Below are positions 1 to 53,979 of a DNA stretch of 53,979 bases, piece by piece; position 1 is the stretch's first letter, and every line of letters begins with the position of its first letter. The position numbers were made by a program, and so were the translations under genes. Location of the stretch: assembly GCA_027306785.1 (NCBI GenBank), contig DAHUZB010000029.1, positions 1-53,979 of the forward strand. Direction: 5' to 3'. The notes beneath the pieces were generated by a model. It was given only the letters and a program-made list of their open reading frames with translations. It was not told the origin of the DNA and did not search any database. Origin of the DNA: Vulcanimicrobiota bacterium (GTDB taxonomy: Bacteria; Vulcanimicrobiota; Vulcanimicrobiia; Vulcanimicrobiales; Vulcanimicrobiaceae).

Positions 1-26
1 GAGGCGACCGCACGTGCGGTCGCCTC
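1..26. terminator. perfect 13-bp inverted repeat, terminator-like
   Basis: Arms gaggcgaccgcac and gtgcggtcgcctc are perfectly complementary with no loop bases to spare. A pyrimidine/T-rich stretch follows on the plus strand. It could end a gene that lies outside the window to the left, or stop minus-strand transcripts leaving the small gene at 82-291. The T-tract is interrupted, so efficiency is uncertain. Confidence 0.45.
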
Positions 27-63
27 TCTTCTATTTCACATCGTGCTCCGGGTTTCGCAGCAC

Positions 64-86
64 GCTAGCCGCGCGCCGCGGCTAGC
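64..86. terminator. hairpin overlapping the stop of the small CxxC gene
   Basis: A 10-bp perfect stem (gctagccgcg / cgcggctagc) with a 3-nt loop spans the stop codon of the minus-strand gene that ends at 82. No clear T-run follows on the minus strand, so it may be an mRNA 3' stabiliser rather than an intrinsic terminator. Confidence 0.35.
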
Positions 87-291
87 GGCGCACGACGACG
101 ACGATGGAATGGCCTTGGTGATCGTTTAGGAATTCGAGGCCGTCCATCATCCACGTGTCGAGGCCGCCGCTCGAGTGCTTTGCCACCTCGCGGGCCACGT
201 GGGCACGATCGCGCAGCCACGAGAGCTCGGTGCGCGTCGTTGCGAGGAAGATCGCCGTTTCGCAATCCTCGCATTTATATCCATGCTGCAT
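82..291 (-). CDS. small hypothetical protein with a CxxC pair
   Basis: A 69-residue protein that I do not assign to a family. It begins MQHGYKCEDC, with Cys7 and Cys10 forming a single CxxC knuckle, and has no other cysteine, so any metal site would need a second copy or partner. The middle is helical and charged, and the C-terminus ends in a Val run followed by two Arg. It lies in the same direction as the TonB receptor gene upstream but beyond that gene's terminator hairpin, so it is probably transcribed separately. The frame is supported by the hairpin at its stop codon and by ordinary amino-acid composition, which the overlapping frames lack (they are Arg-rich). It could still be a chance ORF. 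Confidence 0.5.
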   Translation of the reverse strand: MQHGYKCEDCETAIFLATTRTELSWLRDRAHVAREVAKHSSGGLDTWMMDGLEFLNDHQGHSIVVVVRR

Positions 292-320
292 CGCGCGTGA
301 GCTTCGCGCTCGAGATGCAA

Positions 321-348
321 GAAGGCCTCCGCTTTCGCGGAGGCCTTC
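321..348 (-). terminator. intrinsic-type terminator after the TonB receptor gene
   Basis: A 12-bp perfect stem (gaaggcctccgc / gcggaggccttc) with a TTTC loop lies 33 nt past the stop codon of the receptor gene. The following minus-strand bases (TTGCATC) are only weakly T-rich. Confidence 0.6.
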
Positions 349-381
349 TCGTTCGCACGATGCGAGGTAGGCGTTATCGAC

Positions 382-3300
382 TTAGATCTTGATCTTGAAG
401 TCGAGGTACGCGTTGAACGGCAGCGCCGAGATGCTCGGAACGTACGACTGCTGCTGGAACGGTTGCACGTTGCTCAGCGGCGGGTTGTAGCCGTTGGCGA
501 CGGGCGGAACCGCGAACGAGTAGCCGCCGCCGTAGCCGCAGACCTTGCTCGAGGCAACGCCCTGCGGATTCGTCCACGAACCCTTCGTACCGCCGAAGCA
601 GGTGTCGAAGATGTTCGCGAGGGTCAGCACGGCGCTGACGCGCGGGCTGACATCATACGAGAGCTGCATCGACATCGTCAGACGGTTCGGCTGCTTGAAG
701 CCGCCGACCGCGTCGAACGCACCCGTCCCCGGGTTCGGGATCGCGACCGCCTGCTGGGCGCAGTCCGCCGCGTTGTACGAGCTGCCGTAGCCGCCGTACG
801 GATAGCGCGGATCGCCCGAGACCGCTCCGAGCGTCGCCGTACAGGACGACGGATCGATGCCCATTTGAGCGATCGGGTAGCCGTACTTGTTTCCGCTCGA
901 GAACTGGAGCGCCGGGGTCACCGCGAACTTGTCGTGCTTGTAGTTCAGCACGAGCGTCGCGACGTTCGGCGCCACGAACGAGCCGTAGCCGCCGGCACCC
1001 GGAGCCGGACCCGCGAACAGGTCGTACGGAGCGTACTTACCGTGTTCGTCGAAGTGCGCCTGTTCCGGAGCGTTGTAGTACGGGTTCGCCACGTCGGCAG
1101 CCGTACAGTTCGCAGAATTGGTCTGCGCGACACCGGCCGTCGTGTAGCAGGGAGCACCGCCGCCGGCCTTCGTGAAGGCGTTGTACTTGTCGATCGCCTG
1201 ATTGATGGTGGTGATCGGCGTGGCACCGTTCGGCGCCGGCGAGTAGGTGACGTACGCGTTGGTGTACGCGTAGCTGAAGAGCGCCGCGAAGCCGTTCTTC
1301 GAGAAGTCGCCCTTCTGGAACTGGAACTCGAGGCCTTCCGAGGTCTGCGAACCGACGTTCAGACCCGACACGAAGTTCGTGCGGATATCCAGATAGAACT
1401 GCTGGATCTGATCCTTCGTCTTACGATAGAAGGGGGTCAGCTTGAACGACATGTCCGTGCCCTTGATCTGATGCTCCCACGAGAAGTCGGTGTTATACGA
1501 CGTCTCGGGACGAATCGGATGCGTCGGGGCGGTGAAGCCGAGCGAGTAGAAGTTCTTGGTCGCGAGCGGCAGATTCTGCTGCAGGTAGTTGTACTGCTGG
1601 AACGCCGTGTTCGGCGCCTGGTCGTACTTACCGTAGCTGAAACGCAGCACGTTGAGCGGGTTGAGCGTGTACGTCGCGGAGATACGCGGCTGGAAGACCG
1701 TGTACGTCTGCGTCGAGCTCACGTCGGTCACGGTCGCCGGCACGTATCCCGCACCGAAGGCCGCCGAACACGACTGCGTCGGGTCCGTTTTTTCGACCGC
1801 GTTCGCGCCGACCTGCGTCGAGTTCACGCAGTACGACTGGTTCCACACGTTGGTCCAGAAGGGACGCGCACCGGTGTCGCTCGCCTGCGGGATGTACTGG
1901 AACGAGTCGAAGCGCACACCGAGGTTCAAGTGGAGGCGATCCGTGGGATCCCACTCGTCGGTGAGCGAGCCGGAGTAGAAGCGCGGCGTTACGCGGTTGG
2001 CCGGGCCGTTGAAGCCGTTGTCGGCCACGTACCAGGCGCAGGGGCCGCCGCCGCAGGTGGTTCCGGGGGCGAAGGTATCGGTCGGACCGCCGAAGGCGCC
2101 GGTACCGGTTCCCTGGAGGCCGCCGACCGTGATGTAGCCGGGCCACGGGCTGCTGGGCTGCTTGATCGCATTACCCTGAGCATCCGTGTACGGATTGCCC
2201 GTAACCGGATTGATCTGCGTCGACGTCGAGTACTTGCCGTCGCACGGGATCGGCGTTCCGGCCGGCGTGATCCCCGTGACATTGTTGTGGCCGTCGTACA
2301 ACGTCTCCGCCGCGGGCGTATAGCAGATGCCGCTCATCGGGTTAGCCCCGTTGACGAGCACCGCCATATGCGTACCGCCGCCGGCGAACATCGTGTTGTT
2401 GTTGATGCGGTTCGAGTTCGCATCGGTGTACGAACCCTGCACCTGCAGAAGGTTCTTCGAGTTGAGCTGATCCGCGAACGTGGCGCTCAGACCGCGCGAG
2501 TGCGTGTAGACTTCATAGTCCACCGGCACGCCGGCGCAGCAGAGGTTCGCCGAGTTCGGGCCCCAGTTGAACCAGTTCGAGTACACGGTGTAGCCGTACA
2601 CACGGAGGTATGCGCTCGAACCGAAGTTCTTCTGGTACTGGAGCTTCACGATGCCGACCGCGTTGTCGACCGAGTCGTTCAGCGTGTAGGGGATCGGGCC
2701 GCCGCTACACGCGGCAGCGCTGTTAACCGACGGGAAGCAGTACGTCTGCGGAGTCGCAAACGACGCACCGGTCGCGCCCGCCGCCGGGATCACCTGATTG
2801 AGCGGACCCGGATAGGTGACCGACGTGGGGAAGGAATAGCCGCCGAGCTGGTTCACGAAAGCTTGGCTTCCGAGACCCGACTGCGAGCCGTCGTAGAAGG
2901 TCTTGAGATCCGACCCCTGCCACAGCAGCTGGAGGTCGTCGCGTCCGCCGTCCTTCTTGTGCGGAATCGCGAAGTGGAAGTTCACCACGTTCTCGCGGTC
3001 GGTGATCAGCTGCGTGCTGTAGTAGCTGAACGGTCCGAGGATGTACCACGGGTTGACCGCGTTGCTCGGCGCATACGTGCCGTCAGCCGCGTAGCAACCC
3101 GGATAGAGACCGCCGGCGGCCGGAGCCGCGGGGCAGGTCGCGCCGGTCACGTAGCCCCAGTTGTTCTGGTACGACGCGCCGTTCTGCTGATCGACCGAAC
3201 GGAAGGCCTGGTTGTAGCCGCCGAAGCCCGCATAGTACGAGAAACGACGGTCCGGCGTTGCGCCGCCGACTTCGATGTTGGCCTTGTGGTAGAAGATCGG

Positions 3301-4095
3301 TCCGCCGATGCCGAGATCGCTATCCGCGAAGCCCGGGTACGTGCCGGTCTTGATGACCTGGTTGATGAAGCCCGAGAGGCCCTGGCCTTCGGCGTTGGAC
3401 GGAGCCGCGCCGGTGTAGACCTGGACTTCCTGCTGACCGAGCGCCGAAGCCGTGTTCGTCGGATAATTATCGAACGCACGGTTGACCGGCACGCCGTCGA
3501 CTTCATAGCCGACCTGGTCGTAGTCGCCGCCGCGGATGTAGACCGACTGATACCAGCCGGCCTGACCGACCGGGACGTAGGCGCCCGGCATGGTCGCGAT
3601 CGCCGAATAGGCGCTATCGAGACCGCCGCCGCCGCCGAGACCGGTGACCTTCGCGGCGGTCGCCGCGTTCACCGAGTACACGTCCGAGGTGGTACCCGCT
3701 TTCACCAGAGCGCCCGGAGCGGTCGCCGTGGTACGGGCGATCGTGCTGAGCTCCTTCTGGAGGCGGAACGAGAGCGTCTGATTTTGGTCTGCGAAGACCG
3801 TGACGCCCGCGAACGAGATCGGGTTAAATCCGCTCTTCTCGATCGACACCGTATACGTATCCGGCGTCAGGGAGAGGAACGTAAAGTGACCCGTTGCGTC
3901 CGTCGTGGTGGAACCGGACTGCGAGGCGGCGACGACCTTGACGGACGCGCCGGCCACGGGGGCCCCGTTCGGATCCGTGACAACACCGCTCAGTGATCCC
4001 GTCGTACCTGCCAGTGCCCATGTTCCCTGGAACAGGAAGGCGACGAGGAGGAGCAGCGCCACGGCCACCTGACGGAGGGTTCGTTTACTATTCAA
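382..4095 (-). CDS. TonB-dependent receptor with carboxypeptidase-regulatory-like N-terminal domain
   Basis: A large outer-membrane beta-barrel receptor, about 1237 residues from the start chosen here. In order it shows a signal peptide (positive SKR, then a Leu/Val/Ala core ending near AWALAG), a carboxypeptidase-regulatory-like beta-sandwich at about residues 32-110 (GSLSGVVTDPNGAPVAGASV, then DATGHFTFLSLTPDTYTV), a plug at about 160-280 (YIRGGDYDQVGYEVDGVPV), and a long barrel ending in alternating aromatic/hydrophobic residues (FNAYLDFKIKI). Many cysteines lie in predicted extracellular loops, which suggests disulfides. An ATG lies in frame at 4152, but a TTG at 4093-4095 is preceded by GAGGG at about 6-nt spacing and sits directly before the signal peptide, so I prefer it. 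Receptors of this design import oligosaccharides, peptides or chelates through ExbBD-TonB; the ligand is not evident. The gene stands alone between two terminators. Confidence 0.9.
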   Translation of the reverse strand: MNSKRTLRQVAVALLLLVAFLFQGTWALAGTTGSLSGVVTDPNGAPVAGASVKVVAASQSGSTTTDATGHFTFLSLTPDTYTVSIEKSGFNPISFAGVTVFADQNQTLSFRLQKELSTIARTTATAPGALVKAGTTSDVYSVNAATAAKVTGLGGGGGLDSAYSAIATMPGAYVPVGQAGWYQSVYIRGGDYDQVGYEVDGVPVNRAFDNYPTNTASALGQQEVQVYTGAAPSNAEGQGLSGFINQVIKTGTYPGFADSDLGIGGPIFYHKANIEVGGATPDRRFSYYAGFGGYNQAFRSVDQQNGASYQNNWGYVTGATCPAAPAAGGLYPGCYAADGTYAPSNAVNPWYILGPFSYYSTQLITDRENVVNFHFAIPHKKDGGRDDLQLLWQGSDLKTFYDGSQSGLGSQAFVNQLGGYSFPTSVTYPGPLNQVIPAAGATGASFATPQTYCFPSVNSAAACSGGPIPYTLNDSVDNAVGIVKLQYQKNFGSSAYLRVYGYTVYSNWFNWGPNSANLCCAGVPVDYEVYTHSRGLSATFADQLNSKNLLQVQGSYTDANSNRINNNTMFAGGGTHMAVLVNGANPMSGICYTPAAETLYDGHNNVTGITPAGTPIPCDGKYSTSTQINPVTGNPYTDAQGNAIKQPSSPWPGYITVGGLQGTGTGAFGGPTDTFAPGTTCGGGPCAWYVADNGFNGPANRVTPRFYSGSLTDEWDPTDRLHLNLGVRFDSFQYIPQASDTGARPFWTNVWNQSYCVNSTQVGANAVEKTDPTQSCSAAFGAGYVPATVTDVSSTQTYTVFQPRISATYTLNPLNVLRFSYGKYDQAPNTAFQQYNYLQQNLPLATKNFYSLGFTAPTHPIRPETSYNTDFSWEHQIKGTDMSFKLTPFYRKTKDQIQQFYLDIRTNFVSGLNVGSQTSEGLEFQFQKGDFSKNGFAALFSYAYTNAYVTYSPAPNGATPITTINQAIDKYNAFTKAGGGAPCYTTAGVAQTNSANCTAADVANPYYNAPEQAHFDEHGKYAPYDLFAGPAPGAGGYGSFVAPNVATLVLNYKHDKFAVTPALQFSSGNKYGYPIAQMGIDPSSCTATLGAVSGDPRYPYGGYGSSYNAADCAQQAVAIPNPGTGAFDAVGGFKQPNRLTMSMQLSYDVSPRVSAVLTLANIFDTCFGGTKGSWTNPQGVASSKVCGYGGGYSFAVPPVANGYNPPLSNVQPFQQQSYVPSISALPFNAYLDFKIKI

Positions 4096-4267
4096 TTGAT
4101 AGCCCTCAGTAGATGTGAGTGACAGTCGTATCGACACCTTGTCGACACGCACGCCAACATGCGAAATGCCGAGCGCCGCCGTGCGGCTCTCAGCAATTTC
4201 CCATGTGACGTTGATGTGCGAATTCTCTCGACAAAGGTCTGCTCCTTTATCGTTACTTAAAAAATGA

Positions 4268-4293
4268 TAGGCCGCTGAATCGTCAGCGGCCTA
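4268..4293 (-). terminator. intrinsic terminator after sucD
   Basis: An 11-bp perfect stem (taggccgctga / tcagcggccta) with an ATCG loop. On the minus strand it is followed by TCATTTTTT, a good T-tract. It lies about 30 nt past the sucD stop and so ends the sucC-sucD transcript. Confidence 0.8.
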
Positions 4294-4324
4294 TTAGTTT
4301 TAGTAACGGTTACGAGTGAAAGTG

Positions 4325-5203
4325 TTATACGGTGGCAGCCATGCGTTCGGCAAGCATTTTCGGAATCTCCGACGGCCGATCCGCGACGGGTACTCCCGCT
4401 GCCCGGAATGCATTGATCTTGCTCTCCGGCGTGCCGAAGCCGCCCGAGATGATCGCGCCCGCATGACCGAGCGACTTGCCCGGCGGTGCGTTGCGGCCGC
4501 CGATGAACGCGACGATCGGCGTGCCGGCGAGATGCTCTTTGATGAACGCCGCGGCGTCTTCTTCATCGGAGCCGCCGATCTCGCCGCACACCACGATCGC
4601 CTTTGTCTGCGGATCGTTCTTGAACTCGCGCAGGCAATCGACGAACGTGGTTCCGATGATCGGGTCGCCGCCGATGCCGACGCACGTCGACTGACCGAGG
4701 CCCGCGCGCGTGAGTCCGTCGACGACTTCGTACGTCAACGTTCCGGAGCGCGAGATCAGGCCGACGTTGCCCTCTTTGAAAATGTGTCCCGGCATGATGC
4801 CGATCGACGATTTGCCCGGCGAGATAAGGCCGGGGCAGTTGGGGCCGATGATGCGCATACCGGGCGTCGCACCCACGACGCGCAGCATATCGTGCACCGG
4901 CACGCCTTCGGTGATGCAGACCGAGAAACGCACGCCCGCTTCATACGCCTCGAAGAGCGCGTCGGCGGCGCCGGCGGGCGGAACGAAGATGCACTGGTGC
5001 GTCGCGCCGGTCGCGGCGACGCACTCTTCGACGGTGTTGAACACGGGCAATCCGTGTTCGGTCTTCTGGCCGCCCTTGCCGGGGGTCACGCCGCCGACGA
5101 TGTTGGTACCGTACGCGAGCATGCGTCCGGTGTGGTACGAGCCTTCCGCGCCGGTAATGCCCTGCACGAAGACCTTGCTGTTCTTATCCAAGAAAATCGA
5201 CAT
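4325..5203 (-). CDS. sucD: succinyl-CoA synthetase (ADP/GDP-forming) alpha subunit
   Basis: The 292 residues match the family's usual length. The protein binds CoA and carries the phosphohistidine that relays phosphate between succinyl phosphate and the nucleotide in the TCA cycle. Visible features are the N-terminal CoA-binding Rossmann fold ([15 protein letters not shown], then GGVTPGKGG), the [11 protein letters not shown] segment, and the C-terminal GHAGAI motif whose His247 is the expected phosphorylated residue. It follows sucC in the same direction, separated by about 95 nt of repeat-derived DNA (5213-5298), and is followed by an intrinsic terminator. Confidence 0.97.
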
Positions 5204-5212
5204 TGATGTAGT

Positions 5213-5298
5213 CCTTCGACGAGCTCAGGATGACACGGTTGTTGTCAGGATGACACGGTTGTTGTCAGGATGACACGGTTGTTGTCAGGATGACACGG
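5213..5298. repeat. dispersed element plus 20-bp tandem repeats between sucC and sucD
   Basis: A copy of the dispersed element (variant CTTCGACGAGCTCAGGATG) is followed by a 20-bp tandem unit whose core CAGGATGACACGG begins at 5226, 5246, 5266 and 5286. Each copy is joined to the next by TTGTTGT. The last copy abuts the sucC stop codon (TAA, complement at 5300-5302). The array therefore makes up nearly the whole sucC-sucD intercistronic region. Confidence 0.9.
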
Positions 5299-5299
5299 A

Positions 5300-6472
5300 T
5301 TAGGCGGAGGCCGCGGCGAGTTCGACGGCGCGTTTGGCGCCTTCGTCCATCGTTTCGACCGGCGTCATGCCCGCATCGGCGAGAATGCGACGGCCTTCTT
5401 CTTCGTTCGTTCCGGTGAGACGGATCACGAGCGGAATCTTGCGCGACTTCGTCGTGTTGAGCGCTTCGACGATGCCCTTCGCGACTTCGTCGCCGCGCGT
5501 GATACCGCCGAAGATGTTGATGAAGAACACCTTGGCATTGGTGTGATTCACCACGAGCTCGTAGCATTTACGCACGCGCTCGGCGTTGGCGCCGCCGCCC
5601 ACATCGAGGAAGTTCGCGATCTCGCCGCCCGCGTTTTTCACCGCGTCCATCGTGCCCATCGCCAGGCCCGCGCCGTTTGCCATCGTGCCGACCGTGCCGC
5701 CGAAGCGGCGGAAATTGCGAATGCCGAGACCCGCATCGGTCGCAAGCGACTCGTCTTCGTCGAGCGGCAGCACCGTCTGCCATTCTTTGAATTCCGGATG
5801 ACGGAAGAGCGCGTCGTCGTCGAGTTCGACCTTCGCGTCGGCCGCGATCACGCGCCCGTCCTTGGTGAGGATCAGCGGATTGATCTCGACGAGCTTGGCG
5901 CCGTATTTGAAGAAGAGATCGTACATGCCCGCGACGATCGCCGGGAACTGCTTACGATAGCCGGCATCGAGATCGGTCGAGAAGGCGAGCTTACGCCCGA
6001 TGAAGGGTGAGTAGCCGATCGCGGTATCGACGAAGAACGTGCTGAACGATTCCGGATGCTTCTCGTGCACTTCTTCGACGTCCATGCCGCCGAATTTGGT
6101 GACGATGATCGCGGGCTTCTTCGTGGTGCGATCGACGCTGATCGCGCAGTAGGCTTCGAGCGCGACGTCGAGCGTCTCTTCGACGAGCAGCGACTTGATC
6201 GGCTCGCCGTTCGGATTCTGACGGTTCGGCGGCATCGGCGTCGCCATGATCTCCTGTGCGACCTTGCGGCCTTCGTCCGCGCTCGACGCGAACTTGATCT
6301 TCCCGGCCTTGCCGCGGCCGCCCATCAGCACTTGAGCCTTCACGACCCACTTGCCGGGATTCTTTTCGATGAACGCCGCGACATCGTCGGGCGTCGTGCA
6401 GTGCTGCGAGCGCGGAACCGGAATGCCGCTGCGGCGGAACAGTTCCTTACCCTGATACTCCATGAGATTCAT
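5300..6472 (-). CDS. sucC: succinyl-CoA synthetase beta subunit
   Basis: The 390 residues fit the family. It starts MNLMEYQGKELF, the usual SucC opening, which supports the chosen ATG over the next Met four residues on. The ATP-grasp region (KWVVKAQVLMGGRGKAGKIKF) binds nucleotide. The C-terminal CoA-ligase domain contains GGGANAERV and NIFGGITRGDEVAKGI, the nucleotide-specificity and active-site loops. It pairs with SucD in the TCA step succinyl-CoA to succinate with substrate-level phosphorylation, and could also take up succinyl-CoA from amino-acid or acyl-CoA breakdown. The 409-nt gap upstream is occupied by the palindrome array, so its promoter must lie in or next to that array. Confidence 0.97.
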   Translation of the reverse strand: MNLMEYQGKELFRRSGIPVPRSQHCTTPDDVAAFIEKNPGKWVVKAQVLMGGRGKAGKIKFASSADEGRKVAQEIMATPMPPNRQNPNGEPIKSLLVEETLDVALEAYCAISVDRTTKKPAIIVTKFGGMDVEEVHEKHPESFSTFFVDTAIGYSPFIGRKLAFSTDLDAGYRKQFPAIVAGMYDLFFKYGAKLVEINPLILTKDGRVIAADAKVELDDDALFRHPEFKEWQTVLPLDEDESLATDAGLGIRNFRRFGGTVGTMANGAGLAMGTMDAVKNAGGEIANFLDVGGGANAERVRKCYELVVNHTNAKVFFINIFGGITRGDEVAKGIVEALNTTKSRKIPLVIRLTGTNEEEGRRILADAGMTPVETMDEGAKRAVELAAASA

Positions 6473-6543
6473 GGCGTGCTCTTGTTACTCTCCTGTTCTC
6501 GAGTGTTGTGCCCTTCGATCGGGCGATTCGATGGTTCGACCGT

Positions 6544-6867
6544 CCTTCGACAAGCTCAGGATGACACGCGCCCGCGCCAACCCGACACATTTGCGCCACC
6601 GACACATTCGTGTCGAACTGACACACCTGTGTCCGAGCCGACACATCCGTGTCTGAGCCGACACATCCGTGTCTGAGCCGACACATCCGTGTCCGAGCCG
6701 ACACATCCGTGTCTGAGCCGACACATCCGTGTCGAGCTGACACATCCGTGTCGAGCTGACACATCCGTGTCGAGCCGACACATCCGCGTCGAGCCGACAC
6801 ATCCGTGTCTGAGCCGACACATCCGTGTCGAGCTGACATACATGTGTCACCCTGAGCTTGTCGAAGG
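6544..6867. repeat. array of 13 GACAC-N4-GTGTC palindromes framed by inverted dispersed elements
   Basis: The outer ends are inverted copies of the dispersed element at 6544-6567 and 6844-6867. Between them, from 6601 on, are 13 consecutive hairpin units of the form GACAC-N4-GTGTC, mostly GACACATCCGTGTC. They are separated by 5-nt GAGCC/GAGCT or 6-nt TGAGCC/CGAGCC linkers, giving a 19-20 bp period. Unit 10 has GCGTC, and the last unit (GACATACATGTGTC) merges into the right-hand element. A degenerate half unit lies at about 6584. Both strands are open over part of the array, but the translations are simple repeats with no protein character. This accounts for most of the 409-nt gap between the acyl-CoA dehydrogenase gene and sucC; the remaining 6473-6543 holds only unique, probably promoter, sequence. 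Confidence 0.95.
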
Positions 6868-6881
6868 GCGCTACCGCGTGT

Positions 6882-8045
6882 CTAGTCCAATTTTCCCAGC
6901 AGCGATCGTGCGATGATGATCTGCTGGATCTCCGAGGTTCCCTCGTAGATTTCCGTGATCTTCGCGTCGCGGTAGAAACGCTCGATCGCGAATTCCGTCG
7001 TGTAGCCGTAGCCGCCGTGGATCTGCAGCGCCTCCGCCGCGTGCTTGCGCGCCGCGGTCGAGGCGAAGAGCTTCGCCTTGCTCGCCTCGATCACGAACGG
7101 CTTTTCGGCATCGGCGAGTCCCGCGGCGCGATAGACGAGCAGCCGCGCGGCGTCGAGATCCATCGCCATCTGCGCGATCTTGAACGAGACGCCCTCGAAC
7201 GCGCCGATCGCGCGGCCGAACGCGACGCGATACTTGGCGAACGCCACCGACTGGTCGAGGCATCCGGCGAGGATGCCGGTCGCCTGCGCCGCGATACCGA
7301 TGCGTCCGCCCGCAAGCGCCGTCATCGCCGATCCGAATCCGTCGCCCTCGTTGCCGAGCAGCGCGCTTTCGGGAACGAACACGTCATCGAAGGCGAGATC
7401 GCAGGTGTTGCTCGTGTGGATGCCGAGTTTTTCGGTCACCTTTTCCACGGTGATTCCGGGCGACGCGTTGTCCACGAGAAACGCGCTCACGCCCTTCGCA
7501 CCCGCACCGCCCGTGCGGAACATCCCCATCGTTACGCCCGCGTAACTGCCGTTCGTGCACCACTGCTTGCGTCCGTTGAGCAAAAAGCCGCCGTCCACGC
7601 GCTTCGCGCTCGCGCGCAGCGCCGCCGCATCCGAACCGCAGTCGGGTTCGGTGAGCGCAAATCCGGCGATGGTATCGCCGCCGGCGAGTTCGGGGAGCCA
7701 CTGCCGCTTCTGCGCCTCGTTGCCCAGGCGCAGGATCGCGGAGCAGATCATCGAGTGCACCGAAACGGTCACGGCCGTACCCGCGTCGATGCGCGCGAGC
7801 TCTTCGATCGCGAGCGAGTACGACACGTAGTCCGCGCCGACGCCGCCGTAGGCTTCGGGCACGAGGATGCCCATGATGCCCGCACCGTCGAGTTTGGTAT
7901 AGAGCGCGCGGGGAAACGTATGCTCGCGATCCCACTGCGCGATGTGCGGAGCGATCTCGCGCTGTGCGATCTCCGCCGCGAGCCCGGCGATCTGCCGCTG
8001 CTCTTCGGTGAGATCGAATTGCGCGCGCACGCCGGAATCGAGCAT
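6882..8045 (-). CDS. acyl-CoA dehydrogenase (short-chain/butyryl-CoA type)
   Basis: A flavoenzyme of 387 residues that oxidises a short acyl-CoA to its trans-2-enoyl form and passes electrons to ETF. The all-alpha N-terminal domain is followed by the FAD/substrate segment FALTEPDCGSDAAAL. Next come WCTNGSYAG, the GGRIGIAAQATGI helix, and the C-terminal HGGYGYTTEFAIERFYRDAK. IYEGTSEIQ holds Glu368, the expected catalytic base of the short-chain family. The start codon overlaps the stop of the 3-hydroxyacyl-CoA dehydrogenase gene (TGATG), so the two are translationally coupled. It is the last gene of the minus-strand run. No enoyl-CoA hydratase is encoded in the window, so the spiral is incomplete here. 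Confidence 0.95.
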   Translation of the reverse strand: MLDSGVRAQFDLTEEQRQIAGLAAEIAQREIAPHIAQWDREHTFPRALYTKLDGAGIMGILVPEAYGGVGADYVSYSLAIEELARIDAGTAVTVSVHSMICSAILRLGNEAQKRQWLPELAGGDTIAGFALTEPDCGSDAAALRASAKRVDGGFLLNGRKQWCTNGSYAGVTMGMFRTGGAGAKGVSAFLVDNASPGITVEKVTEKLGIHTSNTCDLAFDDVFVPESALLGNEGDGFGSAMTALAGGRIGIAAQATGILAGCLDQSVAFAKYRVAFGRAIGAFEGVSFKIAQMAMDLDAARLLVYRAAGLADAEKPFVIEASKAKLFASTAARKHAAEALQIHGGYGYTTEFAIERFYRDAKITEIYEGTSEIQQIIIARSLLGKLD

Positions 8046-8887
8046 CAGTTGTACGTGTAGAAGCCGCGGCCGCTCTTACGGCCGAGCCACCCTGCGGCGA
8101 CATATTGTTTGAGCAGCGGACACGGACGGTACTTGGAATCCGCGAAGCCGTCGTAGAGCACGTTCATGATCGCAAGACACGTGTCGAGTCCGATGAAATC
8201 CGCAAGCGTGAGCGGTCCCATCGGATGGTTCATGCCGAGCTTCATCACGGTGTCGATCGCCTCGACCGAGCCGACGCCCTCGTACAGGGCATAGATCGCT
8301 TCGTTGATCATCGGCATCAGCACGCGATTCGAGACGAAGCCGGGAAAGTCGCGTACTTCGACCGGCGTCTTCCCCATCTGCGTCGCCAGCGCTTCGGTGA
8401 ATGCATAGGTTTCCTGCGAGGTCGCGATGCCGCGAATGATCTCGACGAGTTGCATCACCGGCACCGGATTCATGAAATGCATGCCGATCACGCGCTCCGC
8501 GCGCTTCGTCGCGCCGCCGAGCAGCGTGATCGAGATCGATGAGGTATTGCTCGCGAGGATCGCGTTCGGCGGAAGCTCCGCATCGAGTTTGCGGAAGAGC
8601 TCGAGCTTGGTTTCGAGGTGCTCGGTCGCCGCCTCGATCGCGATCTCCGTGCCGTCGAGGCGTTCGAGCGCCGGATGCGGCACGATGCGCGCGAGAATCG
8701 CATCGCGCGCCGCGGCATCGAGCTTTCCTTTCTCGACGCTGCGATTGAGATTCTTCGTAATGACGGCGAGACCGCGCTCGATAAACTCGGGAGCGCGGTC
8801 GTTGAGCAGAACGTCGTGGCCGCTTTGCGCGGCCACCTGCGCGATGCCGGAGCCCATCTGTCCGGCACCGATGACGAGTACCTTCAC
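8045..8887 (-). CDS. hbd: 3-hydroxybutyryl-CoA dehydrogenase
   Basis: The 280 residues match the single-function HBD/MmgB family. The NAD-binding fold opens with [11 protein letters not shown] (residues 7-17). SNTSSIS carries the catalytic Ser, [17 protein letters not shown] the catalytic His and Glu, and the C-terminal domain has [15 protein letters not shown] and [16 protein letters not shown]. It converts (S)-3-hydroxybutyryl-CoA to acetoacetyl-CoA with NAD+, or the reverse. It lies 3 nt after the thiolase gene and overlaps the acyl-CoA dehydrogenase gene by one base, forming a tight three-gene acyl-CoA unit. Confidence 0.95.
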
Positions 8888-8890
8888 GCG

Positions 8891-10231
8891 TTAGTCCACC
8901 TTCACCAGCAGCGCATCGCCCTGACCGCCGCCCGAGCAAATCGCCGCGATGCCGTAGCCGCCGCCGCGCTTGCGAAGCTGATTGATCAGCGTGCCGGTGA
9001 TGCGGGCGCCCGACGCACCGATCGGATGTCCCATCGCGACCGCGCCGCCGAATTGGTTGATCGTGCCTTCGGCGAGGCCGAGGTTGCGCGACGAGGTGAG
9101 CGCGACCGCCGAGAACGCCTCGTTGATCTCCCAAACCGCGATATCGCTCGCCTTGAGACCGTGCTTCTCCATCAGCTTCTGCGCCGCCATCGCGGGCGTG
9201 AGGCAGATGTACGGCGAGTCCCAGCCCACGGTCGCGTGATCGACGATCGTCGCGAGCGCGGAGAGCCCGCGCTCCTTCGCGTAGGCGGCGTCGGCGAGAA
9301 TCAGTGCCGCGGCGCCGTCGTTCACGCCGGGCGCGTTGGCCGCGGTAATCGTGCCGTCTTTCTCGAGCGGCTTGAGCTTCGCCATCGTTTCCATGCTCGC
9401 GTCGGCGCGCACCGCTTCGTCGCGATCGACGAGCGTGTGAGGAACGTCGCCCGTGACGAACGGCGCCCACTTCGCGTAGTCGAGCGTAAATTGCGCGGAG
9501 GGTTCGTGGCTCCACACGCGGTCGCTGCCGCCGACGGCGGCGGGAACGCGCGCTTGTGCAACCTGCGGCAGTTCGTCCATCACGACCTTGCCCTTGGCTT
9601 TGTTCGCGACTTTGACGGCGACGATCTCGTCGGCGAAGTTGCCCGCTTCATGCGCGGCGTGCGCGCGGCGATGGCTCTCGTAGGCGAAGCGATCCTGTTC
9701 TTCGCGCGTCATGCCGAATTCGTTCGCGACGATGCTGCCCTGCGTGGACATCGTCATCGGGAAGTACGCGTCCCACAGGCCGTCGTTGATCATCGCGTCG
9801 ATCAGCTTGCCGTCGCCGAAGCGGTAGCCGCTACGCGCATCTTTGAGCAGGTAGGGCGCGTTGGACATCGACTCCATGCCGCCCGCCGCGACGACGCGAT
9901 TCGCGCCGCCGTCGATCAGACGCATCGCGTTCGCGACCGCGAGCATACCCGAGGCGCAGACCTTGTTGATCGTCTCGGCCGTCGTCGTCTTCGCGAGACC
10001 CGATTTGAAGAGCACCTGGCGCGCCGGATTCTGCCCGACGCCCGCCTGCAGCACCTCGCCGAAAATCACGTGTTCGATCTCCGCGGGGTCGAGGCCGGCG
10101 CGGCGCAGCGCGCCGATCAGGGCCACGGCACCGAGCGTGGTGGCGTCGAGCGAAGAGAGGGCGCCGCCGAGCTTACCGAAGGGCGTGCGGGCGGTTGCGA
10201 GGACAACGGTGGAAGCGTTCATAGAGGCCAT
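8891..10231 (-). CDS. acetyl-CoA C-acetyltransferase (thiolase) with internal insertion
   Basis: This thiolase has 446 residues where about 390-400 is usual. The active-site residues are present: Cys92 in INKVCASGM, the His in GHPIGASGARI, and the second Cys in CSGGGQGDALL near the C-terminus. Compared with the usual thiolase layout, an extra stretch of roughly 45-50 residues lies at about 210-265 (ANKAKGKVVMDELPQ to WAPFVTGDVPHT), between the sequence FADEIV and the METMAKLKP helix. It condenses two acetyl-CoA or cleaves acetoacetyl-CoA. Two ATGs four codons apart (10231 and 10222) are possible starts. First of a three-gene acyl-CoA unit, it may have its own promoter in the 70-nt gap upstream. 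Confidence 0.93.
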   Translation of the reverse strand: MASMNASTVVLATARTPFGKLGGALSSLDATTLGAVALIGALRRAGLDPAEIEHVIFGEVLQAGVGQNPARQVLFKSGLAKTTTAETINKVCASGMLAVANAMRLIDGGANRVVAAGGMESMSNAPYLLKDARSGYRFGDGKLIDAMINDGLWDAYFPMTMSTQGSIVANEFGMTREEQDRFAYESHRRAHAAHEAGNFADEIVAVKVANKAKGKVVMDELPQVAQARVPAAVGGSDRVWSHEPSAQFTLDYAKWAPFVTGDVPHTLVDRDEAVRADASMETMAKLKPLEKDGTITAANAPGVNDGAAALILADAAYAKERGLSALATIVDHATVGWDSPYICLTPAMAAQKLMEKHGLKASDIAVWEINEAFSAVALTSSRNLGLAEGTINQFGGAVAMGHPIGASGARITGTLINQLRKRGGGYGIAAICSGGGQGDALLVKVD

Positions 10232-10301
10232 AACCTGCCCCGCCTTCGGGACGTATGCATTTTTTACTTGCAGGGCGACTCTTCTCGCACCCCGGCAGCG
10301 G

Positions 10302-11189
10302 CTAGGGATCCGGGCGGCAGATCACGATGCCGCCCGGATCGCAGTGCTCCGCCTCCACCTGCACCGTCACGTGGCCGATGCCGAATCGGTCGCGCAGCAG
10401 CGCGCGCAGCGCGTCGAGCACGAGCCCGCCGCGCGCGACGCCCGCGTCGTCGAGCAGCACATGCGCCGACATCGCATACGAACCGCTGCCGATCGTCCAC
10501 ACGTGTAGATCGTGCACGCTCACCACGCCCGCGATCTCGCGCATGCGTGCCTCCACGTCGTGCGCATCGATACCCGGCGGCGTGCCTTCGAGCAGCACGT
10601 CGCTCGCGTCGCGCAGCACGCGCACCACGCCCGCAATGATGATCGCGGCGACGAAGAGCGAGAGCAGCGGATCGATCCAGGCCGCGTGCGTGAAGAGAAT
10701 CAGCACGCCGCCCACGATCACCGCGAGCGCACCGAGCGCGTCGCCCGCCACGTGGAAGAGCGCGGCGCGTACGTTCAAATTCCGGTCGTGATCGTGACCG
10801 TGCGAGAGCGTGAGCCCGATCGTCACGTTCGCGACGAAGCCGATCGCCGCGATCGCGGTCATCGTGGCGCCGTGCGGTTCGACGGGCGATCCGAAGCGGC
10901 GAACCGCTTCGTACACGAGCAGGATGGTGGCGCCGAGCAGCAGCGTGCCGTTGAAGAGCGCGCCGAGCACCTCGATGCGCCCGTAGCCGAAGCTCTTGCG
11001 GCGATTCGCTCGGCGAGCCGCGGCGATCGAGGCGAGCACCGCGACCGCGAGCGCGAAGACGTCCATGCAGACGTGCACCGCGTCGGTGAGCAGCGCGATG
11101 CTGTGCGACGCGAACCCGCCCCAGAACTCGAGGGCCGCGACGGCCGCCGCGAGCACCAAGGCGAGTCCCAAACGAGCGCGCGTGCTCAT
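10302..11189 (-). CDS. cation diffusion facilitator family transporter
   Basis: A 295-residue inner-membrane antiporter of the CzcD/ZitB type, expected to export Zn(II) or related divalent metals against protons. Six hydrophobic segments occupy about residues 5-180. The TM2 metal-site motif appears as TDAVHVCMD (His and Asp four apart) and TM5 has HVAGDALG. A His-rich cytosolic loop (LSHGHDHDRN) lies between TM4 and TM5. The C-terminal ferredoxin-like domain includes VHDLHVWTIGSGSYAMSAHVL. It begins 10 nt after the methyltransferase gene in the same direction. Nothing in the sequence indicates metal regulation. Confidence 0.93.
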   Translation of the reverse strand: MSTRARLGLALVLAAAVAALEFWGGFASHSIALLTDAVHVCMDVFALAVAVLASIAAARRANRRKSFGYGRIEVLGALFNGTLLLGATILLVYEAVRRFGSPVEPHGATMTAIAAIGFVANVTIGLTLSHGHDHDRNLNVRAALFHVAGDALGALAVIVGGVLILFTHAAWIDPLLSLFVAAIIIAGVVRVLRDASDVLLEGTPPGIDAHDVEARMREIAGVVSVHDLHVWTIGSGSYAMSAHVLLDDAGVARGGLVLDALRALLRDRFGIGHVTVQVEAEHCDPGGIVICRPDP

Positions 11190-11199
11190 CGCACGAGGA

Positions 11200-11799
11200 T
11201 CAGGCTTTCAGCGTTTTGAGCAGCAGCACCGCGAACATCGCGCCGAAGGTCGCGAACGTGCGCGTCTCCGCTTCCTTGATGACGCTCGGTTCCCACGAGC
11301 CCTGCTGCTCCGCGGCGGGTTCGGCCTGCGGCACGAGCGCGGGCACGCGCTCGCAATACCGATCGAACGTCTCACCGAACTGCGAGCGCAAAAACTGTTC
11401 TTCGTGCGGGATGATCGTCGCATAGACGGCGGCCATGGTGCCGAGCGACGAGCCCAGGAGCGCGTGCTTCTCGCCGAACGTATTCTTGCCGGTGAACGCG
11501 ATGCCGAAGCCGAGCGCGGTGATGAAGTTTCCGACATAGAGCGGATTGCGCACGTGCGCGTAGGGGCCCGCGGTCACGAGCTTCGGCGCTTCGACGTGAT
11601 CGCCGCGCGTGGTGACGCCGGAGTAGCCGACGGCCCAGCAACGCACGAGCTCGCCCGCGATTGCGAGCGGGAGGCCGACCGCCACGCTCGTCGCGCTCGG
11701 CTTGCCGAACGCCGCGAGGACTGCCGCGGGAATCGCAAGGAGCGTACCGCGGTTCTTGAAGACGAACGCCTGGAATTCTTCGGATCGTGGATCGGTCAT
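11200..11799 (-). CDS. isoprenylcysteine carboxyl methyltransferase-like membrane protein
   Basis: A 199-residue integral membrane methyltransferase of the ICMT/PEMT-like family. The diagnostic core is LVTAGPYAHVRNPLYVGNF at about residues 74-92, which binds SAM. It is followed by HEEQFLRSQFGETFDRYCERVP, the typical Glu/Phe-rich C-terminal signature. Hydrophobic segments flank these, and an unusual tail of about 40 residues ends in another hydrophobic helix. The substrate is unknown in bacteria of this type. The start codon overlaps the stop of the upstream reductase gene by 4 nt (ATGA), implying co-translation with GDP-sugar genes. Confidence 0.85.
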   Translation of the reverse strand: MTDPRSEEFQAFVFKNRGTLLAIPAAVLAAFGKPSATSVAVGLPLAIAGELVRCWAVGYSGVTTRGDHVEAPKLVTAGPYAHVRNPLYVGNFITALGFGIAFTGKNTFGEKHALLGSSLGTMAAVYATIIPHEEQFLRSQFGETFDRYCERVPALVPQAEPAAEQQGSWEPSVIKEAETRTFATFGAMFAVLLLKTLKA

Positions 11800-12728
11800 G
11801 AGGCTGTTGTAGTTACCGCCGCTGCGTAGATATCCTGGATCGAGCGCCGGAAGGGGATCTCCGGCTGCCAGCCCGTCGCCGCGCGCAGCTTGCCGTTATC
11901 GCCGACGAAGAGGGGCACGTCGGAGGGACGCATGCGCGCCGGATCGTCGCGCACCTCCACCGGCACGTGCGCCGCGATGATCAGTTCGCGCAGCACCTCG
12001 CGAATCGGCCGCGCGGCCCCGCTCGCGACGTTGTAGATCTCACCGCTCGCACCGTGCTCGGCGAGCGCGACGTAGGCGCGCACCACGTCGCGCACGTCGA
12101 GAAAATCGCGCTTCGCATCGAGATTGCCGACGTAGAGCACGGGCTCGGCGCCCGCGGCGATGCGCGCGAGTTGCAGCGCGAAATTCGCGACCGCGAAACG
12201 ATCGCTCTGCCCCGGGCCGATGTGATTGAACGCGCGCGCGATCACCACGTCCATGCCGTAGGCGCGCGCCTCGCCGAGCAGCAGCATCTCGGCCGCCGCC
12301 TTGCTCGCCGCATACGGATTGGCCGGATTCGGCGCGGTTTGCTCGATCAGCGGGATGCGATCCGGCGGCTGCACACCGTACACCTCCGCCGAACTCGTGA
12401 AGAGCAGACGCGGCAGACGCGCACCGCCTCCGGCGTATTCGCGCATCGCCTGCGTGAGATTGGCGCAGCCGAGCACGTTTGCCCGATAGGTCGCAAGCGG
12501 CGCCGCGAGCGAGTCGGGCACGAAGGTCTGCGCCGCCAAATGAAAGACGATATCGGGACGCGCCACGTCGAGTGCGGCGCGCAGCGTGCTCGGATCGTCG
12601 AGATCGATCGGGAACGCGTCGAGATCGCCCGGGCCGCCGCAGGCGAGTACCTCGCTGCCCGCCTGCCCGAGCGCCTCCACGAGATAGCGACCGACGAAGC
12701 CGGTGGCGCCGGTGACGAGCGCGCGCAT
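11796..12728 (-). CDS. rmd: GDP-4-dehydro-6-deoxy-D-mannose reductase-like (NAD-dependent epimerase/dehydratase)
   Basis: A 310-residue extended SDR enzyme. The Rossmann motif TGATGFVGRYL is at residues 7-17, and the catalytic set is SSAEVYG plus NPYAASK (Tyr and Lys). NHIGPGQ and RDFLDVRDVVRAY are the usual substrate-pocket segments. Directly after gmd (3-nt gap), it most likely reduces GDP-4-keto-6-deoxymannose to GDP-D-rhamnose. GDP-fucose synthase is less likely because fucose synthases have a different signature, but other 4-keto reductases cannot be excluded. Its stop overlaps the start of the methyltransferase gene. Confidence 0.85.
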   Translation of the reverse strand: MRALVTGATGFVGRYLVEALGQAGSEVLACGGPGDLDAFPIDLDDPSTLRAALDVARPDIVFHLAAQTFVPDSLAAPLATYRANVLGCANLTQAMREYAGGGARLPRLLFTSSAEVYGVQPPDRIPLIEQTAPNPANPYAASKAAAEMLLLGEARAYGMDVVIARAFNHIGPGQSDRFAVANFALQLARIAAGAEPVLYVGNLDAKRDFLDVRDVVRAYVALAEHGASGEIYNVASGAARPIREVLRELIIAAHVPVEVRDDPARMRPSDVPLFVGDNGKLRAATGWQPEIPFRRSIQDIYAAAVTTTAS

Positions 12729-12731
12729 CGG

Positions 12732-14385
<1,654 letters not shown>

Positions 14386-14427
14386 TGCCGGGGTATTAGC
14401 TACCGCGCCGAGGGAACCATGCAGGCG

Positions 14428-15171
14428 TCAGCGCGCGGCCGCGAGGCGCGCGACGAGCGTGGTCGCGATAAAGGCCGCCACCTCGCTCGGCAGCGTACCG
14501 CGCCCGAATCCGGCGTCGTAGCCGAGTTCGCTCGCCATCAGGTTCGTGACGCGCGGACCGCCGCAGATCAGCACCACGCGATCGCGCAGACCTTCGGCTT
14601 CGAGCAGCTCCACGAGCGCCGTGAAGTTCTTGATATCGCTGCCCTTCTGCGTCACCACCTGCGAGGCGAGCAGCGCGTCGATGCGATGCTCCTTCGCGTA
14701 GCGCACGAAATCTTCGACGGCGATCTGGCTGCCCAGATTGAAGGCCTCGAAGCCCTGATAGCGCTCGAGCCCGTAATCGCCCTTGTAGCCCTTCATGTTC
14801 AGGATCGCATCGATTCCGACCGTGTGCGCATCGGTGCCGATACAGGCGCCCGCCACGCGAATCTTGCGGCCGAGGTGCTCCTGCACGTAGGCATCGATCT
14901 CTTCCATCGACATCGAAGCCGTCTTCGCCGAAGGGGCCTTGATCGTGGAGATATCGATGCTCTGCGGCGTGCTCGCGTAGACCACGAAGAGTGAAAAGCC
15001 GGCACCGATGCGTCGCCCTTCCACCACCTGCACGTCGGTGAAGCCCATCTTGGTGACGAGCTGACGCGCCGCTTCGTCGGCCGCCTCGCTCCATTCCACC
15101 GGCAGCGTGAACGAGAGCTGCACCTTCCCGTCGTTCATCGTATCGCCATACGGCTTGATCATCGAGCTCAT
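14428..15171 (-). CDS. kamE: D-lysine / beta-lysine 5,6-aminomutase beta subunit
   Basis: The 247-residue cobalamin-binding small subunit of the B12- and PLP-dependent enzyme that moves the terminal amino group of D-lysine or L-beta-lysine to carbon 5. The DxHxxG motif GTDAHTVG places the cobalt-ligating His at residue 116. Lys127 in NMKGYKG lies 11 residues on, the same spacing as the known His/PLP-Lys pair of the clostridial enzyme, and so should form the PLP Schiff base. The C-terminal Rossmann half (VVLICGGPRVTNLMASELGYDAGFG) completes the B12 fold. ATGA overlap with kamD ensures coupled synthesis. The rest of the fermentative lysine cluster (kamA, kdd, kce, kal) is not in the window. Confidence 0.95.
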   Translation of the reverse strand: MSSMIKPYGDTMNDGKVQLSFTLPVEWSEAADEAARQLVTKMGFTDVQVVEGRRIGAGFSLFVVYASTPQSIDISTIKAPSAKTASMSMEEIDAYVQEHLGRKIRVAGACIGTDAHTVGIDAILNMKGYKGDYGLERYQGFEAFNLGSQIAVEDFVRYAKEHRIDALLASQVVTQKGSDIKNFTALVELLEAEGLRDRVVLICGGPRVTNLMASELGYDAGFGRGTLPSEVAAFIATTLVARLAAAR

Positions 15172-16817
15172 TTCAGACCATCCTTCGACAAGCTCAGGAT
15201 GACACGACTACTCCCCGTCCCCACTGCGTCACCCCGAGCGCCCGCTGTGTCACCCTGAGCTTGTGCTGTGTCACCCTGAGCTTGTCGAAGGGCGGCTTCA
15301 AAGGGGTTCCAGTACTCGGGGGCGCGGGCGAAGACGCCGTCGAAGCCGCGGCCGCCGTCGGGCGAGCGCGAGACGTCGGCGAAGACCGCCGCTTCGATCG
15401 CGTTCATCAACCCCATCTCGGCGACGCGTTCGAGCAGCGCCGATGCGTCGGCGAGCACGTTCTGCGCCCGCTTTTCGATCACGCCGTCGGGCTTGAAGGT
15501 GATCTCGTCGCCGAAATGACGCGCCGTATTCATCACGTACCGCGCGTTTTCGATCGAGAGCGCGCGATCGCCGAGGAACGGCGTGTGAATCGCTTCGGTC
15601 AACATGCCGACGAGATGGATCGATTGCTTCGTCATCACCGAGGTGAGATTGAACATCGCGTCCATCAGGTGACCTTTGAAGATGTCGCCCGTCATGTGTT
15701 TGGTCGGCGGCATGTACTTCAGCGGCGCCTTCGGGAAGATTTGACGCGTCAGCTGCGCCTGCGCCACCTGGTAAAGAAACCCGTCCTGCAGATCGGGATT
15801 GATCTCGTAGGCGTCGCCGAGGCCGATCTGCTCGTCGGGCATGCCCGCGCGATGCGCGAATTCTTCGTTGATGAACTGCGATGCGAGCACCGCGGGTGCT
15901 TGCTCCACCGCGTCGGCGGTGGTGAGGTAATTATCCTCGCCCGTGTTGATGATGATGCCCGCGTACGCGTTGAGCATGCGGCTGAAATGCTGATCGACGA
16001 AGGTACGCTTCATGTTGATGTCGCGGAACAGGATGCCGTACATCGAATCGTTGAGCAGCATGTCGAGCCGTTCGAGCGCCGCCATCGACGCGATCTCGGG
16101 CATGCAGAGGCCGCTTGCATAGTTGGTGAGCATCACGTAGCGGCCTTCGCGCTCCGAGACCTCGTCGAGCGCCTCGCGCATGATCGAAAAATTCGCCTGC
16201 GTGGCGTAGGTGCCGCCGAAGCCTTCGGTCGTGGGGCCGTACGGCACGAAATCGAGCAGCGACTGCCCCGTGGAGCGGATGACGGCAATGATCTGCGCGC
16301 CCGACTCCACCGCCGCGACCGCCGCGGTGCGGTCTTCGTAGATGTTGCCGCTCGCGACGATCACGTAGAGCAGCGGCGGCGGCAGCTGTGGCAGACGACG
16401 CAGGCGCTCTTCGCGCTCCGCGCGGCGCGCGCGAATGCGCGCGAGCGACGCCTCGACGTGCGGGGCGATCGCGCCGCGCGCCGCTTCATCGGGCACGTGC
16501 GCGAAGTCGGCGAGCGCGTAGGTGCCCGCGGCGATCGCCTCGCCCAACGCGCGCGGTTCGAGCCCGGTCTCGGCGAGCGCCTTGCCGAAGGCGAGCGCCG
16601 CGCCGCGCGAGCGTTCCTGCGGGGAGAGCGCGTCGACCAGCATGTTCGGAATGGGGATCTCGTCGGCACCGACGCCGTCGACGCCGAGCAGGCGCAGCAC
16701 CGAACGCTCGACCGCGACGGTGGAATGAGCCTCGATGAACGCACTGACCGGCTCCGCAATGGCCGAAGCCAATGCGCGGCACCGGTCGACGGTATTCTGG
16801 TCGATCCGCAATTCCAT
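15168..16817 (-). CDS. kamD: D-lysine / beta-lysine 5,6-aminomutase alpha subunit with repeat-derived C-terminal tail
   Basis: The 549-residue TIM-barrel subunit of lysine 5,6-aminomutase, longer than the usual 510-520. Recognisable family stretches are DFVPYGPTTEGFGGTYAT, MLTNYASGLCMPEIA, INTGEDNYLTTADA, PTKHMTGDIFKGH and IHTPFLGDRALSIENARYVMN. The family-like sequence ends at about residue 507 (PEYWNPFEAA). Residues of about 508-549 (LRQAQGDTAQAQGDTAG, then RVILSLSKDG) are a translation of the inverted dispersed repeats at 15182-15291 and have no catalytic counterpart. The tail stays open up to a TGA that overlaps the kamE ATG, so it preserves translational coupling. It is placed 36 nt after rmlD, an odd neighbour for amino-acid catabolism. 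Confidence 0.95.
   Translation of the reverse strand: MELRIDQNTVDRCRALASAIAEPVSAFIEAHSTVAVERSVLRLLGVDGVGADEIPIPNMLVDALSPQERSRGAALAFGKALAETGLEPRALGEAIAAGTYALADFAHVPDEAARGAIAPHVEASLARIRARRAEREERLRRLPQLPPPLLYVIVASGNIYEDRTAAVAAVESGAQIIAVIRSTGQSLLDFVPYGPTTEGFGGTYATQANFSIMREALDEVSEREGRYVMLTNYASGLCMPEIASMAALERLDMLLNDSMYGILFRDINMKRTFVDQHFSRMLNAYAGIIINTGEDNYLTTADAVEQAPAVLASQFINEEFAHRAGMPDEQIGLGDAYEINPDLQDGFLYQVAQAQLTRQIFPKAPLKYMPPTKHMTGDIFKGHLMDAMFNLTSVMTKQSIHLVGMLTEAIHTPFLGDRALSIENARYVMNTARHFGDEITFKPDGVIEKRAQNVLADASALLERVAEMGLMNAIEAAVFADVSRSPDGGRGFDGVFARAPEYWNPFEAALRQAQGDTAQAQGDTAGARGDAVGTGSSRVILSLSKDGLK
15182..15291. repeat. inverted dispersed elements with tandem GTGTCACCCTGAGC copies inside the kamD 3' end
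   Basis: The left end CCTTCGACAAGCTCAGGATG plus ACAC is at 15182-15205. The right end is its inverse at 15268-15291. Between them are a partial copy (GCGTCACCCCGAGC, about 15227) and an 18-nt copy (GTGTCACCCTGAGCTTGT, 15247-15264). The arrangement repeats that of the 6544-6867 array, but it lies within the reading frame of kamD. Confidence 0.9.
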
Positions 16818-16853
16818 AGCCCGCCTATCTTACGGACGCGGGTCGCTTTTTCC

Positions 16854-17702
16854 TTAAAGACCTTTGTCTCGAACGTAGGCGGCGACACCCTCGTCCCAGG
16901 CGGGCAGCGCGATGCCGAGTCGCGCGAGCCCCGCGTTGGCGAGCGCCGAGTAGGCCGGGCGGCGAGCCGCCGCCTTCCACTCGCCCGCCGAGATCGCGTC
17001 GATGGGATACCTGACGCCGGCGACGTCGAGCGCCTTCGCCGCGAAGTCGTACCAGCTGACCGGCCCCACGTTCACCGCATGATAGAGACCGTAGGCGCGG
17101 GTCGCCACGAGCGCGCGCAGCGCCTCGGCGAGATGCCCGGCATAGGTCGGAGAGGCGACGACGTCGTTGACGACGCGGATCGCTTCGCCGGCCCGCGCCT
17201 GCGCGATCACCCGATCCACGAACGTGCCTTTACTGCGCGAGGCGTGCAGACCGTAGACACCGCAGGTGCGCACCACGTACGCATTCATCCGGCGTCGCAG
17301 CACGAGCAGTTCGCCCGCGAGCTTCGAGACGCCGTACGCGGAGATCGGGCGCGGACAATCGTCCTCCGTGTACGGCCGCGTGGCCGAGCCGTCGAAGACG
17401 TAGTCGGTACTGATTGTCAGAAAATCGATCCCGCGCTGCTGCGCGGCATCCGCGAGCGCATCGACCGCGACCGCGTTGATCGCGAGCGCCTGCGCGGGCT
17501 CCACTTCGCAGACGTCCACGTTGTGAAACGCCGCGCAATTCACGAGGAGATCGGGCCGCACGCGATCGAGCACGGCCGCCCACGTCGTACGATCTTCCAG
17601 CGGGAAATCCGCGTGCGTCGGCGCGACGATCTCGTCGTCACGCCACGCTACGGCAATCGCGCGGCCGAGCTGCCCCGAGCCGCCGACGAGCAGGATCTTC
17701 AT
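16854..17702 (-). CDS. rmlD: dTDP-4-dehydrorhamnose reductase
   Basis: A 282-residue SDR-family enzyme, the last step of dTDP-L-rhamnose synthesis. GGSGQLGRAI binds NADPH. NCAAFHNVDVCEVEP, ISTDYVFDG with the catalytic Thr, and ISAYGVSKLAGE with the Tyr/Lys pair follow. The C-terminal RPAYSALAN and LPAWDEGVAAYV are typical of RmlD. Its start overlaps the flippase stop by 4 nt. RmlA and RmlB are not in the window. An RmlC-family protein lies at 20425. Confidence 0.94.
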   Translation of the reverse strand: MKILLVGGSGQLGRAIAVAWRDDEIVAPTHADFPLEDRTTWAAVLDRVRPDLLVNCAAFHNVDVCEVEPAQALAINAVAVDALADAAQQRGIDFLTISTDYVFDGSATRPYTEDDCPRPISAYGVSKLAGELLVLRRRMNAYVVRTCGVYGLHASRSKGTFVDRVIAQARAGEAIRVVNDVVASPTYAGHLAEALRALVATRAYGLYHAVNVGPVSWYDFAAKALDVAGVRYPIDAISAGEWKAAARRPAYSALANAGLARLGIALPAWDEGVAAYVRDKGL

Positions 17703-18982
17703 ACGGAATGAGCGCGACGCAAGCCTTGCACGGCGAGCGCAAGAGATACTACGGCGAAGATGACGGCGTTTCCGGCGATAAGTTCGTCAACGACGATCTG
17801 AAGCGTGGGATGGTAAAGGACGAATGTGAGTATGGTGCCGACCGTGGCGAGCACGAGCGGCCACACGAATGACAGGCGATGCGTCGCGATGCCATAGGAC
17901 GCAAGGGCGTTGGTGCCTGCGAGAAGTGCCATGACGGCACCATATCCCGGGAGCAGGCCGAGAGCCGCGTCGAAATCCCGCCCATACAATGCATGCAGCA
18001 GCAACAATCCGCCGAAGCGATACGCGAGCACGCCGAACACACCGACGACTGCGATAAACGCGAGTCCGAGCCCGAGGGCGTAACGCGTGCGTTCTCCGCG
18101 CGCATGACGCGCGGTCGCCTGCGGGATCAGCACGGCAGGAATGAATCCGACGAAGTAGAGCAGGATCTTTCCACCGAGCGCCGCCGCCGAATACAGACCC
18201 GCATCGTGTGCCCCGAAAGCATGTTTTACTACCAGTACGTCGACCGTTCCGATCGTACCGGTGGTAAACGCAATCGCACCCGCTCCAATCGTGGTCGCCA
18301 GGATACGGCGCCAGTCCCACACGATCTCACGTTTCGAAACGCGAATATAGTGACGCGCGAGAGGTAGCGCGATGAGCGCGAGGCCACCCGCGACACCGAC
18401 CAAGAAACTGCCGATAGCGCCGAAAACCGTTAGTCCGATGAAGCCGAGCGCACCGACGGCGACCAGCTTGAGGACACCCTCGGCCACCGCGGAGACCGCA
18501 AAACTTTCGTACTTGTGCGCACCCTGGGCGATGGCGCGCAGCATCGTCGAGAGGATGCTGGCCGCGGCGACGACGCCGACCACCGGGACCTCCCAAGACG
18601 GGATTTGCAGATAGCGGGCCAGCGGAACCGCGAATACCAGCCCCGCGGCAATAAAACCGAGCCCGATGTATCCGAAGAGACGCACCACGAAAGCGATCAG
18701 CCCCCGGACGTGCGAGTCGTCCTGTACCGCCCCGAACTCCGCTGCATAGCGGGCCGCAACGGGAGCGAGGACCGTAGCGGGCATGATCACGAGCGTCACG
18801 AGTGAAATCAGGGCGTATAGCGACCCGTAGTCGGCAACTCCGAGTCGACGGCTTGCGATCGCGTGAAAGACGAACCCGCACAGGTTCATCGCCATCGTCC
18901 CGATGAGCACGAGCGCCCCGGCGCTGACGAAGGCACGCGGCCCCGAGGGCGCGGATACTCGTTTCGAGTCGAGGGCGTTCAC
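17699..18982 (-). CDS. polysaccharide flippase (MOP/Wzx-like)
   Basis: A 427-residue inner-membrane protein with about 12 hydrophobic helices. The opening (AGALVLIGTMAMNLCGFVFHAIASRRLGVADYGSLYALIS) is the usual start of polysaccharide-biosynthesis Wzx proteins, which move undecaprenyl-linked repeat units across the membrane. It lacks the motifs of MurJ, which is encoded separately at 36479. It is the first gene of the long minus-strand run, divergent from the beta-propeller gene, and overlaps rmlD. Substrate cannot be read from sequence. Confidence 0.88.
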   Translation of the reverse strand: MNALDSKRVSAPSGPRAFVSAGALVLIGTMAMNLCGFVFHAIASRRLGVADYGSLYALISLVTLVIMPATVLAPVAARYAAEFGAVQDDSHVRGLIAFVVRLFGYIGLGFIAAGLVFAVPLARYLQIPSWEVPVVGVVAAASILSTMLRAIAQGAHKYESFAVSAVAEGVLKLVAVGALGFIGLTVFGAIGSFLVGVAGGLALIALPLARHYIRVSKREIVWDWRRILATTIGAGAIAFTTGTIGTVDVLVVKHAFGAHDAGLYSAAALGGKILLYFVGFIPAVLIPQATARHARGERTRYALGLGLAFIAVVGVFGVLAYRFGGLLLLHALYGRDFDAALGLLPGYGAVMALLAGTNALASYGIATHRLSFVWPLVLATVGTILTFVLYHPTLQIVVDELIAGNAVIFAVVSLALAVQGLRRAHSV

Positions 18983-19076
18983 GACGCGAGAGCTACGACA
19001 TCCGGGGTGCCGCTTCCCCGGCCGGCTCTCATCCGACTATCAGAAAACTGTCACGCTTATATCGTAGAATGAGACG
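18983..19076. promoter_or_regulatory. divergent intergenic region, likely two promoters
   Basis: This 94-nt gap separates the minus-strand flippase run from the plus-strand propeller gene. The part next to 19077 is AT-richer and holds TATAT and TAGAAT (19065-19070) -10-like hexamers, but no convincingly spaced -35 box. Evidence is by position and composition only. Confidence 0.3.
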
Positions 19077-20369
19077 ATGCCCGCTTTTGCCATAGCCGTC
19101 CCGGCTAAACTCGCACGCATGCTCGTCGTTTTCGGACTCGTTTTTCTGGCGACGGCGTCGGCGCCCGATTATCGAACGCCGTCATCATGGACGAACTACC
19201 AAGCGACCGACGCGAACAACGCCGTGTTCCCAGGGACGCTTGCCGCATCGTGGTCGTTCGATACGGGAGGAAAAATCAACGGCAGCCTCGCGGTCGTCGG
19301 TCATACGGTCTATGTCGACAGCTTCAGCAAAAGCGTCTTCGCCATCGACCTTACGAACGGGCATCAACTCTGGCGCGCGAGCGTTCCGAATATCGTTATG
19401 TCAACCCCGATCGTCACGAACGGCCTCGTGATCGTCGGGACCGGAACGAATGCCGTGATCGAGGATCAGGGTGATACGACGATTTGGGGACGGAAGGAGG
19501 GCGACGACATTATCGCGCTCCGCCAGAGCAACGGATCGGTGGCCTGGAAATTTCATACGGTCGGCGAGGACATGCCGACTCCCGCCGTGGTGAATGGCGT
19601 CCTCGTCTTTTCCAACGGCGACATGCATGCGTATGGCTTAGAGCCGGCAACCGGCAAGCTGCTCTGGACCACGCCGATTCCCGGAATCACGACGATGTCG
19701 GCGACCGCCTCGCTCGGAGGACACGCATTCGTGATTGCCACTCGAGGCGTGGACTATTTCCTACGCCCGAAGGACGAGACGCATGTGCTCTCGCTCGATG
19801 TGAAGACGGGTCATGTTGTTTGGAGCGCGCCGTACGGTAACTCCGATTGCTCCCCGACGGTTTACGAACATTTGGTCATGTGCGAAGGCTCGACGTTCTC
19901 GAACTACGGCCCGAGCGGATTCGGCTGGATGGGCGCAAACGATGTCGATGCCTACGACGTAGCGACCGGTGCACTAAAATGGCGATGGATCAGCGGAAAC
20001 GGCTATTTTACAAGCGTCGCCTCAAATGAGCGCGGCATCGCGGGGATGGTGCATAACGGAGTCCTCTATCAGGCCGTTCCGGCGACCGACGAAGTCGTCG
20101 CGATCAACGCCGATACCGGTCGGCTTATCTGGAGCGTAAAAACGGCCGGTCCGGTCAAGATGAGTCCGGTACTCGCATACGGGAAGCTCTTCTTCGGTGA
20201 CACGTCGGGCCTGCTCTACTGCATCGACGCGAAGAACGGGAGCGTGAATAACCTGGCGTCGTACAAGGCTCCGTTTTCGACTTCGTCACCCATCGTCGTC
20301 GGAAAGACCCTCCTAATTGCGAACGGAAAATCGCTGCTCGCGATCCCTCTCTCTTCGATCGTGCTGTAA
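19077..20369 (+). CDS. PQQ-binding-like beta-propeller repeat protein, exported
   Basis: A 430-residue protein with an N-terminal membrane/signal segment (LARMLVVFGLVFLATASA, residues 11-28), then six to eight blades carrying the propeller signature of a Gly-x-Leu/Val-x-Trp strand: GHQLWRASV, GSVAWKFHT, GKLLWTTPI, GHVVWSAPY, GALKWRWIS, GRLIWSVKT. Such propellers are PQQ-dehydrogenase-like folds. No calcium/PQQ catalytic set or BamB context is evident, so this is more likely a binding scaffold. Sitting at the head of the rhamnose/polysaccharide region, it may interact with extracellular polymer. Base composition resembles the flippase and the 25-35 kb region rather than the kam genes. Confidence 0.8.
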   Translation: MPAFAIAVPAKLARMLVVFGLVFLATASAPDYRTPSSWTNYQATDANNAVFPGTLAASWSFDTGGKINGSLAVVGHTVYVDSFSKSVFAIDLTNGHQLWRASVPNIVMSTPIVTNGLVIVGTGTNAVIEDQGDTTIWGRKEGDDIIALRQSNGSVAWKFHTVGEDMPTPAVVNGVLVFSNGDMHAYGLEPATGKLLWTTPIPGITTMSATASLGGHAFVIATRGVDYFLRPKDETHVLSLDVKTGHVVWSAPYGNSDCSPTVYEHLVMCEGSTFSNYGPSGFGWMGANDVDAYDVATGALKWRWISGNGYFTSVASNERGIAGMVHNGVLYQAVPATDEVVAINADTGRLIWSVKTAGPVKMSPVLAYGKLFFGDTSGLLYCIDAKNGSVNNLASYKAPFSTSSPIVVGKTLLIANGKSLLAIPLSSIVL

Positions 20370-20424
20370 CTCCTCTCGTCAAGGCGAGATGCGCCACCCG
20401 AGATCAGGGCGAAGATAGCACGCA

Positions 20425-20961
20425 ATGCACGTCACCGAGCTTTCGATCGACAACGCGCGACTACTGATACCCCGCACCTTCGCCGACGATCGCGGGTACT
20501 TCAAAGAAACCTATCGCGCTTCTCGCTATGCCGAGGTCGGTATCACCGAGACGTTCGTGCAAGATAACGTCTCGCTGTCGAAGCGGATGACGCTGCGCGG
20601 GCTGCACGCCGATCCGCGCATGGCCAAGCTCGTGCAAGTGTTGCGCGGAGCCGCCTACGACGTGCTCGTGGATCTGCGTCCCGAAAGCCCCACCTTCCGC
20701 CGCTGGCACGCGGTGACGCTGCGGGCCGACGAGCATACCCAGCTCTACATTCCGGCGGGCTGCCTGCACGGGTTTCTCGCCCTCGAAGATGAGACCGTGC
20801 TCTCGTACAAGCAGAGCGCCGAGTACGACCCCGCGACCGAGTTCGGCGTGGCCTGGAACGACCCCGATCTCGCGATCGAATGGCCGCTCGGCGACGCGAC
20901 GCCGCGGCTTAGCCCCAAGGACGCCGCCAACCCCACCTTGCGAGATCTCGGGCGCCTGTAA
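20425..20961 (+). CDS. rmlC: RmlC-family dTDP-4-keto-6-deoxysugar epimerase
   Basis: A 178-residue cupin of the dTDP-4-dehydrorhamnose 3,5-epimerase family. Fold markers are IPRTFADDRGYFKETY near the N-terminus, TLRGLH with the catalytic His61, KLVQVLRG with Lys68, DLRPESPTFRRW, and PAGCLHGFLAL. The loop between His61 and the Lys is three residues shorter than in classical RmlC, and the usual Tyr-Gln after GLH is replaced by Ala-Asp. It may therefore be a 3-epimerase or act on another nucleotide sugar. Paired with rmlD across the divergent region, a role in dTDP-rhamnose remains the simplest reading. Confidence 0.8.
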   Translation: MHVTELSIDNARLLIPRTFADDRGYFKETYRASRYAEVGITETFVQDNVSLSKRMTLRGLHADPRMAKLVQVLRGAAYDVLVDLRPESPTFRRWHAVTLRADEHTQLYIPAGCLHGFLALEDETVLSYKQSAEYDPATEFGVAWNDPDLAIEWPLGDATPRLSPKDAANPTLRDLGRL

Positions 20962-21014
20962 CAAACGGCCCATGCCGGCGGTAGCAGCGCGCAGAGGGAC
21001 ATAAGAAGAGAGGG

Positions 21015-21647
21015 ATGGCCATCGAGGCGCAGAGCGACGAAGCTCTGGTCCGGCGCATCCGCGACGGTGAGACCGAGTGTTTCGCCGAGCTGGTGGACCG
21101 GTACAAGCGCGGAATCGCAAACTTCATCGGGGCGAGCGTGCGCAGCTCCTCGGATGTTGCCGACCTCTCGCAGGAGACGTTCTTGCGAGCATACGCCCAT
21201 TTGGGCACGTTCAATCCGCAACTCGGCCGGTTCTCGACCTGGATCTACCAGATCGCCCGGAACGTGGTCCGCACGCACCTGGGCAAATCGCTCAAGCGGC
21301 CGCAGACGCAGGAGCTGCCCGAGGAACAGACGCTCGAGAACGCCCTCCCCGACATCTCTCTGGAATCGGATCCCGCGGGCGGGATCCTCCGCGCGGAAGC
21401 CGAGCGCGAGCTGCGAGCTGCACTCGCGGAGCTTCCGGAACGAACGAGGACGGTCTTGGCGCTGCGTTACTTCGACAACATGGAATACCACACGATCGCG
21501 AGCACGCTCGGGCTCTCGCTCGGCAACGTGAAGACGCTGATTCATCGCGGCAAGATCGCGCTCGCCAAAAAGATGCAGGAGCGTGAGGCGAACGCCCGCG
21601 CCTCCGCTCGACCGAAAGGAGCCGGACGTGCGCTGCTCCTCGTGTGA
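21015..21647 (+). CDS. ECF-type RNA polymerase sigma factor
   Basis: The 210 residues carry the sigma-2 region (LVRRIRDGETECFAELVDRY, then DLSQETFLRAYAHLGTFNP and FSTWIYQIARNVV). A charged linker leads to sigma-4 (ALAELPERTRTVLALRYFDNMEYHTIASTLGLSLGNVKTLIHRGKIALAKKM) with its helix-turn-helix. The tail (ARASARPKGAGRALLLV) overlaps the start of the next gene and is probably unstructured. It is followed immediately by a zinc-finger anti-sigma factor and a membrane protein, so the trio is likely an autoregulated envelope-response unit. A purine-rich GAGAGGG lies very close to the ATG. Confidence 0.94.
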   Translation: MAIEAQSDEALVRRIRDGETECFAELVDRYKRGIANFIGASVRSSSDVADLSQETFLRAYAHLGTFNPQLGRFSTWIYQIARNVVRTHLGKSLKRPQTQELPEEQTLENALPDISLESDPAGGILRAEAERELRAALAELPERTRTVLALRYFDNMEYHTIASTLGLSLGNVKTLIHRGKIALAKKMQEREANARASARPKGAGRALLLV

Positions 21648-22179
21648 GATCGTGCTCGATCGGTACGTGGAAGGCACGCTGTCGCCGCGCCGGATGGCGG
21701 CCGTAACCGCGCACCTGCAAACGTGCGATGCCTGCGCGTTTCTGCTGGGTGAGCTGCGCGTGGTCGATGCGCTCCTCGCCACCACCAAGGCGGCCGAGCT
21801 GGCTCCGAACTTCACCTTTGCGGTGATGGCCGAGGTGCGCGGCGCGGCCGTACCGCAGGCACGCTCGCTCTCGCTCTGGGCGGTGCTGAGCTTCTACGTG
21901 GTCGCCGCCTGGATCGGCCTGACCGGCCTCGTGCTCGCCTCGGGTGGGCACCCGGCGTGGCTCGGCACCGCCTTCGGATCGCTGCGCGCCGGGTTCGCCA
22001 ACACGACCGCCGCACTCGCGGGCGCGGCACAGGGCGTCGGCCCGGCGGCGCCGTTCGTGGTGGGCATCGTGGCGGGCGTGCTCGCGCTCGACGTGCTGCT
22101 CGCGGCGCTCTTCATCGTGCTCTATCGCACCGTACGCCCCCGTCTCGCCGCGCGGCTCGCGCGCTCGGAGTCGCCATGA
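21628..22179 (+). CDS. zf-HC2 anti-sigma factor, membrane-anchored
   Basis: From a GTG at 21628 the protein is 183 residues. This start is supported by AAAGGAG at 21615-21621 with 6-nt spacing, and it overlaps the end of the sigma gene by 20 nt. An upstream in-frame ATG at 21583 would add 15 unlikely residues. The N-terminus has the zinc-binding anti-sigma pattern: Cys pair RCSSC, then HLQTCDAC (H-x3-C-x2-C). Two hydrophobic helices follow (LSLWAVLSFYVVAAWIGLTG and APFVVGIVAGVLALDVLL), ending in a short basic tail. It would hold the ECF sigma factor at the membrane until a signal releases it. Confidence 0.88.
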   Translation: MRCSSCEIVLDRYVEGTLSPRRMAAVTAHLQTCDACAFLLGELRVVDALLATTKAAELAPNFTFAVMAEVRGAAVPQARSLSLWAVLSFYVVAAWIGLTGLVLASGGHPAWLGTAFGSLRAGFANTTAALAGAAQGVGPAAPFVVGIVAGVLALDVLLAALFIVLYRTVRPRLAARLARSESP

Positions 22180-23036
22180 TCGCTCGTCTCGTCACCCTCT
22201 TCGCACTCGTCGGCGCCTTTGCGGCGGCCGTCGCGCTCTCGACCGCAACGGCGCAAGCCGCGCCGCGTAGCGTGTACCACGGCGGCACCTACTTCGGCTC
22301 GGTGGTCGTGGAGCCCGGACAGGTGGTCGACGGCGACCTGAACGTGATCTTCGGGAACGCCGAGATCATGGGCGCGGTCAACGGCGACGTCAACGTGGTG
22401 GGCGGCAACATCGACGTGCGGGGCGGCACGATCTCGGGCCAGACGCACGCGATCGGCGGCGCCGTCACCCAGAGCATCGTTCCGTGGGCCCCGAACGAAA
22501 ACTTCAGCACGCCGTACGCCCAAGATCAGCGCCTCTGGTGGCGGATCGCCTGGGACGTGGTCGCGCTCGTGGTCTTCCTCATCTTTCCGGTGCGCACGCG
22601 CATGGCGCTCGATCGCCTGGAGCAGCACCCCGGCATCTCCACCGCGGCGGGCCTGGTGGGCTGGATCGCGGTCATCCCGCTGATGGTGCTGCTGGCCGTG
22701 ACCGTGCTGCTGATCCCGCTGATCCCGCTTGAGTTCGTGCTGCTGGCCGTGGCGCTCTTCATCGGGCACGCGGCGCTCGCGCTCTTGATCGGGCGGCGCT
22801 TCTACGAGCTGATCCAGCCGAACACCACCCCGTCGCCGCTCGTCGCGCTCGTGCTCGGCCTCGTGCTCCTCACGGCATCCGAGCTGGTGCCGGTGGTCGG
22901 GGTGCTCGTGATGCTGCTGGTGGCGCTCGTGGGCCTGGGGGCCGTGATCCTCACCTTCGTACCCGATGGGGCGCAGAGCGCGGGATTCCCCCCACCGCGC
23001 CGGGATGTGGGCGGACCACCGATGCCGGTCGGCTAA
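22176..23036 (+). CDS. membrane protein with bactofilin-like repeats
   Basis: A 286-residue protein whose ATG overlaps the anti-sigma stop (ATGA). A signal peptide (residues 1-28, ending AQAA) is followed by short Gly-rich beta turns (VDGDLNVIFGNAEIMGAVNGDVNVVGGNIDVRGGTISG, given here by character and position 45-90) that resemble the right-handed helix of bactofilins. Then come four hydrophobic helices (about 110-270) and a Pro-rich end. Proteins of this shape are common next to ECF/anti-sigma pairs in envelope-stress loci. It may sense or form a scaffold at the membrane. The exact function is unknown. Confidence 0.8.
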   Translation: MIARLVTLFALVGAFAAAVALSTATAQAAPRSVYHGGTYFGSVVVEPGQVVDGDLNVIFGNAEIMGAVNGDVNVVGGNIDVRGGTISGQTHAIGGAVTQSIVPWAPNENFSTPYAQDQRLWWRIAWDVVALVVFLIFPVRTRMALDRLEQHPGISTAAGLVGWIAVIPLMVLLAVTVLLIPLIPLEFVLLAVALFIGHAALALLIGRRFYELIQPNTTPSPLVALVLGLVLLTASELVPVVGVLVMLLVALVGLGAVILTFVPDGAQSAGFPPPRRDVGGPPMPVG

Positions 23037-23046
23037 TATCGGAGGC

Positions 23047-24258
23047 ATGACCACCCACGTTTCGCGCGCGGCGAAATTCGCCGAACGCACGTCCCGCCTG
23101 CGGGCATCGACCATCCGCGAGATGCTCAAAGTCACGCAACAGCCCGACGTGATCTCGTTCGGCGGCGGGCTGCCCGCGCCGGAGCTCTTTCCCACGCGCG
23201 AGATCGCGCACTGCACCGCCGAGGTGATGGACGAGTACGGCGCAGCCGCCTTGCAGTACGGCGTGACCGAAGGCATTCCGGAGATGCGCGCGTGGGTGGC
23301 GGAGCGGCTTTCGAGCCGCCTGAATACGCTTTTCGATCCCGCCGAGATTCTGATCGTGAACGGCTCGCAGCAGGGGCTCGATCTGATCGGCAAGATCTTT
23401 TTGGATCCGGGCGACCACGTGGTGCTGGAGAACCCGTCGTACCTCGGTGCGATTCAGGCGTTCGATGCTTACCAGGCGCGCTATCTCACGGTGGAGACCG
23501 ACGAAGACGGCATCGTGCCCGCCTCGCTCGAGCGCGTGCTCGAGCACGCCGACCCGTTCCCGAAGTTCTTGTACATCGTTCCGAACTTTCAGAATCCCAC
23601 GGGGCGCACGCTCGCGGCGGATCGGCGCGAGGCGATCGTGCGCATCTGCGAGCGCTTCGATCTGCCGATCGTGGAAGACGACCCCTACGGCGAACTGCGC
23701 TTCGAAGGCGAGGAGCTGCCCTCGCTCGCATCGCTCGCGACGAACGGCGGCGTGATCTACTCGGGCACGGGCAGCAAGATCATGGCACCCGGCCTGCGCG
23801 TGGCCTGGCTTGCGATTCCCGATCACGAGGTGCGCGAAAAGATCGCGCTTGCGAAGCAGGGGACCGACTTGCAGACGGGTTCGCTCGCACAATACGTGTT
23901 CCACCGCTACGCGAGTAAGCGCGACGACTTCGAGGCGCACGTGGAGCGCATCGTGGAGACCTATGCCCACCGCCGCGACGTGATGCTCGCCGCGCTCGCC
24001 GCGACCATGCCCGCCGGCGTGCGCTACAACCGCCCGGCCGGCGGCATGTTTCTGTGGGCGACGATCGACGGCGTGGACACGAGCGAGCTGCTGAAGCTCA
24101 GCGCGCAGCAGAAAGTGGTCTTCGTGCCCGGCGTGAGCTTCTTCCCCGCGCGCGACGTAACCGACGGCATGCGCCTGAACTTCTCGAACGCGGGCGAGGA
24201 GAAAATCCAAGAAGGCATCTCCCGCCTAGCCGCCGCAGTACGGGCCTTCAAGAACTAA
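23047..24258 (+). CDS. PLP-dependent class I/II aminotransferase (2-aminoadipate transaminase type)
   Basis: The protein is 403 residues from the ATG at 23047. An in-frame upstream Met at 22966 would overlap the preceding gene and add a non-conserved Arg-rich leader. PLP-fold markers are YGVTEGIPEMRAW, NGSQQGLDLIGKIF, ENPSYLGAIQAF, VPNFQNPTGRTL with the cofactor Asn, EDDPYGELRF, and SGTGSKIMAPGLRVAW with the Schiff-base Lys. The family includes LysN-like 2-aminoadipate and other broad-specificity transaminases. With kamDE 8 kb away, a role in lysine or 2-aminoadipate metabolism is plausible but not shown. GGAGG lies only one base before the ATG, too close for a standard ribosome-binding site. 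Confidence 0.92.
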   Translation: MTTHVSRAAKFAERTSRLRASTIREMLKVTQQPDVISFGGGLPAPELFPTREIAHCTAEVMDEYGAAALQYGVTEGIPEMRAWVAERLSSRLNTLFDPAEILIVNGSQQGLDLIGKIFLDPGDHVVLENPSYLGAIQAFDAYQARYLTVETDEDGIVPASLERVLEHADPFPKFLYIVPNFQNPTGRTLAADRREAIVRICERFDLPIVEDDPYGELRFEGEELPSLASLATNGGVIYSGTGSKIMAPGLRVAWLAIPDHEVREKIALAKQGTDLQTGSLAQYVFHRYASKRDDFEAHVERIVETYAHRRDVMLAALAATMPAGVRYNRPAGGMFLWATIDGVDTSELLKLSAQQKVVFVPGVSFFPARDVTDGMRLNFSNAGEEKIQEGISRLAAAVRAFKN

Positions 24259-24263
24259 CCCAG

Positions 24264-24313
24264 CGTCACCCCGAGCCCCTCGAAGGGCGTGTCACCCTGA
24301 GCCCCTCGAAGGG
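24264..24313. repeat. two tandem copies of a variant dispersed element
   Basis: Two 25-nt copies in direct orientation (starting at about 24263 and 24289) read GCGTCACCCCGAGC and GTGTCACCCTGAGC, each followed by CCCTCGAAGGG. They differ from the standard element in having CCCTCGAAGGG where CTTGTCGAAGG is expected, which makes a better short palindrome (CCCTCGAAGGG). They fill the gap between the aminotransferase gene and the next gene. Confidence 0.85.
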
Positions 24314-24340
24314 CTCGCTATCTAAGGAGACCAGCAGTTC

Positions 24341-24814
24341 GTGGCTTCTTGCTTCGTAACCGGAATCGCCCCGACTCAAGACATCGCGCAATTGGAGGCG
24401 ATGCTCGGCGGCATCAGCGGCATCGACAAATCGAAACTGACCGTAATCACGAAGGCCGATCGTTCGTACGAGCACGACAGCTCGTTCCTGAACTTCTTCC
24501 ACGCCGGCGGCCCGACGATCGACGGCGACGCATCGGGACAGATGATCGACGGTACCGCGATCATGACGAGCGGCGGCGGAACGGGCGTGCCCGGCATCGG
24601 CGCATCGGCCGCGAGCATGAGCCATATGGCAAAGGCCAAGGCCGCGCAGCACGTCGGGAATCTGCCGATCCCCGAGGATGAGGCCGACAACTACAACGAC
24701 GCGATCGAAGAGGGTCGCTGCGTGGTCGCCTACGAGTGCGACGGCACGCAGGGCGCGACGCTGGAAGAGGCCTTCCGCGCCGCCGGCCTACGCAAGGTCA
24801 AGAGCTTCGTATAA
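24341..24814 (+). CDS. hypothetical protein, 157 aa, Gly-rich centre
   Basis: It starts at GTG 24341 with AAGGAG at 24325-24330. The family is not recognised. The N-terminal 45 residues (FVTGIAPTQDIAQLEAMLGGISGIDKSKLTVITK) look like an alpha/beta ACT- or stress-protein-like fold for one or two strands. A Gly/Ser/Met-rich middle follows (GTAIMTSGGGTGVPGIGASA), then an acidic helix and a C-terminal strand-helix-strand (CVVAYECDGTQGATLEEAFRAAGLRKVKSF) typical of small domains in which a sensor residue pairs with a helix. It is probably cytosolic. The mRNA leader contains the tandem repeat element. It is convergent with the membrane protein gene at 24818. Confidence 0.75.
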   Translation: MASCFVTGIAPTQDIAQLEAMLGGISGIDKSKLTVITKADRSYEHDSSFLNFFHAGGPTIDGDASGQMIDGTAIMTSGGGTGVPGIGASAASMSHMAKAKAAQHVGNLPIPEDEADNYNDAIEEGRCVVAYECDGTQGATLEEAFRAAGLRKVKSFV

Positions 24815-24817
24815 CGC

Positions 24818-25129
24818 TCAGCGCGGCCCGTTCCCGCGAACCGCGGCGATAGCGGCGAGCAAGAAGCTGCACGAAGCGATCATGGCCGATTGTTCTGCAG
24901 CGCCTCTGGCGGCAAAGATCAACGCGATCGACGCCGCCAGCAGCGCTGCAAGAAATAAAAGGATGAAGGGTGCCGCAACGTTCGTGCGCCACGAGGGAAC
25001 GTAGCGTCTCAAGAGCGGACGGATCACATAATGCCCGACCGCGGCGCAAAGCGCGAGCACGACGAGGCCGACCCACGGTATCCCAGCCCAGAATTCGGCG
25101 AGTAACGACACGAGCACGTCGTTTCTCAT
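24818..25129 (-). CDS. small hypothetical membrane protein
   Basis: The 103 residues form three predicted transmembrane helices (about 14-36, 49-72 and 79-99) with a basic loop RPLLRRYVPSWRTN between the first two. No family recognised. It is convergent with the preceding gene (stops 3 nt apart) and divergent from the epimerase gene with only an 18-nt gap, so its promoter would overlap the epimerase start region. Confidence 0.55.
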   Translation of the reverse strand: MRNDVLVSLLAEFWAGIPWVGLVVLALCAAVGHYVIRPLLRRYVPSWRTNVAAPFILLFLAALLAASIALIFAARGAAEQSAMIASCSFLLAAIAAVRGNGPR

Positions 25130-25147
25130 TCTACACCGTTGAGCCCT

Positions 25148-26242
25148 ATGGAATCAGATTACTACTTTTTCATCGGCACCGTTGCCGAACTTATTAAAAT
25201 CATGCCGGTCATGCATCGCCTGGCGGAGCGCGGTATTCCGTTCAAGGTCATCTCGAGCGGGCAGAATCCGCTCGATGGCGAGCCGCTCTTCGATGTAGCG
25301 GGACTTCCGCACGTATCGCTCTACCTGACACGCAAACCGATCAAGAAATCGGTTACGGGACTTCTCGCCTGGTTCGTGCGGACGCTCGCGAGCGGAGTCT
25401 TCACCATCGGTCGTGAATTTCGCGGCTTGCGCGGGCGCGGAACCGTGATCGTACACGGCGACACGTTGAGCACGGTGATGGGGGCGCTGCTGGGCAAACT
25501 ATACGGCCTCCGTGTCGCGCACGTCGAGGCCGGACTACGTTCGCATAACTTCCTTCAGCCTTTTCCCGAAGAGCTCGACCGATACGTCGCTGCGTATTTT
25601 GCGGATGTGCATTTCGCGCCGTCCGAAACGGCCGTCTACAACCTGCGGCACCGCCGCGGCATCAAAGTCAACACGGGCTTCAACACGAACATCGATAGTC
25701 TCGCGTTCGCAAAATCGCTACATGCGAGCCCGAGACTCGACGGGCTCGGAGACGGCGAACCGTTCTGGATCTTCATCATGCACCGTCAAGAAAATCTCTT
25801 GAACCGGCCGCTTCTCGAATCGATGGTCTCGCTTGTCGAGGAAGCCGCGCGCGGCATGAAGTGCGTCTTCGTAGCGCACGCCCCGACGCGCGCCGCACTC
25901 GAATCCGCGCAACTTTACGACCGCCTTGCATCCCACGACCGGATCGTCATTACGCATCGCTTGCCCTATGTCGAATTCATGAATTTATTGCAGGCGAGTC
26001 GTTTTATTATCACCGACGGCGGCGGAAATCAGCAAGAATGCTATTATCTCGGGAAGCCGTGCTTGCTGCTGAGAAGCGTAACCGAGGGCGATGAGGGGTT
26101 GGGCCGCAACGTCTTGCTGAGCGCAAACGACCCTGACGAAATCCGTCGTTTCATCCGCGAGTACGAACGCTACGAGTTCCCGGAGATTTCGCCGGAGGTT
26201 CCGCCGAGCGAGATCGTCGTGCGTACGTTGACCGGACGCTGA
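25148..26242 (+). CDS. UDP-N-acetylglucosamine 2-epimerase family protein, divergent
   Basis: The 364 residues (ATG 25148; a TTG nine bases upstream is an alternative) show the WecB/WbpI fold. Catalytic acids and His expected from WecB are visible: GDTLSTVMGALLG (Asp), HVEAGLRS (Glu), PFPEELDR (Glu) and HRQEN (His). The N-terminal nucleotide loop reads GTVAELIK where WecB proteins have GTRPExIK, so the conserved Arg and Pro are Val and Ala. The C-terminal loop is DGGGNQQECYYLGKP rather than the usual SGGxQEE. It probably acts on a UDP-2-acetamido sugar, plausibly making the manno form of a 2,3-diacetamido sugar with the enzymes at 32834-35512. First of a three-gene plus-strand unit. Confidence 0.85.
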   Translation: MESDYYFFIGTVAELIKIMPVMHRLAERGIPFKVISSGQNPLDGEPLFDVAGLPHVSLYLTRKPIKKSVTGLLAWFVRTLASGVFTIGREFRGLRGRGTVIVHGDTLSTVMGALLGKLYGLRVAHVEAGLRSHNFLQPFPEELDRYVAAYFADVHFAPSETAVYNLRHRRGIKVNTGFNTNIDSLAFAKSLHASPRLDGLGDGEPFWIFIMHRQENLLNRPLLESMVSLVEEAARGMKCVFVAHAPTRAALESAQLYDRLASHDRIVITHRLPYVEFMNLLQASRFIITDGGGNQQECYYLGKPCLLLRSVTEGDEGLGRNVLLSANDPDEIRRFIREYERYEFPEISPEVPPSEIVVRTLTGR

Positions 26243-26243
26243 C

Positions 26244-28514
26244 GTGATCGGGCGCGGAGTAACCGCACGACGGCATGAGCGATTGGCGCTCATCGCGTGC
26301 ACGCTCGGCGTCGCTTTCGCATTCGTCTTCGCCGGAGCGCATGCCGGTATGCCCGCGCTCCGACATGACTGGGGCCTTCCGATTTCGCGCGATGGCTGGA
26401 GAGCATTCGCAGTCTCGATGCCGAGCGGCTGGTCGAGTACCGGCATCGGTGAACCCCGACCGTATCCGACGCTTTTTGTGCTCGGCCCGCTTCTGTCGCT
26501 CGTCGGTATCACGCTCGGGTCAAGCGCGGCACTCGTAACATTCTTAGCCGCTATCGCCGGATTTGCGTTGCGAGGTACGCATAGAATCGGCGTACTCCTC
26601 GCCGGTACCGCGTGGGCGGGCCCGGGCCTGGGCCTCATTGCGCTCTTCAACCCCTGGATGTATGAAAAGCTCGTCGCCGGTCATCTGACGATGATGCTCT
26701 CCGTCAGCATGCTCGTATGGGTGACCGGTGAGCTCTGCTCGCCGCAGCCGCGATGGGCGGTTCTGTTCCTGGGCACGTATGTTGCGGCATTTCAGATACA
26801 ATACGCACTTCTCGCGGTCCCGTTGGCGCTCGCCGTTCGCCCGGCGGCACGCTGCATGCTCGCGATCCTGGCCGGATCGCTATGCAGCCTCCTTCCGTCC
26901 ATCGTCGGAATCGCACTCGCGCGTTCGTACCTCGCGGGCGTACCCACCACGACGGCTTGGCAGATCAACAACTCCGTTCCGCTCAGCGGCGGTACGCTGC
27001 TTGACGGCTACTCGTCGGCATATACGAGCGGTAGCGGCCCGTGGCTTGCCCTGGCATCAATCCTTCTGTTTGCACTCACCATAACGGGGCTGGTGCGGGG
27101 GTTTGTCGATCCCGAGCGCCGCACGTTCGTTACGCGGATCGCCGTCCTTGCGGTGGCAACGCTCCTGTTTTGCAGCGGACTACGGGGACCGATCGCTCCG
27201 ATATATGCCGCGCTTCTGCACGTTCGACCGATTCTCGTATTCCGTGAGCTCTACGATCTCATCGGTATCGTGCTCATCTGCTACCTCGCGCTGGCCGCCA
27301 CCGCGCTACGCGGATTCGCACCCGCGGGCACCCTGCTCATCCTCGCAGGTGCGCTTGCGATTACCGCATGGATCGTCGCTCCGCCCTCGCGATGGTGGGT
27401 ACCCTCGCATACGCTCCCGCGTCTCGTGCTGCACGACACACTCGCAAATCAACGGTTCGCGCTCATGCCTTGGCTTCAGCCGCTCGAATATCGCGGACGC
27501 GGATCCGGTGCCGATCCCGATATCTTCTGCCGTACCGGCAACCGATGCCCCGTCAATCAATACGAAGACAGTTTCCCCGTCGGTCCGGCGCTAGCCGAGT
27601 ACACGCGCTACGGTCGCCCGGAAATGTTGGAGGCGCTCGGCGTCGGTCATATCTACACCCGCCCGAACGTACGCACAAACCTGGCGACGCTCGAGACGGC
27701 GTACCCGGCCGACGCCCGCATCATCGCCGACGGTCCGGAGCGGCGCCTTCATCCACGCCCGGAATTAGCACTCACCGCCGAGCCGCCTCGCTCATCGACG
27801 CCGGATCGCATCACGAAGGATTATCTGCTCTTCAATGGCGATCCGGCCGATCTCGCGCACACCGTCATCCCCGCGTATCCGAGCACGTCTTCGCTCGACC
27901 CAAGCTCGGCCTGGGTTTCCGTCGCTGGGATCGAAGACGGCTATCCCCGCTTCGCTAATTCCATAGGCGGCGCGTTCACGACGTGCGCGGCCTGCGAGCT
28001 TCGGTTGCCGACTCCGCATCCGCGAGAAGCGCTCGTTATGGTTCAGGGCGCATTGTACGCCGGTCAGCACCGAATCCCGGTCACTCAGCTGCGATGGCAG
28101 TGGGCCGCACTCTCGGCTGCCGCCGCGTTGCGCTGCCGAGGAGCGTGTGCAGTGGCGGCTTGGAGCTATCGTCGGGTCTCGATCCCGGCACATGCGGCAA
28201 GACGCCTCGACGAACGCACCGTGCCGTTTCATGCTTGGCTTCCGTTCGTTTTAAGCGCCACGCTGCCGGCGTCGCATCGCAAGTTTCTCGTGTTTCGCAC
28301 CCGCTACGATCCATCGTGGCATGCGATCGGACTCACCTCGCTGCGGCACGTTGCGGTCGACGGGATCTGGAACGGCTACGACCTGGAGCACAGCGAAGGC
28401 CAGCACTTTCTTTTGGTGGAAACCACGGCACTGTTCCAGTTCCTCGCAATGGCGGTGTCGCTGGCTCTAGCAGCCGCCGTCGGCGGGACCCTCCTCTTTC
28501 AAAACCATGAATAG
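26244..28514 (+). CDS. large polytopic membrane protein, GT-C-like
   Basis: A 756-residue protein starting at GTG, one base after the epimerase stop. The N-terminal half has about 10-11 hydrophobic helices with short polar turns, one containing FNPWMYEKLVAGHLTMM, reminiscent of large membrane sugar transferases and YfhO-type proteins. The second half (about 390-720) is a soluble, probably periplasmic, region with beta-rich segments and paired cysteines (CRTGNRC, CAAC, CRGAC). A final transmembrane helix lies at about 728-750. No catalytic motif can be named. Its position between an epimerase and a GT2, and facing the 1094-residue protein of similar plan, argues for polysaccharide assembly. 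Confidence 0.7.
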   Translation: MIGRGVTARRHERLALIACTLGVAFAFVFAGAHAGMPALRHDWGLPISRDGWRAFAVSMPSGWSSTGIGEPRPYPTLFVLGPLLSLVGITLGSSAALVTFLAAIAGFALRGTHRIGVLLAGTAWAGPGLGLIALFNPWMYEKLVAGHLTMMLSVSMLVWVTGELCSPQPRWAVLFLGTYVAAFQIQYALLAVPLALAVRPAARCMLAILAGSLCSLLPSIVGIALARSYLAGVPTTTAWQINNSVPLSGGTLLDGYSSAYTSGSGPWLALASILLFALTITGLVRGFVDPERRTFVTRIAVLAVATLLFCSGLRGPIAPIYAALLHVRPILVFRELYDLIGIVLICYLALAATALRGFAPAGTLLILAGALAITAWIVAPPSRWWVPSHTLPRLVLHDTLANQRFALMPWLQPLEYRGRGSGADPDIFCRTGNRCPVNQYEDSFPVGPALAEYTRYGRPEMLEALGVGHIYTRPNVRTNLATLETAYPADARIIADGPERRLHPRPELALTAEPPRSSTPDRITKDYLLFNGDPADLAHTVIPAYPSTSSLDPSSAWVSVAGIEDGYPRFANSIGGAFTTCAACELRLPTPHPREALVMVQGALYAGQHRIPVTQLRWQWAALSAAAALRCRGACAVAAWSYRRVSIPAHAARRLDERTVPFHAWLPFVLSATLPASHRKFLVFRTRYDPSWHAIGLTSLRHVAVDGIWNGYDLEHSEGQHFLLVETTALFQFLAMAVSLALAAAVGGTLLFQNHE

Positions 28515-29529
28515 CGCATCAACTCCGCTCATCAGCATCGTTATGCCCACGTTGAATTCCGAGCGCACGCTCCCGACGGCGCTCGGTTCTCTCGCCGCGC
28601 AAGACATCGACGCAGAGATGATCGAGATCCTCGTCGTGGACGGGGGCTCCACGGACACGACGCGCGAGATCGCCGTCGACTGCGGCGCGCGCGTCTTGGA
28701 AAATCCGCGTACGCTACCGGAGTTCGGTAAGCTGGAGGGTCTCAAGGCAGCAAGGGGACGCTATATCATGTTTCTCGATTCGGACGAATCGCTCGCCCGA
28801 ACCGACGCACTGCGCGCAAAACTACGCGCTCTGCAGGAGCATCCGAACGTCAGGAACGTCGTAACGGCGGGAAGCAAGCTCGCCGGAGACCGCGATGGCC
28901 TGAGCGACTATGCCAACCGGTTCGGCGACCCGTTTTCGTTCTTTATGTACGGGATGGACGGCGGCGATTATATCGGGGCGATGCGCGAGCGCTACCGGGT
29001 CACATGCGACGATGAGGTCGTCGTCGCACACTTCTCCGATTCCGACATCGTTCCGATCTGCGATGCCGGCGCACACCTCTTTGATCGCGCGTTTTTGACC
29101 GAGCTCGCCGATATTTCCGATGTCGGCACGATCCCGATCATTTTTCCGCTTATGGCGTCCAAGACCCGCGCACTGATCGCGATCGAAGGTGACCATACGA
29201 TCCATCATGCGCATCAACGCTGGTCGAGCTTCCGCCGAAAGCTACGCTGGCGAGTCATCGCGAATATGCACCGGTCGACCGGCGGCGAAGGCTTCGCATC
29301 GCGCGAGCATCTGCATCCTCGATGGTTTGCCGCAAAGAAAATCCTATTCGTGCTATACGCGGCCTCAATCGTCTTTCCGTTGCTGGACGCCATAAGTCTC
29401 GCGCTCGAACACGGCGACGCCGGGTACTTCGTCCACTTTCGCGCGACGCTCTACACCTTCGGCGCGATGAGCAAGCAATATGCCCGTAAGCTGCTAGGTC
29501 GTCCGCAAGCGCTACCGGAGTACGGCTAG
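28507..29529 (+). CDS. family 2 glycosyltransferase
   Basis: A 340-residue GT-A enzyme. Markers are ISIVMPTLNSERTLPTALGSL, EILVVDGGSTDTT (nucleotide site), GLKAARGRYIMFLDSDES (the DxD-equivalent metal site) and a downstream acceptor region. A hydrophobic segment at about 280-305 suggests membrane association. The start overlaps the stop of the preceding membrane protein by 8 nt. It is convergent with the 1094-residue protein gene, with stops 4 nt apart. Donor and acceptor are not known. Confidence 0.9.
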   Translation: MNSASTPLISIVMPTLNSERTLPTALGSLAAQDIDAEMIEILVVDGGSTDTTREIAVDCGARVLENPRTLPEFGKLEGLKAARGRYIMFLDSDESLARTDALRAKLRALQEHPNVRNVVTAGSKLAGDRDGLSDYANRFGDPFSFFMYGMDGGDYIGAMRERYRVTCDDEVVVAHFSDSDIVPICDAGAHLFDRAFLTELADISDVGTIPIIFPLMASKTRALIAIEGDHTIHHAHQRWSSFRRKLRWRVIANMHRSTGGEGFASREHLHPRWFAAKKILFVLYAASIVFPLLDAISLALEHGDAGYFVHFRATLYTFGAMSKQYARKLLGRPQALPEYG

Positions 29530-29533
29530 CGTT

Positions 29534-32500
29534 TTAGTTCGCGGCCAACGGGCGGACGACAATGTCGAGCACGGCCGAACGATCATCGTCGCCGTACTCA
29601 TCGCCGATCACGACCGAACAATGCCCCGGAGCCACGGGATGTACGTCGATTTTTGCGCCCGCTGTTCCGTTTACTAAAGTCCCGGGCTCGATATAAATCC
29701 CCGCGACGGTAGCGCAACTGCTGTTGATCAGACCGAGGCGTAACGGTTCGAAAGCCGACCGCTTTTGCAGTTCAAGAAGCCGGTCCGGAGCGTTCGGTCC
29801 CCGGAACATTACCGTCCCACCGGCCGGTGCGTGCACGAACGACAGACTGCCTGCGACCCTGATCGCGAGATAGACATCTCCGTCGCGCTCGTGGACATCG
29901 AGCATACACGATCCCGAACGAAGCGCGCGTATCGTAACCATCGAGGTGATCGGAGCCAGGCTGCCCTGCGGGCGCGGCGTCAGAGCTGCATTCGCTATCC
30001 CATTGCATCCCCGGGTCGACAACCAATCACCGTAGCGACCTTGATACAACGGCACCCCGACCGGCTTCGCATCTGTCGACGCAAAATCCAATGCCTCGCG
30101 CGTCTGTGCGATTTGAGGGTTCAGCGATAACGGCAAATAGCTGACGACATCGAGGAATATGCGCGCCCGCGGTGTTCCGGAGCCCACATCGTGGAGCGAC
30201 AGAGTCAACGCGCAGTCGCCGGGGACGTGCGCCGTCAGCTCGGCAACGAGAATCCCGGAGCGCACATGTGCCTTGACATCGGGCGCAGCGTCGCCATTTT
30301 CGCAAGGCGAGACTCCGACGGCGAGATTCCCGCGCACGGGTACTGCGAACGAGACTCGCAACGGATGGCCGCCGATTCTCGCATGCACGCGGCGCCCGAG
30401 CGATACGCCTCGCGGACCGCCGCTGTCCCGCGGATTTTCGGAGCGCGCTACGGCGTCGAGGGAGCCCACTGCTACGGCACATACAAGCAGCGCCGCCGCG
30501 GTAACCGTCAAGCGGCGTAGCCGGGATTCATCGCGATCCGTCAGCGCCATCACGATCGCAAGCGCAAGCGCAATGGCCCCGAGCGCGAGCGATACGATCA
30601 GTCCGAGATAGGTGATCGCCTGAGGCCGGAAGAGTAATTCCACGCGAAGCGCAAGTGAACCATCGGCATTAACTCTGTAAAATGCGCGCGGTAGAGTTCG
30701 GCGCAGTGTTGCGGCATCAAGGCTCCAGGCGTTCTCCCCATCGGGCGTCTGCACGTGATCGCCGAGAACCCGGGCGCTTCGGTCGAAGAACGCCCGGAGT
30801 TCCTCCGCTACGGAGCCCCCCGTCGGCGAAGGAGCGCACTCATCGTACTCGTACCCGTGCGCCGCGCGTTGCCGAACCGAAATGCGGCATGGTGATTCGG
30901 CGAACGGAAGTATTCGAGCTTCCCAGCCCGCATGAAACGGCTGGTGGAACACGAGGGTCGTGCGATCCGTCACATGTGCGAAATCCAGATCGTAACGAAG
31001 CGCGTTTACGCGGCGGAGGCGAACCGCGGTCCCGGTTATCGTAGGCACGCGATACGCCGGGTTAAAATAGATTTCAACCGGGCCGTACTCGGCGACCCTG
31101 CGATACCCCGCCACGCGAAGCCACGCCTCCACGTCCGCCATGTGTTGATATTCGGAGACCATGTCGTGGGAAACGACGACATAATCAAGATGGTATTTAC
31201 GTACGAGCCCGGTGAGTGCTACGTACGAAGTATCGAGCTTGCGAATCGATCGATTACTCGGTAGGAACGTTGCGTTGGCATCGAACTGATATTGAGCGGG
31301 GCCGACGAGACGCTCGCTCAATCGGAATACGTCGGAGGTCAAGAGAATATCGAGGATATCTCCTTGGATCGCCGTTCTCTTCCCTTGCCAATCGTACGTC
31401 TCGTAGATGTACGTCGCCGGCACGGCAAGCGCCTGATCGTAGGGGCGCATCCGGGAGCGCAAGAAAGCGCCGGCGGCACGCCAATACGAAGGCACGTGTC
31501 GGACGGTGCGAAGATCGAGCGTTTTCGCTCCGACGGCCCAATACGGAATATTATACAGAAGGCCGCACGCGGCTATCGCAAGCGCGGCAACGACGACTCC
31601 GCGAACCCGTATGCGCTCGCGAATTAATACAAATGCGCCGACCAGAAGGAGCAGATACAGAAGCGGCGCGAGTTTCGTGATATTGCGGAAAATCTGAAAC
31701 GGGACAAAGTGTACGTACAGAAGGTGGTACACGATGTTATCGTTCCCGAACATCGTGAGAATAAGAAGGGCGGCAAGTAAGGCGAACGGTGCGGCGATGC
31801 GCCAGGCCGAATGACGACCTCCGGCGGCAAGCGCACCGAAGCCGAACAGAAAGAACGGGGCGAATCCGAAGGGCCACAGCTGGACAATTCGATAAAACCA
31901 CGCGAACGAGTAGTACGGATTGCCGTTCCAGTTATCGAACAGCCCCCAATCGGTTTGCTGAAGTAATATGTTGAGGAACGCCGCGTTGTTGCTATACATC
32001 CCCTCCGCGGACACCTTCGTAAAATCACTCAGGGGCCCGAGGTAGGTAATGTGACCGATGGTAGCCGTCAGAAGCCAGATCAGTCCCGGAAGCAACAGTG
32101 CGTTTAAAAGCGCGAGTCTCGGCAGCCAACGCCCGGCCGGAACCGCGCGCGTGCGCGAATACACCGCGACAAACACGTTGATTGCCGCAAAAACGATGAC
32201 GTCATGGAAAATATTAAGGTCCGACGTCGTGAAGCCGACGAGAACGAACGGAACGAGAGCCGACCGGTCACCGCAAAACGCGTAGCGAAGACTCCAAAGG
32301 AGCAACAACGGTAACACGAGGTACGGGAGCGCGAAAAAGATGTTGTTCTGGATGAAGTTGAACATCGCGAGCGACGATAGATACAACACTCCGAACAGAC
32401 AGGCTATCGCCCAAGCGGCGATTCCGTCGTCATCGTCGGGGCCGAACTGCAGCAGGAGTCGAACCAGGCCGTACTGTGCGAATCCGAAGCAGATGCCGAC

Positions 32501-32818
32501 GAGGGTGACGTACGCGGTCGCGTCGGGGAGAAACGAACTCAGCGCGTTCTCGGCGGCGTACCACCATGCATATTGCAGCACCCACGGCGCGTGCTGCCCT
32601 TCCTCGAAGAAGGAGCGAAGGTGCAGCAGATCCCAGAAGAAGGCCGTACGATTGAAGCCGTAGATCGAAGATTCGGGGATGATTCCGGACTTGAACGCGC
32701 TTAGCGACCATGCTCCTACGATCCACGGCCATAGAATGGCGAGGATCGAGGCGGCTAAGATGAGGCCCTTTGCCCACCGTACACGAACGGCGGTAGCGGG
32801 CACGGTCGCTTCGCGCAT
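29534..32818 (-). CDS. very large polytopic membrane protein, GT-C-like, with C-terminal soluble domains
   Basis: The 1094 residues contain about 11 helices in the N-terminal 430 residues (SILAILWPWIVGAWS, FFALPYLVLPLLLLWSL, AALAIAACGLLYNIPYW and others). A periplasmic region of about 270 residues follows, then two helices at about 710-790. The 300-residue C-terminal region is rich in beta-strand, with disulfide-prone cysteines (VSPCENGD, GDCALT, GHCSVVIGDEYGDD). The plan resembles mycobacterial arabinosyltransferase-like and YfhO-like proteins, but I cannot name catalytic residues. It is the last gene of a minus-strand operon with the acetyltransferase, dehydrogenase and aminotransferase genes. 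Confidence 0.7.
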   Translation of the reverse strand: MREATVPATAVRVRWAKGLILAASILAILWPWIVGAWSLSAFKSGIIPESSIYGFNRTAFFWDLLHLRSFFEEGQHAPWVLQYAWWYAAENALSSFLPDATAYVTLVGICFGFAQYGLVRLLLQFGPDDDDGIAAWAIACLFGVLYLSSLAMFNFIQNNIFFALPYLVLPLLLLWSLRYAFCGDRSALVPFVLVGFTTSDLNIFHDVIVFAAINVFVAVYSRTRAVPAGRWLPRLALLNALLLPGLIWLLTATIGHITYLGPLSDFTKVSAEGMYSNNAAFLNILLQQTDWGLFDNWNGNPYYSFAWFYRIVQLWPFGFAPFFLFGFGALAAGGRHSAWRIAAPFALLAALLILTMFGNDNIVYHLLYVHFVPFQIFRNITKLAPLLYLLLLVGAFVLIRERIRVRGVVVAALAIAACGLLYNIPYWAVGAKTLDLRTVRHVPSYWRAAGAFLRSRMRPYDQALAVPATYIYETYDWQGKRTAIQGDILDILLTSDVFRLSERLVGPAQYQFDANATFLPSNRSIRKLDTSYVALTGLVRKYHLDYVVVSHDMVSEYQHMADVEAWLRVAGYRRVAEYGPVEIYFNPAYRVPTITGTAVRLRRVNALRYDLDFAHVTDRTTLVFHQPFHAGWEARILPFAESPCRISVRQRAAHGYEYDECAPSPTGGSVAEELRAFFDRSARVLGDHVQTPDGENAWSLDAATLRRTLPRAFYRVNADGSLALRVELLFRPQAITYLGLIVSLALGAIALALAIVMALTDRDESRLRRLTVTAAALLVCAVAVGSLDAVARSENPRDSGGPRGVSLGRRVHARIGGHPLRVSFAVPVRGNLAVGVSPCENGDAAPDVKAHVRSGILVAELTAHVPGDCALTLSLHDVGSGTPRARIFLDVVSYLPLSLNPQIAQTREALDFASTDAKPVGVPLYQGRYGDWLSTRGCNGIANAALTPRPQGSLAPITSMVTIRALRSGSCMLDVHERDGDVYLAIRVAGSLSFVHAPAGGTVMFRGPNAPDRLLELQKRSAFEPLRLGLINSSCATVAGIYIEPGTLVNGTAGAKIDVHPVAPGHCSVVIGDEYGDDDRSAVLDIVVRPLAAN

Positions 32819-32833
32819 CGGCCGTAGGCGGAG

Positions 32834-33412
32834 CTAAGCGCGGAGCGGGTGGTCGGCCGGAAGCTCGCCGCACTTCGGGCAATGAGCCTCCTCGAGTTTC
32901 GCGCCGCACGGGCAAAGCCACGCTGCATGGCGCGCAGGCGAGCCTATCACGAGGGAGTACGGCGCAACGTCGCGTGTCACGGTCGATCCCGCCGCAACCA
33001 TCGCCCACTTGCCGATACGCACGTTAGGAAGGATCGTGCTGTTCGCGCCGATCGCAACGCCGTCGCCGACGATCGTCTCACCGACTGCCCAGTCACCGTC
33101 GCGTAGCGGCTCGAACGTAGGCGTCGTAGCCCGCGGCCGCATGTCGTTCGTAAATACCGCGTGCGGGCCGACGAATACGCCGCGCCCGAGGGTCACGCCG
33201 TGATACACGCACGCGTAGTTCTGAAATTTGCAATCATCGCCGATCTCGACGTCGAAATCGATGAAGACGCCCTTACCGACGATGCAGCGGTCGCCGATCG
33301 TCGCGCGGGTTCGCACCTGCGCCTGGTGCCAAATCTTCGTGTCGGCGCCGATCGATGCCCCGTTTTCGACGACGGCGGTATCATGCACGAAGGCTCGTTC
33401 TGAAATGCTCAC
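32834..33412 (-). CDS. hexapeptide-repeat N-acetyltransferase (WbpD/WlbB-like) with zinc-ribbon tail
   Basis: The 192 residues form a left-handed beta-helix trimer with repeated [IV]G/A-x4 hexads (ENGASIGADTKIWHQAQV, IGDRCIVGKGVFIDFDVEIGDDC, LGRGVFVGPHAVFTND) and the C-terminal PYSLVIGSPARH. It resembles the enzymes that N-acetylate UDP-2-acetamido-3-amino-2,3-dideoxy-glucuronate. The last 30 residues add a CPCG to CPKCG pair, a short zinc ribbon found in some homologues but not in WbpD itself. It lies 11 nt after the dehydrogenase gene. Together with the upstream aminotransferase it suggests a 3-amino sugar that is oxidised, transaminated, then acetylated. Confidence 0.9.
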   Translation of the reverse strand: MSISERAFVHDTAVVENGASIGADTKIWHQAQVRTRATIGDRCIVGKGVFIDFDVEIGDDCKFQNYACVYHGVTLGRGVFVGPHAVFTNDMRPRATTPTFEPLRDGDWAVGETIVGDGVAIGANSTILPNVRIGKWAMVAAGSTVTRDVAPYSLVIGSPARHAAWLCPCGAKLEEAHCPKCGELPADHPLRA

Positions 33413-33423
33413 TTTTCCGTCCT

Positions 33424-34413
33424 TTAGGCTCGCATGCGCTGTTCGATGATCTGCGTCGCTTCCTCGGCGATCTGCAGAGAGACCAACGATATCTCCGGGT
33501 CGGGAAGCAATCCGCTCCGAATGCCGTTCGCGAAAGCCTGAAGCTCCAGGCGTAACGGTTCCTGACGATCCACCGGTAGATTCGAAAACTCGCCCATTTT
33601 GTAATAATCGACGCTTCCCTCGAAGGTCGGCATCACGGGAAATTCACGTGCTGCGGCAAAGCGCGCGGTCTGCGTGATGTAATCCACATGACAGACCCCG
33701 TGCTCACCGGTTACGAGCACCTCGCGAAACTTCACCGGCGTAATCCAATTCGTTTCGAGATGCACGGGAACGCCGGCTCCCTCGAGCGCGAGGAACGCAA
33801 AATCGATGCGATCCTCCAACACCGCGCGTCCTCCCTGCGCGGCCTTGAGCTCGAGTTTCGCTCCGAGCACGAATGCCGCCATATCGATATCGTGCACGCC
33901 GATGTCAATCAGAACGTTCGCATCCTTGATACGTGCCGGCATCGTTCCCAGTCGGCGGGCGCTGATGCCGTGTACCTTGCCGAGACTACCGCTCTGCATA
34001 AAGTTCCGCAGGGCGATAACGGCGGGGTTGTAACGCTCGACATATCCGACCATCAGCGGAACGGACTTGCGCCGAGCCGCCTCGATGATCTCGATGCCCT
34101 CCGAGACTTTGAGCGCGATCGGCTTTTCTACCAGTAGTGCACAGCCGGCGTCGATGCAGCGCAACGCGTACTCACGATGGAGGTTGGTCGGCACGCTCAG
34201 GATGACGCCGTCGAGTCTCTCGCCGAGGATCGCATCGAGAGACTCGAAGGTTCGGAAGCCGGCCTCCTCGGCCTGTGCCCGCGCATCGAGCCCGAGATCG
34301 GCAACGCCGATCATTTCGATTTCCGGCATAGCCGCGAGATTACGGGCATGGTGACGGCCGATCGCCCCATATCCGACAACGCCGATGCGAAGACGACTCA
34401 CGCTATGCTCCAA
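33424..34413 (-). CDS. Gfo/Idh/MocA-family sugar dehydrogenase (WbpB/WlbA-like)
   Basis: A 329-residue NAD(P)-dependent oxidoreductase. GYGAIGRHHARNLAAMPEIEMIGVADL is the Rossmann fold, ALLVEKPIALKVSEG carries the conserved catalytic EKP Lys, and VGYVERYNPAV and DIGVHDIDMAAFVLG (His in the active site) follow. In the UDP-ManNAc3NAcA pathway the homologue oxidises the 3-hydroxyl of UDP-GlcNAcA. Its start overlaps the aminotransferase gene by 11 nt, which supports sequential action. Confidence 0.9.
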   Translation of the reverse strand: MEHSVSRLRIGVVGYGAIGRHHARNLAAMPEIEMIGVADLGLDARAQAEEAGFRTFESLDAILGERLDGVILSVPTNLHREYALRCIDAGCALLVEKPIALKVSEGIEIIEAARRKSVPLMVGYVERYNPAVIALRNFMQSGSLGKVHGISARRLGTMPARIKDANVLIDIGVHDIDMAAFVLGAKLELKAAQGGRAVLEDRIDFAFLALEGAGVPVHLETNWITPVKFREVLVTGEHGVCHVDYITQTARFAAAREFPVMPTFEGSVDYYKMGEFSNLPVDRQEPLRLELQAFANGIRSGLLPDPEISLVSLQIAEEATQIIEQRMRA

Positions 34414-35512
34414 CGATGTCGCGGATCGTCGATGACACCGTCTCGACCTCCGCCTCCGTAAGCAGCGGGTGAATCGGGAGCGCGGCGACCTGACTGGCCG
34501 CTCGTTCCGAGTTCGGGAGATCTCCGAGTTTGTAGCCCAGCGACGCGAAGAGCGGGTTCAGGTGGAGCGGCGTCGGGTAGTAGATACCCGTTGCAACGCC
34601 CCGCTCGCTCAGCTTCGCGCGCAGAGCGTCGCGGTCGGTGCCGTTCGGCGTCTCTTCGGCGACGACGCGAATCGTAAACTGGTGGTACGCGTGCTCCACC
34701 CCCTCGGGGACAAACGGAAGGACGATGCCGGGAACGTCCGCGAGAAAGCGTCTATAGAGGTGGGCGTTCTTTCTACGCGCCGCGTTGATCGACTCCAGGC
34801 GCCCGAGCTGCACTCGGCCGATCGCCGCCGACATATCGGTCATGCGGTAGTTGTAGCCGAGCGACAGATACTCGTAGCGCTCGCCTTGACCGTGTTGCCG
34901 GAAACGGCGAGCGGCAGTAGCGATCGCATCGTTATCCGTCGTGAGGACCCCGCCTTCGCCCGTCATCAAATTCTTCGTAGCGTACAGCGAGAAACATCCG
35001 ACATCGAGCAAAGCGCCTGCCGCCACGCCGTGACGCCGTGCACCGATTGCCTGGCAAGCATCTTCGACCGCCATGATGCCGCGTCGACGCAGTTCATCGA
35101 GGCCCTGCGGATCGACGGGCAAGCCGAAGAGATCGACGGCAACAACCGCCTTCGTCTTCGGTGTCAACGCGGCGAGCATGCGCTCCGGGTCGGCATTGTA
35201 CGTCTGCTCGTCGATGTCGACGAAGCGGGGGGTTGCGCGCTGCATCAGAATCGGTGTTGCCGTCGCGGCAAAGGTGAACGGCGTCGTGATGACTTCGTCG
35301 TCGGGACCCACGCCCGCCGCTTCGAGCGCACAGTGAATCGCCGCCGTGCCCGAGTTCACCGCGACCGCGTGCTTGACGCCGCATGCCGACGCAAAGGCCT
35401 CCTCGAACGCTTTGACTTCCGGGCCCGAAGCCAACTGGCCGGACCGCATGACGCGAACGACCGCTTCGACTTCTTCTTCACCCACGATGGGACGAACCAG
35501 CGAGATCAACAC
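34403..35512 (-). CDS. DegT/DnrJ/EryC1/StrS aminotransferase (WbpE-like)
   Basis: The protein is 369 residues from a GTG at 35512, supported by GAAAGG at 35519-35524 with 6-nt spacing (TTG at 35509 is also possible). A far-upstream ATG at 35602 would add 30 Arg-rich, non-family residues. PLP markers are NSGTAAIHCAL, PFTFAATATPI, DLFGLPVD with the Asp that binds the pyridine nitrogen, EDACQAIGA, and FSLYATKNLMTGEGGVL with the Schiff-base Lys. It transfers an amino group to a 3-keto (or 4-keto) nucleotide sugar. It heads the minus-strand operon with the dehydrogenase and N-acetyltransferase. Confidence 0.93.
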   Translation of the reverse strand: MLISLVRPIVGEEEVEAVVRVMRSGQLASGPEVKAFEEAFASACGVKHAVAVNSGTAAIHCALEAAGVGPDDEVITTPFTFAATATPILMQRATPRFVDIDEQTYNADPERMLAALTPKTKAVVAVDLFGLPVDPQGLDELRRRGIMAVEDACQAIGARRHGVAAGALLDVGCFSLYATKNLMTGEGGVLTTDNDAIATAARRFRQHGQGERYEYLSLGYNYRMTDMSAAIGRVQLGRLESINAARRKNAHLYRRFLADVPGIVLPFVPEGVEHAYHQFTIRVVAEETPNGTDRDALRAKLSERGVATGIYYPTPLHLNPLFASLGYKLGDLPNSERAASQVAALPIHPLLTEAEVETVSSTIRDIVGA

Positions 35513-35581
35513 ACACAACCTTTCAAGAACGACATGTCGTTTGCGCCCGGAAAACGAGCCGCGACGCGCCGGACGCACACG

Positions 35582-35616
35582 AAAAAAGCTCAGGCCTTGC
35601 AACCCTGGCGCAGCTT
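35582..35616. terminator. imperfect hairpin between two minus-strand operons
   Basis: Arms AAGCTCAGG and CCTG/AGCTT pair with a 4-nt bulge around a 9-nt loop. Six A (giving T on the minus strand) lie on one side and TTATTTTTTT on the other. It follows the GT2 gene ending at 35646 on the minus strand and so may end the deoB-to-GT2 transcript. The stem is weak. Confidence 0.35.
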
Positions 35617-35645
35617 CTTATTTTTTTCAAGGACTTTTGTTCGAC

Positions 35646-36482
35646 CTAGACCGGCTCCGAGGGAATCTCCGCGAGGGTGACCTCGCGCCCCCGCTCCGCG
35701 CCCACCCCGAAGCTCCCGTGCTTCCTATCGTAGTAGCGCCGAAGACGGAGGCGATAGAAGATCGCGAGCGTATCCAGCGCAAGCACCCAAACCTGGCGCA
35801 TCGTGATTCGCCCCATCGGGCGTTGGAATTCGAGGCGAACCGGAGCGTCGACGATGCGATAGCCCAGGCTGTGCGCTATCGAGAGGAGCTCGATATCGAA
35901 CGCAAAGCGCTTCGCGAGGACGCGCGGGAAGACATCGTCGAGCAATTCGCGACGGAACAACTTGAGCCCGGTTTGGGTATCCCGCAGCGGGAGCCCGAAG
36001 AGAAGCCGCACGAGCGCGTAGTACCCGACGCTATAGATTTGTCGATGCCATGGATAATTGACGTTCGATTCCGGATGGCGCTTCGAACCGATGACCGCGT
36101 GCGCCCCGGAACTCCGCATAATATGGAAAAAGCGAGGTAGCTGCGACGGATGGAGATCCATGTCGGCATCGAGGAAGACGAGATAGTCGCCCTTTGCATG
36201 CGAGCAACCGGCCATAAGCGCGTTGCCCTTGCCTTGATTCACGTCATAGCGAACGATGCGGACGAACTCGGGATGATCAACCAGGATTTTCGCCGCCTGA
36301 AGGTAGGTGTTGTCGCTGGAGCCGTCGTCCACGAGAATGACTTCATAGTCGCAGCCGAATGTCCCGAGCGTCGCGACGACCTCTTTCAGGTTACCGAGGA
36401 TATGAGCCGATTCATTGAAGGCCGGCATAATGACCGACACCATACCGTCTAGTGCGTACGGCAAAACGTTGTGGCGTGTCAT
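35646..36482 (-). CDS. family 2 glycosyltransferase (dolichyl-phosphate-type)
   Basis: The protein is 278 residues from an ATG at 36482 that overlaps the murJ stop (ATGA). Longer in-frame extensions upstream are Arg-rich shadow. GT-A markers are VSVIMPAFNESAHILGNL, VILVDDGSSDNTYL, GKGNALMAGCSHAKGDYLVFLDADMDLHP with DxD, and the downstream LRDTQTGLKLFRREL typical of DPM/GtrB-type enzymes that load a sugar on a polyprenyl carrier. Unlike GtrB it has no obvious C-terminal transmembrane pair. Coupled to MurJ, it may feed a lipid-linked intermediate. Confidence 0.9.
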   Translation of the reverse strand: MTRHNVLPYALDGMVSVIMPAFNESAHILGNLKEVVATLGTFGCDYEVILVDDGSSDNTYLQAAKILVDHPEFVRIVRYDVNQGKGNALMAGCSHAKGDYLVFLDADMDLHPSQLPRFFHIMRSSGAHAVIGSKRHPESNVNYPWHRQIYSVGYYALVRLLFGLPLRDTQTGLKLFRRELLDDVFPRVLAKRFAFDIELLSIAHSLGYRIVDAPVRLEFQRPMGRITMRQVWVLALDTLAIFYRLRLRRYYDRKHGSFGVGAERGREVTLAEIPSEPV

Positions 36483-38053
36483 GCGATCGGGGCCTCCCGG
36501 TTCTCCGATGGGGTGATCAAGTGCTTCTCGAACTTCGCGATGATGGCTTTCCAAGCGAGATCCAGCTCTTCCACTCCGAGCGCGCGCGCGACGGAAAGGA
36601 AAACGGCTGCACCGATCGCGATCTGACCGGCGAGGTACCAGGCGCGCGCGGCGAACGATGCGTCGGGATGGACGCCGAGCGAAGCGATCCAATGTAACGC
36701 GGCGTACATCGCGCCCGATGCGATGCCGACCTTCACCAGCGACACGATGAGCGCCGACCACTCGATGCCGCGCACGAGGCGCGCCACCAGTAAGAGCAGC
36801 AGCACCGCCTGGAACATCTGACTGAGACTGTTGGCAAGCAAGAGTCCGCGCGCGCCGAGCGAGGGGAGCCACAGCACCGAAAGCAACACATTCAGCAGCA
36901 CGGTCATCACCGAGATCGCCACGGTCGCCGCGGTTTCCTTACAGGCAAAGCAACAGCGCGTCAGCACCACGTTCGCCGCCAGCGCGACGAGCCCGAGCGC
37001 CGAGAACGGCAGCAGCGATGCGGTCAGCGTGGTCGCCGACGGACCGAACGTCCCGCGTTCGAAGAGCGTCTGAATCATGGGGTATGCAAGCACGACGAGC
37101 GCACACGTCGATGGAATCGTGATGAAGTTCACCAGCCGCAGGCCGGTAACCACGCTGCGCGCCACGCCGCGGCGATTGTCTTTCGCGAATTGTGCCGCGA
37201 GCAGCGGAAAGATGACGGTCGCGATCGCGGCCGCGAAAATCTGCTGCGGAAAGTTGACGAGCTTCGTCACGTAGTTCATGCCCGCGATATAGCCCGGGGC
37301 GAGCGTCGATGCGAAGAAGCGATCGAAGAACAACGCGAGTTGCCCCGCCGCACTGCCGATCACGATCGGACCGAGCAGCGTCCACATCTGCTTGAGGCCC
37401 GGGTGCTTCAGATCGATCATGAAGCGATAGCGACCGAGCCGCAAGAACGAAGGCAACTGCACCGCGAACTGCGCGATGAGCCCCCACGTGGTCCCGAAGA
37501 CGAGCGCGAAAATGCCGTAGCGATGGTTGAGCACCATAACGCAGCCGATCGTCACCAGGTTGATCGCGATGCCCGTCAGAGCCGCCGCGCGGAAGCGATG
37601 GTAGGCGTTGAGCATCGCCGTCAGCACGCCGCTCAGGCTCACCGCCACGATACTCGGCATCAACGTGCGCGTCATATGGATCGCAACACCCATCTGCGGC
37701 GGCGGAAACCCGTGCGCGATCAACGGCACGTACCACGGCGCGAGGAAGTAGCCGAGCACCGCGCAGAGCGTCAGCACGACCGCCAGCAGGTTGAGAATCG
37801 TATTGCCGAGCGTCCAGGCGTCGTCTTCGCGGCGATGCGCGATGTAATCCGAAAAGACCGGAACGAGCGCGCTCAGCAGCGCGCCGTTGAAGACGCCGAA
37901 GAGAATCGTCGGAATCGTCGCCGCGGCGAGGAACGTGTCCATCTCCCAATGCGTGCCGTAGTACTTCGCATTGATGACCTCGCGCATGAAGCCGAGCAGC
38001 GTGGACGCAAAGGTGGCCGCCACGACGAACAGCGTCGAGGCCGCAACCGACAT
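36479..38053 (-). CDS. murJ: lipid II flippase MurJ / MviN family
   Basis: A 524-residue inner-membrane flippase with about 14 helices. The N-terminal STLFVVAATFASTLLGFMREVINAKYYGTHWEMDTFLAAATIPTILFGV is the MurJ opening, with the conserved GFxR and DTFLAA stretches. The loop segments HGFPPPQMGVAIHMTRTL and FFDRFFASTLAPGYIAGMNYVTKL are also MurJ-like. It moves lipid II, or in some lineages an O-unit, across the membrane. Given the sugar-transferase and GT2 neighbours, a polysaccharide substrate is possible. Confidence 0.92.
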   Translation of the reverse strand: MSVAASTLFVVAATFASTLLGFMREVINAKYYGTHWEMDTFLAAATIPTILFGVFNGALLSALVPVFSDYIAHRREDDAWTLGNTILNLLAVVLTLCAVLGYFLAPWYVPLIAHGFPPPQMGVAIHMTRTLMPSIVAVSLSGVLTAMLNAYHRFRAAALTGIAINLVTIGCVMVLNHRYGIFALVFGTTWGLIAQFAVQLPSFLRLGRYRFMIDLKHPGLKQMWTLLGPIVIGSAAGQLALFFDRFFASTLAPGYIAGMNYVTKLVNFPQQIFAAAIATVIFPLLAAQFAKDNRRGVARSVVTGLRLVNFITIPSTCALVVLAYPMIQTLFERGTFGPSATTLTASLLPFSALGLVALAANVVLTRCCFACKETAATVAISVMTVLLNVLLSVLWLPSLGARGLLLANSLSQMFQAVLLLLLVARLVRGIEWSALIVSLVKVGIASGAMYAALHWIASLGVHPDASFAARAWYLAGQIAIGAAVFLSVARALGVEELDLAWKAIIAKFEKHLITPSENREAPIA

Positions 38054-38093
38054 GCGCCTACGCGGCGCCGCGGGAACGACGCGGAGTTGCGGT

Positions 38094-38735
38094 TTAATGC
38101 GCGCCGTCCTTTCGCAGAACGGCGGGGATCGTCTTGATCACGATCTCCAAATCGCCGAGCGGCGTCCATTCGTCCACGTAGCGGTTGTCGAGTTCCATCC
38201 AGTGATCGAACGAAACTTCGCTGCGCCCGTTGATCTGCCAGAGACAGGTGATGCCCTGCGGCACGAGCAGACGACGGCGCGCAAACGTATCGTAGTGCGC
38301 CACCTCGCACGGCAATGCCGGCCGCGGCCCGACGAGCGACATCTCGCCGCGCACTACATTGAGCAGATTGGGCAGTTCGTCGATGCTGGTGCGGCGCAGC
38401 AGGCCGCCGAGCGGATGCAGACGGGGATCGTTGCGAATCTTGAAGACCGGGCCGTCGGCCTCGTTGAGATGCATCAGCTCGTCACGCAGTTCGTGCGCGT
38501 TCTCCACCATCGTGCGCAGCTTGAACATCTTGAAGCGGCGGCCGTACTGCCCCACGCGCTCCTGCGCGTAAAACGGCGCGCCTCCGGTCACGATCACGAC
38601 GCCGAGCGCAGCGAGCGCGATCACGGGCAGCGCGCAAAGCAGCAACGCGGAACCGAGCGTCACGTCGATGACGCGCTTGATCGTCCACCACGAAGCCGGA
38701 ACCGCGCGTTCCGCCACCTGCACCGCCGCCTGCAT
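38094..38735 (-). CDS. undecaprenyl-phosphate sugar phosphotransferase (bacterial sugar transferase)
   Basis: The 213-residue short, single-helix form of the polyprenyl-phosphate hexose-1-phosphate transferase. A membrane segment TLGSALLLCALPVIALAALGVVIV (about 27-50) is followed by FYAQERVGQYGRRFKMFKLRTMV and the catalytic region KIRNDPRLHPLGGLLRRTSIDELPNLLNVVRGEMSLVGPRP (Asp-Glu). C-terminally the protein has GITCLWQINGRSEVSFDHWMELD. It starts a lipid-linked repeat unit by transferring a sugar phosphate. It lacks the N-terminal four-helix domain of WbaP/WcaJ. Confidence 0.93.
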   Translation of the reverse strand: MQAAVQVAERAVPASWWTIKRVIDVTLGSALLLCALPVIALAALGVVIVTGGAPFYAQERVGQYGRRFKMFKLRTMVENAHELRDELMHLNEADGPVFKIRNDPRLHPLGGLLRRTSIDELPNLLNVVRGEMSLVGPRPALPCEVAHYDTFARRRLLVPQGITCLWQINGRSEVSFDHWMELDNRYVDEWTPLGDLEIVIKTIPAVLRKDGAH

Positions 38736-38738
38736 GCG

Positions 38739-39854
38739 CTAGAGTCCGAACGCCTCCATCACCGTGCGTCCCACGTTATCCAGCCCCTCCAGCTCGCCGA
38801 TGGCGGCACCGGGGCGATCGCTCAGATGAATGAACGGCACGAATTCGCGCGTGTGGTCGCTGCCGGGCGCCGTCGGATCGCAGCCGTGGTCGGCGGTAAA
38901 GATCACCTGATCCTCCGGGCGCAGCAATGATTCCAAGCGCGGCACGAGCGCGTCGAGCGCTTCGAGCGCATCCGCGTAGCCGCGCACGTTGCGACGATGC
39001 CCGTATTTCGAATCGAAGTCGTTGAGGTTCGTGAAGATGAAGCCATGATCGACCCGTTCCAAAAGCTCGAACGTCTTCTCCATGGCATCGCGGTTGTCCG
39101 TAACCCGCACCGACGAGGCGATGCCGTGCCCGCAGTAGATATCGCAAATCTTCCCGACGGCGTGGACACCTACACCACGATCCGCCAGCCGGTCGAGGAC
39201 GCTCTGTGGCGGCTCGATGGCATAGTCCCGACGATTCGGCGTCCGCACGAAGGCCCCCGGTTGCCCCACGAAGGGCCGCGCGATCACGCGGTTGACGTTG
39301 TGCGGCTCGACCAGCATCGCTCGCACCCGTTCGCACCAATCGTACAAAACGGCAAGAGGAACAACCTCTTCATGCGCGGCGACCTGGAAGACCGAGTCGG
39401 CCGAGGTATAGAGGATCGGGCGCCCCGTCGCGATGTGCTCGGCGCCGAGCTCTTCGATGATCTCGGTCCCCGAAGCCGGCTTGTTCCCGAGCGGCGCCTT
39501 GCCGGTAATCCGCGTAAACTGCTCCACGAGCTCCTCGGGGAAGCCCTCCGGATAGGTCGGGAACGGCACGGCGGTGATGATGCCGGCCATCTCCCAATGC
39601 CCGGTGATCGTGTCCTTGCCGCGGCTACGTTCGCGCAGACGGCCGACCCGAGCGCGCGGCTCGGCTACCGGCGCCACACCCTCGATCGCGGTCAGGTGCC
39701 CCAGGCCCAGGCGCTCGAAAGCGGGCAGGCGCAGGCCGCCGACGCGCCTGGCTACGTTGCCGATCGTGTTGGCGCCGCTCGCATCGCCGTACTGGATGAA
39801 ATCGGGGAGCGCGCCGATGCCGCCGGAGTCCAAAACAATCGTAACAACACGCAT
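38739..39854 (-). CDS. deoB: phosphopentomutase
   Basis: A 371-residue alkaline-phosphatase-superfamily enzyme interconverting (deoxy)ribose-1-phosphate and 5-phosphate. The first metal Asp is in VVTIVLDSGGIGALPD. RSRGKDTITGHWEMAG holds the Thr that is phosphorylated. NLNDFDSKYGHRRN, ADHGCDPTAPGSDHTRE and the intervening His/Asp residues complete the two-Mn site. Pyrimidine-nucleoside phosphorylase at 44233 would supply its substrate. It is separated from the sugar transferase by 3 nt and probably heads the transcript that runs to the GT2 at 35646. Confidence 0.95.
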   Translation of the reverse strand: MRVVTIVLDSGGIGALPDFIQYGDASGANTIGNVARRVGGLRLPAFERLGLGHLTAIEGVAPVAEPRARVGRLRERSRGKDTITGHWEMAGIITAVPFPTYPEGFPEELVEQFTRITGKAPLGNKPASGTEIIEELGAEHIATGRPILYTSADSVFQVAAHEEVVPLAVLYDWCERVRAMLVEPHNVNRVIARPFVGQPGAFVRTPNRRDYAIEPPQSVLDRLADRGVGVHAVGKICDIYCGHGIASSVRVTDNRDAMEKTFELLERVDHGFIFTNLNDFDSKYGHRRNVRGYADALEALDALVPRLESLLRPEDQVIFTADHGCDPTAPGSDHTREFVPFIHLSDRPGAAIGELEGLDNVGRTVMEAFGL

Positions 39855-39950
39855 GATGACGCGATTCCGTTTCGGCCTTTCCGAATCTCAGTCTTGCCCC
39901 GGACTCTAGGAGAAAATAACTAAACGATTAAATCACGAGCCCTCTGCCTC

Positions 39951-41747
39951 ATGCGTCTTCTTTTGCACGTGCGACAAAGATCGATCCTCATCGCGCTCAT
40001 GCTCGCGTCGGTGCTGTTCGCGCCCGTCGTTGCGCGCGCCGATGCGGTCGCGCCCTCGCTCGTGGTGCATCTGCGCGCGGATCACATCGAATTCTATTAC
40101 GATCGCTACTTGATCGAAGCCGACGGTCACGTGCGAGTGCGGATGAGCGACGGCACCACGGTCACGGGCGACGCGTTCTCGATGGATTTGAAACTTAATC
40201 GGTTCTTAATCGCGAGCCACGTGCATCTGCAGAGTAGCGGGGGCAACCTCGACGGCGCGGCGATCGCCGATTTTCTGGATTTCCGGCGTATCTACTTCGT
40301 GCCGGTGCTCGCGAAGCCGGATCGTTGGACCTACGAAAACGGCGATTATCGCCGGCCGATCAAAGGCCGCGAGATGCCCGGCGATACGTTCTACTTTCCG
40401 GATCTCTCGCACGCGACGCCGCAACTGAGCGCTAAATCGGCCACCATCGGCGCCAAGTCGTACGTTCGCTTCGGCGACGTCACGTCGTACGTCTTTCACG
40501 TGCCGGTGCCGCTGCCGTCGTACTACGTGTACTTCGGCACCAATCAGGATCTCGCGCAGAACTCGCTCTCGGGCGCTAACCTCGATCTCACCTGGAACGC
40601 GACCGGCAGCAACAACACGATCTCCGCCGTGCACCTTCGCCACGACACGCAGAACGGAAATTACCTCGCGTTCGAACAGCATTTCGCGGGCGCCCACGAA
40701 TATGCGGTGGTCTCGGTCAACCCGGCGACGCGTCTCGGCAAGTTCTGGAATATGAACGCGGGCGATCGCATCGGGAATCGGCTACAGCTCAACGTGTTCG
40801 AGCAGTATTACACCGAGCAGCACCTGTTCGGCCGTCAGCACGCGGCGGCGAGCTACACCTTTCTCGATCTCAACCAGGCGTTGCCGCACTCGTACCTCCA
40901 GGCCGTCATCCAGCAAACCTACTACAACCTGATCGGCAAGGGGTCGCCCGCGATTCCGAACCACCCGATCCAGCTCCACATCTACGGCTCGAGCTTCAAC
41001 AACCGCATTTTCAAGACGCCGTTTTACGAACAGATTCACTGGGGCATCGGGTTCAATCACGACACCTCGACCGGCTACCACAACGTCACCGGTCTGCAGA
41101 CGTACGGCGGCTACACCTACACGACGATCTGGGATCATCTGCTCGGGTACACGGTCTATCTGCCGAACTTCAAATTCGGCAATCGCGACAACCCGTACAA
41201 GACGTTCTACTTCAACGCGACGCTGAGCGCGCAGCGCCAGTGGTTCAGCGTGCCGCATCACACGAACTCCGCAACGACCAACCTCTCGGTCAGCCGCCAA
41301 TTTTCGCGTGACATTTCGGCGTACGTCGCGTACAACGTGACGAACACCGGCGATTACTACAATCACGGCGGCTACACACCGTACGCGCCCACCGACGCGA
41401 GCGGCAATCCCGACTACGGATTCCTCGCGTTTCGCGGCGCGGCCACGCTACGCACGGCGACGCTCGGCATCAACTACAGCGCGAACCCCGACTTCACGGC
41501 GTCGCTCACCTTCGATCGCCATAAGGATTTCCCGGCGGCGGTGCCCGGCGTCTTTCCGCTGCCGCCGACCAACAATATCGGGCAGTACCTCTACACGAAC
41601 TATCTCGGCCAGCCGCCCTACGACATCACCGGCAACGTGCGCGCGCGCCTCCTACCGCATCTCATGATCGACGTGCAGCGCACCTACTTCTTCAACTTCG
41701 GGACCGAAAAGTGGAGCCCGCAGTTTCTGGTGCAATGCACGCAATGA
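39951..41747 (+). CDS. LptD/OstA-like outer-membrane protein
   Basis: The 598 residues start with a signal peptide (LIALMLASVLFAPVVARA, about 12-30). An OstA/LptA-like domain (LVVHLRADHIEFYYDRYLIEADGHVRVRM, then GDAFSMDLKLNRFL) lies at about 37-110. After this comes a barrel-like region to the C-terminus with alternating aromatic strands (LQLNVFEQYYTEQHLF, SYTFLDLNQ, YTYTTIWDHLLGYTVYLPNFKFG, TATLGINYSANPDFTASLTF). The general design matches LptD but is shorter, with no Cys pair. It may insert LPS or another glycolipid in the outer membrane. An AT-rich 96-nt gap separates it from divergent deoB. It is coupled by ATGA to the next gene. Confidence 0.75.
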   Translation: MRLLLHVRQRSILIALMLASVLFAPVVARADAVAPSLVVHLRADHIEFYYDRYLIEADGHVRVRMSDGTTVTGDAFSMDLKLNRFLIASHVHLQSSGGNLDGAAIADFLDFRRIYFVPVLAKPDRWTYENGDYRRPIKGREMPGDTFYFPDLSHATPQLSAKSATIGAKSYVRFGDVTSYVFHVPVPLPSYYVYFGTNQDLAQNSLSGANLDLTWNATGSNNTISAVHLRHDTQNGNYLAFEQHFAGAHEYAVVSVNPATRLGKFWNMNAGDRIGNRLQLNVFEQYYTEQHLFGRQHAAASYTFLDLNQALPHSYLQAVIQQTYYNLIGKGSPAIPNHPIQLHIYGSSFNNRIFKTPFYEQIHWGIGFNHDTSTGYHNVTGLQTYGGYTYTTIWDHLLGYTVYLPNFKFGNRDNPYKTFYFNATLSAQRQWFSVPHHTNSATTNLSVSRQFSRDISAYVAYNVTNTGDYYNHGGYTPYAPTDASGNPDYGFLAFRGAATLRTATLGINYSANPDFTASLTFDRHKDFPAAVPGVFPLPPTNNIGQYLYTNYLGQPPYDITGNVRARLLPHLMIDVQRTYFFNFGTEKWSPQFLVQCTQ

Positions 41748-42568
41748 TTCCGCGTCCCGTTCGCGCCGTCTGCGCCGCGCTCGCCGTCATCCTGCTCGCG
41801 GTGAACGCCCCGATCTCGATCACCGGGCAACTGCTTGCGTACCAGCAGGGCTACGTGTTTTTCACCACCGGTGACGGCTTCCGCGTGGCCCCGACGGTGC
41901 GCATTCTCGACGACCGCACGAAGCAGCCGGCGAAGGAAGCGCCCGCGCCGCGGATCTACGCGCGTGCCACCTTCGATGCGAGCGGCACGGTGGTCGAACT
42001 CGATCTCTCGCACAGGCCGCTGCCCGTCGAACCGCTGCCGGCGGACGTGCAGCAGTTTGCGGTGGTCGCATCCACGCCGTTCCCGAACCCCGAACTGATC
42101 CCGAAGGCCTCGGATAACGCGGCTCCGAGCGGCATGGATGTCGGCGTCTCGGGCAAGATCGTGCTCGTCACGATCACCGTGCAGGTGCCGCCGTCGACGC
42201 CGTTCGGTTCGCAAATCTTCATCACCACCGACGCGAGCGGCTGGAATCCGCAGGCGATCGCTATGGATCGCATCGATGCGCTGCACTTCCGCATCACGCG
42301 CCACATCGCGTCGGGAACGATTCTCCACTATCTCTACACGCGCGGATCGTTGCAAACCGAGGAGCGCGCGGAGAACGGCCTCGATCGCAAGCCGCGCCTG
42401 CTGCGCGTGAGCGATGCCGACGTGCGCTTGGTCGACGACGTCGTCTACGCGTGGGCGGATCAGAGCGGCGGAACGCAGTTGCCGCAACCGAACACGCTTC
42501 CCACACCGTACAATCCGGCGCCGTTCCCGAATCTGCCGCCGGGCCTGCCGACCCCGAATCCGCGCTAG
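41744..42568 (+). CDS. exported protein with a CBM20-like (starch-binding-like) fold
   Basis: The 274 residues start at an ATG overlapping the barrel gene's stop (another ATG at 41735 is possible). A single N-terminal hydrophobic segment (AVCAALAVILLAVNAPISITG) is a signal or anchor. The second half reads VTITVQVPPSTPFGSQIFITTDASGWNPQ, then TILHYLYTRGSLQTEERAENGLDRKPRLLRV and VYAWAD. This is the beta-sandwich pattern of CBM20/esterase-type glycan-recognition domains (gWnp, yTRGsw-tvE, nR-l-v, V--W-D). The C-terminus is Pro-rich. It is likely in the periplasm or on the outer surface, partnering the LptD-like barrel. No catalytic residues are seen. Confidence 0.65.
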   Translation: MIPRPVRAVCAALAVILLAVNAPISITGQLLAYQQGYVFFTTGDGFRVAPTVRILDDRTKQPAKEAPAPRIYARATFDASGTVVELDLSHRPLPVEPLPADVQQFAVVASTPFPNPELIPKASDNAAPSGMDVGVSGKIVLVTITVQVPPSTPFGSQIFITTDASGWNPQAIAMDRIDALHFRITRHIASGTILHYLYTRGSLQTEERAENGLDRKPRLLRVSDADVRLVDDVVYAWADQSGGTQLPQPNTLPTPYNPAPFPNLPPGLPTPNPR

Positions 42569-43185
42569 CGGATCTGCAGCGAGACCGAGCGACGCACCGC
42601 CGCGCCCTCGGTGTTGCGGGCGATCACGTCGAGTTGATAGCGTCCATGTAGAAAGAACGGCACGTTCGGCACGGTGTACGAGAGTGCGAAATGCCCCTCG
42701 CTCACTTTGGGCAGCGCGACCGAGAAGTTTGCGAGGCGAGCCACCACGCTCGCAACGTTCGACGAGGTGACGACCACGCCCGACACGGTGTCGCCCGCAT
42801 GCAGCAGCGTACGGGTGATCTCCACGCTGACGATTCGCGGCGGCGCATCGGCGGGCAGCACCGGCACATCCGGCGCCGGTGTCGTCGTGGGCGCAGCCGT
42901 CGGGATCGGCGTGGGCTTCGGCGTCGATGTCGGCTCCGGTGAAGGCGTGGGCGTCGGCGCGGCCGTTGCGTGAACCGCCTCGGGCGCCGCCGCCGCTGAC
43001 GGCCGCGCGGCGGGCGTCGGAGCGAGCGTAGGGGTGGCGCTTGCCGTCACGCTCGGAGCGGCGGTCGGAACGACGGTCGCCGACGGCGTCGGCGACGGCG
43101 TTGAGTCGGGTGAGGGCTTCTCGGCGGGCGCGCACGATGCGAGAAGCGTCAGGAGGAGCAGAACGGCGGATATCCGGAGAGGCAT
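42565..43185 (-). CDS. lipoprotein with Pro/Thr/Ser-rich linker and Ig-like domain
   Basis: The 206 residues carry the lipobox LLASC, with Cys21 as the acyl anchor. A low-complexity linker of about 90 residues rich in Pro, Thr, Ser and Ala reaches roughly residue 115. A compact beta-sandwich follows (PPRIVSVEITRTLLHAGDTVSGVVVTSS, given here as a segment about residues 116-143, to YQLDVIARNTEGAAVRRSVSLQIR). The start chosen is the ATG at 43185; upstream in-frame sequence is not coding-like. It is convergent with the CBM20-like gene, and the two stops overlap in the palindromic CTAG. Function unknown; probably spans the periplasm. Confidence 0.75.
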   Translation of the reverse strand: MPLRISAVLLLLTLLASCAPAEKPSPDSTPSPTPSATVVPTAAPSVTASATPTLAPTPAARPSAAAAPEAVHATAAPTPTPSPEPTSTPKPTPIPTAAPTTTPAPDVPVLPADAPPRIVSVEITRTLLHAGDTVSGVVVTSSNVASVVARLANFSVALPKVSEGHFALSYTVPNVPFFLHGRYQLDVIARNTEGAAVRRSVSLQIR

Positions 43186-43266
43186 CGCCGATCGAACGTT
43201 CGCCGTCGACCGAATCGTTCCGCGCGAGGATGCGCCCGCACGCCGCACGTCGAAGGGCGGGCCGCC

Positions 43267-44229
43267 ATGACGAACTCCACCGCGGCTCCCCCGAGCTTGA
43301 GCATCGTCGTCCCGCTCTATAACGAAGAGGGGAACGTCGCGCCGCTGCTCGCTCGCATCGCCGGCATCCTCGAGCGCTTGCCAAACCTGCCGTCGCACGA
43401 GATCGTGCTCGTGAACGACGGCAGCAAAGACGGTACGCTCGCGGCGATCCGCGCGGAGATGCGCGCGCGTCCGAACGTGGTGCTGGTGAACCTCTCGCGC
43501 AATTTCGGTCACCAGCTTGCGGCTTCGGCGGGCATCGAGATCGCACAGGGCGACGCGGTCGTGCTCATGGACGGGGATCTGCAAGATCCCCCCGAGCTCA
43601 TCGCCGAGTTCGTCGCGAAGTGGCGCGAAGGCTTCGACGTCGTGTACGCGGTGCGCCGCACGCGCAAGGGCGAGAGCGCCTTCAAGCTCTTCACCGCGCG
43701 ACTCTTCTACCGCACGATCAAGCGTCTAACCAAAGTCTCGATCCCGGTCGATACCGGCGATTTTCGTCTGATGAGCCGACGCGTGGTCAACGCGCTCAAG
43801 CAATCGCCCGAGCGCCATCGCTTTCTCCGCGGCCTGGTGAGCTGGGTCGGGTACAACCAAATCGGCGTCGAGTACGATCGCGACGAACGCTTGAGCGGCG
43901 AGACGAAGTATCCGCTACCGAAGATGCTGCGCTTCGCGATCGACGGCATCACCTCGTTCTCCGACGTGCCGCTACGCTTCGCGTCGTACCTGGGCTTTGT
44001 CGCTTCGGTCGTCGCGTTCGTCTACGCGTTGGTGGTCGTCGGATTCAAGCTCTTCAGCCTGCATCCGCCGGGGTACACGCGCGGCTGGGCGTCGACCATC
44101 GTCGCCGTGCTCTTCCTGGGCGGCGTGCAGTTGATCAGTCTGGGAATCCTCGGTGAGTACATCGGGCGCATTTACGACGAAGTCAAAGGTCGGCCGCTCT
44201 ATCTCATCAGCGAGATCGAGCGCAGCTAG
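43267..44229 (+). CDS. family 2 glycosyltransferase, GtrB/ArnC-like
   Basis: The 320 residues include SIVVPLYNEEGNVAPLLARI, EIVLVNDGSKDGTLAAI, VNLSRNFGHQLAASAGIEIAQGDAVVLMDGDLQDPPE with the DxD metal site, then DTGDFRLMSRRV and GETKYPLPKML. Two C-terminal transmembrane helices (about 240-262 and 275-300) match GtrB/ArnC/DPM1-type enzymes that transfer a sugar to undecaprenyl phosphate. It is convergent with the phosphorylase gene, with stops 3 nt apart. Confidence 0.93.
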   Translation: MTNSTAAPPSLSIVVPLYNEEGNVAPLLARIAGILERLPNLPSHEIVLVNDGSKDGTLAAIRAEMRARPNVVLVNLSRNFGHQLAASAGIEIAQGDAVVLMDGDLQDPPELIAEFVAKWREGFDVVYAVRRTRKGESAFKLFTARLFYRTIKRLTKVSIPVDTGDFRLMSRRVVNALKQSPERHRFLRGLVSWVGYNQIGVEYDRDERLSGETKYPLPKMLRFAIDGITSFSDVPLRFASYLGFVASVVAFVYALVVVGFKLFSLHPPGYTRGWASTIVAVLFLGGVQLISLGILGEYIGRIYDEVKGRPLYLISEIERS

Positions 44230-44232
44230 GCG

Positions 44233-45483
44233 TCAGATCGTCGCGTAGGCGAGCGGCCGCGCGGCGGGCGCTTCGCCGCCGAGCATGAAGGCCTCGGCCA
44301 CGCGCTTGGCGCTCGCGTGCGCGCCGTAGGCGACCGCGAGCAGATCCCCCTTGGCCACACGCGCACCGACGCGCATCGCGACGCGAATGCCGCCGGTCGG
44401 CTCGTTCGTGCTCCATTCGCGCGCCGCATGACCGAGCGCGACCGCGTCGATCGCGGTGACGAAGCCGTCGTGCGATGCTTTCACCTCGTGAGCGCGCGCG
44501 GTCACGCGCATCGCCTCGAGCGCGGCGCGCGAGCCCCCCTGCGCTTCGATCATCTCGATGAATTTTTCGTAGGCGGCGCCGCTGCGCAGCGCGCCGAGCG
44601 CGGTCGCGCGCGGATCGCTCACGCCCGCGAGCGCGAGCATCTCGGTCGCGATCTGCAGACAGCCGTCGCGAACGCGCGCGTCGGCATCTTCACCGCGCAG
44701 AAAGTCGCGCGCCTCGATCACCTCGATCCCGGTGCCGATCGAACGCCCCAGCGGTTCGCTCATATCGCTCACCACGGCGCGCGCACGCCGACCGAACTGC
44801 TGCGAGACCGCGACGAGCGTCTGCGCGAGCTCCGTCGCCTGCCGAACGTCGCGCATGAAGGCCGCCGTCCCGCACTTCACGTCGAAGACGAACGCGTGCG
44901 CGCCGCCCGCCACCTTCTTCGAGACGATCGACGCCGCGATCAGACCGATGCTCGGTACCGTCGCCGTGTGATCGCGTAGACGGTAGAGACGCTTGTCGGC
45001 GGGCACGAATGCCTCGCTCTGCGCCGCGATCGCACAGCCCACCCGCTCCACCTGCGCGGTGAATGCATCCATCGCGAGCGTGGTGCGCAGCCCCGCGATC
45101 GTCTCGAGCTTGTCGATCGTACCGCCGGTGTGACCGAGCGCGCGACCCGAGAGTTTGGCCACCTTCACGCCGCACGCGGCGACCAGCGGCACCGCCACGA
45201 GCGAGACGATATCGCTCACGCCGCCGCTCGAATGCTTGTCGACCACGAAGAGCTCGCGTGGATACTGCAGCGACGCGCCGCTCGCGACCATCGCGCGGGT
45301 GAGCGCGGCGGCTTCGGATCGATCGAGTCCGCGCCACACGCAAGCCATCGCAAGCGCCGCCATCTGCGCGTCGTCCACGGTGCCGTCCATGTAGGCGGCG
45401 ATCGTCGCCTCCCACGTCGCGTCGTCGAGCGCGTCGCCTTCGCGCTTGCGCTCGATCGCGCGCCGCATCATCGATCCGTCCAT
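44233..45483 (-). CDS. deoA: pyrimidine-nucleoside / thymidine phosphorylase
   Basis: A 416-residue homodimeric phosphorylase that splits thymidine or uridine with phosphate to base and (deoxy)ribose-1-phosphate. Signatures are KHSSGGVSDIVSLVAVP (phosphate site), SGRALGHTGGTIDKLE, VPADKRLYRLRDHTATV and KKVAGGAHAFVFDVKCGTAAFM. The C-terminal domain ends DLLAVAYGAHAS, then LAYATI. Length is slightly below the usual 430-440. It complements deoB at 38739. It is convergent with the GT2 and divergent, with a 41-nt gap, from the O-antigen ligase. Confidence 0.94.
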   Translation of the reverse strand: MDGSMMRRAIERKREGDALDDATWEATIAAYMDGTVDDAQMAALAMACVWRGLDRSEAAALTRAMVASGASLQYPRELFVVDKHSSGGVSDIVSLVAVPLVAACGVKVAKLSGRALGHTGGTIDKLETIAGLRTTLAMDAFTAQVERVGCAIAAQSEAFVPADKRLYRLRDHTATVPSIGLIAASIVSKKVAGGAHAFVFDVKCGTAAFMRDVRQATELAQTLVAVSQQFGRRARAVVSDMSEPLGRSIGTGIEVIEARDFLRGEDADARVRDGCLQIATEMLALAGVSDPRATALGALRSGAAYEKFIEMIEAQGGSRAALEAMRVTARAHEVKASHDGFVTAIDAVALGHAAREWSTNEPTGGIRVAMRVGARVAKGDLLAVAYGAHASAKRVAEAFMLGGEAPAARPLAYATI

Positions 45484-45524
45484 CGCCGCAGTGTTCGCCG
45501 CCGAACGGCGCGAATCGTGCCGTC

Positions 45525-46793
45525 GTGCACTACGCGCCGGTCATCGACCGCTTTCCGATCACGCCCGCGCTCGGTCCGGCCTCGCTTGCGATCTTTGCCG
45601 GAGCCTTCGTCGCAACCGCCCTCGCCGCGCTGCGGCGCCCGGCCTTCGGCATCGCGGCGCTCGCCTTCGTCACGCCCTTCGCGTTCGCGCACGCGATCGC
45701 GGGCACCACGCTCACGCTCCCGAAGGCGGTACTGCTCGGCGTCGCCTGTGCGCTGCCCTATCGCACCCTCGGCGCGCAACTGCGCACGGCGCCGCTGCGC
45801 GGCGTTCTCGCCGCGTTCGGCGTGCTGATCGCCGCGATCGCGCTCACGCTGCTCGCGGCCGAACATCGCGCCGATACGCTGCGCGAGACGGCGAAGTGGA
45901 TCGAGTACGCCGCGTTCGTGCTTGTCGCGGCACTCGGCTATCGTGCCGATCCCGACGCGCCGCTCGTGCGCCGCGCCTTCTGCGCGAGCATCGCAATCGT
46001 CTGCGCGAGCGCGCTCGTGCAAGAAGCGATCGGCGCGCCGTGGGGCATCGTCTTCGGCCACGGCGTCGCACCGCGCATCGCGGGCGCGCTCGGCGGCCCC
46101 AATCAGCTCGCCGGGTACCTCGAGATCGCAGCCGCGCTGCTCGCCGCGTGGAATGCGAAAACGCCGTCGCGTGCACGGGCACTGCTGCTCGGCGTCGTCG
46201 CGGTCACGCTGCTGCTCACGTTTTCGAAGGCGGGGATCGCCGCTTCGGCCGTCGCGGTCGCGGTCGTCGCCTGGTGCGAACGGGCGAGCGCACTACGCGC
46301 GGCCGCGCCGTATCTCGCGGGCGCCGCGCTCGGACTCGCCGCCGACGGCGGGTGGATCCTCGCCGCCAAAACGCTGCCCGCCTTGCGCGCGACCGACGTG
46401 CACGGCGACTACGCGGGCGGCGTGGGCCATCGCGCGGAACTCTGGCGCGCGGCGTGGTTCTTCTTCAGCCGACATCCGCTGCTCGGCATCGGCGCCGGCA
46501 ACTACGAATTCGAACTCGCCGATGCGGGGCTGGTCGGCGTGCGCACGCACGCGAACAGCTGGTACCTGCAGGCGCTTGCCGAGGGCGGCATCGTGCTCTT
46601 CGGCGCGACGCTCGCGCTCATCGCCGCGATCGTCGCCGCTCTGCGCACGCGGTTGCAGCGTTCGCCGTGGGCGCTCGCCGCGTTCGCCGCGACGATCGCG
46701 CTCGTGTTGCACCAGACCGTCGACTATCTGGTCTTCTATCCGAAAGTGGCCGAGCCGTGGATGCTGCTGATCGCTCTCGGCATCGCGGCCTAA
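45525..46793 (+). CDS. O-antigen ligase / polymerase family membrane protein
   Basis: The 422 residues start at a GTG and have about 11 hydrophobic helices. The large periplasmic loop of the Wzy_C family contains HPLLGIGAGNYEFELADAG and RTHANSWYLQALAEGGIVLF, the His-containing stretch usual in WaaL/Wzy. It has GGPNQLAGYLEIAAALLAAW before it, another family-typical sequence. It joins O-units or ligates the finished chain. No clear SD precedes the GTG. Confidence 0.85.
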   Translation: MHYAPVIDRFPITPALGPASLAIFAGAFVATALAALRRPAFGIAALAFVTPFAFAHAIAGTTLTLPKAVLLGVACALPYRTLGAQLRTAPLRGVLAAFGVLIAAIALTLLAAEHRADTLRETAKWIEYAAFVLVAALGYRADPDAPLVRRAFCASIAIVCASALVQEAIGAPWGIVFGHGVAPRIAGALGGPNQLAGYLEIAAALLAAWNAKTPSRARALLLGVVAVTLLLTFSKAGIAASAVAVAVVAWCERASALRAAAPYLAGAALGLAADGGWILAAKTLPALRATDVHGDYAGGVGHRAELWRAAWFFFSRHPLLGIGAGNYEFELADAGLVGVRTHANSWYLQALAEGGIVLFGATLALIAAIVAALRTRLQRSPWALAAFAATIALVLHQTVDYLVFYPKVAEPWMLLIALGIAA

Positions 46794-48082
46794 TCCTCGC
46801 GCTCGGCCCGCTCGCGCTCGCGACGGGCGCATGCGCCGCGCGCGCGCTGCTCGCACATGCTCCCGCGCGCTTTGCAATCGACCGCGCGCAGGCGCTCGCC
46901 GTCGCGACGAATTGGGGCGGCTACGGCACGGCGCAGTGGCTGCTGCTCGCCGCCGCGCTCGCATGCGCGGCGATCCCGTCTGCCGTCGTCCTTCGCGGCC
47001 GGGGCGCGCCGCCGCTCGCGATGACGCTCGGATATGCCGCCGCGTCCATGCTCGCGGGATTCGCCTGGCTGCCGCTCTTCTCGAGCGACGTCTACGCGTA
47101 CGCCGCCTACGGCGAGATGGCCCGACTCGGCCTCGATCCCTATCTGCACGCATCGGCTTCAACCCATGCCGCGGCGATCGACGCGGCTCGTTGGCAGTGG
47201 AGCGGGTCGCTGCCGATCTGCGTCTACGGTAGCGCCTTCGTCGCGCTCGCCCGCGCGGTGATGACGCTCTGCGCGCACGCGCCGCTCGTCGCCGCGCTCG
47301 ACACGCTGCGCGCGCTCTCGTGCGCGGCGGCGCTCGTCAGCGCGGCGCTGCTCTACGCGGTGCGCGGCGGCGACACGCGGAGCAAGCGGCGCACGGCGTT
47401 CGTCTTTGCCGCTAATCCGGTCGTGCTGTGGAGTGCGATCGAGGGCCACAACGATACGCTGATGCTCGCGATCGTGCTCGCGGGCGCATGGCTCGCGCGT
47501 CGGCGTCTCGCCGCGGGCATCGCGCTCGTCGCCTTGGGCGCGCTCGTGAAGCTGCCCGCACTCGCGGCGGCGAGCGCGATGAGCGCGCAGCGCATCCTCG
47601 CGCGCCGCGACGCACTGCAGGCCGCGGGCGGGTGGATCGTCGGCACGCTCGCGGTCGTCGCGGGATCGCTCGCGCTGCTTCACGGGGTGCGCAGCGATCT
47701 CGCGCCGCACGGCCACTACGCGCCGCAAGGCTCGGTGCAGGCGCTCTCGCCGATCCTCGCCGGGCTGCTCGCGCTCGCGGTGCTCCTGCGCCTGCGCGCG
47801 TTCGAGCACGGATTCGATCGCTGGACGATCGCGGCACTGGCGCTCTGGCTCGCGATTCCCAACCCGTACCCGTGGTACGGGCTCTGGATCGTGCCGCTCG
47901 GCGCGCTCGCTCGCGACGGGCGCATCCGGGCCGCCGCCTGCACGATCGCCGCGGTGGCGCTGCTTCGCTACCTCCCCGACGCAGCCGGTACGCCCGATCC
48001 GCTCGCGAGCGCCGGGCTCGCGGCACTTGCGCTTGCGGCCTACGCCCCGCTCTTCTCCCGTGCTATAATCAGCCGCTCGTAA
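46757..48082 (+). CDS. GT-C-like polytopic membrane glycosyltransferase
   Basis: The protein is 441 residues from a GTG at 46757, which overlaps the ligase gene by 37 nt. This is the only start codon I see near the first helix; upstream in-frame sequence is Arg-rich shadow. It has 11-12 helices. The first loop has the acidic SSDVYAYAAYGEMARLGLDPY typical of GT87/mannosyltransferase-like GT-C proteins (an Asp-containing loop that binds the polyprenyl-phosphate sugar). NPVVLWSAIEGHNDTLML and LWLAIPNPYPWYGLWIVPL are also characteristic. It is likely to use a lipid-linked mannose or similar sugar. Confidence 0.8.
   Translation: MDAADRSRHRGLILALGPLALATGACAARALLAHAPARFAIDRAQALAVATNWGGYGTAQWLLLAAALACAAIPSAVVLRGRGAPPLAMTLGYAAASMLAGFAWLPLFSSDVYAYAAYGEMARLGLDPYLHASASTHAAAIDAARWQWSGSLPICVYGSAFVALARAVMTLCAHAPLVAALDTLRALSCAAALVSAALLYAVRGGDTRSKRRTAFVFAANPVVLWSAIEGHNDTLMLAIVLAGAWLARRRLAAGIALVALGALVKLPALAAASAMSAQRILARRDALQAAGGWIVGTLAVVAGSLALLHGVRSDLAPHGHYAPQGSVQALSPILAGLLALAVLLRLRAFEHGFDRWTIAALALWLAIPNPYPWYGLWIVPLGALARDGRIRAAACTIAAVALLRYLPDAAGTPDPLASAGLAALALAAYAPLFSRAIISRS
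48061..48069 (+). promoter_or_regulatory. extended -10 promoter candidate for mfd
   Basis: TGCTATAAT is a perfect extended -10 box (TGn plus TATAAT, 48064-48069), lying inside the last codons of the upstream gene and 16 nt before the mfd ATG. No -35 box sits at 16-18 nt, which an extended -10 can do without. The leader would be about 9 nt. Confidence 0.4.
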
Positions 48083-48084
48083 TC

Positions 48085-51000
48085 ATGCATACCGATGTTC
48101 CCACCGCGCCCGCGCCTTCGGCGCGCGGCCTGCACGATGCCCTGCTGCGCGCCCTACCCGCCGCAAGCCGCCCGCTCGCCGAGCTGATCGAGGCGCTGCG
48201 GACGGGGCGCGGCGCACACGCATGCCACGAAACCGTGGCGGCCGCGCGCCCGGCGCTGCTGGCCGCGCTCTACCGCACGCTCTCCGTGCCGATGCTCGTG
48301 ATCGTGCCGACCGCCGACGTGGCCGAGCGCGCCTTCGCCGATCTCCTCTACTACCTCGGCGAGAGCGAGCCCACGCAAGTCGCCCTGCTGCGCTCGCGCG
48401 ATGAAGCGATCGGCGCGATCGAATCGCCGTCGGAGCGCAGCGCGCGCATGACGTTGCTCGCCGATCTCGCGAACGACGCGCATCGCCTGGTGCTCGCGCC
48501 GGTGAGCGCGCTGCGTCAGTATCTGATGCCGCGCGCGCTCTTCGACGATCTGCGCTTCACGCTGCGCGTCGGGGACGAAGCGGGTTGGGATACGCTGCAG
48601 TCCAAGCTCTTCTCGCTCGGCTACGCGCGCACCGACGTGGTGAGCGCGGTCGGCGAGTACGCGGTGCGCGGCGGAATCATCGACATCTTCGCCGCCACGG
48701 CCGACGCACCGACGCGCATCGAATTCTTCGGCGACGAGATCGAAAGCATTCGCCCCTTCGATCTCGTGACGCAGCGCAGCGAAGGCACGCTCGATGCGCT
48801 GCCGATCGTGCCGTGGAGCGAGATCCCGCGCGATCCGCAGTACCGCGAGCGCATCCTCGCGCGTTTCGACGGCCCCGAGCGCGTGCGCGACGTACTCGCC
48901 TCGTTCGTGGAGAGCGGCAGCGAGCTGCCCGCATCGTGGCTTCCGCTCGCGCACGACGAACGCGCGACGATTCTCGACTATCTCGCGCCGCGCACCGCGA
49001 TCGTGCTCGACGAACCGTCGATGCTCGCCACCATCGAACGCGCGCTCGAAGAGGAGCGCTCGCGCGAACAGAGCGTGCTGCTCGCGGGCGTCGAGTCGGG
49101 CGAGTTTTCGGTCAACACCACCGAGGTGGACGAAGCGCTGCTCGCCGAGGTGGCGACTCCGCATCCGCGCCTGGCCGAGATGGCGACGGCGTTTGCGGCG
49201 CACCCGGTCGCCGTCTTTCCCGGCGCGATCGACTCGCCCGATACGCTTGCGTGGGTGCCGCCGATTCGTTCCACGCACGTGATCGAATGTCGTCCGGCCG
49301 AGCACTTCAACCGACAGATCGATCTCTTCTCGCAGAGCGTGCGCGAATGGGTCGCTCAGGGCGAGACGCTCTTCATCGCGAGCGGCTCCGTCTCGCGCAC
49401 GAGCGATCTGCTGCGCGCGGTCGGCGTGCAGGTCGAACGCAACCTCACCCACCTCCACCTGCGGCCTCTGCGAGCGCTCCTTCGACAAGCTCAGGATGAC
49501 ACGGGGAGCTCGGGTGACACGGGGAGCTCGGGTGACACGGGGCGGGTGATCATCGATCACGGCAGCATCGAGGCGGGCTTCGTGATTCCCGATCTGCGCC
49601 TGCGGGTGCTCGGCGATCGCGAAATCTTCGGCCAGCCGCCCAAACGCGTCAAACTGCGCGCGGTGAAAGAAGGCGTGCCCGTCACGCTCGCCGATCTGAA
49701 GGTCGGCGATTACGTCGTGCACGCCGTGCACGGCATCGGGCAATACCTCGGCTTGCGCACGGAGACGATTCTCGGCGCCACGCAAGACTATCTCGATCTG
49801 CAGTACGCGGGATCGGATCGCATGCTCGTCCCGGTGACGCAGATGCATCAGGTCACCAAGTACTCCGCGGCCGAAGGGCAGTCGCCGCGCCTCTCCAAGA
49901 TGGGCGGCGCCGACTGGGCGCGCGCGAAGACGCGCGTCTCCGAATCGCTCGCGAAGATCGCCGACGGCCTCGTCGCGCTCTACGCCGAGCGCGAGCTCGC
50001 GCGCGGCTACGCCTTCTGCGAAGACACGGCCTGGCAGACCGAGATGGAAGAGGCCTTCCCCTACGAGCCGACCGCCGATCAGAAAAAAGCGATCGAATCG
50101 ACCAAACGCGACATGGAGAGCGCACGCCCGATGGACCGCCTGGTCTGCGGCGACGTGGGCTACGGCAAGACCGAAGTCGCGATGCGCGCCGCATTCAAGG
50201 CGATCGCGGATCAGAAGCAAGTGGCGGTGCTCGTGCCGACCACGCTGCTCGCCGATCAGCACTACCGCAACTTCTCGTCGCGTTTCGCGGGCTATCCGGT
50301 GCGTATCGAAGAGGTTTCGCGCTTCAAGACCAAGGCCGAATCGAAAGCGATCCTGAGCGACCTCGCGCTCGGCAAAGTCGACGTGATCATCGGCACGCAT
50401 CGATTGCTGCAAAAAGACGTCGCCTTCGCCGATCTCGGGCTCATCATCATCGATGAGGAGCAGCGCTTCGGCGTGATGCACAAGGAGCGCCTCAAAGAGT
50501 ACAAGACGTCGGTCGACGTGCTCACCCTCTCGGCGACGCCGATTCCGCGCACGCTGCACATGTCGCTGATGGGCGTGCGCGATCTCTCGCTCATCCAGAC
50601 CGCGCCGAAGAACCGCATGTCGGTCAAGACCGTCGTGGTTCCCACGAGCGACGCGATCGTGCAGCGCGCGATCACCGCCGAACTCGATCGCGGGGGACAG
50701 GTGTACTACCTGCACAATCGCGTCGAATCGATCTACGCGGTCAAGAACGCGCTCGAGCGGCTGGTGCCGCGCGCGCGCATCGCGGTCGGACACGGGCAGA
50801 TGCACGAGCACGAACTCGAACCGGTCATGCAGGATTTCATCGAGGGCAAGACCGACGTGCTCGTCGCGACCACGATCATCGAGAACGGTATCGATATTCC
50901 GAACGTCAATACGATGATCGTCAACGACGCCGACAAATTCGGCCTCGCGCAGCTCTATCAGTTGCGCGGACGCGTCGGGCGTTCGAACCATCAGGCCTAC

Positions 51001-51699
51001 TGCTACCTGCTCTATCAGGGGCACAAGGCGCTTACCGAGGATGCCAAGGCGCGTCTCGAAGCGATTCGCGAATTCACGCACCTCGGGTCGGGACTGCAGA
51101 TCGCGATGCGCGATCTCGAGATTCGCGGCGCGGGCAATCTGCTCGGCGCGGCACAGTCGGGTTTCATCGGCTCGGTCGGTTTCGATACCTACTGCCAGTT
51201 GCTCGCCGACGCGATCGCGGAGCGTCGCGGTATGACGTCTACGCTCGAGGAGCAGCGCGAAGCGGTCATCGACGTGAAGATCTCCGCCTTCATTCCGAAC
51301 GACTACATTCCCCAAGTCTCACAGAAAATCGCGGTCTACCAACAGCTGGCGAAAGCGCGCAGTCTGAGCGAGGTCGAGGAGATTGCCGCGGGCGTGCGCG
51401 ACCGCTTCGGGCCGTTCCCGGTGCCGCTCGACCGCTTGGTCGAACTGACGAAGCTGCGCACGGTCGCATTGCAGAAGCACGTCACGCGCGTGGTCGTCGA
51501 CGAGAAGCGCCTCACCCTCGGTGTCGGTTCCTCGTTCACCTTGGATGCGAGTACGATTCCCAAGTTTCAGTCGCTCACGAAGAATCGCTTCCGATTCGGC
51601 GAAGGCAAGATTCTCGTGGATCTCCCGCCGCTGCCGAAGGGGCGTTCAGCCGAAGAGGTGTGGATGCCGCTTCTGCGGCAGTTGCTCGAAGCGATGTGA
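48085..51699 (+). CDS. mfd: transcription-repair coupling factor Mfd with repeat-derived insertion
   Basis: The 1204 residues are the SNF2-like translocase that removes RNA polymerase stalled at lesions and recruits UvrA. The N-terminal UvrB-like module (VPTADVAERAFADLLYYLGE, then EYAVRGGIIDIFAATADAPTRIEFFGDEIESIRPFD) covers about residues 1-350. The CarD-like RNA-polymerase-interaction domain (LKVGDYVVHAVHGIGQYLG) starts at about 537. The helicase motors have Walker A GDVGYGKTE at about 689 and the IDEEQRFGV box at about 790. LSATPIPRTLHMSL, the TRG motif region and the C-terminal domain follow. Residues of about 465-486 (RQAQDDTGSSGDTGSSGDTG) are not in other Mfd proteins and translate the dispersed element at 49479-49542, before the polymerase-interaction domain. 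The stop overlaps the next start. Confidence 0.97.
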   Translation: MHTDVPTAPAPSARGLHDALLRALPAASRPLAELIEALRTGRGAHACHETVAAARPALLAALYRTLSVPMLVIVPTADVAERAFADLLYYLGESEPTQVALLRSRDEAIGAIESPSERSARMTLLADLANDAHRLVLAPVSALRQYLMPRALFDDLRFTLRVGDEAGWDTLQSKLFSLGYARTDVVSAVGEYAVRGGIIDIFAATADAPTRIEFFGDEIESIRPFDLVTQRSEGTLDALPIVPWSEIPRDPQYRERILARFDGPERVRDVLASFVESGSELPASWLPLAHDERATILDYLAPRTAIVLDEPSMLATIERALEEERSREQSVLLAGVESGEFSVNTTEVDEALLAEVATPHPRLAEMATAFAAHPVAVFPGAIDSPDTLAWVPPIRSTHVIECRPAEHFNRQIDLFSQSVREWVAQGETLFIASGSVSRTSDLLRAVGVQVERNLTHLHLRPLRALLRQAQDDTGSSGDTGSSGDTGRVIIDHGSIEAGFVIPDLRLRVLGDREIFGQPPKRVKLRAVKEGVPVTLADLKVGDYVVHAVHGIGQYLGLRTETILGATQDYLDLQYAGSDRMLVPVTQMHQVTKYSAAEGQSPRLSKMGGADWARAKTRVSESLAKIADGLVALYAERELARGYAFCEDTAWQTEMEEAFPYEPTADQKKAIESTKRDMESARPMDRLVCGDVGYGKTEVAMRAAFKAIADQKQVAVLVPTTLLADQHYRNFSSRFAGYPVRIEEVSRFKTKAESKAILSDLALGKVDVIIGTHRLLQKDVAFADLGLIIIDEEQRFGVMHKERLKEYKTSVDVLTLSATPIPRTLHMSLMGVRDLSLIQTAPKNRMSVKTVVVPTSDAIVQRAITAELDRGGQVYYLHNRVESIYAVKNALERLVPRARIAVGHGQMHEHELEPVMQDFIEGKTDVLVATTIIENGIDIPNVNTMIVNDADKFGLAQLYQLRGRVGRSNHQAYCYLLYQGHKALTEDAKARLEAIREFTHLGSGLQIAMRDLEIRGAGNLLGAAQSGFIGSVGFDTYCQLLADAIAERRGMTSTLEEQREAVIDVKISAFIPNDYIPQVSQKIAVYQQLAKARSLSEVEEIAAGVRDRFGPFPVPLDRLVELTKLRTVALQKHVTRVVVDEKRLTLGVGSSFTLDASTIPKFQSLTKNRFRFGEGKILVDLPPLPKGRSAEEVWMPLLRQLLEAM
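49479..49542. repeat. dispersed element with 18-bp tandem copies inside mfd
   Basis: The full element (CCTTCGACAAGCTCAGGATG plus ACAC, 49479-49502) is followed by two copies of an 18-bp unit, GGGGAGCTCGGGTGACAC (49503-49520 and 49521-49538). The reading frame stays open and encodes Gln/Asp/Gly/Ser-rich residues. Confidence 0.9.
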
Positions 51700-53324
51700 A
51701 CAAACACAAGGATTTTGCGCCGAAGACGGCCGCCGTACTCGCCATCCTGATCGTGGCCGTCATCGCGACGAGCCTGTTCGCGACGACGCGCGCAACCAAC
51801 CGGGCTCTCGTCCGCTACGCGCAGATTCGCCTGGTCACGCTGGCCGCCGATCGACTCGCCTTCTCCGGCGACGGCGACATCGGCTCCGAGATCGCGAACC
51901 TGCGTGCCGATATCCAGAGCGCGCACGAGACCGATCTGCTGCCCGATCTCGATCTCGTCGCCGCCGATCCCATCGCACCGGGCGCACACCTGCTCGAACT
52001 CAAGATCCGCGATCGCGCGGCACGGCGGCTGGGCAACATCGTCGTCGAGCTCAACGGGCAATTTCGCACGATCGAATTGATCTCGTCGATCGCGATCGCC
52101 ATGATCGCGATCGCGATCATCGTCTTCGCGAGCTACCGCAACGCCTCGCTCGTCGCGATCGAACACGAGCACCGCCGCCAAGCACTCGCGGAGCAGCGCG
52201 TGCGTAACCTGCGCGCGCTGATCGCGGCGATTCCGCAGATCGTTTGGATCTGCGATGCCGACGGCCGCGTACGCTTCTTCAACGAACGCTGGTACGACTA
52301 CACGGGACAGCGCGAGGACGAGGCGGTCGGCGACGGCTGGATCGACGTGCTCCATCCCGACGATCGCGAACGCGCGCTCGCGGCGTGGGAAAGCAGCGTG
52401 CGCAGCGGTCAACCGTACGAGATCGAGTATCGTCTGCGCGCCGAAGACGGTTCCTATCGCTGGTTCGTGGGGCGCGGGCTGCCCGAACGCAACGCCGACG
52501 GCGAGATCGCGCAGTGGTTCGGCACCTGCACCGACGTCAATGCGCAGCACGGCGAGATGGAGAACGCGCGGCGCGTCGCCGACGGCTTCGCCCAAGCACA
52601 GCTGCCCGATCGCCTTCCCTCCACGCCGCTCGTGCACTTCGACGCCACCTATCTCGCCGCCGAAGACGTAGCGCAGGTGGGCGGCGACTGGTACGACGCG
52701 TTTCAGATTCGCGATCACCGCTATGTCTTTTCACTCGGCGACGTGACCGGCCACGGGCTCGAAGCCGCAATCGTGATGAGCCGCGTGCGGCAGGCGATCG
52801 TCGCGCTCGCCTCGGTCGAGCACGATCCCGCGGTCATTTTGGAAAAAGCGAATCGCGTGCTGCGCGTGCAGGGCGAGAACATGGTTACCGCGCTCTGCGG
52901 CATCATCGACGCGACGACCGGCCGCATCATCTACGCCTCGGCCGGGCATCCGCCGTCGCTGATCCTCACCCGCGACGGCGCGATCCGCGAACTCACCGGC
53001 GACTCGCCGCCGCTCGGGATCGCCGACCACATCGGGGTGACCACCGTCACCGAGCAGCTCCACGTGGGCGATCGCTTGATCTGCTACACCGACGGCATCA
53101 TCGAGAACGACCGCAACCTGCTCGAAGGCGAGCGGCGCCTGCGCGAGGTGCTGCGCAGGCTCACGCCGTTCGAGGCGCAAGAGAGTGCGACCGCGGTGCG
53201 CGAACGTATTCTCGGCGGCAAACGCGGCCGAGACGACGTGGCGATCCTCGTGATCACGCGGCTCGGCCTCGTGAACAGCGTCGCCGACGAGATCACCATG
53301 CCTCCCATCGCCGGAAACGCATGA
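51696..53324 (+). CDS. SpoIIE/RsbU-type serine phosphatase with membrane sensor and PAS domain
   Basis: The protein is 542 residues from a GTG that overlaps the mfd stop (GTGA). In order it has TM helix 11-31, a periplasmic or extracytoplasmic region of about 95 residues, TM helix about 126-146, a PAS domain (IAAIPQIVWICDADGRVRFFNERWYDYTGQ, given as about residues 167-196, to DGSYRWFVGRGLP), and a PP2C domain (VGGDWYDAF, SLGDVTGHGLEAAIVMSRVR, ASAGHPPSLIL, CYTDGIIENDRN, GKRGRDDVAILVI). The Asp residues of GGDWYD, GDVTGHG and RDDVA form the metal site. It should dephosphorylate an anti-sigma antagonist and so trigger the RsbW-like kinase next door. No STAS antagonist is in the window. Confidence 0.93.
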   Translation: MNKHKDFAPKTAAVLAILIVAVIATSLFATTRATNRALVRYAQIRLVTLAADRLAFSGDGDIGSEIANLRADIQSAHETDLLPDLDLVAADPIAPGAHLLELKIRDRAARRLGNIVVELNGQFRTIELISSIAIAMIAIAIIVFASYRNASLVAIEHEHRRQALAEQRVRNLRALIAAIPQIVWICDADGRVRFFNERWYDYTGQREDEAVGDGWIDVLHPDDRERALAAWESSVRSGQPYEIEYRLRAEDGSYRWFVGRGLPERNADGEIAQWFGTCTDVNAQHGEMENARRVADGFAQAQLPDRLPSTPLVHFDATYLAAEDVAQVGGDWYDAFQIRDHRYVFSLGDVTGHGLEAAIVMSRVRQAIVALASVEHDPAVILEKANRVLRVQGENMVTALCGIIDATTGRIIYASAGHPPSLILTRDGAIRELTGDSPPLGIADHIGVTTVTEQLHVGDRLICYTDGIIENDRNLLEGERRLREVLRRLTPFEAQESATAVRERILGGKRGRDDVAILVITRLGLVNSVADEITMPPIAGNA

Positions 53325-53713
53325 AGTGGAGCTTTGAATCGACCGACGCGAGCGGCGCGTACCACGTGCGGGACGACCTGCTCGCCTATCTCGAGGTCTA
53401 CGCGACCCCCGACTCGGATCTCGAGTCGGCCGTCCTGATCTTCGGCGAACTCGTCGGCAACGTGGTGCGGCACGCGCCCGGGGCGATCGCGGTTCGGCTC
53501 TACTGGGAGGACGGCGCCGCGGTGCTGATCGTGCGCGACGCAGGCCCCGGCTTCGACTGGGACTGCGCCTCGCTGCCCGATCCGCTCGCCGAGTGCGGGC
53601 GCGGCCTCTTCATCGTGCAGGCGATGGCCCGCTCCATCGAGATCCGACGCTTGGCCCCGTGCGGCACGGAAGCGATCGCGCGATTGCCGGTGGCGCTGCG
53701 CCCCACGGCCTGA
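53321..53713 (+). CDS. RsbW-like anti-sigma regulatory ATP-binding protein
   Basis: A 130-residue GHKL ATPase of the serine/threonine kinase type that controls sigma factors. ELVGNVVRHAPG is the N-box, DAGPGF the G1 box, and GRGLFIVQAM the G2 box. It overlaps the phosphatase gene by 4 nt (ATGA). In RsbW systems this protein binds and inactivates a sigma factor, or phosphorylates its antagonist. The sigma partner here is not identified; the ECF gene at 21015 has its own anti-sigma factor. Confidence 0.92.
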   Translation: MKWSFESTDASGAYHVRDDLLAYLEVYATPDSDLESAVLIFGELVGNVVRHAPGAIAVRLYWEDGAAVLIVRDAGPGFDWDCASLPDPLAECGRGLFIVQAMARSIEIRRLAPCGTEAIARLPVALRPTA

Positions 53714-53763
53714 GAACCCGCTGAAAAGGGACTCCCCGGTCCCGAACGAACCTCGCCCCATCA

Positions 53764-53787
53764 GCGGAACCCATCGGTTCCGCTTTT
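53764..53787 (+). terminator. intrinsic terminator after the stress-switch operon
   Basis: An 8-bp stem (gcggaacc / ggttccgc) with a CATC loop followed by TTTT lies 50 nt after the RsbW-like gene. It separates that operon from the next gene. Confidence 0.7.
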
Positions 53788-53827
53788 ACTACGCACTGTT
53801 TTCTCTACATAGACCTGGAGTCGACCA

Positions 53828-53979
53828 ATGCCGAAAGTCCTACGCCTGACGGCGGGTCTCGCGACCGCGCTCCTCGCCGCATCGCTCACCGCGTGCGCGA
53901 GCAGCGGTGCGGTTGCGACCGTCAACGGCACGCCGATCAGCAAGGCCGCGTTCGACAGCAAGCTCGAATCGAGCCCCGC
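53828..53979 (+). CDS. SurA/PrsA-like peptidyl-prolyl isomerase lipoprotein, 5' end only
   Basis: The first 50 residues only; the gene runs off the window. A lipobox (LTAC, Cys23) follows a 17-residue hydrophobic core, so the mature protein is membrane-anchored. ATVNGTPISKAAFDSKLES is the opening of the SurA_N/PrsA chaperone domain. GGAG at 53817-53820 lies 7 nt before the ATG and supports the start. It probably helps secreted or outer-membrane proteins fold, but the catalytic domain is not visible. Confidence 0.75.
   Translation, partial: MPKVLRLTAGLATALLAASLTACASSGAVATVNGTPISKAAFDSKLESSP

Follow-up and report, generated by a model that had tools for sequence, protein, structure and literature searches.

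A palindromic tandem array upstream of sucC, probably a minisatellite founded by a dispersed REP-like element

The tandem array of GACAC-N4-GTGTC palindromes upstream of sucC in the window, that is, the whole stretch of 53,979 nucleotides analysed here, is very probably a minisatellite that grew from a dispersed REP-like element, with no dedicated role at sucC. It is more likely to be restless repeat DNA than a sucC switch, and the latter reading is replaced by a genome-wide pattern in which most sites of the element have given rise to minisatellites peculiar to the locus. The features of the sucC site are as follows.

5300 to 6472, minus strand: sucC, succinate-CoA ligase beta, 390 aa (family models)
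6473 to 6881, no strand: spacer from the ACAD stop to the sucC start, 409 bp
6541 to 6567, plus strand: left framing element copy (CGTCCTTCGACAAGCTCAGGATGACAC), whose GACAC is the first array arm
6563 to 6600, plus strand: two decayed units at the left array edge
6601 to 6848, plus strand: array with a 19-20 bp period, made of GACAC-N4-GTGTC units (11 perfect, 2 near-perfect) joined by (C/T)GAGCC or GAGC(C/T) linkers
6844 to 6870, minus strand: right framing element copy, inverted (GTGTCACCCTGAGCTTGTCGAAGGGCG on the plus strand)
6882 to 8045, minus strand: gene of the acyl-CoA dehydrogenase (ACAD) family, 387 aa, on the strand of sucC and upstream of it

The array and its place in the ACAD-sucC-sucD string

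The preliminary description of this DNA reported thirteen units with a period of 19-20 bp, framed by a dispersed element in inverted orientation, and both statements were confirmed. Eleven perfect units were found by direct reading and scans (6601, 6620, 6640, 6660, 6680, 6700, 6720, 6739, 6758, 6796, and 6816), and two more, at 6777 (GACACATCCGCGTC) and 6835 (GACATACATGTGTC), have one imperfect arm each; this total comes from one assembly that is interrupted at several sister arrays, and the exact copy number is uncertain. The units are spaced 19 or 20 bp apart by the linkers GAGCC, GAGCT, CGAGCC, and TGAGCC. The centre of the array is homogeneous, whereas the two units at its left side (6563 and 6584) are decayed. 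With up to three mismatches allowed, 19 near matches to the unit were counted, as compared with a mean of 6.0 and a maximum of 12 in shuffled sequences, a count above all 100 shuffles. The framing copies of the element (CYTTCGACAAGCTCAGGRTGACAC; 27 nt, 93% complementary) occupy 6541-6567 and 6844-6870, and both are in phase with the array: its first arm is the GACAC of the left copy, and the right arm of its last unit is formed by the first five bases (GTGTC) of the right copy. The array is not of the CRISPR type, which is defined by unique spacers, as its linkers are near-identical and only 5-6 bases long.

The array lies outside genes, and the open reading frames called mechanically across it are not coding. 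The distances to the neighbouring genes had been given correctly: sucC starts at 6472 on the minus strand, with 129 bp between it and the first perfect unit; the end of the ACAD frame is at 6882. The identities of sucC and sucD are supported by family models; the upstream gene matches several acyl-CoA dehydrogenase models, every one under its curated cut-off, and its assignment is safe at superfamily level only. Because ACAD, sucC, and sucD keep their order on one strand in 25 of 30 genomes from three families, with gaps of -4 to about 1,400 bp that are often below 130 bp, the three genes probably form a co-transcribed operon.

Comparison was made with two congeners, the nearest relatives of this bacterium. 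The same spacer is 55 bp long, empty, and without the element in the congener G002, and consists of 228 bp of unrelated sequence, also without the element, in the congener G001. Since the spacer is empty in the one and element-free in the other, the array is most simply read as a recent insertion into the spacer of a probable operon. A conserved regulator of sucC was rejected on the same comparison, and the suggestion that the array tunes TCA flux found no support there; the missing conservation is compatible with a species-specific function. Further arrays of this kind had been proposed as an object of search. The pattern of two adjacent units has its sole occurrence in this genome in the present array, with zero occurrences in 59 relatives. 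GACAC-GGTC-GTGTC is also part of the whole-element arrays that lie at contig ends on C15 and C3.

The ACAD-sucC spacer has other occupants elsewhere. In G006 it holds an element-like copy, and in G012 (L050 1106-1500) it contains another palindromic repeat, CCCTTCGAGACGC...GCGTGCTCCTCAGGGTGACA, which is present in several copies and has both outer ends of the element, as if the loop had been replaced and the stem and tail kept. The spacers of G001 and G008 (L041 about 2700-2880 and L047 about 2700-2900) contain a 75-nt tRNA-like stretch antisense to the operon, with the pattern GGGGC..TTCGATGG..TCGACGG.....GCGGGTTCGATYCCCGC..TCCA, of which a remnant seems to lie beside the left element in the genome studied here. 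The stretch resembled a portion of a tmRNA, but ARAGORN and Rfam gave nothing credible for a tRNA or tmRNA gene in these two spacers, and the true tmRNA of this genome is on C13.

The dispersed element and its sibling arrays

The element core, CTTCGACAAGCTCAGG, is found at 127 places in this genome with up to one mismatch and at 212 places in G001. Among 60 genomes its distribution is patchy inside one family and nearly absent outside, and close matches were also seen on plasmids of Sphingobium, Sinorhizobium, and others. Its stem, CCCT/AGGG, has 4 bp around a loop of 11 bases, and a lone stem is energetically weak. The outer stem pair is nevertheless held by covariation (C-G in 69 copies, T-A in 43, and G-C in 2), being paired in 115 of 140 copies against a shuffled maximum of 98, a comparison in which copies within arrays are not independent. 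Inverted pairs are frequent, head-to-tail clusters are common, and many sites fall in open frames. The element is thus, in the broad sense, a REP-like dispersed palindrome, as judged by copy number, shortness, covarying stem, and inverted pairs. The RAYT transposase (Y1_Tnp, PF01797) had no match in this genome or in the element-rich G001, G036, G027, G032, G035, G028, and G010, a Y1_Tnp gene being present in 2 of 19 element-bearing genomes, and no GTAG recurs beside the stem in the listed element copies. A RAYT-mobilised REP of the GTAG type was rejected on these two results.

About 60 element clusters were catalogued in this genome among the matches listed, most of them with tandem arrays, and non-redundant arrays near elements number at least 58 here and at least 60 in G001, with periods that are mostly 16-21 bp or, for whole elements, 28-40 bp. 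The array unit is an element end (GCTCAGGRTGACAC or its complement) joined to a linker private to the site, with a period mostly of 18-21 bp, and the end shared among arrays is GGRTGACAC. Other units consist of the element core alone (15-17 bp) or of the whole element with a linker (28-40 bp). The following siblings lie in the window.

5214 to 5298, plus strand: element with an array (TCAGGATGACACGGTTGTTG) of 3.7 x 20 bp, in the interval from sucD to sucC
15183 to 15290, no strand: inverted element pair framing a 21-bp repeat; the same site in G001 has a different interior
24265 to 24314, no strand: two tandem copies of a 26-bp element variant
49480 to 49542, plus strand: element with an 18-bp array (LRQAQDDTGSSGDTGSSGDTG), in frame in mfd

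Further element-framed arrays are found at C5:27839 (8.2 x 18 bp), C13:267462, C35:42255, and C31:81862, and on C36 of G001. A long non-palindromic array of 11.6 x 21 bp (TCACGCGGAGCTGCCCATGTG) adjoins an element cluster at L136 344-581 (G000:C34, about 22943-23180).

Palindromy is not a property of this class. When units were compared with shuffled sequences at P about 0.05, 2-3 of 34 short-period arrays stood out in this genome and none of 24 in G001, so that palindromic units are no commoner than chance and palindromy was rejected as a class trait (2-3 of 58 arrays). Because the class as a whole is no more palindromic than shuffles, the dyad of the sucC array is best read as the amplified centre of an inverted element pair and not as a selected operator.

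Turnover between congeners and the reading frame

At the sites shared with G001, flanks are 76-97% identical, but the arrays are unlike in copy number, linker, and period. Copy numbers are 4 versus 3 (L135/L116), 2 versus 6 (L036/L174), 1 versus 6 (L007/L183), and 0 versus 6 (window 8887/L184), and at one site seven 18-bp units stand against about six of 21 bp (L138/L108). The sibling at 5214-5298 has 3.7 copies here, a single element without an array in G001, and no complete element in G002. At C9:5280 (L018/L168), this genome has a palindromic GTGTCTTCCGACAC array (GTGTC-N4-GACAC), whereas G001 has a single GACAC-N5-GTGTC by a lone element; this is the same kind of palindromic array together with its unamplified counterpart. 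Because the congeners differ at shared sites in copy number, linker, and even period, the sibling arrays are fast-turning minisatellites seeded by the element. Copy number at the same locus differs between lineages, the defining trait of a minisatellite or VNTR, at the sibling sites compared between two congeners, the comparison at the sucC site itself being one of presence versus absence. Such same-site comparisons offer a natural view of the birth of bacterial minisatellites.

The arrays inside genes follow the reading frame. Open frames of at least 150 codons contain 30 of the 38 arrays with periods of 18 or 21 bp and only 3 of the 20 with periods of 17, 19, 20, 22, or 23 bp (Fisher P = 4e-6), in counts that cover both species and include a few sites twice, once per species, which leaves the cases less than wholly independent. 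The peaks at 18 and 21 bp arise because arrays within open frames are held to multiples of three; the reading frame explains the preference, and a helical-phase signal was rejected. Where there is no coding the period is free, and values such as 19 and 20 bp are found in arrays outside genes. The clearest example is the mfd gene (47428-51699), a model-supported transcription-repair coupling factor, which carries the in-frame element and 18-bp array listed above; its G001 counterpart has a differently duplicated in-frame version (ALRQAQGALRQAQGDT), whereas the Mfd of G002 has no insert. By eye, in-frame arrays were also noted in genes resembling uvrA (L124 620-710 and L091), ileS (L118 600-650), and phosphoglycerate mutase (L102 1500-1590), and the uvrA-like site is common to G001 and this genome, with different repeat units. 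Element arrays account for the LRQAQGDT, LSLSKG, and PELVEG stretches in translated gene frames.

The preliminary description had suggested that the array grew from the element itself, and this view is borne out by the edges that are in register, by the dozens of sibling arrays built from the element end, and by the single and amplified states at C9:5280. Its further proposal, that the TGAGC linker comes from the element's CCCTGAGC through loss of ACCC, fits the sequence but is unproven; the derivation is plausible, though not unique. It may be envisaged that an inverted element pair landed in the spacer of the conserved ACAD-sucC-sucD string and that the centre of the pair, GACAC-N-GTGTC, was tandemly duplicated, the duplicated piece perhaps including, once small deletions had occurred, several bases (TGAGC) from the neighbouring element. 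Slippage in replication or unequal recombination would then have amplified and homogenised the units, a process that hairpins in single-stranded DNA could have favoured, with decayed units left at the edge.

Known repeat families and competing explanations

Among known repeats, the element resembles REPs and BIMEs in being short and of high copy number, in its weak covarying stem, and in its inverted pairs and clusters. In the account of REPs given by Di Nocera et al. 2013 (PMC3733652), clusters 'reiterated in tandem' and REP-encoded protein stretches are reported; the element likewise lies mostly between genes and also within genes, including repair genes such as uvrA. REPs of the CGTC type are defined there by a CGTC tag, a loop of 4-5 bases, and an 8-9 bp stem whose first two positions are AT (PMC3733652). 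The 4-bp stem and 11-base loop do not fit this family, though CGTC or CGCC precedes the stem in some copies, and together with the lack of a GTAG tag and of a RAYT they place the element outside both the GTAG and the CGTC families as published. The unit here is, moreover, usually an element end with a site-specific linker, not a whole REP or dimer. BIMEs are alternating inverted REPs with defined spacers and largely extragenic; inverted pairs are common here, but many sites are inside open frames. As in REPINs, two inverted copies often frame a spacer, but the spacer here is an expanding minisatellite whose unit differs from site to site, and a RAYT gene was not found.

Mycobacterial MIRU-VNTR loci are located between operon genes, and their units are longer than those described here. 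One family serves as the tandem unit at all of those loci, whereas the units described here are peculiar to their loci and share the element end alone. MIRU-VNTRs are described as dispersed minisatellites that vary in copy number from lineage to lineage (PMC3635867). The element in mfd, inserted in frame in a protein-coding gene, recalls the Rickettsia palindromic elements. These are much longer than the element here, which differs from them also in the in-frame tandem expansion of its end. Their presence inside genes is described in the same account of REPs (PMC3733652). The founding of a different minisatellite at each site by an element end is a variant not found described in the literature searched, and the array class is REP/BIME/MIRU-like, without a RAYT and outside the described REP families. 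Searches of the literature with the core string returned unrelated papers only, an absence that proves little, and the main text of the RepRanger paper (PMC12306157) makes no mention of the element; the family may be unnamed.

Of the explanations that compete with a seeded minisatellite, a BIME-like function in RNA survives best, although it is unlikely. On this view a rod or ladder in the ACAD-sucC RNA would either shield the 3' end of the upstream message or serve as a substrate for RNase III, with unequal expression of the two genes as the outcome. The predicted fold of minus-strand RNA from 6541-6870 (330 nt) is a single long rod at -200 kcal/mol (z = -11.4), the conserved gene order makes co-transcription likely, and no terminator-like site was found in 6400-7000, all of which would suit such a role; the array is, however, absent from both congeners and from 59 relatives, and so strong a predicted fold is expected of any tandem palindrome and need not be selected. 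The ladders of alternative hairpins foreseen in the preliminary description are borne out in part: the transcript can fold, and alternative pairings are possible, with single hairpins predicted to be about equally stable in phase (-4.8 kcal/mol) and out of phase (-4.9 to -5.8 kcal/mol), but the predicted minimum is one rod and not a hairpin ladder. By analogy with what has been proposed for REPs, a rod in intercistronic RNA might be open to RNase III or might hinder 3' decay. If the spacer is transcribed, an effect of this kind, such as the separation of ACAD and sucC mRNA by RNase III, would be a by-product, and any influence of the array on transcript processing is more likely to be a side effect because the array is absent in the congeners.

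A broader view of the seeded minisatellites, which we regard as speculative and improbable, holds that the element belongs to an undescribed REP-like family, mobilised without a RAYT, that intrinsically expands its GGRTGACAC end into private minisatellites, both in intergenic DNA and, in frame, within important genes, driven by an unrecognised enzyme or replication process. Rather less probable still is that the element carries an active, non-RAYT system of amplification or mobilisation that tandemly copies its end. Most element clusters bear arrays in two species, with private linkers, the most element-rich genomes have no Y1 transposase, and the outer stem pair covaries, as such a system might predict; ordinary slippage, on the other hand, explains the changes in copy number, and no enzyme gene was identified in a search confined to Y1_Tnp.

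It is very improbable that the array was misassembled or given a wrong length. At about 250 bp it exceeds a typical short read, and element arrays stand at several contig ends (C3, C7, C14, C15, and C24), so that assemblers do fail at such places; this array, however, lies inside its contig, its linkers distinguish the units, the decay at its edge looks biological, and sibling arrays arise independently in the G001 assembly. The element arrays in turn explain why the assembly breaks where it does. Matching units were noted at the end of C14 and the start of C15, the end of C15 and the start of C3, and the end of C7 and the start of C24; the members of each pair are probably neighbours, and the G001 locus L199 bridges C15 and C3.

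The least probable explanation is an operator array, as had also been suggested, in which a dimeric protein would bind cooperatively upstream of sucC to each GACAC-N4-GTGTC, the sites being spaced by two helical turns: a perfect 10-base dyad does recur every 19-20 bp, and other phyla have arrays of this dyad type that lack the element, but the G001 and G002 sites lack the element and the array is not conserved at sucC, no sigma-70-like promoter was found, no other such array exists here or in 59 relatives save the element-borne whole-unit arrays at contig ends, and equally palindromic units among the siblings (2-3 of 58) are about as frequent as chance allows.

With a looser pattern of three adjacent palindromes, 17 stretches were found among 84,980 species; their linkers differ, several look coding or unrelated, and the element was found near none of them within 8-kb loci. 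Independent GACAC-N4-GTGTC arrays without the element, on several contigs each, were observed in a Prevotella MAG (L070, L074, L082, and L083) and a Hydrogenedentes MAG (L079 and L086), and in these two genomes the dyad array may itself be a dispersed repeat.

Follow-up and report, generated by a model that had tools for sequence, protein, structure and literature searches.

The window analyzed here is a 53,979-nucleotide stretch of DNA from a Vulcanimicrobiota bacterium, and it contains two intact, overlapping forward-strand genes that we refer to as A and B. By eye, the product of each begins with a signal peptide. The pair has the following features:

39951..41747, + strand: gene A, 598 aa; signal peptide, OstA/LptD-N-like domain, and probable outer-membrane barrel
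40056..40247, + strand: OstA (LptA/LptD N-terminal)-like region of A, about residues 36-99, placed by hhalign to the phylum's LptD profile
41744..41747, + strand: ATGA start-stop overlap of A and B, read from the sequence
41744..42568, + strand: gene B, 274 aa; signal peptide, small N-terminal domain of unknown type, CBM20-like domain, and Pro-rich tail
42167..42391, + strand: CBM20-like domain of B, about residues 142-216 (PF00686 at E 0.2, with paralogs over the cut-off)

The ATG of B at 41744 overlaps the TGA of A at 41745-41747. A mechanically called open reading frame for B opens earlier, at a GTG at 41711, and we took ATG 41744 as the start. In 38 genomes (this one included), we read the four bases that end with the A stop: 28 have ATGA and 6 have GTGA, with no case of TTGA or CTGA, and in all 34 the frame opened at this site encodes B. 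B begins at the end of the A stop in two further genomes (G009 and G024) and overlaps it by one base in another (G036), which brings the genomes with B starting at or overlapping the A stop to 37/38. The exception is G048, where a rearrangement has left A and B apart – a case that we count against our best explanation, given below. On a broader scale, 95 of the 102 genomes with both genes in the lists used have A followed by B on one strand, with at most 250 bases between the matched stretches. The other seven comprise one genome with 280 bases between the genes (G031), three whose A and B lie on separate contigs (G049, G073, and G117), two in which the listed A is apparently a second copy (G040 and G122), and the rearranged G048. 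An earlier note on this DNA had taken the ATGA overlap to imply joint synthesis, which the coupling and adjacency counts strongly support.

Of 60 relatives, some of whose genomes are incomplete, 51 have A, 50 have B, and 49 have the two together; these counts include one marginal A match (G057, E 7.3e-4) and one B match that is a fragment (G008). Profile searches of 149 genomes from the phylum recovered A in 110 and B in 104, and the pair – whose co-occurrence across relatives the earlier note had proposed to search – is thus not rare. To describe this distribution, we treat families f1, f2, and f3 as one class of 117 genomes, a count that comes from the listed rows, assumes that any genome with no match and no listed row falls outside it, and is the same in the A-profile and B-profile searches. 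A is present in 109/117 class genomes (weakly in G034, G030, and G119, and as the second copy only in G046) and B in 103/117. Among the 32 genomes outside the class, there is a single weak match to A (G133, E 3.8e-4) and a single match to B (G059, part of an esterase fusion). The A-B pair is nearly confined to one class.

In a tree of 51 A-family proteins, midpoint-rooted for drawing only, the nine A proteins from f3 group together (100/100), and one branch splits all ten second copies, termed A2, from all 41 A (95/98). For A2 we use this value, measured on the branch between the two sets of rows, in place of a group support of 100/100 that counts the grouped rows only. Since A2 is present in f1, f2, and f3, the simplest reading would be a single A/A2 duplication that predates the split of these families, followed by mainly vertical descent. 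Searches of the window's own genome with the A sequence and profile found no A2.

Scans of A itself returned nothing from Pfam at E ≤ 1 and nothing from NCBIfam at E ≤ 0.01. Among 35 aligned relatives of A, weak Pfam matches at E ≤ 1 are scattered across 14 families, including LptC (two members), OstA_2 (one member), and LptD_N (one member). An A paralog in G010 scores 21.1 bits against LptD_N in a genome search, over the cut-off, and 18.2 bits when scanned as a protein, under it. When the OstA part of A was compared with the phylum's LptD profile by hhalign, the two aligned with an E of 1.9e-6 and a score of 36.8, versus at most 19.3 in 300 shuffles. The full A profile aligned with the same LptD profile over A residues 37-281 (E 1.1e-4, probability 56%). 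Its score was 47.7, whereas two sets of 60 shuffles reached no more than 25.3 and 27.6 and the reversed profile gave 23.7. Taken alone, the middle part of A matched LptD weakly (E 0.021). When the C-terminal half of A was compared with that of core LptD, the score was 26.2 versus a maximum of 26.0 in 60 shuffles, which is shuffle level. A did not match E. coli LptD alone (E 0.24), which the core LptD profile does match (E 3.7e-5), and a search of solved structures with the A profile returned nothing. These comparisons indicate that the N-terminal region of A is homologous to the LptA/LptD (OstA) domain.

The last 418 residues of A have a beta-type amphipathicity z of 3.7 (2.7 from the single sequence). 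Reference values are 4.7 for core LptD, 3.2 for E. coli LptD, and 3.2 for BamA, and deoB, GT2, thymidine phosphorylase, and B range from -1.5 to 0.7. This measure does not single out membrane barrels: the OstA region of A scores 2.8 and that of core LptD -0.5. AlphaFold2 models of A and B had very low confidence (pLDDT 28.4 and 32.5). A is an OstA-domain protein with a probable barrel in an LptD-like layout, and its relationship to the LptD family is supported for the N-terminal part. Of the "LptD-like barrel" described in the earlier note, then, the LptD likeness is upheld by the OstA region, and the barrel draws on beta-amphipathicity rather than on homology to the barrel of LptD.

We located the core Lpt set on other contigs of the same genome. 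One contig (C5) encodes TamB, BamA, LpxC, LpxB, LptB (329.8 bits, cut-off 240), an LptF/G gene, and DUF3084. A second (C18) carries another LptF/G gene followed by an 869-aa protein, and a third (C35) encodes a 228-aa LptC/LptA-like protein. The 869-aa protein has no Pfam match itself, but its family profile matched a solved LptD (E 1.1e-11), and we refer to it as core LptD. Its family is present in 59/60 relatives, among them the five that belong to other families of the phylum (E 4.5e-6 to 4.2e-27), and the relatives also encode LptF/G (60/60, mostly twice) and LpxC (58/60). The Pfam LptD model PF04453 matched 0/61 genomes (own included), an absence that means little because the model finds only 2/14 controls and misses this phylum's own LptD. 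Of the Lpt parts that the earlier note had suggested looking for, the genome has LptB and an LptA/LptC-like protein, in addition to two LptF/G genes and LptD. We had considered A as the only LptD of the genome, which the LptF/G-linked LptD on C18 rules out. The presence of a separate LptD that adjoins an LptF/G gene also supports the earlier view that the pair is not the standard route for LPS. In the parts of these papers used here, Vulcanimicrobium is described as having a lipopolysaccharide-covered outer membrane (PMC9758169), and WPS-2 genomes as encoding LPS synthesis genes and BamA (PMC6664022).

B lacks a lipobox in its N-terminus, as judged by eye, and a Pfam scan of 37 B members at E ≤ 1 gave no match to the LptE family PF04390. 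Against Pfam CBM_20, B scores 11.9 bits (cut-off 23.3, E 0.2), and 7/37 members of its family match at E ≤ 1 (best E 0.0022). Ten of the 60 relatives have a match over the CBM_20 cut-off. Nine of these are f3 genomes, where the matches fall at sites that the B sequence also matches (E 2.0e-10 to 1.8e-17) and represent paralogs of B; the three that were scanned as proteins score 24.6-28.8 bits. The tenth is the esterase-fused CBM_20 domain of G059, which the B profile finds at E 2.5e-14. With the three paralogs added to the B profile, the best match among solved structures was a glucoamylase starch-binding domain, a weak hit (E 0.46) in which a tryptophan of the glucoamylase domain falls in register with a tryptophan of B. 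The profile without the paralogs gave a single match, to an unrelated reductase, and a single paralog used as query found nothing. Sequence comparison through the paralogs thus makes a CBM20-type domain in B well supported: the CBM20-like fold proposed earlier stands at the level of these relatives, though B itself scores under the cut-off.

CBM20 domains usually bind starch, which raises the possibility that A-B imports or captures external alpha-glucan at the surface, with B holding the glucan and A serving as the channel. Consistent with this idea, an f3 paralog of B, B2, adjoins a gene that we identified by eye as fructose-1,6-bisphosphatase-like in three loci. The starch site of glucoamylase, which we take to comprise two tryptophans and one lysine, is less well preserved. 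Trp167 is invariant in the B family (37/37), the alignment at the second tryptophan is uncertain (a tryptophan lies nearby in 18/37 members), and the position aligned to the lysine is leucine in the window's B and lysine in 3/37, which leaves one of the three residues clearly kept. Added to the altered lysine position are two further points against glucan capture: the OstA domain belongs to the export of amphipathic lipids, and the window proteins scanned with Pfam (part of the open reading frames) included none identified as a glycoside hydrolase. We consider this explanation very unlikely.

To clarify the context of the pair, we examined the genes that flank it in the window and in relatives. 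The window contains:

36479..38053, - strand: MurJ flippase (PF03023; TIGR01695 over the cut-off)
38094..38735, - strand: Bac_transf polyprenyl-phosphate sugar transferase (PF02397; NCBIfam sugar-transferase models under their cut-offs)
38739..39854, - strand: deoB-like metalloenzyme, divergent neighbor of A (PF01676)
42565..43185, - strand: gene C, probable lipoprotein (lipobox by eye) and possible accessory, tail-to-tail with B
43267..44229, + strand: family 2 glycosyltransferase (PF00535)
45525..46793, + strand: Wzy_C/O-antigen ligase-type membrane protein (PF04932, E 5.3e-15)

The sugar transferase and MurJ lie before A on the opposite strand in 16 of 17 f1/f2 neighborhoods, the metalloenzyme, which we take to be deoB, is kept in 15, and a glycosyltransferase follows in 16. 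In 8/10 f3 loci, deoB, the sugar transferase, and A are consecutive on one strand; B follows A in seven of these, and the contig ends in the eighth. The two f3 loci without this order are G048 and G049. In five f3 loci, A2 follows an aminotransferase-type gene. Gene C has no Pfam match at E ≤ 1, and matches to it lie near A in many relatives, some of them perhaps low-complexity. A minus-strand reading frame at 48154-51315 that we had considered as a conserved neighbor looks like an antisense shadow ORF and was left out of the argument. The conserved polysaccharide-synthesis genes in f1/f2 and f3 loci support the link to a polysaccharide that the earlier note had drawn.

In five of the ten f3 loci, the gene immediately before A, between it and the sugar transferase, is of the Wzy_C/O-antigen ligase type. 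This arrangement would fit a second LptD dedicated to long, O-antigen-bearing LPS, with core LptD handling the short form and B recognizing O-antigen sugars. The widespread LpxC fits such a division of labor too, and the genome's two LptF/G genes make one bridge shared by both exits plausible. To our knowledge, however, a single LptD exports O-antigen-bearing LPS in the bacteria that have been studied, and we observed no sign of O-antigen in the class. A second LptD of this kind is unlikely.

The same neighborhoods bear on whether the cargo is a glycan at all. A-B could instead carry or insert a lipid or lipoprotein, with the CBM20-like domain of B being purely structural or protein-binding. 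It is in keeping with this alternative that the CBM_20 domain of G059 is fused to an esterase, not an amylase, and that the consulted part of a review (PMC11784454) describes a debate about a role in surface lipoproteins for the Borrelia LptD homolog. The conservation of polysaccharide-synthesis neighbors argues against it, and we regard a non-glycan cargo as quite unlikely.

If the cargo were a free polysaccharide, A might supply the barrel for a short OPX (Wza-type) exporter, as in Myxococcus. Poly_export matches are present in 41/60 relatives and once in the window's own genome, in a 292-aa frame, and OPX proteins of Class 3, with a median length of 256 aa, are reported to pair with separate barrels (PMC9603273, in part). 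The own-genome match is on another contig (C11), however, and 15/51 relatives with A have no Poly_export. Scans of 35 A and 37 B members with Pfam gave no Poly_export match, and neither an OstA domain nor LptD is mentioned in the consulted portion of PMC9603273. These observations make an OPX partnership highly improbable.

A second exporter-like protein with a sugar-binding-type partner suggests a separate surface route for a sugar-bearing molecule. Our best explanation is that A-B is an auxiliary, Lpt-derived outer-membrane complex for a lipid-anchored glycan that acts beside core LptD. It fits best because the OstA domain would account for the lipid part of the cargo, the barrel for its exit, and the CBM20-type domain for its sugar, in a neighborhood of polysaccharide-synthesis genes. 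We hold it tentatively, at slightly short of an even balance. The stronger proposal, that the class runs two Lpt-derived exits – core LptD for LPS and A-B for another lipid-anchored glycan, with a CBM protein reading the sugar in the place of LptE – is doubtful. Both assessments are held down by the barrel half of A, which aligns with LptD at shuffle level, and we count against the best explanation that two LptF/G genes is the number expected for one Lpt machine.

As we picture this auxiliary complex, A and B would form one outer-membrane unit, derived from the LPS transport pathway and specific to the class. The OstA domain of A would receive the lipid-anchored glycan from a periplasmic Lpt-type carrier, and the barrel would release it to the outer leaflet. 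B, made from the same transcript, would sit at the periplasmic side or inside the barrel, where its CBM20-like domain would touch the sugar part of the cargo. It might select cargo or act as a plug or assembly factor, as LptE does elsewhere. Within this scheme, the existence of a barrel and of a complex, the direction of transport, the cargo, and the role of B are all inferred; the cargo may be O-antigen-bearing LPS or another glycolipid. The earlier observation of coupled LptD-like and CBM20-like genes is confirmed, and its interpretation as an outer-membrane polysaccharide route is partly supported.

If the auxiliary-complex reading is true, it would show that an Lpt exit can be copied to serve a second cargo. 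How diderm Terrabacteria, which build their outer membrane without outer-membrane lipoproteins, do so is presented as an open question in the consulted part of the review PMC11784454, and the class-wide coupling of an LptD-like protein to a partner that lacks a lipobox offers a concrete, testable candidate. Among the matches listed in a search of open-licence PMC literature, we found no report of an LptD-like/CBM20-like pair.

Several characterized systems resemble A-B in part. Like LptD with LptE, A combines an OstA domain with a probable barrel and is coupled to a dedicated secreted partner, but it aligns with the LptD family in its N-terminal part only and shares the genome with a genuine LptD. 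B differs from LptE in its CBM20-like domain, its lack of a match to the LptE Pfam family, and its missing lipobox. The earlier contrast with standard LPS transport as LptE-dependent is weaker than claimed, as outer-membrane lipoproteins such as LptE are well conserved only in Gracilicutes, according to the same part of PMC11784454. B shares a sequence family with CBM20 starch-binding domains, through its paralogs and the invariant tryptophan aligned with glucoamylase, but it is a secreted protein with a score under the cut-off and no enzyme domain, coupled to an outer-membrane-type protein. Class 3 OPX proteins with PNAG-porin-like barrels, exemplified by WzaX, WzaS, and WzaB of Myxococcus in the portion of PMC9603273 consulted, likewise join a barrel to a periplasmic partner for polysaccharide exit, although A-B is not paired with Poly_export.

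GfcD/YjbH with GfcB/GfcC, of the group 4 capsule, offers a parallel for the cargo. In the part of PMC11494523 used here, its authors liken GfcD to LptD and propose from simulation that it is a lateral-gate barrel for lipid-anchored polysaccharide. It is predicted to be a double barrel and that part of the paper does not mention an OstA domain; the YjbH/GfcD Pfam family was not among the 14 matched by the 35 A members at E ≤ 1. In Borrelia, which has an Lpt system without LPS, an LptD-type exit operates with no LptE identified, as far as the consulted part of PMC10353723 describes it. There the exit is the LptD ortholog itself, whereas A is additional to core LptD.

Immediately downstream of B, the gene for the CBM20-like protein that follows the OstA/LptD-N-like probable barrel gene A, lies a third gene in tail-to-tail orientation:

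42565-43185, minus strand, gene C

Gene C encodes a lipobox (recognised by eye), a Pro/Thr-rich linker and a C-terminal domain to which the Pfam scan assigned no family. Neighbourhood comparison placed a match to gene C close to A in many relatives, though low-complexity sequence may account for some of these matches. The pair itself can also recur: in 5 of 17 neighbourhoods from families f1 and f2, a diverged second pair, A2-B2, comes after the first A-B (L072, L073, L076, L077 and L078).

Elsewhere in the window, the alpha subunit of a lysine 5,6-aminomutase is encoded at positions 15168-16817 (match to PF09043, E 1.5e-239). The minus-strand frame 29534-32818 encodes a 1094-aa protein in which inspection by eye shows numerous membrane segments; the Pfam scan assigned it to no family at E<=0.001. 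The minus-strand ORF 48154-51315 appears to be an antisense shadow of a plus-strand gene (frame 47428-51699), and its matches in relatives are not to be taken for a gene.

Elsewhere in the same genome, contig C5 carries a compact cluster of outer-membrane biogenesis genes (L092:1-18000):

by family match: TamB, BamA, LpxC, LpxB, LptB, LptF/G, DUF3084
by eye: OmpH, LpxD, FabZ, LpxA

CBM_20 proteins also occur away from A. Family f3 carries B paralogs with CBM_20 above the cut-off:

L144:976-1815
L145:1453-2283
L148:877-1815

By eye, the neighbours of each of the three are a membrane-protein gene and one resembling fructose-1,6-bisphosphatase; none adjoins A. In G059, a relative outside f1-f3, an esterase domain (PF00756) and a CBM_20 domain are fused in one protein (L143:1318-2625).
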